Positions 1 to 64,000 of a stretch of 64,000 bases of DNA are shown piece after piece. This stretch comes from an uncultured Erythrobacter sp. Its GTDB lineage: Bacteria > Pseudomonadota > Alphaproteobacteria > Sphingomonadales > Sphingomonadaceae. Location: positions 1,240,001-1,304,000 of the forward strand of contig NZ_OY284433.1 of assembly GCF_958304185.1 (NCBI RefSeq). Reading direction: 5' to 3'. Within the stretch, counting starts at the first letter, position 1. Each line of letters opens with the position of its first letter. The notes under the pieces are model-generated. The model searched no databases, had not been told where the DNA came from, and saw nothing but the letters and a program-made list of their open reading frames with translations. Made by a program: the position numbers and the translations under genes.

Positions 1-1192
1 GGCCGAGGATCATCTTGGTGATGATGTTGCGCTGAATCTCGTTCGACCCGCCATAGATCGAGGTCTTGCGCATATTGAAGTATGTCGCCGCCGCGTGCTG
101 GGCGTGGGCCGGGCCGACGGCATATTCGTTCGAGCCTGTGTCGTTGGCGATGCTGCCATAATAGGGCGCGCTGTAGGTGCCGACCGCTTCCAGCGTCAGT
201 TCGGTGAGGCGTTGCTGGATTTCGGTGCCCTTGATCTTGAGGATCGAGCTTTCCGGCCCCGGCCCCTTGCCTGCCTGCTCACCAGCGAGGGTGCGCAGCT
301 CGGTGATTTCCAGCGCGGCGAGATCAATTTCGAGCTGGCTCACCTTCTTGGCGAAGTCGAAGTCCTTGATCAGCGGCGCGCCGTCCAGCGTCTCGTTCGC
401 GGCGATTTCGCGCAGCTTTTCAACGCCGCGCTTCGAGCGAGCGACACCGGCGATCCCCGAGCGTTCATGAGCGAGCAGGAACTTGGCATAGGTCCAGCCC
501 TTGTTCTCAACCCCGACCAGGTTTTCGACCGGCACCCGCACATCGGTCAGCCAGGTTTCATTGACCTCATACCCGCCGTCGAGCAGCTTGATCGGCTTCA
601 CTTCCACGCCGGGCGTCTTCATGTCGACGAGGATGAAGCTGATGCCTTCCTGCGCCTTGGCGGTCGGATCGGTGCGGCACAGGAAGAAGCCCCAATCGGC
701 GTGCTGGGCCAGCGTGGTCCAGGTCTTCTGGCCGTTGATGATGTAGTGATCGCCGTCCCGCACCGCGGTGGTCTTGAGGCTGGCAAGGTCGGAGCCGGCG
801 CCCGGTTCCGAGTAACCCTGACACCACCACACTTCGCCGCTGCGGATGCCGGGCAGGTGGCGGGCTTTCTGTTCGGCATTGCCGAAAGTGTAGATCACCG
901 GACCGACCATCGATACGCCGAAGGGCAGCGGCATGAAGGTGTTGGCACGGGCGTTTTCTTCCGACCAGATATAGCGCTGCGTCGGGGTCCAGCCGGTGCC
1001 GCCATATTCGACGGGCCATGCCGGGACGGACCAGCCCTTGGTGCCGAGGATCTTGTGCCAGGCGACCATTTCCTCGCGGGTCATGTCTTCGCGCATGCCG
1101 AAATCGCCCAACTCCTTGGGGTGGTTTTCGGCGATGAAGGCGCGGACTTCGTCGCGGAAGGCCTGTTCTTCGGCGGTGAATTCGAGGTTCAT
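1..1192 (-). CDS. Acyl-CoA dehydrogenase family protein (C-terminus cut by window edge)
   Basis: Flavoprotein that would oxidise an acyl-CoA thioester to the 2,3-enoyl-CoA, passing electrons to ETF. Reading from the ATG at 1190-1192 gives 397 residues before the window ends. The N-terminus (MNLEFTAEEQAFRDEVRAFI) is the usual all-alpha acyl-CoA dehydrogenase domain. A middle beta domain carries the substrate/FAD-binding stretch WWCQGYSEPGAGSDL, and the C-terminal helical domain carries YGGSNEIQRNII near residue 385. The family is usually 395-410 residues, so only a few residues are missing. It most resembles the long-chain or pimeloyl-CoA type (PimC-like), but the substrate is not evident. It is separated from the sulfonate genes upstream by 538 bp and is probably an independent transcription unit. 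Family is certain; substrate unknown. Confidence 0.9.
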   Translation of the reverse strand, partial: MNLEFTAEEQAFRDEVRAFIAENHPKELGDFGMREDMTREEMVAWHKILGTKGWSVPAWPVEYGGTGWTPTQRYIWSEENARANTFMPLPFGVSMVGPVIYTFGNAEQKARHLPGIRSGEVWWCQGYSEPGAGSDLASLKTTAVRDGDHYIINGQKTWTTLAQHADWGFFLCRTDPTAKAQEGISFILVDMKTPGVEVKPIKLLDGGYEVNETWLTDVRVPVENLVGVENKGWTYAKFLLAHERSGIAGVARSKRGVEKLREIAANETLDGAPLIKDFDFAKKVSQLEIDLAALEITELRTLAGEQAGKGPGPESSILKIKGTEIQQRLTELTLEAVGTYSAPYYGSIANDTGSNEYAVGPAHAQHAAATYFNMRKTSIYGGSNEIQRNIITKMILG

Positions 1193-1360
1193 GGCGTGCT
1201 CTCTCCAGCAGATGGTCTGTGCTTTGCGATACGCTTTGTCACGCCCTGCGGACGCGGAAAAGAGGCAATTGCGCGAGGCCGCGTCGCCGTAGCGGCAAGG
1301 AGGTGGACAGATGCACCGCGCGCAGGCGACGGGGACGCGAATCGCTGGGTGCAAACCTAC

Positions 1361-1443
1361 CGTCATCCCAGCGAAAGCTGGGACCTAGGGCGGCAGGCGT
1401 TGCCCTATGAGGCCCTAGGCCCCAGCTTCCGCTGGGGTGACGG
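1361..1443. repeat. Palindromic intergenic repeat (REP-like)
   Basis: An imperfect inverted repeat of about 83 bp. The left arm reads CGTCATCCCAGCGAAAGCTGGG and the right arm ends CCCAGCTTCCGCTGGGGTGACG. Between them is an inner repeat built around CCTAGGGC and GGCCCTAGG. It would fold into one long hairpin. Intergenic palindromes starting with GTCATCCCAGC are common as dispersed elements in sphingomonad genomes (recalled, not searched). It lies upstream of the acyl-CoA dehydrogenase and could also stop transcription arriving from the sulfonate operon. Confidence 0.6.
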
Positions 1444-1678
1444 GAAAAGGGTTGCGGCGCACCAAATCGTGCGCATCGCTCAGGTTCCACCGCAGGCCAC
1501 GCGTTTCCTACACGTCTGCCGCGCGCTATCGGTCGGGCAGCTCTTTTCTATCGTTGAACCAACCCATGCCATGCGGAGGGAGCAAAAGGCCTCCCCCCCC
1601 CGCTACCCTGCAAAGTGTCAACTTCGCTTTCTCCAAGCAATATACCGGAATCTCAGCGAAAAATCGCAAAATGGGCGC

Positions 1679-1693
1679 TTGACACCCTGTCAA
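1679..1693. promoter_or_regulatory. Perfect palindrome TTGACACCCTGTCAA, possible operator
   Basis: A perfect 6-3-6 palindrome lies 38 bp beyond the stop codon of the monooxygenase gene. A further TGTCAA half site is at about 1616-1621 and TTGTCAA follows at about 1697-1703. Such palindromes are typical repressor sites. No regulator is assigned; the LacI-type repressor two genes away is one candidate. Confidence 0.3.
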
Positions 1694-1730
1694 CTTTGTC
1701 AATTTCGCGGCCGCGTTCAGGCCGTCTGCA

Positions 1731-2816
1731 TCACATCTCCAATGGCCCGTGCTGGATATGCGGCAGCACGTGGCGCGCGAACAGATCGGCTTCCTGTGCG
1801 TGGGGATAGCCCGACAGGATGAAGGCCTCGATCCCTTCGGCCTGATAGGCGCGCAGCTTGGCGAGCACCTGATCGGGCGTGCCGACAATCGCTGCGCCGC
1901 AGCCTGACCGCGCGCGGCCGATGCCGGTCCAAAGGTTTTCCTCGACAAAGCCGTCGCCGTCCGCCGCGCCGCGCAACTCCTGCTGGCGCTGGACGCCGTA
2001 GTTCTTGGCGTCGAGCGATTTCTCGCGGATCGCGCGGCCCGCCTCGTCATCGAGCTTGGAGAGCAGGCGGTCGGCATAATGGCGCGCCTCGTCCTCGGTC
2101 TCGCGCACGATCACGTGGGCGCGGTAGCCGAACTTGAGCGTGCGGCCGTAATTTGCGGCGCGCGCCTTGAGGTCGGCGATATTCTCGCGGACCTTGTCCA
2201 TCGTGTCGGGCCACATCAGGTAGACATCCGCCGCCTCGGCCGCACACTCGCGCGCCTCATGGCTGAGGCCGCCGAAATAGAACGGCGGGCATTTGCCATT
2301 GAGCGTCGTGATGCGCGGGGGATCGAGTTTGAGCTGGTAGAACTCGCCGTCAAAATCGAGATGCTCGCCGTTCAGCAGCGTCTTCACGATCTTCATGATC
2401 TCGGTGCCGCGACGGTAGCGCGGGCCGCTCTCGATCTTTTCGCCCGGCATATCGGACGAGATGATGTTGACGTTGAGCCGTCCGCCGGTGCCCGCCGCGT
2501 TCGGGCCGAGGATGCGGTCAAGCGTGGCGATCCGGCGCGCCAGCTGCGGCGGCCAGTCCTCGCCCATGCGGGTGGCCCAGAGCAGCTTGATGCGCTTGAC
2601 CTGCGTGGCGACGGCAGCGGCGAAGATCGTGGTGTCGACGCCGAGCTGATAGCCCGAGGGCAGCAGGATATTGTCAAACCCACCTTCTTCGGCGCGCATC
2701 ACGATATTGCGGCAATGCTCCCAGCTTGACGCGAGGTAGGGATCGGGGACGCCGAGGAATTCGTAATCGTCGTCACACAGCGCGGAGAACCACGCGATTT
2801 CGCATTGTTGGGTCAT
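1731..2816 (-). CDS. smoC: SsuD-family FMNH2-dependent monooxygenase, probable sulfoquinovose monooxygenase
   Basis: Predicted to use FMNH2 and O2 to cleave the C-S bond of sulfoquinovose, giving 6-oxo-glucose (6-dehydroglucose) and sulfite. The 361-residue protein is a luciferase-like TIM barrel of the alkanesulfonate monooxygenase group. PFYFGG lies near residue 178, and residues equivalent to the SsuD active site are visible: R232 and H234 in YRAHVIVRE, R303 in the GRARSGCG loop, and Y337 in SGYPH. Its start codon overlaps the aldo/keto reductase stop by one base (TGATG), so the genes are translationally coupled. The flavin reductase that must feed it is encoded at 13241-13813. The SQ assignment rests on its neighbours, above all the sulfoquinovosidase. 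On its own it could be called any SsuD-like alkanesulfonate monooxygenase. Confidence 0.82.
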   Translation of the reverse strand: MTQQCEIAWFSALCDDDYEFLGVPDPYLASSWEHCRNIVMRAEEGGFDNILLPSGYQLGVDTTIFAAAVATQVKRIKLLWATRMGEDWPPQLARRIATLDRILGPNAAGTGGRLNVNIISSDMPGEKIESGPRYRRGTEIMKIVKTLLNGEHLDFDGEFYQLKLDPPRITTLNGKCPPFYFGGLSHEARECAAEAADVYLMWPDTMDKVRENIADLKARAANYGRTLKFGYRAHVIVRETEDEARHYADRLLSKLDDEAGRAIREKSLDAKNYGVQRQQELRGAADGDGFVEENLWTGIGRARSGCGAAIVGTPDQVLAKLRAYQAEGIEAFILSGYPHAQEADLFARHVLPHIQHGPLEM

Positions 2817-3730
2817 CAGGGCAGCCTCTTTCCACGCGCGGCGACGAGCACCGCGTACCAATCCGTCCGCGTCCAGCGCACCTTGAGCGCCTCGGCGCCT
2901 TCGGCAATCCGCTCGGCATTCTGCGAGCCGATGATCGGGATGATTCCCGCCGGATGCGCCATCAGCCAGCTGTAAGCGGCCACCGTGCGCGATACGCCGT
3001 GCGCCTCGGCCACCACATCCAGCGCGGCCGCGACCGCGGTCTCGCGCGCGTTCTCCGGCGCGGTCAGCCTGCCGCCGCCCAAGGGCGACCAGGCCATCGG
3101 GGTCAGGCCCAGCATCATCGCCTGATCGAGTTCGCCATTCTCGAAGCAATCAATCCGAAGCGGGCTGATCTCGGGCTGGGTCGTGACCAGCTTGGTGCCG
3201 AGGAAATGGTTCAGCGCGGCGGTCTGGGCCATCGTGAAATTGGAGATGCCAAGACTGCGGATCTTGCCACTCGCCATCGCATCATCCAGCACCCGCGCCG
3301 TCTCCTGCGGATGGGCGAGAATATCGGGCCGGTGGATCTGCCACAGATCGACGCTGTCCACCTTGAGCCGGCGCAGCGAATCGTCGATCGCGGCGCGCAG
3401 GTAATCGGCGCTCTGGTCATAAGGCAGCGGCGGGAGGATGCCGCCCTTTGTCGCAAGCACCATCCGGTCGCGCAAGGCAGGCTCGGCTGCCAGCACCTCG
3501 CCCAGCAGCGCTTCGGCATCGCCAAAGCCTGCACTGCCATCGAAGCCATAGATGTCGGCGGTGTCGAGGAAGGTGATCCCCGCATCCAGCGCCGCGTGCA
3601 CCAGCTTGGCGGCTTCGGCCACGGTGCGGCCATTTTCGGTCAGCCGCCACATCCCCCAGGCAATGGGAGACACCTCAATGCCGCTCGCACCGAGGGCGCG
3701 TTTGGCAGGCGGAAGGGGCAGGTTACTCAT
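2816..3730 (-). CDS. smoB: Aldo/keto reductase, probable 6-oxo-glucose reductase
   Basis: NAD(P)H-dependent TIM-barrel oxidoreductase of 304 residues. The catalytic tetrad is visible: D56 and Y61 in DTADIYG, K95 in LATKGG, and H133 in QIHRPD. The sequence is close to the YdhF-type aldo/keto reductases. In the sulfo-SMO pathway such an enzyme (SmoB) reduces the aldehyde made by the monooxygenase to glucose, and the position directly upstream of the monooxygenase with a one-base overlap supports that role. Its start abuts the LacI stop with no gap (TAGATG). The assignment of family is strong; the substrate is inferred from context. Confidence 0.8.
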   Translation of the reverse strand: MSNLPLPPAKRALGASGIEVSPIAWGMWRLTENGRTVAEAAKLVHAALDAGITFLDTADIYGFDGSAGFGDAEALLGEVLAAEPALRDRMVLATKGGILPPLPYDQSADYLRAAIDDSLRRLKVDSVDLWQIHRPDILAHPQETARVLDDAMASGKIRSLGISNFTMAQTAALNHFLGTKLVTTQPEISPLRIDCFENGELDQAMMLGLTPMAWSPLGGGRLTAPENARETAVAAALDVVAEAHGVSRTVAAYSWLMAHPAGIIPIIGSQNAERIAEGAEALKVRWTRTDWYAVLVAARGKRLP

Positions 3731-4738
3731 CTAAGGGTTCCTCTTTGGCGGAGCGACCGAAGCGCGCTCGACAAGGTCATGGGGCAGGCGTTTGTGGGTG
3801 ATGTCCCCGCCTGTGATCAGGATTTGGGTGGCGGTGCGCGCCAGATCGGCCATCGGCTGGCGGATCGTGGTGAGCGGCGGCCAGACGGTGCGCGCCAGCG
3901 TGGTGTCATCGAACCCGGCGACCGACAGATCGCCCGGCACATTGATGCCGCGATCATGCGCGACCGCAAGCACACCGGCGGCCATATCGTCGTTCGAAGC
4001 GAAAATTGCGGTGGGCCGTTCGGGCTGATCGAGCAACGCCTTCGCGCCCGCCACACCGGAATCGAAGTCGAACTCGCCATCGACCACCATCTGCGGTTCG
4101 AACGGGATGCCGACCCGGTCGAGCGCGCGGCGGTATCCGAACAGGCGGTCGTCAGACGCCATATGGTTGGTGTGGCCCTTGATGAACCCGATCCGGCGAT
4201 GGCCTGCGTTGATGAGATGCGTGGTCATGTCGTCGGCAGCCTGCGCGTCGTCCATGAACACGCTGGACGTCAGCGCGTGGTTGGTCCCCGGCGAGATGCG
4301 CACGAAGGGCACGTCCATCGTCTCCAGCGCGCGCAGCACCGGGTCGCAATCGGTGACGGGGGAGGAGAGGATGATGCCATCCACATGCGTCTCGCTCACC
4401 AGCCCGCGCACCTGATCGCCGACCCGCGGATCGGCAACGTCGACCGGCTGGGCGAGCAAGCGGATGCCGTTTTCCTGGCACACCTCCCAGCAGCCCTTCT
4501 GGATCTGGAACATGTAATAGGGGCTATGATTGTCGTAGATCAGCGCAACCTGATGGGACTTCGCGCCCGACAGGATGCGCGCAGCCACCGAAGGCCGGTA
4601 GTCGAGATCGGCCATCGCCTGCTCGACCTTCTCGCGCAGCATATCGCTGACATAGGGGTGGCCGTTGAGCACGCGGCTGACGGTCTTGACCGCTACGCCT
4701 GCGCGGGCGGCGACATCCTTGATGTTGGCGCGGCTCAT
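3731..4738 (-). CDS. LacI-family transcriptional repressor of the sulfoquinovose genes
   Basis: A 335-residue regulator with the classical N-terminal LacI helix-turn-helix (residues 4-50, containing NIKDVAARAGVAVKTVSRVL and the hinge-helix AARILSG). A periplasmic-binding-protein-like effector domain follows, with dimer and ligand regions such as IFASNDDMAAG and VAGFDDT. It is embedded in the catabolic operon: its start overlaps the sulfoquinovosidase stop by four bases (ATGA) and its stop abuts the reductase. It most likely represses both divergent arms of the locus and is released by SQ or an SQ-glycoside. The effector is inferred; the family is certain. Confidence 0.88.
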   Translation of the reverse strand: MSRANIKDVAARAGVAVKTVSRVLNGHPYVSDMLREKVEQAMADLDYRPSVAARILSGAKSHQVALIYDNHSPYYMFQIQKGCWEVCQENGIRLLAQPVDVADPRVGDQVRGLVSETHVDGIILSSPVTDCDPVLRALETMDVPFVRISPGTNHALTSSVFMDDAQAADDMTTHLINAGHRRIGFIKGHTNHMASDDRLFGYRRALDRVGIPFEPQMVVDGEFDFDSGVAGAKALLDQPERPTAIFASNDDMAAGVLAVAHDRGINVPGDLSVAGFDDTTLARTVWPPLTTIRQPMADLARTATQILITGGDITHKRLPHDLVERASVAPPKRNP

Positions 4739-6723
4739 CGGGCGAGCTCCGCAAACAGGGGCGCGAAGGCGCTGGTGCGGCGGTAGAAAACCGGCGGCTC
4801 ACCGATGGGTGCCGCGATGTCGTGCCAGCCGGGGGCGAAGTCCGCACCGCTCCAGACATGCCGCCATTCGCCTTCCGGCAGATAGACCTTGCGCATCACC
4901 GCCCCTGCTTCGATCACCGGCGCCACATTCAGATCGGCACCATAAAGATACTGGTCTTGGATCGTGAACGTCTCACGGTCGAGCGGATAGTGGAGGAACA
5001 GCGCGCGCTGGGCCGGAAGGCCGGTGGCCTGCGCTTCGGCGACGAGGTGCGCGGCATATGGGGCGAGGTGCGCGTGGACGCGGCTCCAGCGCACAAAGCC
5101 CTCGATCAATTCACTGGTGGAATCGATCTGGAGATTGTCGTCGGGGCGGTTGCCTTCATGCGTGCGCATCACTGGGCTGAACGCGCCGAGTTCATACCAG
5201 CGCAGCATCAACTCAGGGGTTCGGACATTGCCGAACAGGCTGGTGTAGCCGCCGACGTCCGAATGGCTGAAGGCATTGCCCACCAGCCCCGATGACAGCG
5301 CGGCGGTGATGACCGTGCCGATGCCGTCATGGTGCGAGAAATCAACCGACTGGTCGCCCGCCCACAAGAGCGGGCAATGCGCCTGCACGCCCGTGTGACC
5401 TGCGCGCATGAACCACAAGACGTCACCCGTCCGCCCGCGCGAGGCGACGGCGCGGGCGTTGACTTCCGCCCAGCGCACCGGCCAGCGGTTGTGCTCCTGC
5501 ATCGGGTCGCCATCGTGGAGGCGCAGGTCGGTGGGGAGATATTCGCCAAAGTCCGCCATCCAGCCATCGAGCCCGAAATCGAGCATCCGTTTGCCGATCA
5601 CCTCTTCGGCGAACCATTCGGCAGCGGCGGGATTGGTGAAATCGACCACGCCCGCGTGGAACTCGCCGAAATCGACCGCGTAAGGCTCATCGCTGTCGAG
5701 GCATTTGGCGAAGTAGCCCTTGGCCGCAGCCTCGGGATAGAGCGGACCGTCGACCGCAAGGTAGGGGTTCACATAGCCGAGGAAGCGGATGCCGCGCGCT
5801 TTCAGCGCCGCGATGCGGGCGGGCAGATCGGGGTAGCGTTCCGCGTTCCACTGCCAGTCCCAGAACAACCGGCGTCCAAAGCTGGTTTCGCGGATGCCGA
5901 CCCAGTCTTCGCACCATAGGCCGCTAACCGCCACGCCTGCATCGATCAGGGCTTCGAGCCTGTCGAAACTCGCCTCGCCCTGCTTGAGGCCGACCACGGC
6001 CCCGCCCAGCGCCCATTCGGGCAGCGCCTGACGCGGGCCGAAGCGGGCGGCCAGCTGGCGAGTAAGGTCGGTGGGGGTGCCTTCGTAGAGGTCAATCGTA
6101 ACTTCGCCCGACCACACGTGGACGCGCAGCCGCCCTGCCTCGCTAGCGTCGAGTTCGACATACTCAGCATTGGCAAGGCTCAGCGCCCAGCCGCCGGAGC
6201 ATAACACCGTCGGTTCGGGATAATTGGTCGTCCAGTAGTCCCCGCCCGCGAACGAACCATCGCCGCTCGCCTGATCGGTGAGCGGCGTGCCGGGTTCGCG
6301 GCCGACCCCGGGCTCGCTGGTCCAGATCGGAAATGTGCGGCCATTCAGGGCGAGATAGCTCATCTGCTCACCCCCGCCCCACAGCACATCATCGGGGGTC
6401 AGCGCGAAGTCCAGCGTGATGCGATCATGCCCGCTAAGCGAGATCACAGTCAGCCGCGGTGCGTGGGGCGCAAGACTCAGCGACACTTTCGCGGCTCCAT
6501 CGGCACTGGAGAGCACCACCGCGCCCTCTCCCACCACTTCGCAAACGGACAGTGGCCTTGCTGCCACAGGGGTATCCGACAGGCGGAAATTGCCGCGCAC
6601 CATCGTCACCAGAGGATTGCCTGAAGCCACCGAAATTACAGAACTATGTGGCCTGTGGCGCAGGATCGGGCACCCCGCCAATCGCAGGTCAAATCCCCCA
6701 TCGCATGGCGTCATTGCCACCAT
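4735..6723 (-). CDS. GH31 sulfoquinovosidase
   Basis: Hydrolyses alpha-sulfoquinovosides such as sulfoquinovosyl-glycerol, the deacylated head of the plant and cyanobacterial sulfolipid, giving SQ and glycerol. From the ATG at 6721-6723 the product has 662 residues; a second ATG nine bases later is possible and neither has a strong ribosome site. The nucleophile is D391 in WMADFGEYLPTDL and the acid/base is D457 in LWAGDQSVDFS. The residues that bind the sulfonate in E. coli YihQ (R301, W304, Y508) are matched by R285 and W288 in SFGRRLFWDW and by Y493 in HSDVGGYTS. The spacing between acid/base and the last tyrosine is 36 residues in both. Ordinary GH31 alpha-glucosidases lack this set. No signal peptide is evident, so it should act in the cytoplasm. 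It heads the minus-strand operon. Confidence 0.9.
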   Translation of the reverse strand: MVAMTPCDGGFDLRLAGCPILRHRPHSSVISVASGNPLVTMVRGNFRLSDTPVAARPLSVCEVVGEGAVVLSSADGAAKVSLSLAPHAPRLTVISLSGHDRITLDFALTPDDVLWGGGEQMSYLALNGRTFPIWTSEPGVGREPGTPLTDQASGDGSFAGGDYWTTNYPEPTVLCSGGWALSLANAEYVELDASEAGRLRVHVWSGEVTIDLYEGTPTDLTRQLAARFGPRQALPEWALGGAVVGLKQGEASFDRLEALIDAGVAVSGLWCEDWVGIRETSFGRRLFWDWQWNAERYPDLPARIAALKARGIRFLGYVNPYLAVDGPLYPEAAAKGYFAKCLDSDEPYAVDFGEFHAGVVDFTNPAAAEWFAEEVIGKRMLDFGLDGWMADFGEYLPTDLRLHDGDPMQEHNRWPVRWAEVNARAVASRGRTGDVLWFMRAGHTGVQAHCPLLWAGDQSVDFSHHDGIGTVITAALSSGLVGNAFSHSDVGGYTSLFGNVRTPELMLRWYELGAFSPVMRTHEGNRPDDNLQIDSTSELIEGFVRWSRVHAHLAPYAAHLVAEAQATGLPAQRALFLHYPLDRETFTIQDQYLYGADLNVAPVIEAGAVMRKVYLPEGEWRHVWSGADFAPGWHDIAAPIGEPPVFYRRTSAFAPLFAELAR

Positions 6724-6826
6724 TTTTGTCCCAGGTTTCCTCACCGGGCTATCCCTTGGCCCGTTGTGACACCGCTTGACAGATCGCGGCGGAAAGCGCA
6801 ACCCGAGCACCGAAAGATCGACCGCA

Positions 6827-6852
6827 CGGGCGATGGTCTTTGCTATCGCCCG
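6827..6852. promoter_or_regulatory. Inverted repeat in the leader of the TonB receptor gene
   Basis: CGGGCGAT and ATCGCCCG form a perfect 8-bp stem around a ten-base loop, ending 35 bp before the receptor start codon in the divergent intergenic region. No T run follows, so it is not a standard terminator. It could be an RNA hairpin or a repressor site. A TTGACA sequence at 6776-6781 is a possible -35 box, but no good -10 was seen at the usual distance. Confidence 0.3.
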
Positions 6853-6887
6853 AAAGACCCGATCACGATGCAGGGGAGAGAAATACG

Positions 6888-9203
6888 ATGTCCGCCACCA
6901 CCCGAATTGCGCTCAAAACGCTCGCCATCTCCGCCAGTTCGCTGGCCCTGATGCACACCGCGCCGGCCATGGCGCAGGTTGAAGAAATCATCGTAACCGC
7001 CCAGAAGGTCGAGGAAAACGTCCAGGACGTGCCGATCGCGATCACTGCGGTTTCGGGCGACCGCCTGATCCAGGCGGGGGTCATCAGCCTCGAGAACATC
7101 TCGACCGTGGTGCCGTCGGTAACGTTCCGCAAGGGCACCACCAGCGCCAACAGCGCGATCGTGATGCGCGGCGTCGGCACGATCAGTTTCTCGGTCGCGG
7201 CTGAACCGTCTGTGTCCACCGTTGTCGATGGCGTGGTGCTGTCGCGTTCGGGCCAGGCATTCATGGATCTGGTTGATCTCCAACGGCTTGAAGTTCTGCG
7301 CGGGCCGCAGGGCACGCTGTTTGGCCGCAATGCTTCGGCCGGTTTGGTCAACATCGTCTCCAAGGGCGGCACCGACACGTTTGAAGCCGAAGCCAGCGCC
7401 GATTGGTTCGAAGGCGAGGAATACCGCCTGCGCGCCGCGATCTCCGGCCCGCTGGGTGAAAACCTCAGCGCTCGCCTAACCGGCTTCTACGGCAGCTATG
7501 ATGGCAACATCACCAACATCAACGGCGGCCGTAACGACAAGGTCAATGGTTACGAGCGTTACGGCGTGCGCGGGATCATGGATTATGACGATGGCGGCAA
7601 CACCGTCCGCCTGATCGCGGATTACTACAAGGCAGATGATGATTGCTGCGTCGATGTGACCGGCGCCAGTCGCGGCGCGGTGCAGGATGCACTGCTCGGC
7701 CTGCCGAACGGCGTGGCGATTGGCGAGGACCAGCGCTTCATCAACAATGACCTCGTTACCAGCACACAGGATCAGCAATGGAGCCTGACGGGCACCGGCG
7801 ATTTCGAGATCACCGACACCCATACGCTCAGCGTCGTGCTCGGCTACCGCAACTGGGAAAACACCGAGAACCGCGACGGTGACTTCCTTCCGCGCGCCAT
7901 CACCACTGCGGGGCAGCTGCACGATGTCGGCATAGTGAAGACCGAACAAGTCTCAGCCGAAATCCGCCTCGCCTCGGACCAGTCGAAGCCGTTCTTCTAT
8001 CAGGTCGGCGCCTTCGCTTGGCAATCGGACAACACCCAGGACTTCACCCGCCAGGGCGTGACTTGCGCAACCTCGACCCTAGCGGCGCTGCCGGGTGGGG
8101 CGATCCCGTGCAATGTTTCCGATACGGTCAACACGCTGTTCCCCTTCGCCACCTCGCGCAGCGACGTGCGTTCGAAGAACTACGCGCTGTTCGGTCAGGC
8201 AACCTACCAGATTACCGAGCAGCTCTCACTGACCGGCGGCCTGCGCTACACCTGGGATGATCTTGAATTCACCCACACCCGCGCACCGGCGGTCAACCGC
8301 ACCACCGGTCTCCCTGCAACCGGCCCGGGCACCAACGGCAACCCGGCAGGCGGCACCATCGCGAGCGGCGGCAACGGCACCAACACCAGCCGCGGCGAGA
8401 CCACCAACGGCAACCTTTCGGGCCGTGCGGCGATCCAGTTCAAGCCGTCGGAAGACATCATGCTCTACGGCTCGTACACCCGCGGCTACAAGGGTCCGGC
8501 CTTCAACGTGTTCTTCAACCACACCGCGCCAAACAACGCGGTGCCGATTTCCGAAGAACTGTCGGACAGCTTTGAAATCGGGGCGAAGACGCAGTTCCTC
8601 GACAACCGCGTGCAGCTCAACGTCGCGGCCTTCATGGTCGAGTATGACGGGTTCCAGGCGAACAACTTTATCGTCGTCAACACTGCGACGATTTCGAACC
8701 TGACCAACGCGGGCACGGTGAAGAGCGAAGGCTTCGAAGCCGATCTGATCGTCAACCCGATCGATGGGCTGAACCTGCGCGCCAGCGCGGCCTATGCGGA
8801 CGCACGGGTCAAGCAGTTCAACCCGAACCCGACCACCAACGCGCCCGACGCTCGCAACGGCACCGTGCTGCCGCTGGCGCCGAAGTTCGTCTACACCATC
8901 GGCGGGGACTACACCAAGGAACTGGGCGGGGTGACGCTGTACCTCAACACGGATTACCGCCACACCAGCACGCAGTTCTCGGACCTTGGCCAGTCGCCGA
9001 CCACCCAGATCGATCCCTATGGCATCTGGAACGCCTCGGTCGGCTTCTCCGATCCGGACGACAAGTACCGCGTGACCTTCCACGCCCGCAACATCACCGA
9101 TGACAGCTACGTGCTGCTCAACATCGAGAACGGGCGCCGCTTGCAGATCCCGCGCGATGCCGACCGTTACTTCGGCGTCAGCCTGCGTGTGCGGACGTTC
9201 TGA
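6888..9203 (+). CDS. TonB-dependent receptor, probable outer-membrane importer for sulfoquinovosides
   Basis: A 771-residue outer-membrane transporter. A signal peptide of about 30 residues ends APAMA-Q, followed directly by the TonB-box-like EEIIVTAQ, a plug domain (about residues 35-160, with LEVLRGPQGTLFGRNAS) and a 22-strand barrel finishing in a terminal phenylalanine (RVRTF). The start is the ATG at 6888, preceded by GGGGAG at a good distance. It is divergent from the sulfoquinovosidase operon across 164 bp and is followed by a terminator and then the MFS gene. Sphingomonads often use such receptors for carbohydrates. SQ-glyceride import is inferred purely from context; the family is certain. 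Confidence 0.88.
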   Translation: MSATTRIALKTLAISASSLALMHTAPAMAQVEEIIVTAQKVEENVQDVPIAITAVSGDRLIQAGVISLENISTVVPSVTFRKGTTSANSAIVMRGVGTISFSVAAEPSVSTVVDGVVLSRSGQAFMDLVDLQRLEVLRGPQGTLFGRNASAGLVNIVSKGGTDTFEAEASADWFEGEEYRLRAAISGPLGENLSARLTGFYGSYDGNITNINGGRNDKVNGYERYGVRGIMDYDDGGNTVRLIADYYKADDDCCVDVTGASRGAVQDALLGLPNGVAIGEDQRFINNDLVTSTQDQQWSLTGTGDFEITDTHTLSVVLGYRNWENTENRDGDFLPRAITTAGQLHDVGIVKTEQVSAEIRLASDQSKPFFYQVGAFAWQSDNTQDFTRQGVTCATSTLAALPGGAIPCNVSDTVNTLFPFATSRSDVRSKNYALFGQATYQITEQLSLTGGLRYTWDDLEFTHTRAPAVNRTTGLPATGPGTNGNPAGGTIASGGNGTNTSRGETTNGNLSGRAAIQFKPSEDIMLYGSYTRGYKGPAFNVFFNHTAPNNAVPISEELSDSFEIGAKTQFLDNRVQLNVAAFMVEYDGFQANNFIVVNTATISNLTNAGTVKSEGFEADLIVNPIDGLNLRASAAYADARVKQFNPNPTTNAPDARNGTVLPLAPKFVYTIGGDYTKELGGVTLYLNTDYRHTSTQFSDLGQSPTTQIDPYGIWNASVGFSDPDDKYRVTFHARNITDDSYVLLNIENGRRLQIPRDADRYFGVSLRVRTF

Positions 9204-9227
9204 CCCGCGTGGCAACTTGAACTCAAC

Positions 9228-9260
9228 AAGGGCCGTCGGAGCGATCCGGCGGCCCTTTTT
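9228..9260 (+). terminator. Rho-independent terminator after the TonB receptor gene
   Basis: AAGGGCCGTCGGA pairs with TCCGGCGGCCCTT around a GCGA loop, followed by TTTTT. It lies 24 bp after the receptor stop codon. It would separate, or attenuate, transcription between the receptor and the transporter/flavin genes downstream. Confidence 0.85.
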
Positions 9261-9308
9261 GTCTGGCCTTGCTTGCCCTGCTGTGTGCTTGAACTCTAGG
9301 AACCCGTG

Positions 9309-10574
9309 ATGGCCCAACCTTCCTCGCCCATATCTGCGCGGCTGCGCTGGTCGCTGTTCACGGTGCTGTGCATCGCGGGGGTGTTCAACGCGATGGACCG
9401 CCCGATCATCGCGATCCTGAAGCCCGACATGATGGCCGATTTCGGCTGGAGCGACAGTGACTTTGGTGATCTCGCCGCAGTCACGCAGTTCTCGGCCGCC
9501 TTCGCTTTCCTGTTCACCGGCTGGCTGGTCGACCGGCTCGGCGTGAACCGATCAATGCAGGTGGGCGCGACCGCATGGAGCCTTGCAGCGGTCGCGCATG
9601 GCTGGGCGCTGAGCACTGCGCAAGTGGTCGCCGCTCGCGTCGGGCTTGGCGTGACCGAGGCGGTGCAGACGCCGCTGACGATCAAGACCGTCGCGAGCCT
9701 GTTCCCGCCGGACAAGCGCAGCTTCGCCTTCGGCTTTGCGACCATGCTCGCAGGCGCAGGCACTATCGCGATGCCGTTCGTCATCCCGGCACTTGCGCTG
9801 GCGGTGGGCTGGCGCGGCGCACTGGTGGCGGGCGGGATCGGCGGATTTCTGTCGCTGCTCGCATGGATGTGGCTGGCGCGCGGGGTGGCGCAATTGCGCG
9901 AGCGCACGCTGGCGGACAGCCCCGACCCCGGCGGCGAGAGCGCGCGTTACGGCGCAATCCTCGCCAACCGCGCGACCTGGGCAATCGTCGGGGCCAAAGC
10001 GCTATCGGATATGACCTGGTGGTTCATCAACTTCTGGCTGGCGGATTATTACCGCAAGGAATTCGGCCTCACCACGCTGGAACTGGCCGTGCCGCTGGCA
10101 ATTGCCTTTGCCGGATCAGGCCTTGGCGCGCTGCTGGCGGGGTGGGTGTCGACCCGGCTGCTGGAGCGCGGGCATAGCCCGAACCGGGTGCGCAAGGGCG
10201 TGATGCTGGCCTCGGCCCTGCTGGTCGCGCCCCTGCCGCTGGTGCTGGAGCTTAACGCCTTCTGGCCGGTCGCTTGCATGATCGGGGTGGTGATGGCCGG
10301 GCATCAGGGCTTCTCGCTCTCGCTGTTCTCGACCATCACCGATGTCGTCCCGAACGCCAAGGTCGGGCGGGTGACCGCGTTCGGCGCGTTCATGGGCAAT
10401 ATGGGCGGGGTGGCGATTTCGCTGATTACTGGCCGCGTGCTCGATGCAGGCTTCGGCTTCGTGCCGCTGTTCATCTTTGCCGCCTCGTCCTATCTGGTTG
10501 CGCTGGCGTGGTTCCAGTGGCTGCTGCCGGTGATCCGACGGCCGGAGGAAGAGGCGACGGATCTGCTCGCATAG
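9309..10574 (+). CDS. MFS transporter, candidate inner-membrane sulfoquinovose(-glycerol) importer
   Basis: A 421-residue major facilitator with about 12 membrane segments in two halves. The first half carries NAMDRPIIAILKPDMMADFGWSDSDFG, a pattern typical of the anion:cation symporter group that imports hexuronates and other acidic sugars. GWLVDRLGVNRS marks the loop between segments 2 and 3. A GTG three bases upstream of the ATG is an alternative start. An importer for anionic sugars fits SQ, which carries a sulfonate. The known Agrobacterium sulfo-SMO locus uses an ABC importer instead, and none is seen here. Substrate is inferred from context. Confidence 0.8.
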   Translation: MAQPSSPISARLRWSLFTVLCIAGVFNAMDRPIIAILKPDMMADFGWSDSDFGDLAAVTQFSAAFAFLFTGWLVDRLGVNRSMQVGATAWSLAAVAHGWALSTAQVVAARVGLGVTEAVQTPLTIKTVASLFPPDKRSFAFGFATMLAGAGTIAMPFVIPALALAVGWRGALVAGGIGGFLSLLAWMWLARGVAQLRERTLADSPDPGGESARYGAILANRATWAIVGAKALSDMTWWFINFWLADYYRKEFGLTTLELAVPLAIAFAGSGLGALLAGWVSTRLLERGHSPNRVRKGVMLASALLVAPLPLVLELNAFWPVACMIGVVMAGHQGFSLSLFSTITDVVPNAKVGRVTAFGAFMGNMGGVAISLITGRVLDAGFGFVPLFIFAASSYLVALAWFQWLLPVIRRPEEEATDLLA

Positions 10575-10659
10575 CCGTCCAAGGCGCCGGTGCGGTTGCA
10601 TTCAACAGGCTTGCGGAGTAGGACTATGACACCGTGAGACATAAGGCAGGCTGGACGGC

Positions 10660-11754
10660 ATGAAGCGCGATGCGCGCCCCGATTTCGAGGCTTTTGCCGG
10701 CGACCTGTTCGGCGAGATCATGCTCGCCGATACGGCTACTGCTGCCGCCGCCAAAGCCGAGAAGAAGCCGCTGTCGCGCTTCGTCCCCGGCTTGGCGATC
10801 TGCGCCATTGCCGGAGCGGCGGCGGCTTGGCTCAGCCAGAATTACGGGGTGCCGATCATTCTGGCGGGACTGCTGCTCGGCCTCGCGCTGAACTTTGCGG
10901 CCACTGACCCGCGCACCCATGACGGCTTGGACTGGGTCTCGCGCCACGGCCTGCGCGGCGGGATCGTGCTGCTCGGCTTTCAGGTCACGGTGATGCAGGT
11001 GCTGGCGATGGGCGTTGTGCCGTTTCTCGGCCTCGCGCTGGTGATGGGCGCCGCGCTCCTCGCCGCGCTCGCAGCCGCCCGCATGACGGGGCAGAGCGCT
11101 TCGGTCGGCCTGCTCGGCGGCGGGGCAACCGCGATCTGCGGGGCTTCGGCGGCGCTGGCGCTTTATGGCGTCATCGGGCGCGAGCGGATCGATCAGGCGC
11201 TCTTCACGCTGACGCTGGTGATCCTTGCCGCCGCTAGCGCGATTGCGCTCGTTACCTATCCGCCGCTGACCCGGATGCTCGGCTTTAGCGATGCGCAGGC
11301 CGGGTTCCTGGTCGGCGCATCGATCCACGATGTCGCGCAGGCGATTGGCGCGGGGTTCGCGGTGTCGGACGCAGCCGGTGCGCAGGCGACCGTGGTGAAG
11401 CTCACCCGCGTGGCGCTGCTCGCCCCGCTGGTGACGCTCGCCGCGCTGTGGATCGCCCGCGCCGAGCCGCTGCCCGAAGGCGTGGGCCGGACGCGGGTGC
11501 CGATCCTGCCGGGCTTCATTCTGGCCTTCCTAGCGCTGGTAGGGGTGAACTCGTTCGTCACCCTGCCCGCTGACCTTGCGGGCCATGCGCTGACCCTGTC
11601 AAAGACCTTGCTGCTGCTCGCCGTCACCGCCACAGCCATGCGGACGCGGACCGACCTGCTGCTTGGATTGGGTTGGCGGTCGGTGATGCCGGTGCTTGCG
11701 GCGACCATTGCCTCGCTCGCAGCGGCGCTGGGCTTTGCGTGGTGGATGATCTGA
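10660..11754 (+). CDS. YeiH/UPF0324-family putative sulfate/sulfite exporter
   Basis: A 364-residue membrane protein with about ten hydrophobic segments and the family signature GGGATAICGASAALAL near residues 148-163. The family is annotated as putative sulfate exporters and often sits beside enzymes that release sulfite or sulfate. The first 40 residues are a hydrophilic cytoplasmic extension. It lies 85 bp after the MFS gene and its stop overlaps the glpD start by one base (TGATG). In this locus the natural cargo would be the sulfite released by the monooxygenase, so the protein would act as detoxification. Family is clear; transport of sulfite is inference. Confidence 0.85.
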   Translation: MKRDARPDFEAFAGDLFGEIMLADTATAAAAKAEKKPLSRFVPGLAICAIAGAAAAWLSQNYGVPIILAGLLLGLALNFAATDPRTHDGLDWVSRHGLRGGIVLLGFQVTVMQVLAMGVVPFLGLALVMGAALLAALAAARMTGQSASVGLLGGGATAICGASAALALYGVIGRERIDQALFTLTLVILAAASAIALVTYPPLTRMLGFSDAQAGFLVGASIHDVAQAIGAGFAVSDAAGAQATVVKLTRVALLAPLVTLAALWIARAEPLPEGVGRTRVPILPGFILAFLALVGVNSFVTLPADLAGHALTLSKTLLLLAVTATAMRTRTDLLLGLGWRSVMPVLAATIASLAAALGFAWWMI

Positions 11755-13244
11755 TGCCCGATGTGTTCGACCTTGCAGTGATCGGCGGCGGCGTGAACGG
11801 CGCCGGGATCGCGCGCGACGCAGCCGGGCGCGGGGCCAAGGTGCTGCTGCTGGAACGCGGCGATCTGGCGGAAGGCACCTCGTCCAACTCCACCAAGCTG
11901 ATCCACGGCGGCTTGCGCTATCTGGAGCATTACGAATTTGCGTTGGTGCGCGAGGCGCTGACCGAGCGGGAGGTGCTGTGGGGCATCGCGCCGCACATCA
12001 TCTGGCCGCTGCGCTTCATCCTGCCCCACCGCCCCGGCCTGCGCCCGCGCTGGCTGCTGCGGCTGGGGCTGTTCCTCTACGACCATATCGGCGGTCGCAA
12101 ATATCTGCCCTCGGCCGAGGGGATCGACCTGACCCGGCACCCCGCCGGCGCGCCGCTCAAGCCAGCATATACCCGCGCCTTTGCCTATTCCGATGGCTGG
12201 GTGGATGATGCGCGGCTGGTGGTGCTCAACGCCCGCGACGCGGCGGATCGCGGAGCCGAAGTGCGCACCCGCTGCGAGGTGGCAGCGCTCACCCGCGAAG
12301 GCGAACTTTGGCGGATCGACGCGGGGGGCGAAACCTTCCGCGCCCGCGCAGTCGTCAACGCCGCCGGGCCGCGCGTGCTCGACCTGCTGGGCCGCGCGGG
12401 CGAGCCGTCTGCGCAAAAGATGCGGCTAGTGCGCGGCTCGCACATCGTTGTCCGCAAGCTGTTCGACCACGACTACGCCTATTTCTTCCAGCTGCCCGAC
12501 GGGCGGATCTTCTTCGCGATCCCCTACGAACAGGACTTCACCCTGATCGGCACCACCGATGTCGATCACGACGGCAGCCTCGACGAAGTGCGCGCCAGTG
12601 CGGAGGAAATCGCTTACCTGTGCGCGGGCGCCTCGGAGTATTTCCGTAAGCCCGTAACGCCTGCTGATGTGGTCTGGACCTATTCCGGAGTGCGCCCGCT
12701 GATCGACGATGGTTCGGGCAAGCCGGAGGCAGCGACCCGCGGTTACAGCTTCGAACTCGACGGCGGAGCGGAGGGCGCGGCGCCCTTGCTCTCGGTGTTC
12801 GGCGGCAAGATCACCACCTACCGCGAACTCGCCGCCGAGGCGATCCGCCAGCTTGAACCCTTCCTGCCGGTGCTGGAAGGCGAGGATTGGACCGGCAAGG
12901 CGTTCTTGCCCGGCGGCGATTTCGGGCGGTTCGATGCGCCCGCCCTCGCCGCTGATCTGGCCGCGCGTCATCCGTTTCTGGGCGAGGTCGAGGCTCACCG
13001 CCTGATCCGCCTTTACGGTACTTCGGCCGCCACATTCCTCGGCGATGCTGCCAGCGCAGCGGATTCGGGTGAAGGATTCGGCCACGGGCTGACGGCGGCT
13101 GAAGTCGACTACCTCATCACCCGCGAATGGGCCCGCACTGCCGCCGACGTGCTGTGGCGGCGCACCAAGCTCGGCCTGCATTTCACGGACGCGCAAACCG
13201 CGCGGCTCGCTGCCTACATCACCGAAAGGATTACCCCCGCATGA
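11754..13244 (+). CDS. glpD: Aerobic glycerol-3-phosphate dehydrogenase
   Basis: FAD enzyme of 496 residues that oxidises sn-glycerol-3-phosphate to dihydroxyacetone phosphate and passes electrons to quinone at the inner membrane. The N-terminal dinucleotide fold has VIGGGVNGAGIARDAAGRG. The family blocks TSSNSTKLIHGGLRYLEHYE, YSDGWVDDARLV and FGGKITTYRELAE are all present, and the C-terminal extension typical of GlpD covers about the last 120 residues. Start ATG at 11754 overlaps the preceding stop, and its own stop overlaps the next start (ATGA), so it is part of a tight operon. Within an SQ locus it would dispose of the glycerol half of SQ-glycerol once phosphorylated. No glycerol kinase is in the window. 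Confidence 0.93.
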   Translation: MPDVFDLAVIGGGVNGAGIARDAAGRGAKVLLLERGDLAEGTSSNSTKLIHGGLRYLEHYEFALVREALTEREVLWGIAPHIIWPLRFILPHRPGLRPRWLLRLGLFLYDHIGGRKYLPSAEGIDLTRHPAGAPLKPAYTRAFAYSDGWVDDARLVVLNARDAADRGAEVRTRCEVAALTREGELWRIDAGGETFRARAVVNAAGPRVLDLLGRAGEPSAQKMRLVRGSHIVVRKLFDHDYAYFFQLPDGRIFFAIPYEQDFTLIGTTDVDHDGSLDEVRASAEEIAYLCAGASEYFRKPVTPADVVWTYSGVRPLIDDGSGKPEAATRGYSFELDGGAEGAAPLLSVFGGKITTYRELAAEAIRQLEPFLPVLEGEDWTGKAFLPGGDFGRFDAPALAADLAARHPFLGEVEAHRLIRLYGTSAATFLGDAASAADSGEGFGHGLTAAEVDYLITREWARTAADVLWRRTKLGLHFTDAQTARLAAYITERITPA

Positions 13245-13813
13245 CCCGAATCGTAGCCCTTGGCGGCACGGTCAATCCCGGCTCATCCACCGAGCAGGCG
13301 CTGCGCCTTGCCGCTGGAATCGCGGCGAGCGAAGGGGCAGAAGTGACGGTGTTCGGCGGCGAATATCTGACTGCGCTGCCCCACTACCTCGGCCCGCTGC
13401 ATGATCCCTCGCAAGGGGCCGAGATGGTCGCAGCCGTGCGCGCAGCGGATGGTTTGCTGATTGCCGCGCCGGGGTATCACGGCACGATTTCGGGCGTGGT
13501 CAAGAACGCGCTCGATTACCTCGAAGACCTTTCGCGGGACGAGCGCCCTTACCTTGATGGCCGCGCGGTCGGGCTGATTGCCACTGCGTTCGGCGATCAG
13601 GCGTCGATGTCGACCCTGCTCACCATGCGCGCGATCACCCATGCCTTACGCGGCTGGCCCACCCCAATGGGCGCGACGATCCGCACCTATCGCGGGCTGT
13701 TCTCGCCCGATGGCGAATGCCTGGATGAACGGGCGCGGGGGCAGCTGGAGCTGGTCGGCAAGCAGGTGGTGCTCGGCGCCAAGAGCTTTGCGGCCGGGAG
13801 GGATCTGGCGTGA
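13241..13813 (+). CDS. SsuE-type NAD(P)H-dependent FMN reductase (functional SmoA)
   Basis: A 190-residue flavodoxin-like reductase that would make the free FMNH2 used by the sulfoquinovose monooxygenase. The phosphate-binding loop is VNPGSSTEQAL at residues 11-21. The flavin-ring segment APGYHGTISGVVKNALDYLED corresponds to the conserved YHGSYSGALKNALDWL region of SsuE/MsuE. It overlaps glpD at its start and the RibB-like gene at its stop by four bases each. The flavin reductase described in Agrobacterium (SmoA) belongs to a different flavin-reductase fold as far as I recall, so this would be a non-orthologous replacement. Family is confident; partnership is inferred. Confidence 0.85.
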   Translation: MTRIVALGGTVNPGSSTEQALRLAAGIAASEGAEVTVFGGEYLTALPHYLGPLHDPSQGAEMVAAVRAADGLLIAAPGYHGTISGVVKNALDYLEDLSRDERPYLDGRAVGLIATAFGDQASMSTLLTMRAITHALRGWPTPMGATIRTYRGLFSPDGECLDERARGQLELVGKQVVLGAKSFAAGRDLA

Positions 13814-14424
13814 CCAGCGCGGATTTCGACGCGGCGCTCACCGCTGTTGCCGCGGGGCGGATCGTGGTGATTTCGGGCGACCGGCTGCGCGGCGGGGACA
13901 TCGATCTGATGTGTGCTGCGAAGCACGTCACGCCCGAAGCGATCAATTTCATGGCTACCCACGGGCGCGGGCTGATCTGTCTGGCGGTGACGCCGGAGCG
14001 TGCCGACCAGCTGGGCCTCACCCTGGTGAACCCGGGCACCGCACGCCAGACCGGGCGGCCCTTCGCCCGCTCGATTGAAGCGGCCGAGGGCGTCTCCACC
14101 GGCATATCCGCGGCTGACCGGGCGCATACCGTCACAGTTGCGATGGCTGACGGGGCGAGTTCGTCGGACATCCACTCCCCCGGCCATGTCTTTCCGCTGA
14201 TCGGCCAGAGCGGCGGCGTGCTGGCCCGTCCGGCGGCGTGCGAGGCGGCAATCGACCTCGCCCGGATGGCAGGCGCAGGGGACGCGGCGGTAATCTGTTC
14301 GATCATGCGCGATGATGGTGAGATGGCGCGGATCGACGATATCGGCGAGCTTATCGCGACCCATGATCTGGCCGTCGCAGAAATCGGCGCATTGATCGCC
14401 CGGCTGGAATCAGCGCGGGTCTAA
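13810..14424 (+). CDS. RibB-like 3,4-dihydroxy-2-butanone 4-phosphate synthase, altered active-site loop
   Basis: A 204-residue single-domain relative of RibB, which converts ribulose 5-phosphate to the four-carbon riboflavin precursor. The later half is well conserved (IEAAEGVSTGISAADR, SPGHVFPL with H126, CEAAIDLARMAG with E145). The acidic loop that in E. coli RibB reads DRENEGD (R37, E38, E40, D42) reads DRLRGGD here at residues 24-30. The magnesium-binding glutamate and its neighbour are therefore replaced by L26 and G28. It may be catalytically weak or have another role. It closes the operon after the FMN reductase, suggesting flavin supply or flavin binding for the monooxygenase. A normal RibB is expected elsewhere in the genome. 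Confidence 0.78.
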   Translation: MTSADFDAALTAVAAGRIVVISGDRLRGGDIDLMCAAKHVTPEAINFMATHGRGLICLAVTPERADQLGLTLVNPGTARQTGRPFARSIEAAEGVSTGISAADRAHTVTVAMADGASSSDIHSPGHVFPLIGQSGGVLARPAACEAAIDLARMAGAGDAAVICSIMRDDGEMARIDDIGELIATHDLAVAEIGALIARLESARV

Positions 14425-14433
14425 TATGAAGGT

Positions 14434-14478
14434 GGGTGCCGGCCCAACGTGCGGGGGGGCATAGCAAAGCCGGCACCC
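14434..14478. terminator. Bidirectional hairpin between convergent operons
   Basis: GGGTGCCGGC and GCCGGCACCC form a perfect 10-bp stem in the 61 bp between the RibB-like gene and the autotransporter gene, which converge here. There is no long T run, but the position at a convergent boundary supports termination in both directions. Confidence 0.6.
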
Positions 14479-14485
14479 GCGTGCG

Positions 14486-17400
14486 TCACCAGCCGAAGCG
14501 GATCGACGCACGCAAACTGTAGCCGATATTGCCGAACTGGTTTTCCAGCCCGACTTCACCGGCGATCTTGTAACTGCCGTCCCCGCCCAGCGCGCGGGCG
14601 CGAGCGTACCAGCCGCTGTCGCGCCCTTCGGGGGTCAGCGTGAACTGCGCTCCATCGCCAAACTGCGCGCTCGTTGCGCCCAAATCACTCGTCAGCAATT
14701 CGCGCCAGCCACCTTCGGCCTCGATCCGGAACCAGCCATTGTCGCGCGCCTGCATACCCCACATATCGACGCCGACGGTGACGCCGCCATTGATGCCGAC
14801 TTCCTTGCTCGACCGGCCCTGAACCGTCAGGTCCAGCGCATCGCCGCCGCCAGTTTCCTCGTAGCCATCTTCCTTGAGGCGCAGGTAATCGACCACCAGC
14901 GAGGGGCGGAAGAAAAAGAACTGGCCGCCGCCTTCAATCGACACGCCGCCGCTGGCCGAGACGAAATCGCCGCTCCAGTCGCGGTTGATGGTGAGGTTTA
15001 CCGCGTCCTCCCCGGTTCCGCCCGCAAACACACGGCTGCCCGAATAGTCCGACTTACCCGCGCCGACGCGCGCAAAGCCGATCACCGGGCCAAACTTGCC
15101 GCGCCAGTGGACGCCGCCTTCGTAGCTGTCACCCATCACAGAATTGTCGAACGGGCCGGACGTGTGCTTGCTCCACAACCAGCTGCCCGTCACCCCGACC
15201 GCGCCGAACTTGCTGAGGTATTCCACCCCGCCGCGGAAACCGAGGCCGCTCAGGTCGAACGCCGCCGATTGGCCGCGGTCTTTTTCCGAATTCCAGTTGG
15301 CGAAATCGGCGATGATCCGGAACTTGCCTTCTTCATCGAACGGCGAGTTGGGGTCGAGGAAGTGCCGATCAAAGGCGCGCAGGCCTTGGCTCAACCCCTG
15401 AAAGGTGCCGCCCGCATAATCGGGCAGGGTCTGGGCGACATAGGCCTGGAACACTTCCGCCGTGCCGATCGACAAGAACAGGTCGGCGACCTTGTCATCC
15501 TCGGCTAGAGCGATGAACAGCTTGTCGAAAGCCGCGCTTTCGGCGGTGTTGAGGCCAAGCTCGCCGGTTGCCTTGCGGTTGATCGCGACGTTGATGGTGT
15601 TGCCATTCACCGCCAGCGCCGCCTTGTAGAGGAACGGCACCAGCGCAGAATCAGCGGTCAGGTTGCTCGCGCCAGTCAGGCTGCCGGCGGAGATCACCGC
15701 ATAGGTGCCCCCGGCAGTATTGAGGTCGGAAAGGCGGATGCGAATCTTGGAGCCGCTCGCAAAAGTGGCATTACCGGTGACGGTGATCGCGGTGTCGCTG
15801 CCCGCTGCCCCGCCCAGCGTCGCGCCGATCACGCCGGTCGCGCCGACATCGAGGCTGGCGATGGTGGTCGGGCCGTTCAGCGCGAGCGTCCCGCCGCTGA
15901 GGCCGACTGCGACATTTTGCGCATTCACCAGCCGCCCGCCGAACCCGGCGGTGTTGGCGATGGACAGCGTGCCAGCCCCGCCGCCGAAATCGACCGTGCC
16001 GCTGAAGGCTGCATCACCGCTCATCAGGAAGCGGTTGGTGCCGCCACCGAAGCTGATCGTGCCGCTCGCCACGCCGTCGGCCAGATCGAGCAAGTCGGAA
16101 CCGCTGCCGAAGCGGATATCGCCGATGATCGAGGGCGCGGCATTGCCGGCGGCAACCACAGTCTGGCGGACGATGCTGTCACCGGTGCGTGCCGAGAGGT
16201 CGATTGCGACATTGCGGTTCGAGGTCGCCAGCGCGCCGCTCGCGCTGATCGCGCCGCTGTTCTCGATCAGGCCGAGCGTGCCGGACCGGTCAACGATGGC
16301 AAAGGCCCCGCCACCGGACACCGTTGTCGCCGTGATCGACTTGGAGTTGCGCAGCACTGGGAGCGACGCGCCCGCCCCGATCAGCACCCCGGTTGCATCG
16401 CCCGTGGTGGTGCCGGAGACCGTCGCGGCGATGGTGCCGCCGTTGCTCAGGATCGGCACGGTCGTGCCTGCCGCAAGCTCAAGAGCGGTGGCATTGGCCC
16501 CGCGCGCGGCGGCACCGATCTGACCGTTGATCTGCATCCCGTTGGCGATGGTAACGTTCCCGCTGCGCCCGCCGATCCGCATCCCGGTGCCGTTCACGCC
16601 GGTATAGACCCCGTCGCCCAAAATCGTGCCGGCCATGACGATACCGAAATTGTTGGCTGTGCCTTCGGTCGCGCCGATGGCGATATTGCTCGTCCCGCCG
16701 ATCTGCACCGCGGGCGCCGCGCCGTAGGCAATGATCCGGGTGTTGCCTTCCTTGGCATCCTCGATCCCGTCCTTGTCCTCGTCATTGTCAGTTGTGACGA
16801 GATCGGCCGGGGCGATTTCAAAGATGATGCCCTTGGCGACATTGCCTTCGATCACCAAAGCGCTGCCGCCTTGCAGCAGATCGTCCGCATCGAGCCGCGA
16901 GGCGTCAGCCGGGGCAGGGACCGAGCGATAGCCGCTCACCGTGATAGCGCTCTGCACCCGCAGCGCGCCGCCAAGATTGCCGCCCAGCACCGCGCCCTGC
17001 GCATTGGCTCCGCGCGCGGTGATCTCACCCGCCAGCCGGACATTGCCGGAAACATTGCCAACCGCAACGCCGACCGAATTGTTGCCAGTCACGGTGGTCT
17101 TGCCGTCATGAGTGAAGGTGCCGGTGATCGGGCCACTGGCGCGGATGCCAGCGGAGTTGTTGCCCTCGACCACAATCGTGCCGGAGTGGACGAGATTGCC
17201 GGTCAGCGCACCATCGATGCGGATCGCGGTGCGGCCGCTGCCGATGGCGAATGGCCCGTCGATGTCGCCATCATTGTCGCTGTCAGTGGGAGTATAGGTC
17301 TCGTCGATCGTGATCGTGCCGGTATTGGTGATGTTGGCCGTGCGCGGGCCGGTCACCAGGATGCCGGTCGCATCATTGGCATTGCTGATCGTGATATTGC

Positions 17401-17626
17401 CCGCGTTGGTGACCGCGTTGTTGCTGTCGACCGTCACCGCCGTGCCGCTGGTCACGGTGACCGAGCCTGCGGTCTCGATCCGCACGTCATTGGGCTGGCC
17501 GCCGTTCACGGTCGAGGTCACGACCGGCGTGGTGCGCGCGGTGCTGATGACGGTCTGAGCGGCGAGGGGCTGCGCAAGGGCGACAAGCGCCGTCCCGGCA
17601 AGAAGCGTGCGGTGCAGGGCAGTCAT
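14486..17626 (-). CDS. Autotransporter with repetitive passenger and C-terminal barrel
   Basis: A 1046-residue surface protein. The ATG at 17624-17626 follows AGGAGA and gives a clean signal peptide ending PLAAQ-T. Earlier in-frame codons are unlikely. Residues about 25-650 are glycine/alanine/threonine-rich short repeats of the NTGTITI / NAGNITISN kind, expected to form a beta-helix. Residues about 780-1046 form the autotransporter barrel, ending in an aromatic residue (SIRFGW). Two acidic aspartate motifs resemble calcium-binding loops: DSDNDGDIDG near residue 115 and DNDEDKDGIEDAKEG near residue 280. It lies 75 bp downstream of the STN-type TonB receptor on the same strand and may be controlled by the FecI/FecR pair. 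Passenger function unknown. Confidence 0.85.
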   Translation of the reverse strand: MTALHRTLLAGTALVALAQPLAAQTVISTARTTPVVTSTVNGGQPNDVRIETAGSVTVTSGTAVTVDSNNAVTNAGNITISNANDATGILVTGPRTANITNTGTITIDETYTPTDSDNDGDIDGPFAIGSGRTAIRIDGALTGNLVHSGTIVVEGNNSAGIRASGPITGTFTHDGKTTVTGNNSVGVAVGNVSGNVRLAGEITARGANAQGAVLGGNLGGALRVQSAITVSGYRSVPAPADASRLDADDLLQGGSALVIEGNVAKGIIFEIAPADLVTTDNDEDKDGIEDAKEGNTRIIAYGAAPAVQIGGTSNIAIGATEGTANNFGIVMAGTILGDGVYTGVNGTGMRIGGRSGNVTIANGMQINGQIGAAARGANATALELAAGTTVPILSNGGTIAATVSGTTTGDATGVLIGAGASLPVLRNSKSITATTVSGGGAFAIVDRSGTLGLIENSGAISASGALATSNRNVAIDLSARTGDSIVRQTVVAAGNAAPSIIGDIRFGSGSDLLDLADGVASGTISFGGGTNRFLMSGDAAFSGTVDFGGGAGTLSIANTAGFGGRLVNAQNVAVGLSGGTLALNGPTTIASLDVGATGVIGATLGGAAGSDTAITVTGNATFASGSKIRIRLSDLNTAGGTYAVISAGSLTGASNLTADSALVPFLYKAALAVNGNTINVAINRKATGELGLNTAESAAFDKLFIALAEDDKVADLFLSIGTAEVFQAYVAQTLPDYAGGTFQGLSQGLRAFDRHFLDPNSPFDEEGKFRIIADFANWNSEKDRGQSAAFDLSGLGFRGGVEYLSKFGAVGVTGSWLWSKHTSGPFDNSVMGDSYEGGVHWRGKFGPVIGFARVGAGKSDYSGSRVFAGGTGEDAVNLTINRDWSGDFVSASGGVSIEGGGQFFFFRPSLVVDYLRLKEDGYEETGGGDALDLTVQGRSSKEVGINGGVTVGVDMWGMQARDNGWFRIEAEGGWRELLTSDLGATSAQFGDGAQFTLTPEGRDSGWYARARALGGDGSYKIAGEVGLENQFGNIGYSLRASIRFGW

Positions 17627-17701
17627 CGGGGTATTCTCCTGGTGCTTTTCACCAAGAGACGGAGGCACGGCTGCGCAGCCTTGGCTGCGGCGCGAAAAAA
17701 A

Positions 17702-20071
17702 TCAGAAGCGCGTGTCGAACCCGATGCGGATCGTGCGCGGCTGGAGCGGCGTGATTTGTTCGCGGCCAGTGGTGAACGGCGTGCCGAGCGCGAAGCGATT
17801 CCCTTCGCTCCCCGCTATGTTGGTGACCGAGAGCGTCAGCCCCGCATTCTCGCGCCCGAAGCGCAGGATCAGCCCGCTGTCGAGGTAATCGCCCTGCAAT
17901 TCGCCCAGCTCCGGCCCGATCCCGAGCCGGGATTTGCCGACATAGCTGACCCAACCATCCGCCTCGATCGCGGTGCCATTGTCGAAGGCGCGCCGCCATG
18001 CGAGCCCCGCCCGGCCCGAAAAGCGCGCGATATTGGGAATGCGGCTGAGGCGGGCGAGCGCGATCAGCACCGGCTCGTCCACATCACTGTCATTGAGAGT
18101 CGCGCCGGCCTCAGCCCGCAGTCCGGGGGCGAGGCGGACGCTGCCCGAAACGCTCGCCGCCCAGATCGTGCCATTGCCGATATTCGCGGTCGACGGCAGG
18201 CCGCCATCGTCGATGAAATCGGCCTGAATGTCACGCCAACGGGTGTACGAGACGCTGGCAGCGAGGTCGAAAGGCCCGCGTCCCGGAAGGCCCCAGCCGC
18301 CGCCAACCTCGATAGTGCGGGCGTAGTCGGAGCGGAACTGGCGCACGAAATCGCCAAAGACAGCCAGCCCACCGGGACGGAAGCCCTCCTGATAGCGGAC
18401 ATAGGCCCGGCCCTGATCCGCGATATCGACCAGCACCGAGGCCGACGGCAGATAGGCAGTCTCACGCCGCTCGGCCGTCACGGCGCGGCCCGCGAGCGCG
18501 ACTTGCAGCGCGACATTCTCACCCTCACCGCCAATTTCGACATTGGTGACACGCAGGCCCGCCGCCAGCGTCACGGCCGGGAACAGGCGATAGCTGGCCT
18601 CGCCATAGCCGGTGATTTCAAACACGGTGTTCTCGACCCCGGTTGCCGCCGCCGCAGGTTCCCCCGCCGGGCCGAGCGCGCGGGTCAGCGTGTTGCGGTT
18701 GTCGATTACACTGGTGCCGAGCACCCAGCCGAATTGCTCGCCCACCGGCTGCCAGATCCGGGTTTCATTCGCGATCATGCGGGTTTCGTTGCGCTGGCGG
18801 AACAAGCGCGGCGGGCCGCCCGGTTCGGTCGCATCATACCGCTCGGTCAGGTCTTGCGCGCCGATCCCGGTCGAGGACTTGATCCGCACTTCGCCGATCT
18901 GCCCGGTGATGACCAACTGGCCTTGCCCGTATTGCGCGCGGCTGCCTTCGGTGACCTGCGCCGAGCTGATAAGGCGCGCGCCCCGGCGGTCGGCATATTG
19001 GCTGTCGTCAGCCTCGGTATCCTGCCCCAGCACGATCACATCCGCGCTCCAGCCCGGTGCGATGTCGACGCGCAGCGCTGCGCGGCCTGACAGGATCGCT
19101 GTGCGATTGACGTTGCTGCGGCCGATTTCGGGCTTGTCGATATAGCCGCCGAGGCTGGCGACATCGATGTTGGCGCGCAATGTCGCCGTCTCGCCCACCA
19201 CCGGCAGGTTCAGTGTGGCGTGAAGGTCGCCGCCCGGCTCGCCGTCCGCAATCGCGCTGGCCCCGCCCGAGACGACGAGGCTGGTTTCCCTCGCCTCCGG
19301 CGCGCGCGGCACCAGCCGGATGATCCCGCCCAGCGAGCCTGCGCCATAAAGCGTGCCCTGCGGCCCTTCGAGGATTTCGACCCGCTCCATGTCGGACAGG
19401 CGCAGATCAGGGTCGGGCGCGTTGTAGCTGAGCCGCAGGTCGCCGAAATACTGGCCCACGGTGGCCTGCGTCGGCCCGGTGAAGCTCGAATCCGCAATGC
19501 CGCGAATGAACAGCTTGTTGCGCCCGCTGCCGAGATAGGTCGAACTGACCGTAGCGGCGCGCTGCATGATCTTCTCGGTCCCGCCCACCCCGCCGCGTTC
19601 GAGCACCGCGCCGTCGAGCAGCGTCACCTGCCCCGCGATCTCGGCGAAGGTCAGATCGCGCTTGCTGGCGGTGACGATGATCGGCGCGCCTTCGGTCTCA
19701 GGCGGGACAGTAGTCGTGGTAGCGGTGGCTGCAACGCGCAACGGACGCGGGCGTTGCATCACTGAAGCGCGGCGCGGCGGCGCCGCCACCAGCCGCCATG
19801 CCTTCGGCCCGACCTTGACCGCCTGCATCCCGCTCGCCCGGGCGAGCTTCCTCACCGCGCTTGCAGCATCCATCCGGCCCTTGATTCCGGCCATCCGTTG
19901 CCGCCCCAATGCAGGGTCAGCGATAACGATGCTGGCATCTGTCGCCCGTGCAATCGCAATCGCGGCCTCGGCCACCGTACCAGCCGGAATCGCCAGCTCG
20001 CGCGCCTGTGCAGCCAGCGGCGCAGGCGCGACCAGCGCGGCCACAATGGCAAGAGGGACGAAGGCTCTCAC
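17702..20071 (-). CDS. TonB-dependent receptor with N-terminal STN signalling domain
   Basis: A 789-residue FecA-type transducer and transporter. It starts with GTG at 20069-20071 and has a signal peptide ending PLAAQ-A. An STN (secretin/TonB short N-terminal) domain covers about residues 25-95 and would contact FecR in the periplasm. A threonine-rich linker leads to the plug (with DMERVEILEGPQGTLYGAGSLGG) and a barrel ending in phenylalanine (RIGFDTRF). It follows fecR by 4 bp and fecI further up. This order is the usual cell-surface signalling cassette. The ligand cannot be deduced: no siderophore or sugar genes adjoin. Confidence 0.9.
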   Translation of the reverse strand: MRAFVPLAIVAALVAPAPLAAQARELAIPAGTVAEAAIAIARATDASIVIADPALGRQRMAGIKGRMDAASAVRKLARASGMQAVKVGPKAWRLVAAPPRRASVMQRPRPLRVAATATTTTVPPETEGAPIIVTASKRDLTFAEIAGQVTLLDGAVLERGGVGGTEKIMQRAATVSSTYLGSGRNKLFIRGIADSSFTGPTQATVGQYFGDLRLSYNAPDPDLRLSDMERVEILEGPQGTLYGAGSLGGIIRLVPRAPEARETSLVVSGGASAIADGEPGGDLHATLNLPVVGETATLRANIDVASLGGYIDKPEIGRSNVNRTAILSGRAALRVDIAPGWSADVIVLGQDTEADDSQYADRRGARLISSAQVTEGSRAQYGQGQLVITGQIGEVRIKSSTGIGAQDLTERYDATEPGGPPRLFRQRNETRMIANETRIWQPVGEQFGWVLGTSVIDNRNTLTRALGPAGEPAAAATGVENTVFEITGYGEASYRLFPAVTLAAGLRVTNVEIGGEGENVALQVALAGRAVTAERRETAYLPSASVLVDIADQGRAYVRYQEGFRPGGLAVFGDFVRQFRSDYARTIEVGGGWGLPGRGPFDLAASVSYTRWRDIQADFIDDGGLPSTANIGNGTIWAASVSGSVRLAPGLRAEAGATLNDSDVDEPVLIALARLSRIPNIARFSGRAGLAWRRAFDNGTAIEADGWVSYVGKSRLGIGPELGELQGDYLDSGLILRFGRENAGLTLSVTNIAGSEGNRFALGTPFTTGREQITPLQPRTIRIGFDTRF

Positions 20072-20075
20072 AGGA

Positions 20076-20999
20076 TCACTCGGCCGCGATCACCCAGCCC
20101 TTGCCGCGCGGCGTGACCCGCACACCGAGCAGCGCTTCAAGCGCGCGGGGATCGGCCCGCACCTGATCAAGCGCGATGCTCCCGGCAAGGCGAATGTCAC
20201 TGGGGGCTGCGGTAATGGCAATGCCGGTGGCGCGGGTGAGTTCAGCCGCGATTTCAGCGAGGCTCGCCGCCTCGAAACTGATCCGCCCGCGGGTCCATTC
20301 GCCAACCGCCTGCGGATCGATGGGCCCGACCCAATACCGCTCACCCGTCCGCACGGCCCGCTCGCCTGCATCCACCCTGAGCGCCTGTGCTTCGGGGTTC
20401 ACGATCACCGCCCCCTCGGCCACGGCGAGATCGAGCGTCTGGCCCGACAGCCGCACATCGAACACCGTCCCGGCATCAACCAGCCGGTCGTCGCCCGCCG
20501 TCAGCACGAAAGGATCGGCGGCGTCGTGGCGAATGGTGAACAGCGCCTGCCCACCTTCAAGCCGCGCCGCGCGATCACCCAGCACCGCCAAGCGGCTTCC
20601 ACCGCTCAGTTCCACCGTGCTGCCATCGTCCAGCGCGATCAGCCGCGTCTCACCCGGGGCGGTGGCGTAGAGCGTCTCGCCTTGCGGGCCGAACCCAAAC
20701 ATAAAGCTGAGTGCCAGCACCAGCGACGCGGCAATCGCCCCACCCAGCCACGCGCGGCGAGTGGTCAGCCAGCCGCCCGGCGGGTTATCATTGGCGGCGG
20801 GGGTGAAGTCCGGCTCGGGTATCGAGTCCAGCACCGCGTCCGCCTCATCCAGCGCGAATTGCACCCCGTCATAGGCGTCCGCGTGCTGCGCGTCCGCCTC
20901 AAGCCAAGCGGTAAAGCCGTCCCAATCAGCAAAGTCGGGCTCGCGCGTCAGCATAGCCCATGCGAGGGCCTGTTCGCGGATCGGCTGGTCAGGTCTCAT
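20076..20999 (-). CDS. fecR: FecR-family anti-sigma factor
   Basis: A 307-residue single-pass membrane regulator that holds the neighbouring sigma factor until the TonB receptor signals. The N-terminal cytoplasmic part has EQALAWAMLTREPDFADWDGFTAWLEADAQHADAYD, a typical FecR_N domain. A membrane helix follows at about residues 90-110 (LGGAIAASLVLALSFMFGF), then the periplasmic FecR domain with YATAPGETRLIALDDGSTVELSGGS. A GTG three bases upstream of the ATG (at 21000-21002) is equally well placed behind AGGAGA. It sits between sigma factor and receptor genes on the same strand. Confidence 0.92.
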   Translation of the reverse strand: MRPDQPIREQALAWAMLTREPDFADWDGFTAWLEADAQHADAYDGVQFALDEADAVLDSIPEPDFTPAANDNPPGGWLTTRRAWLGGAIAASLVLALSFMFGFGPQGETLYATAPGETRLIALDDGSTVELSGGSRLAVLGDRAARLEGGQALFTIRHDAADPFVLTAGDDRLVDAGTVFDVRLSGQTLDLAVAEGAVIVNPEAQALRVDAGERAVRTGERYWVGPIDPQAVGEWTRGRISFEAASLAEIAAELTRATGIAITAAPSDIRLAGSIALDQVRADPRALEALLGVRVTPRGKGWVIAAE

Positions 21000-21038
21000 C
21001 ACACGGTTTCTCCTGCCAACAAGACGGAGCCGATCGCC

Positions 21039-21557
21039 TCATGCCTCATCGATCACCTCCCGCACAGCCACGATTTTACCGTAGGCGCGGCGCAGATCGC
21101 TCTCGACCGTACTGAGGCTGACCCCGAATTCATCGGCGAGCTGGCGCTGGGTGACCCCTTCGATCCGGTGGCGGCGGAACATCGCAGCGGCCCGGTCGCC
21201 CACCTCGTTCAAGGCCTGTTCGACCAGAGCAACGTGCTGGCGCGCGGCGATGATGCGGGTCGCATCGGGCGCTGGCGCGATATTGTCGGTGAGGCCGGGC
21301 TGGGCTTCGGACCACGCCCGGTCACGCAAGGTGCCCTGACGCTCGGCCCGGTAACGGTCGATCATCAGACGGTCGGCCGCACGCATCATGTAGCCGATGC
21401 CGGTTGCGGCCACAGGATCGGGCGCGGCAGCCAGCCTTAGCCACAGCTCCTGCACCAGATCCTCTGCCGCATAGCCCGCGCCGCGCGCGCGCAGAAAGCG
21501 CAGCAAGCGCGTCCGGTTGGCGAGATAGGCCTGCTCGATTGGGGCGGTGGGGGCCAT
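21039..21557 (-). CDS. fecI: FecI-like ECF RNA polymerase sigma factor
   Basis: About 172 residues from the ATG at 21555-21557 (a GTG 15 bases upstream is an alternative). Region 2 contains LLRFLRARGAGYAAEDLVQELWLRL and region 4 contains MFRRHRIEGVTQRQLADEFGVSLSTVESDLRRAY, typical of iron-starvation-type sigma factors. It lies 39 bp upstream of fecR and would direct transcription of the TonB receptor and perhaps the autotransporter. Regulation is probably by the receptor's STN domain through FecR. Confidence 0.9.
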   Translation of the reverse strand: MAPTAPIEQAYLANRTRLLRFLRARGAGYAAEDLVQELWLRLAAAPDPVAATGIGYMMRAADRLMIDRYRAERQGTLRDRAWSEAQPGLTDNIAPAPDATRIIAARQHVALVEQALNEVGDRAAAMFRRHRIEGVTQRQLADEFGVSLSTVESDLRRAYGKIVAVREVIDEA

Positions 21558-21815
21558 CGGGAGTCCGGACACGGTAAGGGCGAAGAGTGGTCGAAGCTTG
21601 TCCGCCCCGCGCCTGAACCCAGGACGAACGCGGGTCTCTTAGGCGCAAATCTCTCGCCCGAACAGGCCGTGCAGAAGCACGGCCCTGCCGCAGCCGCCCT
21701 CCACCGCAGCGTTAGGGCGGTTCGCGGACGCGGGCGCAGGTGGCTGATTTATGTGAGTGCCGCTTGTCCGCCCCAGCCGCAGCATCGTGCCTGCCTACTA
21801 ACGGAGGACATTCCC

Positions 21816-22178
21816 ATGGCAGATACCATCAACACCGGCGAAACCCGCGAACTGATCGCTTCGAACAAGGTCGAAGGCACCGCTGTCTATGATATGGGCG
21901 GCGAACGGCTCGGCACCGTGAACAATTTCATGGTTGATAAGCGTTCGGGCAAGGCTGAATATGTTGTAATGCAGTTCGGCGGGTTCCTCGGCATCGGCGC
22001 CGATTACTATCCGATTCCCTGGAAGATGCTCAACTACAGCACCGATCGCGGCGGCTATGTAGTCGATCTCGACAAGGATCGGCTCCAGGACGCACCGCGC
22101 TATGCTGACAATGACGAACCGGATTACAACGCCGGTTACGGCCAGCAGGTCTATTCCTACTACGGCGTGACCTACTAA
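21816..22178 (+). CDS. PRC-barrel domain protein
   Basis: A 120-residue soluble protein with a single PRC-barrel (about residues 14-85, VEGTAVYDMGGERLGTVNNFMVDKRSGKAEYVVMQFGGFLG). Such domains occur in photosynthetic reaction-centre H subunits and in RimM, and as stand-alone proteins with unknown binding roles. The ATG at 21816 has a strong GGAGGA eight bases upstream, whereas longer readings lack one. The tail is tyrosine-rich. It stands alone, with a terminator hairpin right after it. Stand-alone PRC proteins in sphingomonads are often stress or stationary-phase associated, but nothing here proves this. Confidence 0.88.
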   Translation: MADTINTGETRELIASNKVEGTAVYDMGGERLGTVNNFMVDKRSGKAEYVVMQFGGFLGIGADYYPIPWKMLNYSTDRGGYVVDLDKDRLQDAPRYADNDEPDYNAGYGQQVYSYYGVTY

Positions 22179-22187
22179 GCTGATCCG

Positions 22188-22214
22188 ATGGCCCCGCTAC
22201 AATGGCGGGGCCAT
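22188..22214. terminator. Hairpin between PRC-barrel and SemiSWEET genes
   Basis: ATGGCCCCGC and GCGGGGCCAT form a perfect 10-bp stem with a 7-base loop between two convergent genes. It overlaps the last base region of the SemiSWEET stop codon. No T tract follows, yet its place suggests termination both ways. Confidence 0.65.
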
Positions 22215-22516
22215 CACTCCACCGGATCGATTGCTTCGGCGACTTCTTCGATCTTGCGTTGCGGCAGCGCGATCATGCCGAGAATGAACAGGGCAAAGCA
22301 CAGGCAGATCGCGTTGGGGATGACCAGCGTCCATTCGCTCTTGAGCACCCCGAACGTCGTCCAAGCTGCAAACGCCAACGCCGTCAGCGCAAACATCGCA
22401 AGCGACAGCCCTTTGGTGGATCGTTCGCGGATGATCTTCCAAGCCTGCGGCGTAAAGCTCGCCACCGAGGCACAGGCACCGATGGTGCCGACAATGCTCA
22501 CCCAATCGATAGTCAT
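22214..22516 (-). CDS. SemiSWEET family sugar transporter
   Basis: A 100-residue membrane protein with three helices and the PQ-loop motif FTPQAWKIIRERSTKGLSL in the first helix and loop. Such half-transporters dimerise to carry small sugars across the inner membrane. The ATG at 22514-22516 is preceded by GGAGG four bases away, so a longer reading is not needed. The C-terminal tail is acidic (KIEEVAEAIDPVE). No sugar genes adjoin; substrate unknown. Confidence 0.88.
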   Translation of the reverse strand: MTIDWVSIVGTIGACASVASFTPQAWKIIRERSTKGLSLAMFALTALAFAAWTTFGVLKSEWTLVIPNAICLCFALFILGMIALPQRKIEEVAEAIDPVE

Positions 22517-22654
22517 GACGCCTCCACCTGTTCCGGGGCTGTCCGTTGCCAACGGTTGCCGCAGGACTGGAGCAGCCAGCGCATTTACCCATAACCTGGG
22601 TTCGAGACTCGCCGGGGAATGCGACCGGCGGACGCAACGGGACGGCGGCGAGCC

Positions 22655-23392
22655 CTATGTCCGGTTGAAATGCAGGTAGTTACTATTGAACATCGCCACC
22701 TTCTTCAGGTGCTTAAGGTCAACGATCTTTAGCTGCCGGTCGGACAGTTCGATCAAGCCCTCACGCCGCATTTCCTGCAATGTGCGATTGAGATGCACCG
22801 GGCTTAGCCCATTGGCTTCGGCCAAGTGGTTCTGGGTGATCGGCAACTCAAACGTAAGCCCTGTCGCCAGCCCTACCGCCTGCAACCGGTAGTAAAGCTC
22901 CACGAACAGATGCGCGAGCCGCTCCAGCGCGGAACGCTGTCCGATCGACAGCAGCCATTGGCGCTGGATGCCGGAGGCGACCATTTCGTGCCACAGGAGC
23001 GCGCGGATCAAGTTCGGGCGTTGGTCGATCACTTCCTGAAACTGCTCAGGTTCGATCTCGAAAAATCTCACGCTTGTCAGCGCGCCGATCGAATGATCGA
23101 GCTCGCTCAGGATATAGACATTGAGATCGCAGAAATCGCCCGGCAGGAAAAAGCCGACGATCTGCCGGCGCCCATCCGGCAAGTCCTTGTAGCGGCACGC
23201 CCAGCCCGACACGAGCAGGCGGACGACCGAAGGGTTCTCCCCCTCACGGGCAATGTCGCTGCGCGCACCAAGTTTGCGGATCGGGCCTGTTTCCAGCGCT
23301 GAAAGCGCTACGCGATCGGCATGGTCGAGCGCCATGTAGCGGCTGAGCAGCCGGAACAATGGTTCCGTCCCGGCATCGGTCATAGTGGCCAT
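22655..23392 (-). CDS. Crp/Fnr-family transcriptional regulator (paralogue A)
   Basis: About 245 residues, with three in-frame ATG candidates (23410, 23392, 23383), none with a clear ribosome site. The N-terminal cyclic-nucleotide-like beta barrel (about residues 30-140) has RQIVGFFLPGDFCDLNVYILSELDHSIGALTSV. The C-terminal winged helix has ITQNHLAEANGLSPVHLNRTLQEMRREGLIEL. It has none of the cysteine clusters of Fnr, so it is probably not an oxygen-sensing iron-sulfur protein. It is a paralogue of the regulator at 26552-27304; both end with a matching KxxHDL..LxxVAxFxSxYL-type tail. Role unknown, presumably stress or general control. Confidence 0.85.
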   Translation of the reverse strand: MATMTDAGTEPLFRLLSRYMALDHADRVALSALETGPIRKLGARSDIAREGENPSVVRLLVSGWACRYKDLPDGRRQIVGFFLPGDFCDLNVYILSELDHSIGALTSVRFFEIEPEQFQEVIDQRPNLIRALLWHEMVASGIQRQWLLSIGQRSALERLAHLFVELYYRLQAVGLATGLTFELPITQNHLAEANGLSPVHLNRTLQEMRREGLIELSDRQLKIVDLKHLKKVAMFNSNYLHFNRT

Positions 23393-23561
23393 CAATATCG
23401 ATCCCGGCATAAGTCAGGCTGGAACACCCGGCCTGCTTGGAAGCGAATACGCAATAAAGGACACTAACCCAAATCATCATTCCGGCCATGATGTGTGCGA
23501 CCGGATGACTTGCAAATCCGGCATAACGTCTGGCTCGCTCACGGGTACTGCGGCGTTGGTG

Positions 23562-23807
23562 TCAGTAATTGCCGGGCGGATCGCTTGCGGGAAAGCTCTG
23601 GTCGCTGGCTTCGTCGACGCCCGTCCACTTGCGGCCGGGGGAATCGCGCATCGCTGCGGGGCCGGAATCGCGGACGTCATCATTGGACTGGCGCGGCTGG
23701 TTGCCCGCAAAGGCGGCATTGCCGTGGCTGCTGCTGCGGCCACCCAGCTTGCGGGACAACGCATAGGCCGCGCCGCCGAGGGCGACCATCGTGAGGATCA
23801 TTCGCAT
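23562..23807 (-). CDS. Small single-pass membrane protein, hypothetical
   Basis: An 81-residue protein. Residues 1-20 form a short hydrophobic segment (ILTMVALGGAAYALSRKLGG), followed by a polar tail with the conserved-looking ending VDEASDQSFPASDPPGNY. That ending is found in many short sphingomonad proteins (recalled pattern). An AAGGAGC ribosome site lies before the ATG. It stands alone between a Crp/Fnr gene and the PAS kinase. Function unknown. Confidence 0.75.
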   Translation of the reverse strand: MRMILTMVALGGAAYALSRKLGGRSSSHGNAAFAGNQPRQSNDDVRDSGPAAMRDSPGRKWTGVDEASDQSFPASDPPGNY

Positions 23808-23959
23808 AATGTGCTCCTTTGCATGCGAACCATTCTCTGCCTCTGGGAGCGCGTGTCCCTATCGTGCGTTAGTAGCCTCACAGGTGCTTTTCCCCAGACC
23901 AACTTATGTTAATCCCGTGCCCTGCCCCATCGCTTATGCCCCCCTCGAGAGGCGACTTA

Positions 23960-26098
23960 ATGCCGGATCTGCCACACGCAACTGCCGAAAGCCTGTTCAG
24001 CACCGTCTTCAAGGCGCTGCCCGACGCTGTGTGCGTCCTTGAACCGCTGGAGGTTGCGGAGGATCAGGATAGCGACTGGCGCTATCTTTCGACCAACCCG
24101 GCATTTTGTACGCTATTCAAGCTGGATGACCTCGCCGGACAAAGCCTGCGCGACCGGTTTCCCAAGCACGCGACCCAGTGGTCGGAACACTTCACCCGCG
24201 CTCTCACCAGCTGCACGGCCGAGACGCTGGTTGAAGAAGGGTTAGATCAGCCGCTGATCTATGAAATCGCACTCACCCCGATGGAGCATGGCCAGCGCGG
24301 GGCGATCATGGTGCGAATCCGCGACATCACCAGCGAACACGTCGCCCGCGCCGGGCGCCGCGAAGCCGATGCCCGCTACAAACTGCTGTTCGATGCGATC
24401 GACGAAGGCTTCTGCATCGTCGAGATCGTCTTCGATGATGAGGGCAAGGGCGTCGATTATCGCTTCCTCGAAGCCAATGACGCTTTTGTCGGTCACACCG
24501 GCCTGATTGACCCGATCGGCCGGACCATGCGTTCAATGCAGCCCGATATCGAGGATCACTGGCCGGCGACCTATGGCACCATCGCCTTGACCGGGGTGGC
24601 CAAGCGGTTCGAAAGCGAATCCTCCGCCATGGGCCGCTGGTTCGACGTCTTCGCCTTCCCGATCGGCGAACAGGCCCCCTATCAGGTCGGAATCCTGTTC
24701 GAGGATATCGGGCCGCGCAAGACGATGGAGATCGCGCTGCGTCACAGCGAAGGCCGATTGCAATCCCTCATCGAAGCGACGTCCGATCTGATTTTCCGCA
24801 TGAACCCGCAAGGCACGGAGATGGAGCAGGTTGGCGGCAGGGACCTGCTCGGCAATCGCGGCGCGGCGGGTAACTGGATCGAAGACTTCGTCCCCGAAAG
24901 CGACCGGGCGATGGTGGAAGCCGCTCTCGCCGAGGCGATCCGCAACCGCCAGCCGCTGAAGATCGAACACCGCATTGTGACCGCCGACGGAATCCTCGGC
25001 TGGCTTTCGTCGCGCGCGATCCCAGTGCTGGGCGAAGATGGCGAGATCACCGAATGGTTCGGGATGGCGACCGACATCACCGCCCGCCGACAGGTCGAAC
25101 AGCAGTTGTCCCACGGCGCAGAAATGCTGCGGGTGGCGAGCGAGATCGGCAAGGTCGGTCTGTGGGACTGGAATGTCGAAACCGGCGAATTGACCTGGTC
25201 GGACGAACATTTCCGTATGGAAGGGTACGAGCCGGGCGAGATCGTCCCGACCTATGACATTTGGTCGGAACGTGTCCACCCGGATGATCGCGGCGCCACC
25301 GAGGACAAGATCAGGGGAGCGATGGAAAGCGGCTGCGAATACGTCAACGAATACCGCGTGTGCCATCCTACCGGCGAAGTTCGCTGGCTGTCAGCGCGCG
25401 GTCGCTTCCTGTTTGACGAAGGCGGCAGCCCGGTGCGGATGCTGGGCGCAATGGTCGACACCACCCAGCGTCGCCGCGAAGAGGAATGGCAAAGGCTGCT
25501 GGTGGCCGAATTGCAGCACCGCGTGCGCAACCTGATCGGCATGGTCCGTTCGGTCGCCCGGCTGTCGGCGCCCAGCCACCGCAATGTCAGCGATTATGTC
25601 GATCACCTGATCGGCCGCCTGCAAGCGATGGGCCGGACCCAGAGCACCCTCACCCGCTCACCCGGCCGCAATGTCGATCTGGCCGAGCTCGTTCGCGAGG
25701 AATTGCTGGTCCACGCCGCCCAGCCACATCAGTATCATTTGGACGGGCCACCCATTGCTTTGTCGCCCCATGCGGCGGAGATTGTCACACTCGCGATCCA
25801 TGAACTTGCAACCAACTCGATCAAATATGGCGCGCTGGGCGATACCGGGTATATTCGGATCGTGTGGACGACTCTGGAAAAGAACGGAAAGCCCTGGATG
25901 AACTTGCGCTGGCAGGAAACTTCGCCGCAGCGCAAGACGAAGTTCAACCGCAAGGGCTTCGGGCGGCGCCTGATCGAGGAGCGCGTGCCCTACGAATTGC
26001 AGGGCGAAGGGCGCTTCGATATTCACGATACCGGAGTGCTGGCCCAGCTGGAGTTTCCGCTGACGGATTCCGGCAGCATTCTCGAGACGCGTTCCTGA
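23960..26098 (+). CDS. Multi-PAS sensor histidine kinase of the HWE type
   Basis: A 712-residue soluble kinase from the ATG at 23960 (GAGAGG seven bases upstream). Four PAS-like domains follow each other, at about residues 10-125, 135-260, 265-390 and 400-520, with PAC ends such as ITEWFGMATDITARRQVEQQL and VRMLGAMVDTTQRRREEE. The phosphoacceptor histidine is in AELQHRVRNLIGMVRSVARLS and the ATP N-box is AIHELATNSIKYGALG, both typical of HWE/HisKA_2 kinases. No LOV cysteine motif (NCRFLQ) and no membrane helix are present. It is followed after 13 bp by a response regulator. Signal unknown; light or redox are possibilities for PAS. Confidence 0.88.
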   Translation: MPDLPHATAESLFSTVFKALPDAVCVLEPLEVAEDQDSDWRYLSTNPAFCTLFKLDDLAGQSLRDRFPKHATQWSEHFTRALTSCTAETLVEEGLDQPLIYEIALTPMEHGQRGAIMVRIRDITSEHVARAGRREADARYKLLFDAIDEGFCIVEIVFDDEGKGVDYRFLEANDAFVGHTGLIDPIGRTMRSMQPDIEDHWPATYGTIALTGVAKRFESESSAMGRWFDVFAFPIGEQAPYQVGILFEDIGPRKTMEIALRHSEGRLQSLIEATSDLIFRMNPQGTEMEQVGGRDLLGNRGAAGNWIEDFVPESDRAMVEAALAEAIRNRQPLKIEHRIVTADGILGWLSSRAIPVLGEDGEITEWFGMATDITARRQVEQQLSHGAEMLRVASEIGKVGLWDWNVETGELTWSDEHFRMEGYEPGEIVPTYDIWSERVHPDDRGATEDKIRGAMESGCEYVNEYRVCHPTGEVRWLSARGRFLFDEGGSPVRMLGAMVDTTQRRREEEWQRLLVAELQHRVRNLIGMVRSVARLSAPSHRNVSDYVDHLIGRLQAMGRTQSTLTRSPGRNVDLAELVREELLVHAAQPHQYHLDGPPIALSPHAAEIVTLAIHELATNSIKYGALGDTGYIRIVWTTLEKNGKPWMNLRWQETSPQRKTKFNRKGFGRRLIEERVPYELQGEGRFDIHDTGVLAQLEFPLTDSGSILETRS

Positions 26099-26111
26099 TT
26101 GGGCCGCTGCC

Positions 26112-26486
26112 ATGACTGACAGAGTGCTCTCCGGGTGCCGCATCATCATCGTCGAAGATGATTACTACCAAGCACATGATTGTAAGCAAATGCTCCAGCA
26201 AGCCGGTGCCAAGGTCGTCGCAGTCACCGCGATCGTGCCCGATCTGCCTGACCTGCTCGCCGAAGGGCGGATTGATGCGGCGCTGATCGACATCAACCTG
26301 GGCCATAGCCACACGTTCGATTTCGCGCGCGAGTTGCAGACGCGGGATATCCCGTTCGCATTTCTGACCGGTTATGACGCGGGGATGCTGCCCGATGATC
26401 TTGCGGCCAGCGTATGCATCAGCAAGCCGGCCGACCTTGACCGGGTGATCAGCGTTATCGCCGAACTGGCGACACGCGCGAGCTAG
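26112..26486 (+). CDS. Single-domain response regulator
   Basis: A 124-residue receiver domain without an output domain. The acidic pocket is VEDDYY near residue 14, the phosphoacceptor aspartate lies in ALIDINLG at about residue 59, and the KPAD lysine follows near residue 108. It lies 13 bp downstream of the HWE kinase and is its likely partner. Such stand-alone receivers in alphaproteobacteria often act as phosphate sinks or feed a PhyR-type general stress cascade. No PhyR or NepR gene adjoins. Confidence 0.9.
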   Translation: MTDRVLSGCRIIIVEDDYYQAHDCKQMLQQAGAKVVAVTAIVPDLPDLLAEGRIDAALIDINLGHSHTFDFARELQTRDIPFAFLTGYDAGMLPDDLAASVCISKPADLDRVISVIAELATRAS

Positions 26487-26496
26487 AGCAATGTTC

Positions 26497-26526
26497 GGTG
26501 AGCGCAGCGATCCCACTGCGCTCACC
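26497..26526. terminator. Bidirectional hairpin between response regulator and Crp/Fnr gene
   Basis: GGTGAGCGCAG and CTGCGCTCACC form a perfect 11-bp stem with an 8-base loop, ten bases after the response-regulator stop and before the convergent regulator stop. A T run is absent. Confidence 0.65.
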
Positions 26527-26551
26527 CATTCCCCCGTCACGCGGGGTCATC

Positions 26552-27304
26552 TCAGGCCGCGATAGCCTTCAGCCGTTCCTCATCGCGCGGTGTCTGCGTC
26601 CGCGGCGCGAGGTAGGCGCTGTCGAACCCGGCAACCTGTTGCAGGCTTCGCAGGTCATGAATGATCAGCTGCTTTGACCGCAGAGTGATCAGTTGATCCT
26701 GACGCAACTGTTGCAGCTTCCGGTTGATGTGCACCGGGGTCAGGCCGAGTGCATCGGCCAGATCGTCCTGCGTGAGCGGGAAGAACATCTGTTCATCCAG
26801 CTTGGGATCGACCAGCGAAAGCCGGTAATGCGCCTCGCAGATCAGATGCGCCATCCGCTCCAGCGCATCGCGCCGACCGACATTGACCACCCATGATGCC
26901 ATCACGGCATTTTCCATGCTGCCATAGCTGCGCATCGCTTCACCCACTGCCGGGAAACGGTCGATCACGCGGCGCATATCGGCGTGGAGAATGTTCACGA
27001 TGCGGCACGAGCTGAGGGTGATGACTTCCTCGATCGCGACGCCATCGGGCGACGAATCGAAGTAGAAGGCATCGCCCGGCAGCAGCAAGCGCGTGATCTG
27101 CCGCGCACCATCGCGCAAGATCTGATAGCGCGCGGCCCAGCCGCTTAGCACGACAGGGAAGGACACCATCTCGTCACCATCGCGCGAGAGGTACTTCTTG
27201 GCCGCGATATCTTTGGGCTGCCGGCACAGTTCCTCGACGGCGGCCAGCTCCTCATCCGAGAGTACGGCCGCGTGCGTCAGACGTTGTAAAAAAGCATTGG
27301 ACAC
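26552..27304 (-). CDS. Crp/Fnr-family transcriptional regulator (paralogue B)
   Basis: A 250-residue regulator with an N-terminal effector barrel (RQITRLLLPGDAFYFDSSPDGVAIEEVITLSS) and a C-terminal winged helix (LTQDDLADALGLTPVHINRKLQQLRQDQLITL). It is a clear paralogue of the protein at 22655-23392, sharing the same layout and a similar closing segment (DLRSLQQVAGFDSAYLAPR). Fnr-type cysteines are missing. It is transcribed away from a 630-bp gene-free stretch that must hold its promoter. Target genes unknown. Confidence 0.88.
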   Translation of the reverse strand: MSNAFLQRLTHAAVLSDEELAAVEELCRQPKDIAAKKYLSRDGDEMVSFPVVLSGWAARYQILRDGARQITRLLLPGDAFYFDSSPDGVAIEEVITLSSCRIVNILHADMRRVIDRFPAVGEAMRSYGSMENAVMASWVVNVGRRDALERMAHLICEAHYRLSLVDPKLDEQMFFPLTQDDLADALGLTPVHINRKLQQLRQDQLITLRSKQLIIHDLRSLQQVAGFDSAYLAPRTQTPRDEERLKAIAA

Positions 27305-27609
27305 TGGCGTCCTCCTCGGGAGTGTTGCGTCATATGCAATATCCCTGAATAGCCGTTTCTTCTCTCACTCAAAAGTTACGCCGGGGGTCGAATTACGTTC
27401 GGCTCACCGGAAAAAAGCTGCACACTGACTTAAACAATCACTTTGATCGGTAAACTGGGCGAAGCAAAGCCCCACGACATGACCATTTCTGGCTATAATG
27501 GAACAATGCGGTTTGACCCATAGCGTTCCTTGATGGCTGAGAACAGGGACGACCGTCTATAACGGCCACGGCGGGCGCAGGCCGGAAAAGACAGCGCGAT
27601 CGCCGTCTG

Positions 27610-27792
27610 GGTGCCCTAATTTGAATGAGTCCAATTTAGGTTAGAGCGTGCCGTGCGTAGGCTGGGCAGAGACTTAACTACCAGAAGGTCCCGATCCTTC
27701 CGGTCATCGGATGACCCGGCCTGCGTTCGGCTTTCTTTTGGCCCGGTCATTGCCCCAATATACTCCCCGCCCAGTGATGGGCGGGGTTTTTT
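27610..27792 (+). ncRNA. Candidate intergenic small RNA
   Basis: Successive inverted repeats lie on the plus strand: CCTAATTTG/CAATTTAGG (27615-27640), CCGGTCATC/GATGACCCGG (about 27700-27719) and the final CCCCGCCC/GGGCGGGG terminator stem with TTTTTT. No coding gene on this strand reaches the terminator, because the nearest plus-strand gene ends at 26486 and is followed by its own hairpin. The start is not determined. I do not recognise it as 6S, tmRNA, SRP or another known family. Confidence 0.35.
27765..27792 (+). terminator. Strong rho-independent terminator without an upstream gene
   Basis: CCCCGCCC and GGGCGGGG make an 8-bp GC stem with a short AGTGAT loop followed by TTTTTT. It precedes the antiporter gene by 144 bp and would end a transcript made within the gene-free region. 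Confidence 0.85.
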
Positions 27793-27936
27793 GTGAGCTT
27801 CGCAGCCGCGCCCTGGGTAGAGACCACGCGCGACGCGATTGCAGGGTTCCTATCCCCGGTTAATGTTGAGCCCTGTTCGCCGCGCCATGCCCGCGGCTCC
27901 CGCCCCTTCGGCGGAACCAACGGCAGTCACCTTTTC

Positions 27937-29196
27937 ATGTCCTATCACGAATTTCTGCTGTTCGCGGGGCTCGCCATTTTGGCCGCATTCTGGCTGCCGC
28001 GATTCGTTTCGGGCCGCGAGCCTGCCGCATCGGCCCTGTTGATCCTTGCGGGCTTTGTCTGCGCGCTGGCGATCGACGAAGCGCCGCCGCTCTTCACGCC
28101 CATCAGCCATCCCCAGTGGTGGGAGACGATGAGCGAAATGGCGGTCATCGTCGCGCTGTTTGCCACCGGGATGCGGCTCGACGTGGTGCGCCCCTTTGCG
28201 CGCTGGCGGGTGACGTGGCGGCTGCTGGCGGTGGCGATGCCGCTGACCATCGGCGCGATGGTGCTGGCAGGCACGGCAGCCGGCCTGCCGCTGGCGAGCG
28301 CGCTGCTGCTGGGCGCTGTGCTTGCGCCCACCGATCCGGTGCTGGCGGGCGATTTGCAGGTCGGCCCGCCAACCGAAGGCGGTGAGCATCCGGTGCGCTT
28401 CGCCCTCACGACCGAGGCCGGATTGAATGACGGGCTGGCCTTCCCCTTCGTCTACCTCGCCATTGCCGTACTGGGCGGGCTTTCCGGCACCGAAGCGATC
28501 AACTGGTTCAGCTATGATGTCGCCTACCGGATCGCAGCGGGCGCGGTCAGCGGCGTCTTGACCGGGTGGTTGCTCGGGCAGGTGGTGTTCCGCTGGCCGA
28601 TGGGCAACATCCTCGCCGAGACAGGGTCGGGCGTGCTCGCGCTGGCAGGTGTGCTGGTGTGTTACGGCGCGGCCGAGTTCATCCACGGCTATGGCTTTAT
28701 CGCTTGCTTCGTGGGCGGCATGGCGTTCCGCCGGGTCGAGGCCAAGCACAGCTTCCACAGCAACCTCCACCTGTTCAATCTTGCCATCGAACACGCGCTG
28801 ACAGCGGTTTTGCTACTGATGACGGGGGCGGCGCTCGGCACCTATGCGGCGTGGGTGGAGTGGAAACACGTCGCCATCGCTGCGAGCCTCATCTTCCTTG
28901 TCCGTCCGCTGAGCGGGTGGATCGCGCTGGCTGGATCGGGCCTGCCGCCGCGCGAACGCTTTGTCACCGCCGCCTTTGGTGTGCGCGGGATCGGGAGCCT
29001 CTACTACCTCGCCTTTGCCGCAAGCGCAGCGCCCTTGGCGGGGCTGGCCGACCTGTGGCTGATAGTGCTGGTGGCGATTGCACAGTCCGCACTGGTCCAC
29101 GGCCTCAGCGCCGCCGCCGTACTCGCGCGCATCCGCGCCGATACGGCATCAGAACCAAAGCGGAGACCCCGGCACGAACCGGAGCACGCGCAATGA
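27937..29196 (+). CDS. Cation:proton antiporter (CPA1, NhaP-like)
   Basis: A 419-residue membrane protein with about 12 hydrophobic segments. The family region LLGAVLAPTDPVLAGDLQ (about residues 127-145) and TTEAGLNDGLAFPFVYLAI (residues 157-175) carry the ion-binding aspartates of Na+/H+ antiporters. The ATG at 27937 is chosen over a GTG further upstream because the protein then starts just before the first helix. Its stop overlaps otsB by four bases (ATGA). Coupling to trehalose genes points to salt or osmotic stress. Confidence 0.88.
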   Translation: MSYHEFLLFAGLAILAAFWLPRFVSGREPAASALLILAGFVCALAIDEAPPLFTPISHPQWWETMSEMAVIVALFATGMRLDVVRPFARWRVTWRLLAVAMPLTIGAMVLAGTAAGLPLASALLLGAVLAPTDPVLAGDLQVGPPTEGGEHPVRFALTTEAGLNDGLAFPFVYLAIAVLGGLSGTEAINWFSYDVAYRIAAGAVSGVLTGWLLGQVVFRWPMGNILAETGSGVLALAGVLVCYGAAEFIHGYGFIACFVGGMAFRRVEAKHSFHSNLHLFNLAIEHALTAVLLLMTGAALGTYAAWVEWKHVAIAASLIFLVRPLSGWIALAGSGLPPRERFVTAAFGVRGIGSLYYLAFAASAAPLAGLADLWLIVLVAIAQSALVHGLSAAAVLARIRADTASEPKRRPRHEPEHAQ

Positions 29197-29906
29197 CCCT
29201 GCCACAGCCCCTTGCCCTGCTGCTGGATTTCGACGGCACGCTCGTGCCGATTGTCGCCACGCCCGACGCCATTGTGGTGAGTGACGATCTGCACGCCTTG
29301 ATCGCCGAGGCGATGGAGCGGCTGGACGGGCGCGTCGCAATCATCTCCGGCCGCTCGCTCGAACAGCTTGATGCGCTGTGGGGCGAGAGCCTGAGCGGTG
29401 TGACGGTGGCCGCCAGCCACGGGCTCGAACTGCGCAGCGACGGCCTGCTGAGCGCGCCCGAGCATTCTGCGCTGTTCGCCCGGCTAGCGCGCGCGACCGA
29501 GAAGCGCTTCGCCACGCAGCAGGGCGTGGTGATCGAACTGAAGAGCTTTGGCCTCGGCCTGCATTACCGGCTCGCGCCGACGCTGCGCGAGGCGGTGCAT
29601 GATTGGGCCAAGGAATGCGCGGAGAACCATCGCCTTGCGATCCAGCCTGGCGATATGGTGTTCGAACTGCTTTTGCCCGGTGCGAACAAGGGCGAGGCCG
29701 TGCGCCAGATCATGGACCGGTGGCGCTTTGCGGGTAGCTCACCCATCTACATCGGTGACGACCTGACCGACATTCCGGCCATGCTTGCCGCACGCAAGTT
29801 CGGCGGGCGCGGGATTGCAGTGGGTCGGAAGATCGCCGCCTACGCCGATGACGTGCTGGCTGGCCCTGCCGAAGTGATCAGCCACATCCGCAAATTGCTG
29901 GCGTAA
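29193..29906 (+). CDS. otsB: Trehalose-6-phosphate phosphatase
   Basis: A 237-residue HAD-superfamily phosphatase that dephosphorylates trehalose-6-phosphate to trehalose. The catalytic DxD motif is D12 and D14 in LLLDFDGTLVPI, with IISGRS and YIGDDLTDIPAM completing HAD motifs II and IV. It is translationally coupled to the antiporter gene upstream and followed by otsA after 157 bp. Length is normal for the family. Confidence 0.94.
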   Translation: MTLPQPLALLLDFDGTLVPIVATPDAIVVSDDLHALIAEAMERLDGRVAIISGRSLEQLDALWGESLSGVTVAASHGLELRSDGLLSAPEHSALFARLARATEKRFATQQGVVIELKSFGLGLHYRLAPTLREAVHDWAKECAENHRLAIQPGDMVFELLLPGANKGEAVRQIMDRWRFAGSSPIYIGDDLTDIPAMLAARKFGGRGIAVGRKIAAYADDVLAGPAEVISHIRKLLA

Positions 29907-30063
29907 CCGGGCGTCGGCCAAATTTACCACATAGGCCATTTTTTGTTCGCCCGGTTTGGGCAAGGGTCGCAGGGTCGCTGGATGTCGCGGACAAGGTCCG
30001 CCCTGGCTTTACCCCTGCATGGCCGCACCACCTGCGGCACTGCCCCACAACGGAGGGTCGCCG

Positions 30064-31482
30064 ATGCCTCGCCTGATTGCCATTTCCAACCGCGTGCAGA
30101 CCGAAACCGAAGGCGAGACCGCCAATCGCGGTGGACTGGCTGTCGCACTGGCGGCAGGTCTGCGCGCCAGCAATGGTATTTGGTTCGGCTGGTCGGGTGA
30201 GCAGACCGAGGAATTCACCGGCCAGATCACCTTCCGCCGCGCCAATGGCGTCGCCACGGCCACCATCGATCTCGAAGCGCAGGACATTGAGGAATATTAC
30301 AACGGCTTTGCCAACCGTACCTTGTGGCCGCTGTTCCACTACCGGCTCGACCTGACGGAGATCGCGCGCGACTATGCCGGAGGTTATGCGCGGGTGAACC
30401 ACCGCTTTGCCGAAACTGTCGGCCCGCTGATCGAGCCGAATGATCTGGTCTGGGTGCATGACTACCATCTCCTGCCGCTCGGCCAGCAGCTGCGCGAGCG
30501 CGGCTTTCGCAACCGGATCGGCTTCTTCCTCCACATCCCCTGGCCCCCGCCAAGCCTGCTGATATCGCTGCCCGATCACCGCGAGCTGGTTGAAAGCCTG
30601 CTCGATTACGATGTGGTCGGCTTCCAGTCTGACGAGTGGCGACAGGCGTTCATGGACTATGTCACCGCCCATCTCGATGCCGAGATTGATGGCGAGATCG
30701 TCAGCTTCGGTGAGCGGCGCACGCGCGTGCTGGTGTGCCCGATCGGGCTGGACACCGCCGATTTTTGCAGCTCGGCGCACACGATGGCGGCCAAGCAGGC
30801 GCAAACCCAGCTGATGGTAAGCGCAGTCGGGCGCGACATGATTGTGGGCGTCGACCGGCTCGATTATTCGAAGGGCTTGCAGGAGCGCTTTATCGCCTAC
30901 CAGCAGTTCCTCACCAACCACCCCGAACTGTGCGAGAAGGTGTCGCTGCTTCAGATCGCACCGCCATCACGCGGGGATGTGCCGAGCTACCAGCAGATCC
31001 GCGCCGAGCTCAACGCGCTGTCGGGCAGCATCAATGGCGAATTCGCGACGATCGACTGGGTGCCGATCCGCTACGTCAATCACGGCTACTCGCGCGAGAA
31101 GCTGTTCGGCATCTACCGCGCGGCACGGGTTGGGCTGGTCACGCCCTTGCGGGACGGGATGAATCTGGTCGCCAAGGAATATGTCGCAGCGCAAGACCCC
31201 GCCGATCCCGGCGTGCTGGTGCTGTCACGCTTTGCCGGGGCCGCCGCGCAACTGGAAGGCGCGGTGATCGTCAACCCGCACAGCAGCGAGGACATGGCCG
31301 ATGGCATCGCCCGCGCGCTCGCCATGCCGCTCGCCGAACGACAGGAGCGGCACAAGACGATGTTCGACTGCATCGTCAAACAGGACGTTCACTGGTGGTC
31401 GAAAACCTTCTTGGCAGCACTGGAAGAGGCCGGGCCAAAGCCCGCCGCGCGCCTGCTTCCCAAAGCCGTCAACGCCGACTGA
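30064..31482 (+). CDS. otsA: Trehalose-6-phosphate synthase
   Basis: A 472-residue GT20 enzyme that joins UDP-glucose and glucose-6-phosphate. Recognisable blocks are RGGLAVAL near residue 22, [28 protein letters not shown], and [20 protein letters not shown] with [14 protein letters not shown] at the nucleotide-sugar site. The ATG at 30064 follows CGGAGGG. Together with otsB it forms the classical osmoprotectant pathway. A terminator closes the operon. Confidence 0.95.
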
Positions 31483-31495
31483 ACACCCGCAAACA

Positions 31496-31534
31496 AAACC
31501 CCGTGCGGCGCGCAGCCACACGGGGTTTGCTTTG
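31496..31534 (+). terminator. Terminator after otsA
   Basis: AAACCCCGTG and CACGGGGTTT form a 10-bp stem around a 13-base loop, 13 bp after the otsA stop, with GCTTTG beyond. The A-rich left side also makes it usable for the convergent DUF4142 gene. Confidence 0.75.
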
Positions 31535-31551
31535 TCGGAACGATGGTCTCG

Positions 31552-32157
31552 TTAAGGCGTGGGGGTGGCCTGGCCGCCCGCCATCGCTGTACCCGGCTGC
31601 GGGGTGTTCTTCTCCAGCCAGTCATGGTGCTTCTGCACGGTCGGGATCGCGCCTTGGGCAAACTGGCGCAGCTCCGCAATCTCCCCGTCACCGCCATAGG
31701 ACTTGAGCAAGGTCAGCGCCTCGCGGTGCGCTGTCATTTGCTGGCTCAGATATTCGCGGTCGAAGGAGGCACCCTGAAGGCTCTGAAGAATATCGACTTT
31801 GGACTGATGGTCGGCGTCGAGATTGATCGGCAGCGCCAGCGTCTGGCCCGAGCTTCCCACCGCATCCTCGAGCGTCTCTAGCGCCTTCGAATGATCAGTG
31901 ACCATCATCTGCGCAAAATCCCGCACTGACCCGGCTTCGGCCTTGTCGAGCGCGATGTTAGCAGCGGCGATTTCATAGAGGTTCGACATCGCGGCCGCCT
32001 GCACGAAGGCCAGCGAGGTGGGGGCTTCTTCGGACAAGGCGTTGTCGGCATCGTTTTCAGCTTCGCCAACTCCGCTTGCAGCCATGTTCTCGTCAGAGCC
32101 GGGGCTGTTACAGGCCGTTGCCAGCAGGCTGGCGGCGATCAGCAATGGGATACGCAT
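31552..32157 (-). CDS. DUF4142 lipoprotein
   Basis: A 201-residue secreted protein. The ATG at 32155-32157 follows AAGGA and gives a lipoprotein signal with lipobox LLATAC-N. The DUF4142 domain (about residues 50-180) is a ferritin-like helical bundle rich in histidines and glutamates, with FVQAAAMSNLYEIAAANIAL, FAQMMVTDHSKA and REYLSQQMTAHREAL. Proteins of this family are common in stress-responsive loci. The end is threonine/proline-rich. Biochemical role unknown. Confidence 0.88.
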   Translation of the reverse strand: MRIPLLIAASLLATACNSPGSDENMAASGVGEAENDADNALSEEAPTSLAFVQAAAMSNLYEIAAANIALDKAEAGSVRDFAQMMVTDHSKALETLEDAVGSSGQTLALPINLDADHQSKVDILQSLQGASFDREYLSQQMTAHREALTLLKSYGGDGEIAELRQFAQGAIPTVQKHHDWLEKNTPQPGTAMAGGQATPTP

Positions 32158-32361
32158 ACTCCATCCTTTCACATCAGCCGCGCACGCGGCGGGAGGCTGC
32201 CATTGATAGGACACGAGAGCGCGGGGCGAACTCACATAGGCCAATGACCCGGTTTAACGCTTTGCCTGCGTCAGCGGCGCGCAAATCCTTGCCGAGTATA
32301 GGGAACCCGGACGGAAGGTGGCCCAAGAGAGGTGGGGGGAGAATCGTGACGGAAAGGTGCC

Positions 32362-32898
32362 ATGCACAAGCCAGCCCCGACCAGTTCCTGTGAAAATCCT
32401 GCCTCCGGCTTCACCGATGAAATGACCGCATCGCTCCCGGCGCTGCGGCGCTTTGCGCAATCGCTATGCCGGCAGCGCGATATGGCGGACGATCTGGTGC
32501 AAGAGACGATGGTCCGCGCCTGGTCATCACGCCATACCTTCCAACCGGGCAGCAAGTTCCGTCCGTGGGTGTTCACGATCCTGCGCAACCAGTTCTACAG
32601 CACGGCGCGCAAGCGCAGTCGGTTGACCCCGTGGGATCCCGAGGCGGCGGAGCGGATCCTGATCCAGCAGCCCAATCAGGAAGAAGGGCTGCATCTCCAC
32701 GATATCGAGGTGGCGCTGGGACAATTGCCCAACACGCAGCGTGAGATGCTGATGCTGATCGCGGGAGCGGGAATGAGCTACGAAGAAGCGGCGCTTGCGA
32801 CAGATTGCAAGATCGGCACCGTCAAGAGCCGGATCAATCGCGGCCGCGCGGCGATCCGGGCCATCATCGACGGCGCGGATGCCTTGCCCGAGGCCTAA
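32362..32898 (+). CDS. EcfG-like general-stress ECF sigma factor
   Basis: A 178-residue sigma factor. Region 2 reads LPALRRFAQSLCRQRDMADDLVQETMVRAWSSRHTFQPGSKFRPWVFTILRNQFYS, which closely follows the EcfG pattern. Region 4 has LPNTQREMLMLIAGAGMSYEEAALATDCKIGTVKSRINRGR. In alphaproteobacteria EcfG is released by the PhyR-NepR partner switch; neither gene is in the window. It lies next to trehalose, DUF4142 and GlsB/YeaQ genes, a likely part of its regulon. It could be a secondary EcfG paralogue. Confidence 0.88.
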   Translation: MHKPAPTSSCENPASGFTDEMTASLPALRRFAQSLCRQRDMADDLVQETMVRAWSSRHTFQPGSKFRPWVFTILRNQFYSTARKRSRLTPWDPEAAERILIQQPNQEEGLHLHDIEVALGQLPNTQREMLMLIAGAGMSYEEAALATDCKIGTVKSRINRGRAAIRAIIDGADALPEA

Positions 32899-32904
32899 TC
32901 ATGG

Positions 32905-32931
32905 GCGGGCCTGTCCACTGGACAGGCCCGC
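32905..32931. terminator. Hairpin between sigma factor and small lipoprotein gene
   Basis: GCGGGCCTGTCC and GGACAGGCCCGC make a perfect 12-bp stem with a 3-base loop, seven bases after the sigma-factor stop. The genes converge here, so it can serve both. No T run. Confidence 0.65.
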
Positions 32932-32988
32932 ACACAGACGGCGCCGCGGATGTGCCTCACAATCAGCGCCGTCTGAAGCCGAAAGGCT

Positions 32989-33279
32989 TTACTGGGGAAG
33001 GTTGTCGGCCTTTTCCTCAAGCGCGTCAGCCTTGGCTTCGGTGCTGTCGCGAACGGCGTCAGCCTTGTTCTCAAGGTTCTGCTCGGCGTTCGAATCCACC
33101 CCGTCGACCGTCTGGTCGAGCGTGTCGGCGGTGTCTTCCATCTGATCGGCGGTCTGTTCGCCCGCTTCGCGGACGTCTTCGGCCTGGGCTTCGAGCTGTT
33201 CTTCCTGCTTGCTCTCCGCACAGGCGGCAAGCGCGAGGGCCGATGCGCCGAGCGCAGCGATGGTAATGATCTTCTTCAT
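32989..33279 (-). CDS. Small acidic coiled-coil lipoprotein
   Basis: A 96-residue protein starting at the ATG 33277-33279 behind AAAGGAG. The signal ends LALAAC-A, a lipobox. The mature part is almost entirely a charged helix with alanine/glutamate heptads (EEQLEAQAEDVREAGEQTAD and ALEEKADNLPQ), similar to LEA-like or entericidin-type stress lipoproteins. It lies 17 bp downstream of the GlsB/YeaQ gene on the same strand and is probably co-transcribed. Precise function unknown. Confidence 0.8.
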   Translation of the reverse strand: MKKIITIAALGASALALAACAESKQEEQLEAQAEDVREAGEQTADQMEDTADTLDQTVDGVDSNAEQNLENKADAVRDSTEAKADALEEKADNLPQ

Positions 33280-33296
33280 GTGACGTGCTCCTTTGT

Positions 33297-33566
33297 TCAA
33301 CGCACGGAACCGCGGCGAACGAGATTGACGATGGCGAGCAGGATCAGCGCGCCAAGGAACGACACCAGCAATGCGCTGATATCGAATGCGCCCGAAGTGA
33401 TCGGCGCAACGCCGAGCAAGGGCGAGATCAGGAACCCGGCAAGCAACGCGCCGACAATGCCGACCACGATGTTGAGGAGAATGCCCTGCTGCGCGTTGGT
33501 CCGCATCACGATGCTGGCGAGCCAGCCGAGAATGCCGCCGACGATAATGACAATTATTAGGTTCAT
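33297..33566 (-). CDS. GlsB/YeaQ/YmgE family stress-response membrane protein
   Basis: An 89-residue membrane protein with three hydrophobic helices and the family pattern GGILGWLASIVMRTNAQQGILLNIVVGIVGALLAGFL. The ATG at 33564-33566 follows AGGAGA. The family is induced by general and osmotic stress, fitting the neighbouring sigma factor and trehalose genes. It leads a two-gene unit with the small lipoprotein. The exact biochemical role is not known for the family. Confidence 0.9.
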   Translation of the reverse strand: MNLIIVIIVGGILGWLASIVMRTNAQQGILLNIVVGIVGALLAGFLISPLLGVAPITSGAFDISALLVSFLGALILLAIVNLVRRGSVR

Positions 33567-34164
33567 TCGTTGTCTCCTGGCCGAGGAATGTTCCGGTCCG
33601 GCACCTTGACGCTGCCAGGCAGCGATGCGCGGAACGGCCTCGACGCGGCCCTGACTGACAGGTCGGCAACTATTCACCATCACCTATGTTGTGCTCCCAG
33701 TGTGGGTGCGACTCAGGCCTGCGCGCGGCCACTCGAGCAGGATCGCGGGCATTGTCGGCCCGCCAATGCTCGTCCCAGAGCGGGAACATGGTTAAATCTG
33801 CCGACGCAATATCCCGGAAAGCCGCGATTGTTGCGGTATCGGGAAAACAGGTGCGGGATATATCACTTGACGAAACTACCGGCTCTCCTGATGATAATCC
33901 CACGGCAAAACTGTCTGCCGATTGGCCGCCCGCAGCTTTCAGCACGCGATGTGTGGGCGCCTTATGATTGAACGGGCACGCCGAAGTCGCCCGGCCTCAA
34001 TGGGCTAAGCGGCAATCCAGGGCGGAACGACCGGTGCGTTAGATGCCGGGCCACTTGCCAGGGGAAGACAAGAGGCGGCGGAGGGATCGCGCCGGGCCTG
34101 TGCGGAGTTCGTTCTCTGCGGTGCTCGACTGACCCTTTCGTAAAGGTGCAGTGGGGATGGGTGA
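33567..34164. other. Gene-poor spacer upstream of the BLUF gene
   Basis: About 600 bp without a supported gene. Overlapping open frames exist on both strands (33686-33967 plus and 33670-33945 minus), but neither has a ribosome site, a family pattern or a consistent coding bias. The region must hold the promoters of the GlsB/YeaQ gene and of the BLUF gene. No clear boxes were recognised. Confidence 0.45.
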
Positions 34165-35232
34165 ATGGCCAGGACGGACAACCTTCAAGTCGCGGAAGAC
34201 AATTGGATCGGGTGCCTGACGTATCAGAGCACTGCCACCAAGATTCCGGACGCAACCGAGCTGCAATCGCTCGCCCGGCAAGCCCGCGCGCGCAATCGCA
34301 GCGTCGGCGTTACGGGAATGTTGTTGTTCGAAGAAGGCCGGTTTCTCCAGACCCTCGAAGGCCCACCCGAAGGCTTGGAAGCAATCTGGTCCTCGGTCGC
34401 CCGCGATCAGCGCCACAGCGAAATCGAAGTGCTGAGCAAGCACATGGCGCCAGCCCGATTATTCACCGGCTGGGACATGTTCCTCAGCAGCAATGTCAGC
34501 CGCATTCCCGATCCCGTCGGCGGCCAATTCGACCTGCCGCCCGCCGTGGCCGAGCATGTTCGCAAGGCCGTGCAGATGTCGCTGGATGGCGATGATCTTG
34601 GTCTCAACGCGTTAATGGCGGCGCTCGCCGAACAGGGCTGGACGAGCGATACGGTGCTCAGTCTGCTGATCGAGCCTGCGGCCCGCGCGCTCGGCGATGC
34701 CTGGCTCGCCGATGATTGCACCGAGCTCGAACTGACGATCGCCATCAGCATGTTGCAGATGGCAGGCCACGCGGTGCGCTATGAAACGGCCCCGCAGGGG
34801 ATCCGCAGCAGCCGTTACAGCATCCTTTTGGCAACCGCGCCGGGGGAGCCGCATATGCTTGGCACGGCGCTGCTGGCCGACCAGTTCACCGATGCAGGCT
34901 GGCAAGTAGAGATGGCCTTCCCCGATACAGAGGAAGCCCTGCTCAACCAGCTCGGCGCGCAAAAGCCCGATGCGATCGACATCGGCCTGTCCGATGCCCT
35001 GTTCCGCCAGCAATCGCTGGATCGCCTGCGCAGCGCGGTCGAACACAGCCGCTTGGTTCCGGCCAACCACCCGACCGTGGTTTCGGTCGGCGGCCGCCTG
35101 TTTGCCGAGGCCGCCGCGACCGCTGCTTCGGTCGGCGCGGATCATGCGCGCATGACGGTGGCGGGCGCCAGCATCCGCATGGCCGAACTGGTGCGCAAAA
35201 GCCGACGTGAAAACAGCCGCAGAGGCCGTTAA
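34165..35232 (+). CDS. BLUF blue-light photoreceptor fused to a B12-binding/SCHIC-like domain (AppA-like)
   Basis: A 355-residue protein. Residues about 14-105 form a BLUF domain that binds FAD: the key tyrosine is in CLTYQST, the asparagine in ARNRSVGVTGMLLF and the glutamine in RFLQTLEG. A helical linker (about 125-205) leads to a cobalamin-binding-like domain (about 210-345). There PGEPHMLG replaces the DxHxxG motif and keeps the axial histidine. This is the AppA arrangement, in which light and redox or heme/cobalamin control an antirepressor of photosynthesis genes. No photosynthesis gene is near. Its stop overlaps the convergent oxidoreductase stop. Confidence 0.85.
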   Translation: MARTDNLQVAEDNWIGCLTYQSTATKIPDATELQSLARQARARNRSVGVTGMLLFEEGRFLQTLEGPPEGLEAIWSSVARDQRHSEIEVLSKHMAPARLFTGWDMFLSSNVSRIPDPVGGQFDLPPAVAEHVRKAVQMSLDGDDLGLNALMAALAEQGWTSDTVLSLLIEPAARALGDAWLADDCTELELTIAISMLQMAGHAVRYETAPQGIRSSRYSILLATAPGEPHMLGTALLADQFTDAGWQVEMAFPDTEEALLNQLGAQKPDAIDIGLSDALFRQQSLDRLRSAVEHSRLVPANHPTVVSVGGRLFAEAAATAASVGADHARMTVAGASIRMAELVRKSRRENSRRGR

Positions 35233-36629
35233 GAAGCGCTGGTTAGCCGCATCAGGTTCTGCACCGCCAGCGGGCCCATTTGCCGCATTTGCTGAAGCAC
35301 CGCCACCCGCGCACTATCGCTGCGGTCGACACTCGCGGCGATCTTGCCGAACCCGTCGAGCCGGCTTTGGCGGATCCACGTCCCCAACCGCTCATCCCCG
35401 AACCACGCGCCCTGGTTCATCAGGTTGACGATGTTGGTGGTGCAATAGCTGGTCAGATCATGCGGGAATGGCACCGTGCGGCACAGCGCGTTCTTCGCCG
35501 CATCATCGGGATAATGCGCCTCGACAAAGGCGATCAGCGCTGCCGAGAAACACGGCTGCGGCACCCGCACGAGTTGCGGCACGATCCGGTCGCCCTGAAA
35601 GATCGGCACCGACGGCCGCGCTTCGACTGCCGAGGCGGTGCAATCGATGTAAAGCGCATCCGCCACTGCCGGTTCGCTGCCTTCGTCCAGTTCAATCGCT
35701 GCGGCGGTGATCGCCTTCACGCGGCCCTTGCGCACGACATTGGTGACGCGGCGCAATTGCTCGACCTCGCCCGCCGAGATCGTCGCGTAGTGAAACATGG
35801 TGGGCGTGACATCAGGATCGATCCGCAGCATCGTGCCCGCTGCTTCAAGCCGCGCAAACACATCGTCCGGCGAGGCGCCTTCCGCAAAGGCCTGCATCTG
35901 CGCCAGCTGCCCGCCGAACACCGCGTCGAAAAACTCCACACCGGGCTGCGTGCAGGTGCGGTTGATCAGCCAGCCTTCGCGCGGCTTGACCCACTGGATC
36001 ACATCCGGCGGCGTTCCCATCGCGAGCAGCCAGCCCACCGCATCCATCGCGGTCTTGCCAGCACCCAGTACGACGAAGCGCGACGGCCGCTCAGGCTTGC
36101 GCCACAGGCGCATCATTTCGCCGGGGGGCACCAATTGCACACCCTCCCCCACGGCAAAGCTCGGGGTGTGGTTGGCCGGAATGGTCGGGCTGTTATAGGT
36201 CGCATCGACCGTCTTGCGGCGCACCGTCACCTGCGTTTCCCCGCCCGACATCAGCGAGACGATGCGGCCGTCCCCGCGATATTCGCTCATCGGCAGATAG
36301 GTGACCTGCCCCGACGGCAGCAGCCGCTGGCGCATGACCTTGTCGTAATAACCGCTCACCTCCGCGCCCGACGCCAGTTCGTACAGCCCCGCATTGGCAC
36401 CGTGGGTGTCTTTGCGGTTCTCTCCCAAGGGGAGCGAATTGACCCCGTAGAACGCCGAGGGCTGGTGCAGCGCGACAAAGCCATAGGCATCGTTCCAGTG
36501 CCCGCCGGGTTTCGCCTGCCTGTCAACGATGGTGACGTGCGCCTCAGTCTCGGCGATGATCGTATCGGCAAACGCCATGCCGACCGCCCCGCCGCCGATG
36601 ATCAGGTAGTCGGTTTCGATGGTGGTCAT
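35229..36629 (-). CDS. FAD/NAD(P)-binding oxidoreductase, flavin-monooxygenase-like
   Basis: A 466-residue protein with an N-terminal FAD fold (DYLIIGGGAVGMAFAD) and a second dinucleotide site (FVVLGAGKTAMDAVGWLL near residue 186), the arrangement of flavin-containing monooxygenases and related NAD(P)H oxidoreductases. The segment GGHWNDAYGFVALHQPSAFYGV resembles the family motif region after the first fold. Substrate unknown. It is divergent from a TetR regulator across about 100 bp that contains a palindromic operator, so it is probably induced by a TetR ligand that is also its substrate. Confidence 0.8.
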   Translation of the reverse strand: MTTIETDYLIIGGGAVGMAFADTIIAETEAHVTIVDRQAKPGGHWNDAYGFVALHQPSAFYGVNSLPLGENRKDTHGANAGLYELASGAEVSGYYDKVMRQRLLPSGQVTYLPMSEYRGDGRIVSLMSGGETQVTVRRKTVDATYNSPTIPANHTPSFAVGEGVQLVPPGEMMRLWRKPERPSRFVVLGAGKTAMDAVGWLLAMGTPPDVIQWVKPREGWLINRTCTQPGVEFFDAVFGGQLAQMQAFAEGASPDDVFARLEAAGTMLRIDPDVTPTMFHYATISAGEVEQLRRVTNVVRKGRVKAITAAAIELDEGSEPAVADALYIDCTASAVEARPSVPIFQGDRIVPQLVRVPQPCFSAALIAFVEAHYPDDAAKNALCRTVPFPHDLTSYCTTNIVNLMNQGAWFGDERLGTWIRQSRLDGFGKIAASVDRSDSARVAVLQQMRQMGPLAVQNLMRLTSAS

Positions 36630-36651
36630 GGCGCGCGCCTTCCTGCAATCT

Positions 36652-36677
36652 ATTTACACTGTAAATTTACATCGTAA
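36652..36677. promoter_or_regulatory. Operator-like palindromes between oxidoreductase and TetR gene
   Basis: ATTTACACTGTAAAT (36652-36666) is a perfect 7-1-7 palindrome, directly followed by the weaker TTACATCGTAA (36667-36677) with the same half site. It lies 23 bp from the oxidoreductase start in the divergent promoter region. This is a typical TetR-type autoregulatory operator. Confidence 0.75.
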
Positions 36678-36731
36678 GATTGAGGAGTCAAGCGCCCTTC
36701 GCTATGCTCGCCGTTGATCCGGAGAACCTCT

Positions 36732-37319
36732 TTGTCCCGCGCGCTCACCGATGATGACCTCGCCCGCTTTCAGGCGCAGCTGTGCGATGTGGCCGAGGTG
36801 ATGTTTGCCGAGCGCGGGGCAGAGCAGGTCTCCATGCGGCAGATCGCTGCCGCGCTCGGGGTCAGCCCGATGACGCCCTATCGCTATTTCGCCAGCCGGG
36901 ACGATATCTTGGCCGCCGTGCGGATCCGGGGCTTCGAACGCTTCGCCGAACAGCTTGAGGCCGCCTATGCGGCAACTCCGGGAGATGCCGCAGCCAGGGG
37001 CGCAGCAGCCGGGCGCGCCTATCTCGATTTCGCGCTGAGCAATGCCAACACCTATCGCCTGATGTTCGAACAGCATCAACAGGAGGACGGCAGCGACAAC
37101 GCGCTGGGCCGAGCGGTGGCGCGGGCGCGGGCGACGCTGTCGGTCTATGGCGACGGGTTGATCGGGAGCGGGATGGCGGAAGCCGAAGCGCGGGCGCTGG
37201 AACTGCTGATCTGGTCGACCTTGCACGGCGCAGTCACACTTGAACTGGCGGGCACCACCCCGCCAGGCTCGGCCCGGCAAACACTGGAACTGCTCGGCCG
37301 GCTCGAGATGCGCGGCTGA
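36732..37319 (+). CDS. TetR/AcrR-family regulator
   Basis: About 195 residues from a TTG at 36732, six bases after GGAGA; the upstream TTG at 36714 lacks a site. The N-terminal helix-turn-helix is VSMRQIAAALGVSPMTPYRYFASRDDIL. The C-terminal domain (about residues 70-190) has WSTLHGAVTLELAG, a common pattern in TetR_C proteins. It faces the oxidoreductase gene across a palindromic operator and probably represses it and itself. Ligand unknown. Confidence 0.85.
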   Translation: MSRALTDDDLARFQAQLCDVAEVMFAERGAEQVSMRQIAAALGVSPMTPYRYFASRDDILAAVRIRGFERFAEQLEAAYAATPGDAAARGAAAGRAYLDFALSNANTYRLMFEQHQQEDGSDNALGRAVARARATLSVYGDGLIGSGMAEAEARALELLIWSTLHGAVTLELAGTTPPGSARQTLELLGRLEMRG

Positions 37320-37328
37320 CCGGGGGCG

Positions 37329-38765
37329 TCAGTCGCCCGGCTCGCCCGCTCCCGCACCGCCGCCCAACGACACGAACAGCGTCGCGCCGTTTTGCAACCA
37401 TGCGCGGCGGGTGGCCAGCAATTGCTGCTCGGCGCTGAACAGATTGCGTTCGGCGTCCAGCACTTCGAGGTAATCGGCCACGCCCTCCCGGTAACGCGCC
37501 CGCGCGATGCGGGCGATTTCGACCTGAGCGGCCCGCGCCCGCTCCAGCGTCGCGATCTGCTGGGCAAGATATTCGCGCCCGGCGAGCGCATCGGACACTT
37601 CGCGGAACGCCTGCTGCACGGTGCGGTCATAGGTCGCGACCTGTTCGACCTCCAACGCCTTGGCCAGATCGAGGTTCGCCTCACGCTGACCGAAATCGAA
37701 GATCGGAAGCGAGATCGAAGGTCCGAAGCTCCAGCCCAGGCCATCGCCATCGAACAGGTTGCCAAGGCTGGTGGAGGTCAGGCCGACATTGCTGGTCAGC
37801 GAAATCGACGGGAAGAACGCCGCGCGCGCCGCCCCGATATTGGCACGTGCGGCGCGCAACTGTTCCTCGGCCGCGATAATGTCGGGCCGGGCCAGAAGCA
37901 GTTCGGACGGCAGCCCCGCCGCCAGCCGCCGCTCATCCGCCTGCGCTGCGAGCGAGAGGCCCTGCGGCAGGTTGTCCGGCACAGTCCCGCCCACCAGCAC
38001 TGCCAGCTGGTTGCGCAATTGCGCCAGCGCCAATCGCTCGCTGGCGATCTGCTGTTCGGCCTGAGTCAGCAGGGTTTCCGCCTGCCGGTATGGCAGCGCC
38101 GACGTCACCCCGGCATCCAGCCGCAGCTTGGCGATCTTCAAACCTTCCCGGCGGCTCGCCGCAGTCGCTTCGGCCAGCACGATCTGTTCTTCGGTCTCGA
38201 CGATTTCGAAATAGGTCGTGGCGGTGTCGGCGATCAGTGAGAGGTAGAACGCCCGCTGCGTGGCGACCGAAGCGAGGTAGCTCGCCCGCGCCGCTTCGCT
38301 CAGGTTCTTGACCCGGCCCCAGAAATCGAGCTCGAACGAGCTCACCCCGACCCCGATGTCATAGCGGTTGAAGGTGAAGGAGGCAGGCTGATTGCCGGAC
38401 CCGCCCCCGAGCGCCGGATTGCCCGCCGTGGCTTGGCGCGAGCGCGTGCCGCTGGCGGTCGCCACGACGCTCGGCAAGCGGCGGCTGTTCTCGATCCGGA
38501 AGCTGGCGCGGGCCTGCTCGATCCGGGCGGTCGCCGCCATCAGATCGCGATTGTTGGCGAGCGCGCTGGCAATCAGGTCTTGCAGGCGCGGGTCCTGATA
38601 CCATTCGCGATAGGACAGCTGGGATGCGACCACGGTGCCATCCGGGCGGTAGGCGGGATCGAAGGCAGGCGCAGTTGCCAGCTCCGGGCGCGTGTGATCG
38701 GGCGCGAGATTGACGCAGCCCGCCAGCATCGTCGATGCCAGCGCAAGAGTGACGAGGCGCTTCAT
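37329..38765 (-). CDS. NodT-family outer-membrane factor of an RND efflux system
   Basis: A 478-residue outer-membrane lipoprotein with lipobox MLAGC (C17), a TolC/OprM-like fold. It has two repeats of the outer-membrane efflux domain, with FELDFWGRVKNLSEAARASYLAS, LPSELLLARPDIIAAEEQLRAARANIGAARAAFFPSISL and REVSDALAGREY. Its start overlaps the stop of the pump gene by four bases (ATGA). It provides the exit channel for the pump and adaptor upstream in the same operon. Confidence 0.92.
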   Translation of the reverse strand: MKRLVTLALASTMLAGCVNLAPDHTRPELATAPAFDPAYRPDGTVVASQLSYREWYQDPRLQDLIASALANNRDLMAATARIEQARASFRIENSRRLPSVVATASGTRSRQATAGNPALGGGSGNQPASFTFNRYDIGVGVSSFELDFWGRVKNLSEAARASYLASVATQRAFYLSLIADTATTYFEIVETEEQIVLAEATAASRREGLKIAKLRLDAGVTSALPYRQAETLLTQAEQQIASERLALAQLRNQLAVLVGGTVPDNLPQGLSLAAQADERRLAAGLPSELLLARPDIIAAEEQLRAARANIGAARAAFFPSISLTSNVGLTSTSLGNLFDGDGLGWSFGPSISLPIFDFGQREANLDLAKALEVEQVATYDRTVQQAFREVSDALAGREYLAQQIATLERARAAQVEIARIARARYREGVADYLEVLDAERNLFSAEQQLLATRRAWLQNGATLFVSLGGGAGAGEPGD

Positions 38766-41700
38766 TGGGCAGGCTCCCCACCTTGTTGCGGATTATGCGG
38801 GAGCACGGGTTCCGCAGGCTTGTCCTGATGCTTGCCGCGGCCAAGGCGGCGCACCATCAGGTAGAGCAGCGGGATGAGGAAGATGCCAAGCACCGTCGCC
38901 GCAACCATCCCGCCGAGCACACCCGTGCCGACCGCGATGCGGCTGGCCGCGCCCGCGCCGCTCGCCAGCACCAGCGGCACCATCCCCATCGCAAAGGCGA
39001 GCGAGGTCATAATGATCGGCCGCAGCCGCAGCCGCGCCGCTGACCTTACGGCATCCAGCGGAGATTCGCCGCGATCTTCCTCCTCGATCGCGAACTCTAC
39101 GATGAGGATCGCGTTCTTGGCCGCGAGCCCGATGATCGTGATCAGCCCGACGTTGAAATAGACATCGGCCGAAAGCCCGCGCAGCATCGAGAACAACACC
39201 GCACCAAGCACGCCCATCGGCACGATCAGCAGCACGGCGAGCGGGATCGTCCAGCTTTCGTAAAGCGCGGCGAGCACCAGGAACACGACGACCACCGACA
39301 GGCCCAGCAGCAATCCGATCTGCCCGCCCGCCTGCTTTTCCTCGAATGAGACGCCCGTCCATTCATAGCCGATGCCTTGCGGCAGCTCGCCCGCGAGCCG
39401 CTCCATCTCGGCCAGCGCTGCGCCGGATGATTTGCCGGGCGCGGCCATCCCCGACAGGGTCATGGCCGGATAGCCGTTATACCGCGCCAGACTGGCAGGA
39501 GCGGCGGACCATTCCGCGGTGGCAAAGGCGCCGAACGGCACCAATTCGCCCACGGCATTGGGAATGCGCAAGGCCAGCACGTTATCCGGCGTCATGCGGA
39601 ACGGCGCATCGGCCTGCACCAACACCTGCAACACCCGCCCTTCGCGGTTGAAGTCATTCGCGTAGGCCGAACCGAAGGTGATCGAGAGCGCGGCATTGAC
39701 CTCGGCCATCGACAGGCCGAGCGCGCGGGCCTGCACCCGGTCGATTGCGATCTTGACCTCTGGGCTCGGCCCCTGATCCTCGGGCCGCAAGCCGGTAATG
39801 AGGGCGCTTTGCGATGCCGCGCCCAGCAACTGGTCGCGCGCGGCGATCAGTGCCTCACGCCCCAGCCCGGCGCGATCCTGCAACTTGAGCGTGAAGCCGG
39901 AGGCCTGCCCCAGCGACTGGATCGCAGGCGGCTGGATCACGAAGGCGGTGGCTCCGTCATTTTGCATAAACGTGCCCATGCCCTTGCCAAGCAGGGCATC
40001 CGCGCCGCTTTCGGGGGCACCGCGTTCTTCCCACGGCTTAAGCGAGGCAAACATCAGGGCATTGTTCTGGCCTTGGCCAAAGAAGCTGAAGCCGCGGATC
40101 ACCACTAGGCTATCGACTTCGGGCTGCGCCATCCAGAAATCAGTGACGGGCTTCAGCGCCTCGTCCATCCGTTCTTCCGTGGCGCCGGGAGGGGCCTGCA
40201 CGGCGGTGATCAGATAGCCCTGATCCTCGGTCGGAAGAAACGCGGTCGGCAGGCGCAGGAACAGCAGCACGGTGACGGCGACCAACGCGAGGAAGACCGC
40301 CATGCCGCGCTTGGGGCGGGAGAGGATGCGGGTGTTGGAGTGATCATACTTCCCCTCCATCCGCGCGAACCAGATGTTGAACTTGCCCAAGAAGCGCCCG
40401 GCAACCCCGCGCGCACTGGCCAGCCAGCCGCGCCAGCCAGGCTGATGCGGGGCAGGGTCACCCGGAGTCTCGCCTGCGTGCCCTGCCCCATGCCCCTCAC
40501 CCGCAATCGGCTTCAGGAACGTCGCGCACAGCGCCGGGGTGAGCGACAGCGCCAGAAACGCCGAGAAGAAGATCGCGATCGCCAGCGTCACCGAAAACTG
40601 GCGGTAGATGCCGCCGGTCGATCCCGGGAAGAACGCCATCGGCACGAACACCGCGATCAGCACCAGCGTGATGCCGATGATGGCGGTGGTGATCTGGTCC
40701 ATCGCCTTGCGGGTCGCCTCCAGCGGGGAGAGGCCTTCCTCGCGCATGATCCGCTCGACATTCTCGATAACCACGATTGCGTCATCGACCAGAATGCCGA
40801 TCGCCAGCACCATGCCGAACAAGGACAGCACGTTGATCGAAAAGCCGAACAGCCACAGTCCCAGACAGGCACCCGCCAGCGCAATCGGCACCACCAGCGT
40901 CGGGATTAGCGTCGCGCGCCAGTTCTGGAGGAACAGGTACATGACCAAGAACACCAGCACCATCGCCTCAACCAGCGTCTTGATCACCTCGTCGACCGAG
41001 GCCTGGACGAAAGGCGTGGTGTCATAGGGGATCGACCAGGTGACATCGCCCGGCAGGCCGGGGGCGAGCTCAGCCATGCGCGCCTTCACGCCCTCTGCTG
41101 CGGCGAGCGCGTTGGCACCGGTGCCAAGCTGCACCGCCATCCCCGCCATCGGCGTGCCATTGAGCGTGGTCGATGTGGCGTAGCTTTGCGCGCCGACCTC
41201 GATCCGGGCGACTTCGCCCAGCCGTACCACCGCAGCGCCGGTGTTGGCCCGCAGGATGATATTCTCGAACTCCTCGACCGTCTTGAACCGGCCCTCGCTG
41301 GAAATTGTCGCGGTGATCTGCTGGCCGGCTGCGAGCGGCTTGGCTCCGATCGAGCCACCGGCGATCTGGGCGTTCTGTTCGCGGATCGCGTTCAGCACTG
41401 CGGTGGGCGAAAGGTTGTAGGACGCCAGTGCATCGGGATCGAGCCAGATGCGCATCGCATAGGGCGAGCCGAACAGAGTAACATCGCCCACCCCCGGCAC
41501 ACGGCGCAGTTCGTCGATCACCTGACTGGAGGCGATGTTGCCGAGATCGGTGCTGTTGAGGTTGCCTGCTGGCGACGTCAGCGCGACGATCAGCAGGAAC
41601 CCGGCATTGGCCTGCCTGACGGTAATACCCTGCTGGCGGACTTCTTCGGGCAGGCGCGCTTCGACCGTGCTGAGGCGGTTCTGCACTTCGGTCTGGGCGA

Positions 41701-42004
41701 TATCGATATCGGTCCCGGCCTCGAAGGTCAGCGTGATGCTCGCCGTGCCGTTCGATGCACTGGACGAGGCCATGTAGAGGAAACCTTCGACCCCGTTGAG
41801 CTGCTGTTCGATCACCTGCGTGACGTTCTGTTCCAGCGTCTGGGCGTCAGCGCCGGGATAGACCACGCTGATCGTCAGCGATGGCGGAGCGACTTCGGGA
41901 TATTGCTCGATCGGCAAGGCGCGCACGGCGATGATCCCGGCGAGCAGGATGCCGAGCGCCATCACCCACGCAAAGATCGGGCGATCAATGAAAAAGCGGG
42001 CCAT
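38762..42004 (-). CDS. RND multidrug efflux pump inner-membrane subunit (AcrB/MexB-like)
   Basis: A 1080-residue hydrophobe/amphiphile efflux RND transporter with 12 membrane helices and two large periplasmic loops. Proton-relay residues are visible: the aspartate pair in LAIGILVDDAIVVIENVERIM and the lysine in GLAAKNAILIVEFA. The first helix ends MARFFIDRPIFAWVMA as in AcrB. A cytoplasmic insertion of about 60 residues (EGHGAGHAGETPGDPAPHQPGWRGW) between the two halves is longer than in AcrB. The gene lies 3 bp after the adaptor gene. Substrates unknown. Confidence 0.94.
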   Translation of the reverse strand: MARFFIDRPIFAWVMALGILLAGIIAVRALPIEQYPEVAPPSLTISVVYPGADAQTLEQNVTQVIEQQLNGVEGFLYMASSSASNGTASITLTFEAGTDIDIAQTEVQNRLSTVEARLPEEVRQQGITVRQANAGFLLIVALTSPAGNLNSTDLGNIASSQVIDELRRVPGVGDVTLFGSPYAMRIWLDPDALASYNLSPTAVLNAIREQNAQIAGGSIGAKPLAAGQQITATISSEGRFKTVEEFENIILRANTGAAVVRLGEVARIEVGAQSYATSTTLNGTPMAGMAVQLGTGANALAAAEGVKARMAELAPGLPGDVTWSIPYDTTPFVQASVDEVIKTLVEAMVLVFLVMYLFLQNWRATLIPTLVVPIALAGACLGLWLFGFSINVLSLFGMVLAIGILVDDAIVVIENVERIMREEGLSPLEATRKAMDQITTAIIGITLVLIAVFVPMAFFPGSTGGIYRQFSVTLAIAIFFSAFLALSLTPALCATFLKPIAGEGHGAGHAGETPGDPAPHQPGWRGWLASARGVAGRFLGKFNIWFARMEGKYDHSNTRILSRPKRGMAVFLALVAVTVLLFLRLPTAFLPTEDQGYLITAVQAPPGATEERMDEALKPVTDFWMAQPEVDSLVVIRGFSFFGQGQNNALMFASLKPWEERGAPESGADALLGKGMGTFMQNDGATAFVIQPPAIQSLGQASGFTLKLQDRAGLGREALIAARDQLLGAASQSALITGLRPEDQGPSPEVKIAIDRVQARALGLSMAEVNAALSITFGSAYANDFNREGRVLQVLVQADAPFRMTPDNVLALRIPNAVGELVPFGAFATAEWSAAPASLARYNGYPAMTLSGMAAPGKSSGAALAEMERLAGELPQGIGYEWTGVSFEEKQAGGQIGLLLGLSVVVVFLVLAALYESWTIPLAVLLIVPMGVLGAVLFSMLRGLSADVYFNVGLITIIGLAAKNAILIVEFAIEEEDRGESPLDAVRSAARLRLRPIIMTSLAFAMGMVPLVLASGAGAASRIAVGTGVLGGMVAATVLGIFLIPLLYLMVRRLGRGKHQDKPAEPVLPHNPQQGGEPAQ

Positions 42005-42007
42005 AAA

Positions 42008-43174
42008 TCAGCGCGCCCCGGCGGTTGCAGCGGCCTTGGGCGCGGCGGACGGTTTTGCGCCCTTGGTCCCGTTCACGGCCGTCACGGGGACGCCGGGCCG
42101 CAGCTTCTGGAGATTGCTGACAATCACCACGTCACCGGCCTTGAGCCCGCTTTCGACGATCCAGTTGCCATCCACCAGCGAACCCAACTTGACCGGGCGC
42201 GGAGCGACCTGTCCCTTGGCGTCGATCACGAATACCGATCCGCCCTTCTCGGAGAGAGTGACGGCGCGCTGCGGCACGGTGATGCCTTGCTTCAATTCGC
42301 CTACGAACAGCTTGGCCCGCACGAATTCACCGGGCAGCAGCAGCCCGCTCGGATTGGGAAACTCCGCGCGCAGGCCAATCGTGCCGGTCTCCTCATCGAC
42401 CGAGAAGGCGAGGAAGTTGATATAGCCAGGGATGGGATATTCGCTGCCGTCGGTGAAACTGAGCCGGACTTCGACCCGGTCATTCGCATCAAGCGCGATC
42501 TTGCCGGCCGAAATCGCGCGGCGGATGGTCAGCACTTCGCTCGCGGCTTGGTTGAAATTCACATAGACCGGCGCGGTTTGTTCGATCCGCGTCATCAAGG
42601 TGCCTTCGGTCTGACTGACCAGCGCACCTTCGGTGATTTCCGCCCGCCCGGCCCGGCCCGAAATCGGCGCGCGCACGGTGGTGTAATTGAGCTGGAGCGA
42701 GGCCGCTTCGAGCTGCGCGCGGATCTGCGCGACATTGGCCTCAGCCTCGCGCGCTGCCGCCTGAGCCGCATCAAATTCCTGACCGCTGATCGCGTTTTCG
42801 GCAACCAGCGGCTTGTAGCGTTCCACCACCGCGCGCGCATTGCTCTGCGTCGCCCGCGCCCGGTCGAGCGCCGCCTTGGTCTGTGCATAGCTCGCCCGCA
42901 ATTCGCGCGGATCGATTCGGAACAGCGGTTGGCCCGCCGTCACATAGGTGCCTTCGGTGTAGAGCCGCTTCTCGACGATCCCGGTCACCCGCGCGCGCAC
43001 TTCGGCCTGCCGCACCGGCTCCACCCGCCCGGGCAATTCGATCACGTTGGGGATCGCCTGACTGACGATCGTGACCGTCTGCACGGGAATCGGTTGAGGC
43101 GCAGGCGGGGCCTGCTCGCCCGAGCAGCCTGCGATCAGGAGAGCGACAGCAAGGGCGGTGCAAATGCGCTTCAT
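42008..43174 (-). CDS. RND efflux periplasmic adaptor (membrane-fusion) lipoprotein
   Basis: A 388-residue AcrA/MexA-like protein with lipobox LIAGC-S (C17). It has a lipoyl/hairpin region with RVTGIVEKRLYTEGTYVTAGQPLFRIDPREL, then the YTTVRAPISGRAGRAEITEGALV barrel motif. It starts the three-gene pump operon and is divergent from the TetR regulator across about 100 bp that holds a perfect palindrome. Confidence 0.93.
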   Translation of the reverse strand: MKRICTALAVALLIAGCSGEQAPPAPQPIPVQTVTIVSQAIPNVIELPGRVEPVRQAEVRARVTGIVEKRLYTEGTYVTAGQPLFRIDPRELRASYAQTKAALDRARATQSNARAVVERYKPLVAENAISGQEFDAAQAAAREAEANVAQIRAQLEAASLQLNYTTVRAPISGRAGRAEITEGALVSQTEGTLMTRIEQTAPVYVNFNQAASEVLTIRRAISAGKIALDANDRVEVRLSFTDGSEYPIPGYINFLAFSVDEETGTIGLRAEFPNPSGLLLPGEFVRAKLFVGELKQGITVPQRAVTLSEKGGSVFVIDAKGQVAPRPVKLGSLVDGNWIVESGLKAGDVVIVSNLQKLRPGVPVTAVNGTKGAKPSAAPKAAATAGAR

Positions 43175-43216
43175 CGGGGGAGTTCTTTCATTTGCTAGTT
43201 TTATTGCAACTGCGAA

Positions 43217-43236
43217 GGTGTAATGATCATTACACC
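43217..43236. promoter_or_regulatory. Perfect 20-bp palindrome, TetR operator of the efflux operon
   Basis: GGTGTAATGATCATTACACC is a perfect palindrome lying between the adaptor gene start (43174) and the TetR start (43276). Its place and form strongly suggest that the TetR protein binds here and represses both the efflux operon and itself. Confidence 0.85.
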
Positions 43237-43275
43237 ATTGTCAATCTCCTCCGCACCGCCGAGAGCCGTTTCGCC

Positions 43276-43908
43276 ATGACACCCCTGCCCGACGACTTGA
43301 GACTGGATCGACGCCGCAAGGCGATCATCGCGGCCGCGCGGGAGCTTTTCGTCGAACAAGGCTACGAACGTGCGACTCTGGCCGACATCGTGACCCGCGC
43401 CGGGGGATCGCTAGCGACAGTGTACAAGCTGTTCGGCAACAAGGACCAATTGCTAGAAGCGGTGGTGTTCGAAAGCGCCGCATCGGGTGAAACTCTGATC
43501 CGCGAGGCGGCCGCAGCCGGACTGGCGCCGGTGCCAACCCTGCACCGCATCGCCAAGGGGATGCACGAACACTTCCTCGACCCCGAAGTGATCGCGCTGG
43601 TCCGGATCGTAATCGCCCGCAGCATCAGCGATCCGCAATTCGCCCGGCAGTTCTTCGAACGCACCGCCAACCCGACCCGTGAGGCGCTGGAAGCGGTGTT
43701 TGCGCGCTGGCAGGCGGATGGTGTAGCGATGGAGGGCACCCCCGGCTTCCTCGCAGAAATGTTCATGGGGCTGTTCGTCAGCGACCTGCAAACGCAGGCG
43801 ATCAGCCACGGCGCGGGCATCAGCCCCTTTCCAGAGCGGCTTCAGGAACGGACAAACTTCTTTATCGCCGCCGCAGGGATCAACCAGCTTGCGGAGTCTG
43901 CGGCCTGA
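43276..43908 (+). CDS. TetR-family repressor of the RND efflux operon
   Basis: A 210-residue regulator from the ATG at 43276. The helix-turn-helix is ATLADIVTRAGGSLATVYKLFGNKDQLLEAVV, with the C-terminal AefR-like/TetR_C_7 pattern containing IVIARSISDPQFARQFFERT. It is divergent from the three-gene pump operon, with a perfect palindrome between. Its end overlaps the convergent PepSY gene by 29 bp. Confidence 0.9.
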   Translation: MTPLPDDLRLDRRRKAIIAAARELFVEQGYERATLADIVTRAGGSLATVYKLFGNKDQLLEAVVFESAASGETLIREAAAAGLAPVPTLHRIAKGMHEHFLDPEVIALVRIVIARSISDPQFARQFFERTANPTREALEAVFARWQADGVAMEGTPGFLAEMFMGLFVSDLQTQAISHGAGISPFPERLQERTNFFIAAAGINQLAESAA

Positions 43909-44962
43909 TTGCCGCGATGCGCGGCGCTTTGCGGCCCTTCCAGAAGGTCACCACGGCCAGACTGCCCAGCAGGGACAGCCCGATCCCTGCAAGCGTCATC
44001 ACAATCCGCAGCGGCAGCGCCAGCGCGCTGTCAGCCATCCGCGCGGAGTGGAGCGGATAGAGCGCATTGCCCGCCCTCACGGCGAGCGGTGCGGCGGGGG
44101 CGTCGCGCGCCAGCAGGATCGTGCCGTCACCTGCTAACGTCAGCGTGGTTCTGCCATTGGGATGCCATTCGGACGGGCGGCGCAAGCGGATCGTCACCGC
44201 CTCGCCCGCAGCCTTGGGCCACACGATCATCCGTGCCGTCCCATCGGGAAAGCGGGTGCGTGCCGCGGCGAGCAGCGCGGGCCAGTCTGCGTCGGCGTCT
44301 GAGGTGGGGGCGGGCGGTTTCGCCTGCCATGCATCCACCTCACCCGCAGGCGAAAGCGGGGAGAGCACCGCCTGCCCCAAGGGCTTCAGCACCATCAGCG
44401 CGCCGGTGATCGCGGCAAGCAGGATCGGCAGCGCCAGCACTGCGCCAAGATCGCGGTGATGGCGGATGATGGCGGGCCGGGTCATCCGGGCAGGCAGCGC
44501 GCGCCACTGAAAGGTTCGCCGCGTCGGCCACCAGAGGATCGCACCGGTGATGCAGAACAGCGCCGCCGCGATCCCGAGCCAGCCGGCAACCAGCTCACCC
44601 GTCTCACTCGCGAGCAGGTGGTGGTGGAGATCGAACAGCCATGTCTCAGGCCGGTCCCACGTGCTGCCCCAACGCGCCAGCAACGTCCCGTCATGCGCGA
44701 GATAGGCACCCCCGCCTTCGGGTAATCCCGCCTGCGCCACGCCGAATTCAGCGGACGGCAGCGTGACATAGCCTGCCCCGAGCTTCTCGCCCGCCGCGAT
44801 AATCGCCAGCGTCTCGGCCTCGCTCGGCGCACGCGGGGTTTGTGCCACGCTCACCCACCACGGCTTCCAAAGCAGCAGCGCCCCGCTCAGCCCGAGCACC
44901 GCCAGACCGAGGCCGATCAGCCCGCCCATCCAGCGATGCACCAGGACCAGCGCAGCCCGCAT
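43880..44962 (-). CDS. PepSY-associated membrane protein (iron-uptake reductase-like)
   Basis: A 360-residue inner-membrane protein with four hydrophobic helices and PepSY-like periplasmic segments. It starts LVLVHRWMGGLIGLGLAVLGLSGALLLWKPWW, has the second conserved region LFDLHHHLLASETGELVAGWLGIAA, and ends with a final helix before a basic tail. Histidines in these helices suggest heme-like or electron-transfer function, and relatives act as ferric-siderophore reductases. Its start overlaps the upstream TonB receptor stop by one base (TGATG). A Fur-like box upstream of the pair supports an iron role. Confidence 0.86.
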   Translation of the reverse strand: MRAALVLVHRWMGGLIGLGLAVLGLSGALLLWKPWWVSVAQTPRAPSEAETLAIIAAGEKLGAGYVTLPSAEFGVAQAGLPEGGGAYLAHDGTLLARWGSTWDRPETWLFDLHHHLLASETGELVAGWLGIAAALFCITGAILWWPTRRTFQWRALPARMTRPAIIRHHRDLGAVLALPILLAAITGALMVLKPLGQAVLSPLSPAGEVDAWQAKPPAPTSDADADWPALLAAARTRFPDGTARMIVWPKAAGEAVTIRLRRPSEWHPNGRTTLTLAGDGTILLARDAPAAPLAVRAGNALYPLHSARMADSALALPLRIVMTLAGIGLSLLGSLAVVTFWKGRKAPRIAAIRPQTPQAG

Positions 44963-47097
44963 CAGAAGCTGCCGAGCCAGCCAAGCGTCACTGTCCGCCC
45001 GCGCCCGGCAAAGAAGCGCAGGTTATCGGTCGGGCGCTGGGTGTCGGAGTTGTAGTCAATATACTGCCGGTCGAGCACATTCTGCCCCGCGAGCGTGAAG
45101 CTGCCGAAATCGGTCGCCACGCTGACCGCGCCGTCGAGCAAGTGGAAGCCTCCGAAGTCATTGCGCGGATCGCCGCCGTCAAACCGCTTGGAGAAATGGG
45201 TGCGCGATTGCAGGCGCAGATTGACCGGCCCCAGCGCCCAGTCCGCCGACAGGTTGAGCCGGTCAGGCCCGATATTGGCTCCGTCGAGATCAGCATTGAC
45301 CACCCCGTCTCCATTGGTGTCGACCCGGCCATTGATATGCGCATAACCTACGCCAAGCCGCAGGCCGGGGATCGGCGTAGCGGTGGTGAGGTTCAGTTCC
45401 AGCCCCTCAATCTCGATCCGCTGACGTTGCACTTCGAACACATCGCCGACCAGAACCAGAAGCTGGCCCTCGTCACTGTCCGACCAGTAATAGGTCGCGC
45501 TCGCCTCGATCGGCCCGCGATTGACCTCGATTCCGATTTCGCGGTTATCGGCCACCACCGGCGCAATATCGAGGAAGGTATCGAGGTCGACATTCGGGGT
45601 GCGGATCGCGCGAGTGATGCGGCCGACATCGGGCACGGTGTAACCCTGCGCATAGCTGGCATAGGCGCGGATGCCGGGCGTCGGCTCGATCACGATCCCG
45701 CCGTTGGGCAGCACCCGGTCAAAGCTGGGCGTACCGCCGCCGACCTGCTGCGGGCCGTAGAACCACAGGGTCTGATAATCGGGAATGTCGATTTCGACAT
45801 TCTCCCAGCGCAGACCACCCGCCAGTCGGACCTTGCCGTCCCACAATGCGAGGTTGGCCTGGCCGAACGGCGCGATGGAGCGGTAGTCGGTCGGCGGCAC
45901 CCACGCGCGGTCGGTCGCGGCGAGTTTCTGAACGGTGGAATCGTTGAGCAGGTCGATCCCGGCCACGATGTTGAGCGGGCCGAAGGCGCGCTCCCAGCTG
46001 GCGTTGACGCCCCACTTGCGGCTGATGTTCTGCGACTGGTCGAACAGGGTGCCGACCGGGGCGATGGCCGGGTCCTGAAAATCGGCGAAGGTGCCGCCGC
46101 CGTAGATATCGGCGGTGCGGTTCCAGAAACCACGCACCCGCAGCGCGCCGCCGGCGAGATCATCGGCGGTCAGCGTCAGCGCAAGACTTTCGGCGAGGTT
46201 CTCGGGCGCTTCCCCGGGGACGATCCCTGCCGCACCTGTGGAAGGCAGGCCGGTGGCGCGGTTGCCGTTCACAGCGATCAGATCGCCATCACCCTGCAAG
46301 CGGAAGCGCTGGCCCATCGCTTCGAGCCTGACGCCTTCGCCGAGTTCCACGCCAGCCTTGGCGAAGAAGCTCAGGCTATCCGAATCCATCAAGTCGCCCT
46401 GCGTGCCATCCGGCGCAATCCGGCGCTGCTCGCCGTCGCGGAACACGCCGCGTCGTTCATAAGCCGCGCCCACCACAACATCGAACGCGCCCGACCGGTT
46501 GGCGATCAGCGCGCCGACCTTGCCGCCGAAGCCATCGCTGCGGAAACCGCTTTCGGCAGTGCCTTGCAGGATCGTGCGGGCGCTCCAGCCGTCTTCGGCG
46601 GGGGCGGAGACGGTGACCTGATTGATCACCCCGCCCGTTCCGCCGATGCCTTGCAGCGCGTTGGAACCGAGGATCAGTTCGACCCGATCAATAAAGAAGG
46701 GATCGATGGTGAACCCGTCACGCGATCCATCGCGCAATGGTGCCGTCTGGGGGATGCCGTCGATCGCGAACAGCGGCGAGCGACCGCGCAGGGTCTCGCC
46801 CTGCCCGGTCAGTTTCTGGCGCGATGGCGAGAAGCTGGGGGTGAGCGCGGCGACCGCGTCCACCACCGAGCCAGAGATCTGGAGCTGCCGTTCTAGCGTT
46901 TCGCGGTCGATCACCTCGGCTGTAAGAGGCAAGGCGGTGACCGGCAGATTCGTGCGCGCAGCGGTGACGATGATCGGCTCGGCGGATTGATCCTCGGCGC
47001 TGTCCGGGGCCACGTCAGACGAGTCAGCAATCTCCGCGGCCTGAGCGGGCGCGGCGAAGGGGAGAATGGCCGCAGACAGCAGCAGTGCAAGGCGCAT
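44962..47097 (-). CDS. TonB-dependent receptor, probable ferric-siderophore receptor
   Basis: A 711-residue outer-membrane receptor from the ATG at 47095-47097 (AGGAG ten bases upstream). The signal peptide ends APAQA-A, followed by a TonB box region EPIIVTAARTNLPV, a plug with RVELILGSNALQGIGGTGGVINQVT and a barrel ending LGWLGSF. Iron specificity is inferred from the strong Fur-like palindrome 15 bp upstream of the start and the coupled PepSY reductase-like gene. The exact siderophore is unknown. Confidence 0.9.
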   Translation of the reverse strand: MRLALLLSAAILPFAAPAQAAEIADSSDVAPDSAEDQSAEPIIVTAARTNLPVTALPLTAEVIDRETLERQLQISGSVVDAVAALTPSFSPSRQKLTGQGETLRGRSPLFAIDGIPQTAPLRDGSRDGFTIDPFFIDRVELILGSNALQGIGGTGGVINQVTVSAPAEDGWSARTILQGTAESGFRSDGFGGKVGALIANRSGAFDVVVGAAYERRGVFRDGEQRRIAPDGTQGDLMDSDSLSFFAKAGVELGEGVRLEAMGQRFRLQGDGDLIAVNGNRATGLPSTGAAGIVPGEAPENLAESLALTLTADDLAGGALRVRGFWNRTADIYGGGTFADFQDPAIAPVGTLFDQSQNISRKWGVNASWERAFGPLNIVAGIDLLNDSTVQKLAATDRAWVPPTDYRSIAPFGQANLALWDGKVRLAGGLRWENVEIDIPDYQTLWFYGPQQVGGGTPSFDRVLPNGGIVIEPTPGIRAYASYAQGYTVPDVGRITRAIRTPNVDLDTFLDIAPVVADNREIGIEVNRGPIEASATYYWSDSDEGQLLVLVGDVFEVQRQRIEIEGLELNLTTATPIPGLRLGVGYAHINGRVDTNGDGVVNADLDGANIGPDRLNLSADWALGPVNLRLQSRTHFSKRFDGGDPRNDFGGFHLLDGAVSVATDFGSFTLAGQNVLDRQYIDYNSDTQRPTDNLRFFAGRGRTVTLGWLGSF

Positions 47098-47111
47098 CGG
47101 GGAATCGCTCC

Positions 47112-47148
47112 TGATAATCATTCGCAAGCCTATTGCGGATGATTATTA
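47112..47148. promoter_or_regulatory. Fur/Irr-type operator upstream of the TonB receptor
   Basis: TGATAATCATTCGCAA and TTGCGGATGATTATTA form a near-perfect inverted repeat separated by 5 bases. The arms match the GATAATNATTC-type half sites of Fur boxes. It lies 15-50 bp before the receptor start and should make the receptor/PepSY pair iron-repressed. Confidence 0.8.
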
Positions 47149-47207
47149 ACAAGGCAATCCCTTTCTGCCCTCGCGCTGCGCTGTCTGGTGGCTCCTGCCG
47201 TTAGCCC

Positions 47208-50200
47208 CTAACCAGCGTCCCCGTCAGCATGGCCGCGGCCCTCCTGCGTTGCCGCTTCTGATCCGCCCGCGCCGTTACCGCCATTGGCTTCCCACCAATA
47301 GGGCTGGCGGGTCGCGGTGCCGGTGCCGACCTCGTTCAGAGTCTTGGCATCATACAGCCGCCCGCCGAGCATCACCTGTTCGATATTGTCGGAATTGGCG
47401 ATGTCGGCGCTGGGATCGTCGGTCAGGATCACGAGGTCAGCCAGCTTGCCCACCTCGATGCTGCCAATGTCCTTGGCCATGCCGAGCGACTGGGCCGAGG
47501 TGATCGTGCCTGCCTTAAGCGCCTCGACCGGGGTCATCCCGCCGCGCACGAAGCTCCACAGCTCCCAATGCGCGCCGATGCCGGCCTGCTGGCCATGCGC
47601 GCCAATGCTGACCTTGACGCCGCGCTGCGCCAGCTTGCGCGCCTCGCGGGCGTTGTCGTCATCGACGAAGGCCCAATCGGGCGCCTTGGTGCGGCGACCG
47701 GTCTCGGCCAGCAGCATCTTCGGCGGGGTGTGCACCATCAGCGGGTTTTCCCAGACGTTGGTCGCCTGCCGCCAGTAGGGATCGCCCGCCAGCCCGCCAT
47801 AGGTCACCACCAGCGTGGGCGTGTAATTGCTGTTCGACTGGCTGAAGAATTGCAGCACGTCTTCGTAGAACACATCGACCGGGACATTGTGCTCGATGGT
47901 CGAATTGCCGTCCGCGACGAGGTTCATGTCCATCCCGAACAGCGATCCGCCCTCGGCCACGACCAGCATATTTTCGGCAGCCGCGGCGCGGGCGACCATC
48001 TGGCGCTGTTCGCGACGCGGCTGGTTGTAGTTCTTGACCGAGATCCCGCCCTGTGCCTTGATCCGGCGCACATGGGCGAGCGCATCGTCATAGGTGTCGA
48101 TCCGGGCATACACATCCGGCGCCTTGGCCCCGTAGATGATCTCCCCGGTCGAGAAGATGCGCGGGCCGAGCGTCAACCCGGCGCGCTGGCGTTCGGCGGC
48201 GGCGAACACAGTGCTCGCTTGGCTTGAAGGGTTGTGCACGGTGGTCACCCCCAGCGCCAGATCCTGGAGCAGCGACCAGTTCTGCTGCGGGATCAGATCG
48301 CCGACCCCGTAGCCGCCGTGGGCGTGGGCATCGACAAGGCCGGGCATGATGGTCTTGCCGCTGGCGTCGATAAAGCGCGTGCCTTCGGGGAAGGCCATCT
48401 TCACGACCGTCGCATCATAGACGCCGGTGATCCGGTCGCCGGTGATGACGATCATCCCGTTTGCGATCACGCCCGGATCCTCCGCACCGAGGCCCGCCCG
48501 CATCGTCAGCACCCGCGCGCCGGTGATCACCGTGGTGCCTGTGGGCTTGGCCGCCTGCACAGTCACACCCAGCGGAATGCCCATCGTGGGCGGCGTATAG
48601 GGCTTGGTTTTGTCCGCTTCGGCCTTGGGCGCAGCGGGGAAGAATTCGGCGACCTTCGCGCTCTGCATGCTCGGTCCGATCGACCAGAACAGCGTCTCGC
48701 CGCCGCCCGACCAGCCGAGGTAATCCGCGCCGCCGGTGCTGAACTTGGTGACGGGGATCGACCCGCCGCTCTCGCTCACATCCACCGGCTTGCCGCCGGG
48801 GATCAGAGGCATCGCGAACACTTCATAGTTCTGGCGGAAAGCGATGGTGCGGCCATCGGGCGCGATGCGCAGATCATTGGCGAGATCGCCCTTGGCATGG
48901 ATGCGCTTCGCCTCCCCGTTGAGGTCAGTCGAGACCAGCGCCAGCCCGCCCCCTTCACGCGCCAGCATGAACAGGCGGTCGGACGCGGCGCCCCATTGCG
49001 GGTTCCCCCCGTCTCGCGTGACAAGCCGCGCCTCACCGCCGCTGACCGACATCACGTAGATGCCTGCGTTTTCCGAATAGTCTGGCGCAGTCAGGTATCC
49101 ACCTTCGCGCTTTTCAAAGGCGATCATGGAGCCATCGGGCGAAAAGGCGAGATTGGCGAAATGACCCGGCCCGGTCAGCACGCGGCGGTTCTGCCCGCTG
49201 GCATCGGCGATGATGATCTCGCCCAAACTCGCATCGTTCCAGCGCACATAGGCGAGGCTCGCCCCATCGCGGCTGAAGGCAGGGAAGGCTTCGAGCGCGT
49301 CGGCGGTGTCACCCGTAAGCGGCGCTGGCGCGTCCCTGCCCTTGGCCGATTTGCTGTGCAGCCGTCCGAGGCTTTCGAACACCACCCGGCTGCCATCGGG
49401 CGACAGCGTGGCGAAGCGCGGCATGGTGGTGACGAAGCTGTCGGGCGAGACGGCAATCTGCGGGTGCGGCGCATTGGCCACCCCGCGCGTGTCGTTGACT
49501 GTGAAGGGGATCACCGCATGGCCCGCCCCGTCGCGGCCCACTCGGTTGAGCTTGCCGCCCGCCCAGAACACGATCCCCGAACTATCGGGCAGCCAATCGA
49601 TATTGGGATAAACCCCGGTGACGGCCCAGGTCTCCTGCACATCGAGATCGAGCTTGCCGTAGATCATCCGCTCCCGCCCGCTGGCGAGGTCTTTCACCCA
49701 GAGCTGGCTCTGGTCCTTGTCACGCCGGACGAAGGCGAGTTCCTTGCCATCGGGCGAAGGCGCCGGGCGTACCGCGCCGCCATAGCCGCCAACCGCGGTG
49801 CTGACCTCGCCGGTCGCCAGATCGTGGCGCTCGATCGCGAAGATGCCCGCGTTGGAATCCTGCGCATATTCGAAGGTGTTTCCGGGCGTGGTGTTGCGGG
49901 TGTAATAGATCGCGCTGCCATCGGGCGCGAACACCGGCTCGCCCAATTCCTTCTGCAAGCGTTCATTGGCGCGTTCGACCACCTGCACCCCGCCGCCGCC
50001 GCTGACATGGTAAAGCCAGATCTCGCCCGTCCCGGCGCTGCGTTCCGTGGTGAAATGCTTCTTGGCGGCAATGAAGCGTCCGTCCGGCGACCAGGTCGGC
50101 TGGTTCAATAGGCGAAAATCTTCCTTGGTCACCTGCCGCTTGTCCGAGCCATCGGTGTTCATCACCCAGATATTGTCGCCGCCGCCGCGATCCGAGGTGA

Positions 50201-50528
50201 AGGCTATGCGGCTGCCATCGGGCGAGAAGCGCGGTTGCACATCCCATGCAAGGCCGTCTGCAATCCGCTTGGGCGTACCGCCGGTGATCGGCATGGTGTA
50301 GATGTCGCCGAGCAGCGTGAAAGCGATCGTCTGCCCATCGGGCGACACATCGACATCCATCCACGTGCCTTCGTCCGTCTTGATCGGCACCTGCTTGATG
50401 GTGGCACCCTTGGGCGCCTCGACGCTCCAGCTTTCGTCAGCTTTGGCGGCTTTGCCCTTGGTCTGCGCTGCAAGCGGTGTGGCAATGCAGGCGGCCCCGG
50501 CGAGCAGGGCGGCGGCGATATGGCGCAT
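47208..50528 (-). CDS. Secreted amidohydrolase with N-terminal TolB-type beta-propeller
   Basis: An 1106-residue protein from the ATG at 50526-50528 (GGAGA before it) with signal peptide ending TPLAAQ-T. Residues about 50-650 hold repeated WD40-like TolB units of the form SPDGxxIAFxSDRxG. Residues about 665-1080 form an amidohydrolase domain with the metal-binding HxH in GLVDAHAHGGYG and a further histidine in IEHNVPVD. The long tail is glycine/glutamate-rich. Such fusions are thought to be periplasmic peptidases or dipeptidases, but substrate is not shown. Divergent from a metalloprotease gene. Confidence 0.88.
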   Translation of the reverse strand: MRHIAAALLAGAACIATPLAAQTKGKAAKADESWSVEAPKGATIKQVPIKTDEGTWMDVDVSPDGQTIAFTLLGDIYTMPITGGTPKRIADGLAWDVQPRFSPDGSRIAFTSDRGGGDNIWVMNTDGSDKRQVTKEDFRLLNQPTWSPDGRFIAAKKHFTTERSAGTGEIWLYHVSGGGGVQVVERANERLQKELGEPVFAPDGSAIYYTRNTTPGNTFEYAQDSNAGIFAIERHDLATGEVSTAVGGYGGAVRPAPSPDGKELAFVRRDKDQSQLWVKDLASGRERMIYGKLDLDVQETWAVTGVYPNIDWLPDSSGIVFWAGGKLNRVGRDGAGHAVIPFTVNDTRGVANAPHPQIAVSPDSFVTTMPRFATLSPDGSRVVFESLGRLHSKSAKGRDAPAPLTGDTADALEAFPAFSRDGASLAYVRWNDASLGEIIIADASGQNRRVLTGPGHFANLAFSPDGSMIAFEKREGGYLTAPDYSENAGIYVMSVSGGEARLVTRDGGNPQWGAASDRLFMLAREGGGLALVSTDLNGEAKRIHAKGDLANDLRIAPDGRTIAFRQNYEVFAMPLIPGGKPVDVSESGGSIPVTKFSTGGADYLGWSGGGETLFWSIGPSMQSAKVAEFFPAAPKAEADKTKPYTPPTMGIPLGVTVQAAKPTGTTVITGARVLTMRAGLGAEDPGVIANGMIVITGDRITGVYDATVVKMAFPEGTRFIDASGKTIMPGLVDAHAHGGYGVGDLIPQQNWSLLQDLALGVTTVHNPSSQASTVFAAAERQRAGLTLGPRIFSTGEIIYGAKAPDVYARIDTYDDALAHVRRIKAQGGISVKNYNQPRREQRQMVARAAAAENMLVVAEGGSLFGMDMNLVADGNSTIEHNVPVDVFYEDVLQFFSQSNSNYTPTLVVTYGGLAGDPYWRQATNVWENPLMVHTPPKMLLAETGRRTKAPDWAFVDDDNAREARKLAQRGVKVSIGAHGQQAGIGAHWELWSFVRGGMTPVEALKAGTITSAQSLGMAKDIGSIEVGKLADLVILTDDPSADIANSDNIEQVMLGGRLYDAKTLNEVGTGTATRQPYWWEANGGNGAGGSEAATQEGRGHADGDAG

Positions 50529-50730
50529 GGAAATGTCTCCTCTGTTGCGGCGGGAGACTAGCGGCGCGAAACGAGATTGCTAGGGGGCGGAACGCCGTTG
50601 GTCGATTAGCAGCAGCCTCCGTTGGAGCGGTCCGAGCAGTATTCCTGCTTGAGCTTTGGCGGTTCTTGCCCGAACACCCACTCTGGCAATCGGGCCTGGC
50701 ACAACAGGCCGCAACAGGGGATGACTAACA

Positions 50731-53205
50731 ATGACGCGACGCGTGCGCCTTGGAGCGCTTCTGCTGGCTTGGTCCCTACCGCTTACAACGCTGAGCGCGC
50801 AAGTTGGCCCGCAGGAGGTTGCCGCCCCTGCAGGTGAGACCGGGCTGGTCGCGGTGCGCACCGAAGCTGCCAAGGGCCGCATCCTCGTCACCCTGCCCGC
50901 GCCGGCGCAAGATGGCGTGTCGCTGCGCCTGCTCTACAGCACCGCGCTCAAGACCGGGCTTGGATCAGCGCCGCTGGGGCTGGATCGCGGGCGGATCGGC
51001 AATACGCAGCTCCTCGCCTTCCGCCGGATCGGCGGCAAGATTGCCGTGCAGTTTGAAAACCCGCGCTTCCGCGCCAGTGCGGGCGATGCAGCGCAGCAGA
51101 GCGCCGTCGCCAGCGATTTCGGGATCTCGACCGTCTGGCTGACCGACATTGCCGAGACGCTGCCAGATGGCCGCTTGGTGATCGACATCGCCCCGTTCCT
51201 CGCGCTCGACACGCTGGGCATTGCCGCCTCGCTCAATCAGGAAGCGGACGTGCTGGGCGTCGGCCCGGCGACCGCGATTGCCGGGCAAGGCTTCCGGTTG
51301 GACGACAAGCTGAGCTTGGCCGATCCGGGATCAGTGCGGCTGTTTCCCGACAATCTGGAGGTGGACGCGATCCAGACCTTCGTCTCCGACAAGCCGGGAG
51401 CCGAGATCGAGAACATCGTGCCCGAACCCCGGAAGGTGACGCTGACCGTCCACCACAGTTTCGTGCGCCTGCCCGAACCCGGCTTCGCGCCGCGCCGCTT
51501 CGATCCGCGGCTGGGCGGCTTTGCGACGCAGGCGGTGGACTTCTCCGCGCCACTGGGCGCGCCGGTGGTGTCTGATCTGGCCAACCGCTTCCGACTGGAA
51601 AAGCTCGATCCCACTGCGCCCCGTTCGCGGGTGAAGCAGCCGATCATCTTCTATCTCGACCGCAACACGCCCGAGCCGATCCGCTCGGCGCTGCTGGAGG
51701 GGATCGGCTGGTGGTCCGATGCGTTTGATCAGGCGGGCTTCATCGATGCCTTCCGGGTCGAAATGCTGCCCGAAGGAGCCGACCCGCTCGATGTGCGCTA
51801 CAACATGGTCAACTGGGTTGACCGGGCAACGCGCGGCTGGGCTTACGGCCAGCAAATCGTCGATCCGCGCACCGGGGAGATCGTGAAGGGCATGGTCGTG
51901 CTCGGCTCCTTGCGGGCGCGGCAGGACATCCAGATCTTTCAGGCGCTGGTCGGTGCCGCCGAACTGAACACCGGCGGTCCGAATGATCCGGTCAAGGTCG
52001 CGCTCGACCGGCTGGCCCAGCTCGGCGCGCACGAGGTCGGCCATACGTTGGGCTTTGCACATAACTTTGCGGCCAGCACACAAGACCGCGCCTCGGTGAT
52101 GGACTACCCCCCGCCGCGCATCGGCCTTGCAGACGGTAAGCCCGACCTATCGGACGCTTATGCCAAGGGTATCGGCATCTGGGACACGGCAACGGTGCGC
52201 TGGCTCTACGCTGACGCGGGCGAGCGCGAGACGGCCGAGGCGGCAGCACGCTACCGCTTTGTTCAGGACGACAACGCCCGCGCGGCTGATACCGCCCAGG
52301 TCTGGGGCGGCTTGTGGGATGACGGCGCGGACCCGACCGCTGAACTCAACCGGCTGATGGCGGTGCGCGCGGCAGCGCTGTCCCGCTTCGGGCTTGATGC
52401 CCTCAACCCCGGCGAACCGGTGGCGAACCTTCGTCGCCGGTTCGTACCCCTGTGGTTGCTGCATCGTTATCAACTGGTTGCGGCCGCCAAGGCGATTGGC
52501 GGGGTCGATTTCACCTATGCCGTCAACGGTGGCGGGCGCGAGGCGGCAGCGCCGGTGGCTCCGGCCCAGCAGCGCGCTGCGCTCGATGCGGCGCTGGCCA
52601 CCCTGCGACCCGAGGCCTTGCGCGTCCCTCCCGCATTGGTTCCTCTGCTCTCGGCCGCGCAGAATGGGACGACCGACCGCCAGTACGAGACCGAGATCTT
52701 CGCGACCGCTGGCGGCCCGGTGTTCGACCCGCTGGTCGCTGCCGACGCCGCCGCCCAACTCACCGTGCAGACGCTGCTCGCCCCACGCAGACTGGCGCGG
52801 CTGGTCGTCCAGAGCCAGAGCGATGCTTCGGTGCTTGGCGTGGGCGAGCTGCTCGACCGACTGACCGCAACCGTGCTGGCCTCGACCAGCGACGATCTCG
52901 GCCGCCGTATCGCCTATCGCACGCTTGCGACCATGGCGCAGGTCGCACGCCGTCAGGACGCCACCCCCGAAGTCGCCGCCGCGATTTACCAAAAGCTCAT
53001 CGATGTCGGCGCCGCGCTGGCCAAGCGCAGGGCGAGCGGGGCCGAACGCGCCTGGGCGCTGAGCCTGTCACGGCGCTTGCTCGATCCCGTGCAGCGCGAT
53101 CAGCTGGCCGCCAGCCTGCCGCGCATGGTGACGGTGCCGCCGGGAGACCCGATTGGCGAGGATGACTGGATGGATCTGTCCAGCCTGCTCGCGCCGGTTG
53201 AATGA
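50731..53205 (+). CDS. Secreted zinc metalloprotease (DUF5117/DUF5118 type, metzincin-like)
   Basis: An 824-residue exported protein with a signal peptide ending TTLSAQ-V. The middle has the extended zinc-binding motif HEVGHTLGFAHNF at about residues 436-448, followed about 15 residues on by a Met-turn-like SVMDYPPPRI, as in metzincins. N-terminal and C-terminal parts match the DUF5117/DUF4953 family pattern (for instance MVNWVDRATRGWAYGQQIVDPRTGEI). Its stop overlaps the following truncated peptidase gene by four bases. It probably degrades extracellular or periplasmic proteins. Confidence 0.9.
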   Translation: MTRRVRLGALLLAWSLPLTTLSAQVGPQEVAAPAGETGLVAVRTEAAKGRILVTLPAPAQDGVSLRLLYSTALKTGLGSAPLGLDRGRIGNTQLLAFRRIGGKIAVQFENPRFRASAGDAAQQSAVASDFGISTVWLTDIAETLPDGRLVIDIAPFLALDTLGIAASLNQEADVLGVGPATAIAGQGFRLDDKLSLADPGSVRLFPDNLEVDAIQTFVSDKPGAEIENIVPEPRKVTLTVHHSFVRLPEPGFAPRRFDPRLGGFATQAVDFSAPLGAPVVSDLANRFRLEKLDPTAPRSRVKQPIIFYLDRNTPEPIRSALLEGIGWWSDAFDQAGFIDAFRVEMLPEGADPLDVRYNMVNWVDRATRGWAYGQQIVDPRTGEIVKGMVVLGSLRARQDIQIFQALVGAAELNTGGPNDPVKVALDRLAQLGAHEVGHTLGFAHNFAASTQDRASVMDYPPPRIGLADGKPDLSDAYAKGIGIWDTATVRWLYADAGERETAEAAARYRFVQDDNARAADTAQVWGGLWDDGADPTAELNRLMAVRAAALSRFGLDALNPGEPVANLRRRFVPLWLLHRYQLVAAAKAIGGVDFTYAVNGGGREAAAPVAPAQQRAALDAALATLRPEALRVPPALVPLLSAAQNGTTDRQYETEIFATAGGPVFDPLVAADAAAQLTVQTLLAPRRLARLVVQSQSDASVLGVGELLDRLTATVLASTSDDLGRRIAYRTLATMAQVARRQDATPEVAAAIYQKLIDVGAALAKRRASGAERAWALSLSRRLLDPVQRDQLAASLPRMVTVPPGDPIGEDDWMDLSSLLAPVE

Positions 53206-53240
53206 ACGCGGCGACAAGAGACAAGATTGAGGGGATGATG

Positions 53241-53549
53241 ATGACCAAGGCAATTAACGCGCGGCGCTTCGGACTGCGCACCGCCACTGCGCTGGCACTG
53301 GCCGCTGGCGTGCTCGCATCGGGCGGCACCGCCCACGGTGCAGAGCGCGCACCGCTGACCGCGGATCAACAGCAGGCCTTCGATATCTACCGCGACATCA
53401 TCGCTATCCGCACCGCACGCGGGCAGGCCAAGACGCCTGAGATGGTCGCCTATCTGGTGGCGCGGCTGAAGCAGGCCGGGTTCGCCGATGCCGACATCAT
53501 GGTCAGCGATTACGACAGTGACCGGCCCCCACTGAGTGGTCCGTGTTGA
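53241..53549 (+). pseudogene. Metallopeptidase (M20/M28-like) truncated by the insertion sequence
   Basis: Only the N-terminal 90 or so residues remain. The likely start is the third ATG of an ATGATGATG run, six bases after GAGGGG, giving a signal peptide ending TAHGA-E. The remaining part (DIYRDIIAIRTARGQAKTPEMVAYLVARLKQAGFADADIMVSDYD) is the start of an M20/M28-type aminopeptidase. The gene-derived part ends at about 53518, where the insertion sequence begins. The frame then runs into the element and stops at 53549. The rest of the gene is not found beyond the element. Confidence 0.85.
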
Positions 53550-53552
53550 TTG

Positions 53553-54460
53553 TTAGTGCAAGATTGCCTCCACCGCCATGGCTGGCCGCAGGTGGAGCGA
53601 AGCGGAACCGGAGGGCAGCCATGGTGGTGTTGCCGCTTCCGGGGCCGGAGGCCGATAGCCCAGCGAGCTATGCGGCCTGACGCTGTTGTAATGCCGCCGC
53701 CAAGCTTCGATCAGGATCTGAGCCTCGGCCAGGGTGTAGAAGATCTCCCCGTTCAAGAGCTCGTCACGCATCGAGCCGTTGAAGCTCTCGCAGTAGCCAT
53801 TCTCCCATGGGCTGCCCGGCGTGATGTAGAGCGTCTTCACACCAACCTTCGCCAGCCATTCCTGCACGGCATTGGCAATAAATTCGGGACCGTTATCTGA
53901 CCGTATGTGCGCCGGCGGGCCACGTGTGACGAACAACTCGGCGAGAGCTGCCAGAACGTCCTCACTTCGCAACCGCCGCGCCACCGGCAGAGCCAGGCAC
54001 TCCCGACTGGCCTCATCGATGATCGACAGGATGCGGAACTTGCGACCGTCATGCGTGCGCCCCTCGACGAAGTCGTAGGACCACACGTGTCCCGGATACT
54101 CAGGCCGAAGACGGATGCATGATCCGTCATTGAGCCAGAGCCTTCCCCGCTTCGGTTGCCTCTGCGGCACCTTGAGGCCTTCACGCCGCCAGATGCGCTC
54201 CACCCGTTTGCGGTTCACATGCCACCCGGCATCTCTCAGCAAAGCCGTCACCCGCCGATAGCCATAGCGACCGTATTGCCGAGCCAAGGCGATGATGTCC
54301 TCGGTCAGCGAGGCTTCGTCATCTGCCCCACGCGGCGTCTTGCGCTGTGTCGATCGATGTTGCCCAAGAACGCGGCACAGCCGCCGCTCAGACACCGGCA
54401 TCATGCTCTTGACGTGATCGATACAGCACCTGCGGCGCGCGGGGCTCAGAAGTTTCCCCG
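53553..54460 (-). CDS. IS3-family transposase OrfB (made by -1 frameshift)
   Basis: Integrase-like catalytic part with a DDE triad: D in WSYDFVEGRTHDGRKFRIL, D in HIRSDNGPEFIANA and E in NGYCESFNGSMRDELLN, ending with HYNSVRPHSSLGYRPPAP. The frame enters from OrfA at the heptamer GGGAAAC (minus strand, 54452-54458). The first in-frame ATG codons are near 54404. The gene looks intact, so the element may be active. Confidence 0.9.
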
Positions 54461-54721
54461 TGCGGCCTCCTGCAGGATCAGCTTGTCCAGCGTCAGATCC
54501 GATACTGCTCGGCGCAAACGGGCGTTCTCCTTCTCCAACTCCTTCATCCGCCGAGCCTGATCCATTTTCAGGCCGCCATACTCCTTGCGCCAGCGGTAGT
54601 AGCTTTGTTCGGTGACGCCGATCCTGCGGCACGCATCCGCCACCGTTCCGCCCTGCGCCAGCACGATCTCCGCTTCACGCAGCTTGCCGATGATCTCTTC
54701 CGGCTTGTGCTTCCTCGCCAT
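54446..54721 (-). CDS. IS3-family transposase OrfA
   Basis: A 91-residue DNA-binding protein with a helix-turn-helix (AEIVLAQGGTVADACRRIGVTEQSYYRWRKEY) followed by a leucine zipper-like segment (MKELEKENARLRRAVSDLTLDKLIL). The slippery heptamer at 54452-54458 lies just before its stop, so some ribosomes would shift into OrfB to make the full transposase. Confidence 0.93.
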   Translation of the reverse strand: MARKHKPEEIIGKLREAEIVLAQGGTVADACRRIGVTEQSYYRWRKEYGGLKMDQARRMKELEKENARLRRAVSDLTLDKLILQEAARGNF

Positions 54722-54784
54722 TCCATTCCTCCTTCGTGGCCAATTCTAAAATAGAAATTGGGCCACTCAGAAGGGGGCAGATCA

Positions 54785-55472
54785 AATTGCCCGAGTAGCC
54801 CACGACCAGTGTCGCATCGCTGAACCCCCATTCGCGGCGCAGGGGATTGGCTTGAGGCAAGATTGGCGCGAGAGCTTCATCATCAGCCCAGTTTGGAATG
54901 ATGCGGATTTTCTGGGCTTCTACTCCGTGCGAGCAGAGCATGTCTCGCATGCGATCTCCGATGACAACATTGGTTGCCGCATTCCGCCATGCCCAATCGC
55001 GGGCTGCTGCAAGCATCCGTATGCTCGGACTCGAGGATGAGCCATATCCCAGCCGGGTCGCGGTTTCCGGATAAATGTCCTGTACCCAATGGATCACCTT
55101 GGCCTGCCGCAGCTTGGCAATTATTGTGGCAAAAACGCCGACAAAAGGCGGATCGGTGAGACAAATGATCAGATCCCCGCGGCGGACGTGCCAGATCCCC
55201 GCAACAAGAAGCGCCAGATAGAAGACAAGGAAATTGAGCACGCGGCCGACAAGGGACTGGTGCGACAGGGGGAGCGTCGGCAGCCGTGTGACGGTGAGGT
55301 CCGGCACTGAAAGGGCCTGCGCGCTGCCTTCTGTTCCGGTGTAGGATGCCGACGCGGTGATAGCATGCATGGCAAGGCCAAGCGGCGCGAGCCCCTCGAC
55401 AAGATCGGTGAGCATCAACGAAGTTGCCGACTCATCCGGGAAGAAGAAGCGGTTGATAAGGATAATGCGCAT
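54785..55472 (-). pseudogene. Glycosyltransferase (WcaI/WbuB-like GT4) truncated by the insertion sequence
   Basis: The first 229 codons of a family-4 glycosyltransferase, starting MRIILINRFFFPDESATSLM, with ADLI-type segments, VIHWVQDIYPETA, NVVIGDRMRDML and IRIIPNWADDEALAPI. The last native residues are VVGYSGNL, after which the element starts; in intact relatives the nucleotide-sugar site (GRAH...) follows. About 170 C-terminal residues are missing and were not found on the other side of the element. It probably once added a sugar in exopolysaccharide synthesis. Confidence 0.88.
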
Positions 55473-55665
55473 GCACCTGCTTCCGGTCTGAGCAACTTTG
55501 CGAACGGGACCGCCAGCGCCTGCGGTCGCCCCAAAATTTCATTAATGATCGAGAGAGCGCTGATGGAATAAGCCATTCGCCCGAGCGCCCAAGACCTTGA
55601 CGTGACTTTGCTTGCGCTGGGTCGTCAAGTGCAGGCATCCAGACAGATGATGCAGCACGACGTTG

Positions 55666-57147
55666 CTATTTGGCGCCCAGCCCGGTCGCGATCACACGCA
55701 AGGTCTTGAGGGCGATCAACACGTCAAGCCAGAGCGAGATGTTCTTGATATAGTAAAAGTCGAACCGCAGCTTTGCCAGAACGTCCGAGACGTCGGTCAC
55801 GTGGCCCTGGTTCACTTGGGCCCATCCGGTTATGCCCGGCCGGACGATGTGGCGATAGGAATAGAAAGGCAGCTCAGCCTCATACCATTCGGACAAGGAG
55901 CAAGCCTCCGGGCGTGGGCCGATCAAGCTCATATCGCCGAGGAGCACGTTCAGCATCTGGGGCAGCTCGTCCATCCGGGTTTTGCGCAAAAAGCGGCCGA
56001 CGCGGGTGATGCGGTCATCATCGCTCTTCGTCATGGCATCTTCGCGTTGTGCCAGACCATGGTCGGCAACGCGGCGCTCGCGCATCGTCCGAAATTTGTA
56101 CATCCGGAAAACCTCACCGCGAAAGCCCATACGCTCCTGAATGAAGAGAGCGTTGCCAGGAGAATCGAGTTTAATCAGGATGGCGATAACCGCACAGACC
56201 GGGAGCAAAAGCGGGATCAGGATCAACACGCCGAGAAAGCCGATTACTCGCTTGGCGGCGACGTATGACACATTCGGGATCAGTGATCCGAGATCGTTTT
56301 CACTGAGGTGATTGATCCTGACCTGGCCCGATTGCATCTCGGCAATCTGTCGGAAATGGTAGACCGGGATACCTGCCAGGGCAGCCTTCGCAAACATCCG
56401 CTCACAACGCTCCGAATGGGGGTAGTGAAGATCCGCGACAATCGCCCATTTCCGCCATTTACCGGCAATAAGCTGCTCAAGATCGCCAAGCGAAGGCGCT
56501 GGCACAAAATGCCCAGTTAGATTGAGCTCAGTTGCACGGCCACCCGGAACAACAAGGTGGGGCTTTACGAGGCGCCGACCATACACAGCGGTCAGAAAAC
56601 TCATCAGTAGCGCGCTTGAAGCGCCAGCGAGAAAGAACGTCCCCGAGAAGGGGAGCCGCAACAAGGCCATGACGGTAAACACGCCGGTAAACGCCACGAA
56701 ATTGACCGGGATGACGTAGGACAGATGCCGGGCATTGGCATGGATCTTGAGACGCGAAAGGACATACCAGGCGATAATCACTGCAAGGCAGATGGCGGCT
56801 GACGTCTGTGGGACGGCGCCGACCACAGGATTGCGGCCTCCGATAGAGCCCACCATCAGGGACGGAGCGAATGTTCCAATGAGGATCAGCGGCAGCTCGA
56901 ACTTGTGAACAAGCGCAGCCCGCCGATGCGGCACCACAGTCCGAAATTCCTCACCGGCAAATTTGGCCTGCTGTTCACTTGTATGAACAGCCTCCCCTGC
57001 CCTCACCGCGCCCTGCTCGCCTGCGTCACTGGCGACTACGCCATCTGTCCTTTCAGTGGTCATGCCGGGCTCATTCAAAAGGCGCGCTGCCAAGTCCTCA
57101 CCGACTTTTGCCATACCCTTGGAGCCGGCGACGGAGCCTGACAGCAT
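55666..57147 (-). CDS. Exopolysaccharide initiating glycosyl-1-phosphate transferase (WcaJ/ExoY-like)
   Basis: A 493-residue membrane enzyme that places the first sugar-1-phosphate on undecaprenyl phosphate. The start is the ATG at 57145-57147, one base after the stop of the NusG-like gene. Four N-terminal membrane helices (about residues 85-200) precede a cytoplasmic domain and the C-terminal catalytic part with KRVIGFLGVLILIPLLLPV, MYKFRTMRERR, RVGRFLRKTRMDELPQMLNVLLGDMSLIGPRPE and RPGITGWAQVNQG. The first 50 residues are unusually long and polar. It belongs to the operon cut by the insertion sequence. Confidence 0.92.
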   Translation of the reverse strand: MLSGSVAGSKGMAKVGEDLAARLLNEPGMTTERTDGVVASDAGEQGAVRAGEAVHTSEQQAKFAGEEFRTVVPHRRAALVHKFELPLILIGTFAPSLMVGSIGGRNPVVGAVPQTSAAICLAVIIAWYVLSRLKIHANARHLSYVIPVNFVAFTGVFTVMALLRLPFSGTFFLAGASSALLMSFLTAVYGRRLVKPHLVVPGGRATELNLTGHFVPAPSLGDLEQLIAGKWRKWAIVADLHYPHSERCERMFAKAALAGIPVYHFRQIAEMQSGQVRINHLSENDLGSLIPNVSYVAAKRVIGFLGVLILIPLLLPVCAVIAILIKLDSPGNALFIQERMGFRGEVFRMYKFRTMRERRVADHGLAQREDAMTKSDDDRITRVGRFLRKTRMDELPQMLNVLLGDMSLIGPRPEACSLSEWYEAELPFYSYRHIVRPGITGWAQVNQGHVTDVSDVLAKLRFDFYYIKNISLWLDVLIALKTLRVIATGLGAK

Positions 57148-57148
57148 G

Positions 57149-57679
57149 TCATTCACCGTGATGTTTCCCGACGCCGAAGTGCTGCGAGGCGACTTTGAGT
57201 TGTGCGACCGGAAGACTGACGCGTGTCTGTTTGCCGAGAAACTCAATAAGGACGAGTGCCCGTTGATCGGGAGTCAGTCGCTCGACCTCGCCGACGAAGC
57301 CTGCAAGCGATCCGGATGCGACTTCAACACTCGCCCCTGCCTGTATCCTGGAGGCCAAGGAGATGACCCCCTGGTCGTTACAAGCCGCCTGCAGTTCGGT
57401 TATGAGAAGGTTCGGGACAGTTGTCGGCCTATCGCCGAATTTGACGAGGCGGGCCACGCCGTAGGTCGAATTGATTACCGACCACGGAGCCCCTGGTCCG
57501 GCGTAGCCGGCAAACATGTAGCCTGGGAAAAACGACTGCAGCCGCGATACAAACCGTCCGCCACGGATCGACGTCACGATCTCAAGCGGCCGAAACGCGC
57601 AGAACCCCTGTCGCTCGATGTTCTTTATTGCAATGCCGTCGGCATTGGGCCTGATTTGGACCAACCTCCACTCGACCAT
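57149..57679 (-). CDS. NusG-like antitermination factor (UpxY/RfaH type)
   Basis: A 176-residue protein from the ATG at 57677-57679. The N-terminal NGN domain (about residues 3-100) has EWRLVQIRPNADGIAIKNIERQGFCAFRPLEI and SFFPGYMFAGY. A C-terminal KOW-like part contains GASVEVASGSLAGFVGEVERLTPDQRALVLIEFLG. Specialised NusG paralogues at the head of polysaccharide operons prevent early termination in long clusters. It lies directly before the initiating transferase gene with one base between. Confidence 0.88.
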   Translation of the reverse strand: MVEWRLVQIRPNADGIAIKNIERQGFCAFRPLEIVTSIRGGRFVSRLQSFFPGYMFAGYAGPGAPWSVINSTYGVARLVKFGDRPTTVPNLLITELQAACNDQGVISLASRIQAGASVEVASGSLAGFVGEVERLTPDQRALVLIEFLGKQTRVSLPVAQLKVASQHFGVGKHHGE

Positions 57680-57747
57680 CGGAATTGCCCCTGTGTATGC
57701 GCAATTGATCACATAACGCGACAATCTTAGGTGATTCTTAACGGCTT

Positions 57748-57795
57748 ACGCAAACTTTGCGTCAGTGTTTCACGACGAAGTGCGCAAATTGTGCG
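57748..57795. promoter_or_regulatory. Palindromes in the EPS divergent promoter region
   Basis: ACGCAAACTTTGCGT (57748-57762) is a perfect 7-1-7 palindrome, and CGCAAATTGTGCG (57783-57795) is a second with the same CGCAAA half site. Their centres are 34 bp apart, about three helical turns. They lie between the NusG-like gene and the MarR-type EPS regulator and are likely regulator sites. Confidence 0.6.
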
Positions 57796-58008
57796 GCGCA
57801 GCGAAATCTACTGATTGTTGCAGATTTCGCGCGCATCATCGCCGCCCGATTTAGGGTCCATCCATCGCAAATGTGCTTGCGCGCAATCCGGCTTAGGCTA
57901 TCGTTCAAACTTGAACATGCCAGATCGACCAGTGAGATTTGGAGTCCTGATTCAACGTGTGGGGACGATCCTCGCGCGGTGCGGTAGCCTTACCCTGAAG
58001 CCTTATCC

Positions 58009-58371
58009 GTGAGTGTGCGAACAAAACATGCGCGAGATGACGCAAGGCTGCGGGCCTTGCGGCTGATCGATGCAAACCCGCAAATTTCGCAGCGGGAGTT
58101 GGCACGCGAACTCGGGATAAGCCTCGGCGCGACCCACTATTTGCTGCGCGCCCTTACAGAGGCAGGTATGGTTCGCCTTGGCCGGTTTGCCGCGTCTCGC
58201 AGGAAACAGGATTATGCCTACGTCCTCACCCCGAAGGGCATATCGCAGAAAGCTGTGATGATGGCTGAATTTCTGGTGCGGAAGCGCGCCGAATACGAGG
58301 CCCTCAAAGAGGAAATCGATACGCTGAGCCATGAGCTTGTATCGGACCCCGCATCGGATGGGACCAAGTGA
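58009..58371 (+). CDS. MarR-family EPS-associated transcriptional regulator
   Basis: A 120-residue winged-helix protein starting with GTG at 58009. The helix-turn-helix reads NPQISQRELARELGISLGATHYLLRALTEAGMVRLGRF, followed by the wing RKQDYAYVLTPKGISQKAVMMAEFL and a C-terminal helix. It closely follows the pattern of the MarR-type regulator found beside exopolysaccharide loci in many Gram-negative bacteria. Divergent palindromes upstream may be its targets. Confidence 0.85.
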   Translation: MSVRTKHARDDARLRALRLIDANPQISQRELARELGISLGATHYLLRALTEAGMVRLGRFAASRRKQDYAYVLTPKGISQKAVMMAEFLVRKRAEYEALKEEIDTLSHELVSDPASDGTK

Positions 58372-58415
58372 GGCTCGATGCGACGCATGTGCCGGCGCCT
58401 CTGATCATTCGACAG

Positions 58416-58500
58416 TCGGGGTTATCGGTCTACCGCCTTGCTACTTGAGCGCCTGTCGGGGTTATCGGGCGTGGGGCGAGAAACTTTCGGGACTATATAA
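58416..58500 (+). repeat. Repeated promoter-like element, copies A and B
   Basis: TCGGGGTTATC occurs at 58416-58426 and again at 58456-58466. The second copy continues into GTGGGGCGAGAAACTTTCGG and GACTATATAA. A third copy of the long form lies at 59292-59334. The unit resembles a regulatory element or a mobile-element remnant. It stands upstream of the methyltransferase gene. Confidence 0.6.
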
Positions 58501-58647
58501 AGACGGTTTTTTAGGCATGGGGTGATACGTTCCCGAAATGTGCGGCGACCGTGCTGCGTTTGTATCGCTTTGCATTCAATATCAGGCTCAAAGTCCCTGC
58601 TACTTCTGCCCGGGACACTTGCTTCTATCTTTTTGCGGACTGTAATT

Positions 58648-59265
58648 ATGGCGGTTACGATCGAATACGAATATAATTTGCCGGATGTTGATCACGCACA
58701 TGGGTATTTGATGCCTACCGTAGAGAGGGTCCTTGGACAGATCGGACGCGAAGCGGCGATCTTCGAGCTTGGTTGCGGAAACGGTGCGAACGCTGGATAT
58801 TTAAGCTCCAAGGGTTATACTGTCATTGGGGTGGATCCCTCCACAAGTGGTATTGCTATTGCCAAAGAGAACTTCCCCAATTGCCAGCTCGAACTGGGAT
58901 CGACAGAAGATGATCTGGCTGAACGGTTCGGGCAATTTGACGTTGTCCTTAGCCTCGAAGTGGTCGAACATGTCTACTCGCCAAAGCAGTATGCTGAGGT
59001 CGTCCGTGATTTGCTGAAGCCCAGCGGGATCGCAATCATCAGTACTCCCTACCACAGCTATCTTAAGAACCTGGCGCTGGCTCTAAGCGGTAGGATGGAT
59101 GGCCATTTTACTGCACTATGGGAAGGCGGGCACATCAAGTTTTGGAGCCCAAAAACTCTCAGTTCCTTGTTCGAAGACGCAGGGTTTGAGTCGATTGGCC
59201 TATATCGAGTGGGGCGTGTGCCAGCCTTGGCAAAATCCATGATTATGATCTTCCAGCGTAGATGA
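58648..59265 (+). CDS. SAM-dependent methyltransferase in the polysaccharide locus
   Basis: A 205-residue class I methyltransferase from the ATG at 58648. The SAM motif is FELGCGNGANAGYL near residue 36, with IGVDPSTSGIAIAKENFP and VLSLEVVEHVYSPKQY completing the fold. It resembles O-methyltransferases of surface sugar clusters (UbiG/Coq3-like). GC is lower than in the preceding 57 kb. It is flanked on both sides by copies of the same 45-bp element. Acceptor unknown. Confidence 0.85.
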   Translation: MAVTIEYEYNLPDVDHAHGYLMPTVERVLGQIGREAAIFELGCGNGANAGYLSSKGYTVIGVDPSTSGIAIAKENFPNCQLELGSTEDDLAERFGQFDVVLSLEVVEHVYSPKQYAEVVRDLLKPSGIAIISTPYHSYLKNLALALSGRMDGHFTALWEGGHIKFWSPKTLSSLFEDAGFESIGLYRVGRVPALAKSMIMIFQRR

Positions 59266-59291
59266 AGGCAAAACCGGAGGCTGAGATTCAA

Positions 59292-59334
59292 TCGGGGTTA
59301 TCACAAGTGGGATGAGAGAAACTTTCGGACTTAT
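59292..59334 (+). repeat. Repeated promoter-like element, copy C
   Basis: TCGGGGTTATC followed after 13 bases by GAGAAACTTTCGG and ACTTAT, matching the element at 58456-58498 with a two-base difference in spacing. It lies 26 bp after the methyltransferase stop and about 160 bp before the galE remnant. Confidence 0.6.
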
Positions 59335-59493
59335 GAAATGACTAAAATTCTTTATGGCTTACTGCGGATTGCAATGCAGCCAATCTCAATGACCCGCAAG
59401 CACTAGCTCATAGATTACAGACCTCATTCGCCATGCTTCTAATGATCCTCTCATGAATTCTAATCTAAATTACGCCTTAAACCGACCGTGGCG

Positions 59494-60510
59494 ATGAGTG
59501 GCGCGCACAAACTCCCTGTGTTTGTAACCGGCGACGCTGGCGATATCGGCAGCCACGCCGTGCTCGCCTTGTTGGATGCCGGTTAGCCGTTCGCGGTGAT
59601 CGACAGTCTCGTCACCGGCTTTCGTTTTGCAGTGCCCGTTGGTGTGACGCTGTATGAAGGCGATATCGAGGATGGCGACCTGCTCGCGCGCATTTTTGCC
59701 AAGCAGGGCCCACGAGCAATCATGCACTTCGCGGGATCGGTGGTGGTGCCCGAAAGCGTTGAGGACCCGCTCAAATTTACCACAACAACACCGCGAAAAG
59801 CCGCGTGCAGAGCGAAGCGGCGGTGAAGGCTGGCGCGCCCCATTTCATCTTCAGCTCTACGGCGGCAACCTATGGCGTGCTAGAGGTCAAGGCAGTCAGC
59901 GAAGACACTCTGCGGCGCCCGATCAACCCCTACGCCTGGTCCAAGCTGATGACCGAGCAGATGCTTGGCGACACGGCCGCGGCGAATCCGATCAATTTCT
60001 GCGCGCTGCGATATTTCAACGTCACTGGCGCCGATCCCAAGGCGCGCTCGGGTCAATCGACGGCGGGCGCGACGCATCTGATCAAGGTCGCGGTCGAAGC
60101 GGCTCTGGGCAAGCAGGACGGAGTTAGCGTTTACGGCACGGATTACGACACGCCCAACGGCACCGGAGTGCGTGATTATATCCATGTCAGCGATCTGACG
60201 GCGGCGCATGTGCTAGCTCTGGAGGCGCTGATGGATGCGCCCGAGCGTTCGCTGACGATGAATCGCGGCTATGGCCCGGAGGTTCTCGGTGCTCGAAATG
60301 CTCGATGCGGTGGACCGAGCGACCAACCGGACGATAGAGCGCCGTATGGAGCCGCGCCTTGCAGGCGATCCGGGCTCGCTGATATCAGACCCAGCGCGCA
60401 TTCGCAGCACGCTGCCGTGGGAACCGCAACACGCCGATCTCGATGCGATTATCCAGCACGCGCTGGCTTGGGAGCGCAAACTCTCGGATTTTCGGGGCGT
60501 CACCAAGTTA
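59494..60510 (+). pseudogene. galE: Decayed UDP-glucose 4-epimerase gene
   Basis: Three lesions break an otherwise recognisable UDP-galactose 4-epimerase. The NAD fold (PVFVTGDAGDIGSHAVLALL) starts from the ATG at 59494, but codon 31 is TAG (59584-59586). A one-base deletion near 59775-59779 changes the frame before YHNNTAKSRV. An extra base near 60276 shifts it again inside NRGYG-RRFSVLEMLDAVDR. The catalytic YAWSK is still present between lesions. The remains reach about 60510 and the protein cannot be made. Confidence 0.85.
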
Positions 60511-60658
60511 AAAGGCCGGGGCTCCCTGAACATCCACTCTTCCTCCGTCAATTTCGTAGATTTGCTCAATGCAGCTGGGCGCCTATCAAGACTGACGGGG
60601 TGCGGCAGAGCCGCTTACGCTCTTAAGATAACATTAACTTCAATCACAGGTCTCTCCT

Positions 60659-61861
60659 TTGAGCAATATCAGCGTTTTTATGTTCGGTGCGCGGATGCAT
60701 TATGCAGTTCCGTCAATTCTAGCAGAAGATCAAAAGCTCCTAACCCTATACAATGATTTCAACGCGTATTCGCTGCCCGCGTGGGCGAGGTCGATGGCGG
60801 AAAAGATCCCCAATGACAGTTTGCAGCGACTGCTTCAACGCCGCCCTAACTTAGTGCCAAAGGGCAAGATCAAATCGAACCTTTCGATCTCAGCACAATT
60901 GCATTGGCGGCGAAAAAGTAGCGCATCCTTTGCCAGTGTCGTTGAAGCTGAAATTGCTGCGACACAAGCCTTTGCTAACGTTGCACTTAGGCATGGAATG
61001 GCGGAAGCTGATGCGAGCTTCACCTTCGATCGTGCTGGTCTGGAGATCATGCAGGCCATGAAGGCTAATGGAAAAATTGCGTTGATGGAGCAAACAGTCG
61101 CGCCTGCGGCCAAATTGATCACGGTTCTACGGAGGGAAAGCGCGGCTCTTAGCCGTGATGAGGAGTCCGGCTGGAAGGCATTAAGTGCACGTGAGAGAAA
61201 GGAATGGGAGCTCGCAGACCTGATATTTTGCGGCTCGAATTTTGTGCGGGATTCTATCATTCTTGAGGGCGCCGCCCCAGCTAAATGCGTGGTCGTGCCG
61301 TATGGTGTGGACGCAGGCAATTATAAAGCAGGATTGCGCAAGGGCGCGATAAATCGTCCTTTGCGGATGTTGTTTGTCGGAGAAGTAGGCGCACGAAAAG
61401 GGGCAAGATACCTAATTGATGCTGCGCACCAATTGGGTGATCGGGTCGAGGTAAAAATGGTAGGGGGCATTCGAGCCGATCAAGTAGACATCACGAGCCT
61501 CCCAAACAATTTAGAACTAGTTGGCAAGGTTCCGCGCAGCGATGTAGCTTCATGGTACGATTGGGCCGATATTTTCATTCTACCTTCGTTATTTGAGGGT
61601 TCGGCCACTGTTACCTATGAGGCGATGGCGAGTGGTCTTCCTGTTATTTGTACGCATGAGACAGGAAGTATCGTTGTGAATGGCGTGTCTGGCTTGATCA
61701 TCCCCTCTAGATCATCAGAGGCCATCATCGAGGCAATTAGCTCAATCACGCCTGATCGGATTAGTGCTTGGTCGAAGTATATTTTAAACGACGAGCGGCG
61801 ATGGGACCGGCGAAGTTATAGCAATGATTTCCTGCGCAAAATTCAGAGTATCGGCTTATGA
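60659..61861 (+). CDS. Glycosyltransferase family 4 protein
   Basis: A 400-residue GT-B transferase beginning with TTG at 60659 (SNISVFMFGARMHYAVP). The C-terminal Rossmann fold has RMLFVGEVGARKGARYLIDAAHQL and the nucleotide-sugar motif ILPSLFEGSATVTYEAMASGLPVICTHETGSIV, with the EX7E-like glutamates. It probably adds a sugar to a polysaccharide repeat. Its stop overlaps the next gene by four bases (ATGA). Donor and acceptor unknown. Confidence 0.88.
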   Translation: MSNISVFMFGARMHYAVPSILAEDQKLLTLYNDFNAYSLPAWARSMAEKIPNDSLQRLLQRRPNLVPKGKIKSNLSISAQLHWRRKSSASFASVVEAEIAATQAFANVALRHGMAEADASFTFDRAGLEIMQAMKANGKIALMEQTVAPAAKLITVLRRESAALSRDEESGWKALSARERKEWELADLIFCGSNFVRDSIILEGAAPAKCVVVPYGVDAGNYKAGLRKGAINRPLRMLFVGEVGARKGARYLIDAAHQLGDRVEVKMVGGIRADQVDITSLPNNLELVGKVPRSDVASWYDWADIFILPSLFEGSATVTYEAMASGLPVICTHETGSIVVNGVSGLIIPSRSSEAIIEAISSITPDRISAWSKYILNDERRWDRRSYSNDFLRKIQSIGL

Positions 61862-62421
61862 TCTTCTTTATCTTGACCCGGCTGAAGGTGACATTTTGGA
61901 CGTTGTTTTATAGGATTCTGGGGCGGCTTGCTTTTGCGAAGATGGGCGTAGGTTGTGTGTTTGAGGGATGGATCGATATCCCTCAGCGCGGCGGCCGAAT
62001 CGAGCTCGGTGATGGTGTGCGCATCGCATCGCTGACTGAATTTTCGGTGCTCAAAGGCGCTTTGCTTAAGATCGGCGATCGCAGTTTCATCGGGCGCGGC
62101 ACGTTGATTAGCGCGCATAAGCAAGTAGAGATAGGCAATGACGTGCTTCTGGCAGAGTTCTGCGCGCTCCATGACAACAATCATGCCTTTCGCGACATGA
62201 CTCAGCCTATCGCGCGCCAAGGGACCCACGCTCAACATGTGATTGTGGGGGAAAATGTTTGGATCGGTGCGCAATGCGTACTGCTTTCAGGGGTCCATAT
62301 TCCAAGCGGCTGCGTTGTGGGCGCATCAGCGGTAGTGCACCACTCATTGAAAATACGAGAAAACACAATCATCGCCGGCACTCCTGCAAAGCAAGTCGGT
62401 GCGAGGCATCAAGATCAGTGA
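61858..62421 (+). CDS. Hexapeptide-repeat acyltransferase (WcaF/LbH-type)
   Basis: A 187-residue left-handed beta-helix protein. The N-terminus is hydrophobic (FFILTRLKVTFWTLFYRIL). Hexapeptide turns run from about residue 45 to 175, with LGDGVRIASLTEFSVLKG, IGRGTLISAHKQVEIGNDVLLAEF, the HDNNHAF loop that bears the catalytic histidine, and VGENVWIGAQCVLLSGVHIPSGCVVGASAVV. It would acetylate a sugar of the surface polysaccharide. Confidence 0.9.
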   Translation: MIFFILTRLKVTFWTLFYRILGRLAFAKMGVGCVFEGWIDIPQRGGRIELGDGVRIASLTEFSVLKGALLKIGDRSFIGRGTLISAHKQVEIGNDVLLAEFCALHDNNHAFRDMTQPIARQGTHAQHVIVGENVWIGAQCVLLSGVHIPSGCVVGASAVVHHSLKIRENTIIAGTPAKQVGARHQDQ

Positions 62422-62431
62422 GGATCTCAGC

Positions 62432-63214
62432 TTGAAGACAGTGATATTATGTGGCGGCAAAGGTACGCGCCTGGGTGAGGTTACGCAAAATATTATCCCC
62501 AAACCGATGGTCGAGATAGGCGGCTTCCCGATCCTCGAGCATATCATGCGATATTACGGCAAGTTTGGACACAACGAGTTTGTACTTTGTGCAGGCCATC
62601 TGAGCTGGTCGATAAAAAGCTACTTTAAGACGCTACACGAACGTCATAGCGATATGGTGATCGACTTTACCCGCGGCGGCCTTGAGTTGAAAGGCAGCAG
62701 CGCTGTGCCAGATTGGACCGTCACCATCGCCGAGACCGGCGCTGACACCATGACAGCAGGCCGGGTGCGGAGGGTGCTGAAGTACTTGCCCACAGATGGC
62801 TCCTTCATGCTGACCTACGGTGACGGCGTAGCGGATGTTGATTTGGACGCGCTGATAGCGTTTCATGAAAGCCATGGCCGCGGCCTGACCATGACCGGTG
62901 TGATCCCCCCGGGCCGCTTTGGCGAGATCATCCACGACGGCGACACGGTCACTGACTGGGCCGAAAAGCCCCAACAAAGCGATCGCTACATTAATGGTGG
63001 CTTCATGGTGATGCGCCGTGACTTTGCGGAAAAATACATCGCGCCCTGCGATGACAGGATCATGCTTGAGCGGGATTCTTTCGAACAAGCCGCGCGAGAT
63101 CGGGAGATGATGCTATTTCGCCATAACGGGTTTTGGCAATGCATGGACACCGCCCGCGATTGGGAGGCGCTCAATAGCATTTGGGATGCGGGCAATGCCC
63201 CGTGGAGTGTTTAA
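62432..63214 (+). CDS. rfbF: Glucose-1-phosphate cytidylyltransferase
   Basis: A 260-residue nucleotidyltransferase making CDP-glucose from CTP and glucose-1-phosphate. The TTG at 62432 follows GAGGAT and gives MKTVILCGGKGTRLGE, the expected start with the GGxGTR triphosphate loop. A GTG at 62399 is less likely. Other family features are IPKPMVEIGGFPILEHIM, MLTYGDGVADVD and WAEKPQQSDRYINGGFMVM. It begins the CDP-deoxysugar branch and is followed by the dehydratase gene. Confidence 0.93.
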   Translation: MKTVILCGGKGTRLGEVTQNIIPKPMVEIGGFPILEHIMRYYGKFGHNEFVLCAGHLSWSIKSYFKTLHERHSDMVIDFTRGGLELKGSSAVPDWTVTIAETGADTMTAGRVRRVLKYLPTDGSFMLTYGDGVADVDLDALIAFHESHGRGLTMTGVIPPGRFGEIIHDGDTVTDWAEKPQQSDRYINGGFMVMRRDFAEKYIAPCDDRIMLERDSFEQAARDREMMLFRHNGFWQCMDTARDWEALNSIWDAGNAPWSV

Positions 63215-64000
63215 GTGCGCGCAAACACGATGACATTAGCAGAGTATTTCTGCGGGCGCCGGGTTCTTGTAACGGGGCACACCGGGTTTAAGGGCAGCTG
63301 GCTGACGCGATGGCTTGTCGACTTGGGCGCTGAGGTCACCGGGTTCTCTAACGAGATCCCAACGCAGCCCTCGCTCTTTGAGCTTCTTGGATGCGAAAAC
63401 ATCTGCGACCACCGCATTGGCGACATTTGCAATCAAGATGAGATAGAGATGGTCGTGCGAGAGGGCGCGTTTGATGTCGTCTTCCACTTGGCAGCTCAGT
63501 CGCTGGTGCGCAAATCCTACGCTGACCCCATTGCAACAATCGCCACCAATATACTGGGCACGGGGCATGTGCTGGAGGCGGTGCGCCACGCCGGGCACCC
63601 ATGCAACATCGTGGCGATCACCTCGGACAAGTGCTACGCCAATGAGGGAAGCCTCTGGGGCTTTCGCGAAACCGATCCGATGGGTGGGCACGATCCCTAC
63701 AGCATGAGCAAAGGCGCCGCCGAGCTGGTGATCGACAGCTGGCGCCGCAGCTACTTCTCGGACCCAGACAGTCCCATCCGCTTGGCCAGCGCACGCGCGG
63801 GCAACGTCATTGGCGGCGGGGATTGGGCGCAGGATCGCATCGTCCCAGACTGTGTCTCATCCTTGATCGCGGGCAAACCCATCAAGGTCCGCAATCCGGT
63901 CGCAACCCGCCCCTGGCAACATGTGGTCGAGCCGCTTGGAGGCTATTTGCTGTTGGCCGCCCGAATGGCTGACACCAGCGCAGCCCCGGTGGACCAAGGC
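63215..64000 (+). CDS. rfbG: CDP-glucose 4,6-dehydratase (C-terminus cut by window edge)
   Basis: An extended SDR enzyme that converts CDP-glucose to CDP-4-keto-6-deoxyglucose. 262 codons are visible. The NAD site is RVLVTGHTGFKGSWLTRWLVDLGAEVTG, then VFHLAAQSLVRKSYADP, the catalytic YSMSKGAAELVIDSWR and ARAGNVIGGGDWAQDRIVPD. A GTG at 63215 with GGAG eight bases before it is chosen; an ATG 15 bases later is an alternative. With rfbF it starts a path to CDP-3,6-dideoxyhexoses or a CDP-branched sugar. Confidence 0.93.
   Translation, partial: MRANTMTLAEYFCGRRVLVTGHTGFKGSWLTRWLVDLGAEVTGFSNEIPTQPSLFELLGCENICDHRIGDICNQDEIEMVVREGAFDVVFHLAAQSLVRKSYADPIATIATNILGTGHVLEAVRHAGHPCNIVAITSDKCYANEGSLWGFRETDPMGGHDPYSMSKGAAELVIDSWRRSYFSDPDSPIRLASARAGNVIGGGDWAQDRIVPDCVSSLIAGKPIKVRNPVATRPWQHVVEPLGGYLLLAARMADTSAAPVDQG

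Follow-up and report, generated by a model that had tools for sequence, protein, structure and literature searches.

The window analysed here, 64,000 nucleotides of an uncultured Erythrobacter sp., contains a cluster of ten genes between positions 1731 and 14424 (Table 1), and open reading frame calls together with profile searches placed all ten where the original prediction had them. The leftward arm (1731-6723, minus strand) carries, in this order, the genes for SMO, AKR, a LacI-family regulator and a GH31 enzyme; the divergent rightward arm (6888-14424, plus strand) carries those for a TonB receptor, an MFS transporter, a PF03601 (YeiH-type) transporter, GlpD, an FMN reductase and a RibB-like protein, which we call RibB*. 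The single overlapping operon claimed for the four leftward genes is borne out by their spacing: GH31 and LacI overlap by 4 bases and AKR and SMO by 1 base, while LacI and AKR abut. On the plus strand, YeiH and GlpD overlap by 1 base, GlpD and the FMN reductase by 4, and the FMN reductase and RibB* by 4. Sequence and synteny favour the oxygenolytic degradation of sulfoquinovose (SQ) that had been claimed, and we predict that the cluster encodes a pathway of the sulfo-SMO (sulfo-ASMO) type.

Table 1. Features of the cluster, with their positions in the window and the evidence for each.
Feature	Position	Strand	Evidence
SQ monooxygenase (SMO), SmoC/SquD type	1731..2816	-	Luciferase-like PF00296; PDB matches, profiles
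Aldo/keto reductase (AKR), SmoB/SquF type	2816..3730	-	PF00248; 7bbz 195.9, 7bby 194.6 bits
LacI-family regulator	3731..4738	-	PF00356 and PF13377
GH31 sulfoquinovosidase	4735..6723	-	NF007746 808.2 bits (cut-off 553); 5ohy 752.9 bits
15-bp element TGACACCGCTTGACA, ending in the -35-like hexamer TTGACA	6767..6781	+	Conservation across GH31-TonB gaps
TonB-dependent receptor	6888..9203	+	PF00593 and PF07715
MFS transporter	9306..10574	+	PF07690
YeiH-type transporter	10660..11754	+	PF03601 161.6 bits
GlpD, aerobic glycerol-3-phosphate dehydrogenase	11754..13244	+	NF009906 736.2 bits (cut-off 352)
FMN reductase	13241..13813	+	PF03358 profile match
RibB*, DHBP-synthase fold without metal ligands	13810..14424	+	PF00926; residues, clade, selection, structure model

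An alignment of the GH31 enzyme with YihQ-type and SQase structures had been suggested as a check; run against 5ohy and 5ohs, it gave matching binding and catalytic residues, with R285, W288, Y493, D391 and D457 exactly where they had been claimed and with K247 and E272 present as well. We take 5ohy and 5ohs (alpha-glucosidase yihQ in the entry table) to be the Agrobacterium SQase and NF007746 (model name alpha-glucosidase) to be a YihQ-type model. K247 and E272 presumably complete the 'KERWY' set of sulfoquinovosidases, in which R, W and Y bind the sulfonate and are accompanied by the K/E pair, the two aspartates acting as nucleophile and acid/base. No signal peptide was seen by eye at the GH31 N terminus, and we infer a cytosolic SQase acting on SQ glycosides. 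The best PDB matches of SMO are 7olf (366.8 bits) and 7oh2 (359.2), followed by 7jv3 (200.8) and 1m41 (187.4), and its score against TIGR03565 (alkanesulfonate monooxygenase) is 245.1, below the cut-off of 518.2; by these scores it is nearer to SmoC-type than to SsuD-type enzymes. The entries name 7olf and 7oh2 methanesulfonate sulfonatase and alkanesulfonate monooxygenase; we take both to be SmoC enzymes. AKR is likely a 6-dehydroglucose reductase. The SmoB-type and SmoC-type genes are adjacent (1731-3730), and the presence of SmoB and SmoC at most ten open reading frames apart has been used as a predictor of the sulfo-SMO pathway (PMC13372026).

None of the ten genes was recognised by profile searches as part of an SQ-glycerol ABC transporter like that of Agrobacterium; the TonB receptor and the MFS transporter stand in its place, and the claim of a different transport system is thus favoured by both sequence and synteny. 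The receptor likely takes up SQ glycosides across the outer membrane, and the MFS transporter is likely responsible for import across the inner one. The YeiH-type protein, which scores 87.1 against TIGR00698 (under the NCBIfam cut-off of 232.6), likely exports sulfite or sulfate. GlpD is the sole full-length GlpD match in a search of its own genome, which also encodes GlpK elsewhere. With no second GlpD in the cell, the enzyme may act in glycerol metabolism at large.

The LacI-family protein is likely an SQ-responsive repressor, and the Agrobacterium sulfo-SMO cluster has a LacI-type regulator. A palindrome scan gave no perfect palindrome common to the loci that might serve as operator. The 15-bp element was first spotted by eye in the output of that scan, and its occurrences were then counted using the sequence found in the window as the pattern. 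It is present in 85/85 GH31-TonB gaps, 77 times exactly and 8 times with a single mismatch; mononucleotide shuffles match it at 12 of 15 positions at most, and the whole genome contains one exact copy. By eye it is an imperfect palindrome overlapping the -35-like hexamer, and we predict it to be a candidate LacI-family operator/promoter.

SMO was found in 86 of 396 genomes of the order. Its relatives are encoded in 240 genome stretches, of which the best 80 were used as loci; a search of relatives for the same gene set, also suggested with the original prediction, matched all four core genes in 74 of these 80. Four of the remaining six loci (L061, L065, L079 and L082) reach a contig end and two (L050 and L056) are rearranged. 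Because of this conservation, a chance grouping of genes is excluded. Gene by gene, AKR was matched in 80 of the 80 loci, LacI in 77 and TonB in 70, part of the TonB matches being only ~40% identical. Judging by record titles, the relatives come from several kinds of sample, which does not decide for or against the marine habitat thought probable in the original prediction.

The pathway itself is already known from Agrobacterium and from Novosphingobium aromaticivorans, whose clusters share with the window an SQase, an FMNH2-dependent SQ monooxygenase and an aldo/keto reductase (PMC9594981, PMC12890257). The "novel gene complement" claimed for the locus therefore holds for its variant genes but not for sulfo-ASMO in a sphingomonad; the locus represents a variant that recurs across the order, differing from the known ones in its PF03358 reductase and in the addition of YeiH, GlpD and RibB*. 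One could still read it as a locus for another sulfonate or glycoside, tied to SQ by resemblance alone, since the specificity of TonB and MFS proteins is unreadable from sequence and the MFS matched varies between lineages. We consider this most improbable: an SQase equivalog score and residue set occur in the same operon as SmoC- and SmoB-type enzymes, and Novosphingobium, with related genomes predicted to encode sulfo-SMO, took up and assimilated 13C-SQ in mangrove and estuary incubations (PMC13372026).

The N. aromaticivorans cluster is reported without an SsuE homologue (PMC9594981, PMC12890257), whereas SsuE homologues are mentioned for some sulfo-ASMO clusters and other reductases are presumed to provide FMNH2 in clusters that have none (PMC9594981). 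The window locus does include a flavin reductase, and sequence and synteny back the claim that it differs from that of Agrobacterium; it is an FMN reductase, as predicted, but not SsuE proper, scoring 30.9 bits against TIGR03567 (cut-off 164.05). The likeness to the SsuDE alkanesulfonate monooxygenase is thus one of a luciferase-like monooxygenase paired with a flavin reductase, both window proteins falling below the respective cut-offs. The PF03358 protein likely supplies FMNH2 to SMO. It lies immediately upstream of RibB* in 32/32 loci, through several gene orders: the pair accompanies SMO on a divergent arm, behind SMO-GlpD, or with the reductase ~15-50 bases behind SMO (L071, identical to L106, and L074, L077, L081 and L083), and in L126 and L127 the reductase is between SMO and GH31. 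At the thresholds used, the pair is absent in 52 of the 86 SMO genomes (the reductase is absent from the locus in 50), so the chemistry itself can do without it. Reductase relatives (E <= 1e-50) were also found where SMO is absent, in 20 genomes. Where the PF03358 protein is missing from the stretch analysed, a PF01613 reductase close to SMO was considered as its replacement and rejected; PF01613 is present somewhere in 22 of 23 such genomes, and its position relative to SMO was compared in the eight of them designated G (the other 15 being the named ones), one of which has no PF01613 while in seven every match is separated from SMO by 90 kb or more or lies on a different contig.

RibB* occurs together with SMO. 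Among the matches listed, RibB* matches of at least 61% share a contig with SMO, within 12.3 kb, in 28/28 genomes, a count beyond which low-scoring RibB* in genomes without SMO could lie and which leaves aside six RibB* (46-55% identity) chosen for lying on SMO contigs. In the wider class, 3 of 385 genomes (the window's own included) gave matches at E 1e-54, namely the window and two matches of 51-52% in long open frames; because of this threshold, weaker relatives in the class could be missed.

The "RibB-like gene" of the original prediction does encode a PF00926 protein (204.9 bits; 176.3 against TIGR00506, barely under the cut-off of 177.45), but the metal ligands of DHBP synthase (DHBPS), which the prediction did not mention, are gone. 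In DHBPS these ligands are E38 and H153, and two arginines have a phosphate-binding role (PMC12268802, section 3.4); the roles were taken from that source and transferred with a constant offset of 3 rather than by alignment to that protein. Among 33 sequences from SQ loci, H153 and E174 are lost in all 33 and E38 in 32, the exception being locus L092 with E at position 38, and R37, D42, H136 and R150 are retained in every one; ordinary RibBA has all these residues in 21/21 controls. The window RibB* has G in place of E38 and A in place of H153 (E. coli numbering). Its structure model (pLDDT 93) leads in Foldseek to DHBPS, with a TMq of 0.90-0.91 to 1g57_A and 3lqu, so the fold of RibB/RibBA is shared; unlike them, RibB* is single-domain and linked to SQ loci. 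In a tree, the 33 sequences form a clade of their own (support 0.90) with no ordinary RibBA inside. These features set RibB* apart from ordinary DHBP synthases, and because the metal-holding residues are lost although dozens of related species retain the protein, a new job is probable. We put at roughly 0.82 the probability that the locus encodes a sulfo-SMO-type route in which RibB* likely serves the SQ monooxygenase rather than riboflavin synthesis.

Under such a scheme, the TonB receptor and the MFS carrier would import sulfoquinovosyl glycerol, from which the GH31 SQase, its residues in place, would release SQ and glycerol in the cytosol. With FMNH2 made by the PF03358 reductase, SMO, presumably FMNH2-dependent like its closest relatives, would convert SQ to 6-dehydroglucose and sulfite; the SmoB-like reductase would then yield glucose, YeiH would export the sulfur anion, and GlpK, encoded elsewhere, would burn glycerol together with the GlpD of the locus. 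LacI would keep the locus repressed through the conserved 15-bp element as long as neither SQ nor a glycoside is bound. RibB* might hold some ligand with a ribityl-phosphate or a sulfonate group and leave it unconverted.

We propose that RibB* joins the SQ monooxygenase as a third component that does no catalysis itself. Tentatively, one could envision its two phosphate-binding arginines holding the ribityl-phosphate tail of FMNH2, so that RibB* shuttles the flavin from reductase to SMO and shields it from oxygen. The same arginines (roles from PMC12268802), together with the sulfate bound in DHBPS crystals (according to the titles of 3lrj and 3ls6) and the fact that none of the ten genes encodes a mutarotase, would also suit a protein acting on the sugar, whether a sulfonate binder or a mutarotase or scavenger of SQ or 6-dehydroglucose, with the old phosphate pocket taking the SQ sulfonate. 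This we regard as doubtful: RibB* comes immediately after the FMN reductase in the 32 loci and has it alongside in all 34 genomes compared, which points to the flavin side, and SMO loci without RibB* are common.

That RibB* is still an active DHBP synthase raising the riboflavin/FMN supply for SMO accords with its PF00926 score, its fold and its near-threshold TIGR00506 score, and ribB is carried in Photobacterium lux regions (PMC8272222). However, H153 and E38 are kept by the RibBA controls and lost from RibB* as described above, and profile searches identified none of the remaining nine genes as a riboflavin gene. Because the metal ligands are gone and an intact RibBA is encoded elsewhere in the genome, flavin supply by an ordinary DHBP synthase is weakened as a reading, and we consider it unlikely. 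A decaying passenger is very unlikely; RibB* does evolve faster than SMO (and faster than the reductase in 11 of 12 pairs), and G130, a genome of the window's genus, gives a partial match only (residues 44-202), but pN/pS of 0.11-0.36 in 12 pairs indicates purifying selection, the open frames run to 184-206 aa in the 33 sequences, and 51 columns are invariant across 37 aligned sequences.

The third-component role proposed for RibB* has precedents in part. The lumazine protein of Photobacterium is likewise a non-enzymatic paralogue of a riboflavin-biosynthesis enzyme in a luciferase system, although it descends from riboflavin synthase, has a lumazine as its ligand and functions in light emission (PMC8272222). 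In plant RIBA3, DHBPS activity has disappeared because essential residues were exchanged; it differs from RibB* in belonging to a plastid protein of two domains, with GTP cyclohydrolase activity retained and no link to a monooxygenase (PMC3509567). If the proposal is true, RibB* would be a DHBPS-derived counterpart of lumazine protein, two-component flavin monooxygenases of the SMO kind would really have three components, and a riboflavin enzyme turned oxygenase accessory would affect automatic annotation. SQ and a RibB-like protein were not found together in the literature searched, Liu et al. 2021 and Sharma et al. 2022 being known via PMC9594981 and PMC12890257, so that an earlier figure with these genes is possible; RibB, butanone and riboflavin are absent from the main text of the SQ papers checked, and a phage paper was the only match listed for sulfoquinovose and Erythrobacter. 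SQ is described as being among the most abundant organosulfur compounds (PMC12890257), and the window locus puts forward one reductase as a candidate, along with a regulator site and a partner protein that had not been expected, each of them open to testing. Automatic annotation names the RibB* proteins DHBP synthases.

The ten genes that the original prediction placed at 1731–14424 are all present there, and a residue check found the named GH31 residues at the positions it gave. Neighbouring genes overlap or abut in the minus-strand arm, and on the plus strand overlaps run from the YeiH gene through the RibB-like gene. The GH31 protein scores 808.2 bits with NF007746 (cut-off 553) and 752.9 bits against PDB entry 5ohy; in the PDB search the sulfoquinovose (SQ) monooxygenase (SMO) matched 7olf/7oh2 (366.8/359.2 bits) better than 7jv3 (200.8) or 1m41 (187.4), and the entry nearest to the SmoB-like aldo/keto reductase (AKR) was 7bbz (195.9 bits). 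The PDB names are generic, and we take 5ohy to be the SQase, 7olf/7oh2 to be SmoC and 7bbz to be SmoB, all of the Agrobacterium type. Judged by its sequence, 1731–14424 is a real, well-conserved SQ locus and a variant of the known pathway. The core pathway is already described, Novosphingobium included, in the available portions of PMC9594981, PMC13372026 and PMC12890257.

Features of the window, its genome (G000) and related loci (L) or genomes (G)
Feature	Place	Basis or remark
SMO (PF00296), AKR (PF00248), LacI, GH31	minus-strand arm	family matches
TonB receptor, MFS, PF03601, GlpD, PF03358 (FMN reductase, 13241–13813 +), PF00926 (RibB-like, 13810–14424 +)	plus-strand arm	family matches
Conserved element TGACACCGCTTGACA	6767–6781	between GH31 and TonB genes
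Near-copy of element (L111)	G000:C1:902252-902266	one base changed
Two more GH31-type matches	G000:C1:1963791-1964816 and 1530184-1530567	one strong, one barely above cut-off
Intact RibBA	G000, C1:382974	elsewhere in window genome
Partial RibB* match	G130:C22:76707-77183	spans residues 44–202 only
Reductase–RibB* pair in divergent arm	window, L090–L095, L108, L109	locus comparison
Reductase alone in divergent arm	L030	locus comparison; contig stretch ends there
Reductase–RibB* pair behind SMO–GlpD	16 loci, L105, L107	locus comparison
Reductase–RibB* pair ~15–50 bases behind SMO	L071 (= L106), L074, L077, L081, L083	locus comparison
1060-aa protein	14486–17668	autotransporter-like by eye; Pfam match not found
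Second TonB receptor, N-terminal extension	17702–20071	after 1060-aa protein gene
Multi-PAS HWE histidine kinase	23906–26098	
GT20 enzyme	29956–31482	
Efflux pair, OEP + AcrB-type	37329–42004	
PD40-amidohydrolase protein	47208–50528	
Metzincin, DUF4953/DUF5117	50731–53205	

The most interesting part of the locus is the RibB-like protein (RibB*), which its residues mark as no ordinary DHBP synthase (DHBPS). We compared 33 RibB* sequences, 32 of them distinct (the window, 21 loci and 11 further loci, L106 repeating L071), with 21 ordinary RibBA (20 fetched and the window genome's own). In E. coli RibB numbering, E38, H153 and E174, the last of which we take to be the catalytic acid/base, are invariant in the RibBA set; in RibB*, position 38 is G in 22, R in 6, D in 3, E in 1 and H in 1, position 153 is A in 26 and T in 7, and position 174 is S in 22 and A in 11. 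T154 is kept in 2 of 33 RibB* as against 21 of 21 RibBA, and D33, N39 and E40, likewise invariant in RibBA, are G, G and D in all 33 RibB*, which all retain R37, D42, T107, D113, H136, R150 and E155. The best 120 of 7,048 matches to the window RibB*, which are its nearest relatives only (the full 7,048 include ordinary RibB), all carry A at 153, G at 38 and S at 174. In a DHBPS crystal complex, according to the available part of PMC12268802, R34 and R147 hold the phosphono group, which T151 also contacts, E35 and H150 bind the metals, and ligand oxygens are bound by H133 and D39. Raising these numbers by 3 turns R34, R147, E35, H150, H133 and D39 into R37, R150, E38, H153, H136 and D42, and therefore the ligand-binding side chains are retained in RibB* and the metal ligands lost; T151 is T154, mostly lost.

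In a FastTree phylogeny rooted on E. coli RibB, the 33 RibB* form one clade (support 0.90) with no ordinary RibBA inside. Across 12 pairs, pN/pS was 0.11–0.36 for RibB*, 0.02–0.26 for the reductase and 0.03–0.12 for SMO; RibB* is thus constrained, less so than the other two. The 46 best PDB chains that Foldseek returned for its AlphaFold2 model (pLDDT 93, pTM 0.90) are DHBPS (TMq 0.79–0.91), substrate complexes among them. On this sequence-level evidence, we regard RibB* as a conserved, repurposed DHBP synthase. A close functional parallel for a riboflavin-pathway enzyme that is inactive and belongs to a luciferase-family system is lumazine protein, described as a riboflavin synthase paralogue without enzymatic activity (PMC8272222, available portion). 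No account of RibB* was found in the literature searched on sulfoquinovose and RibB-like proteins; further prior-art sources, available in part, were PMC3509567 and PMC10366380.

The reductase–RibB* pair occupies three broad positions among SMO loci. In each of the 32 loci (31 of them distinct) that have both genes, the reductase precedes RibB* on the same strand, at a distance of −7 to +29 bases, a 4-base overlap being usual. In the search of the order Sphingomonadales, the matches listed include 28 genomes with RibB* at no less than 61% identity; every one of the 28 carries SMO on the contig that bears RibB*, no more than 12.3 kb away, and has the reductase adjoining RibB*. The 34 RibB* genomes compared include six chosen for nearness to SMO, so no weight is placed on the hypergeometric value calculated for all 34, which also leaves kinship out of account. 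Direct residue readings cover 12 of the 34, the others being typed by identity. Within the window's genus, each of the 13 SMO-bearing genomes in the sample shows a RibB* match of at least 79%, partial in G130. The pair is missing in 52 of 86 SMO genomes, and at E 1e-50 the locus gave no reductase match in 50 of the 86; two (G229, G386) have SMO and reductase in the order AKR–SMO–reductase–GH31, with RibB* not beside the reductase. SsuE is stated to be missing from the published N. aromaticivorans cluster (PMC9594981, available portion). A reductase relative occurs in 20 SMO-less genomes; RibB* was not found beside it in the 14 of these that were opened, and L117 has a 49% RibB match 6.7 kb from the reductase. 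In three SMO-less loci the reductase lies beside a SmoB-like reductase match (75%; L114) or GlpD (67–68%; L115, L117), and these three are possibly remnants of lost SQ loci.

The conserved element, a predicted LacI-family operator/promoter, was sought in 85 GH31–TonB gaps (the window and the 84 of 100 loci examined that are divergently arranged, L071 and L106 being one sequence); its best match was 15/15 in 77 and 14/15 in 8, and at most 12/15 in mononucleotide shuffles. The pattern derives from the window's own sequence, and same-genus relatives therefore contribute little; loci at 68–77% SMO identity retain it too, one mismatch being the most they show. The hexamer at its 3' end, TTGACA, resembles a −35 box that would serve the TonB arm. 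When one position was left free and a single mismatch tolerated, two sites turned up in the window genome, one of them exact; relaxing the search to three mismatches gave three sites in the window against 1.28 expected, so meaning is restricted to close matches.

Cytosolic cleavage of SQ-glycerol would yield glycerol, which fits the presence of GlpD and of a glycerol kinase above cut-off on contig C4. The locus copy is the only full-length GlpD match in the window genome, and it may serve general needs of the cell. The PF03601 protein is a putative sulfite/sulfate exporter, assigned by family name.

SMO, present once in the window genome, was found at E 1e-120 or better in 86 of 396 genomes of the order. 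In the species-genome collection 240 stretches encode relatives, and the best 80 served as comparison loci; 74 are labelled sphingomonad and six merely Alphaproteobacteria, Proteobacteria or Pseudomonadota. Matches among these 80 numbered 80 for AKR, 77 for LacI, 76 for GH31 and 70 for TonB, some being missing because of contig ends. In two Novosphingobium loci (L050, L056; SMO 89%) GH31 is inverted and more distant, and no LacI match was found nearby. Many Novosphingobium and Blastomonas loci (left flank of L032–L057 and others) have, near the TonB receptor, an MFS match that is only ~39% identical and reversed, which suggests a possible swap of the inner-membrane carrier there.
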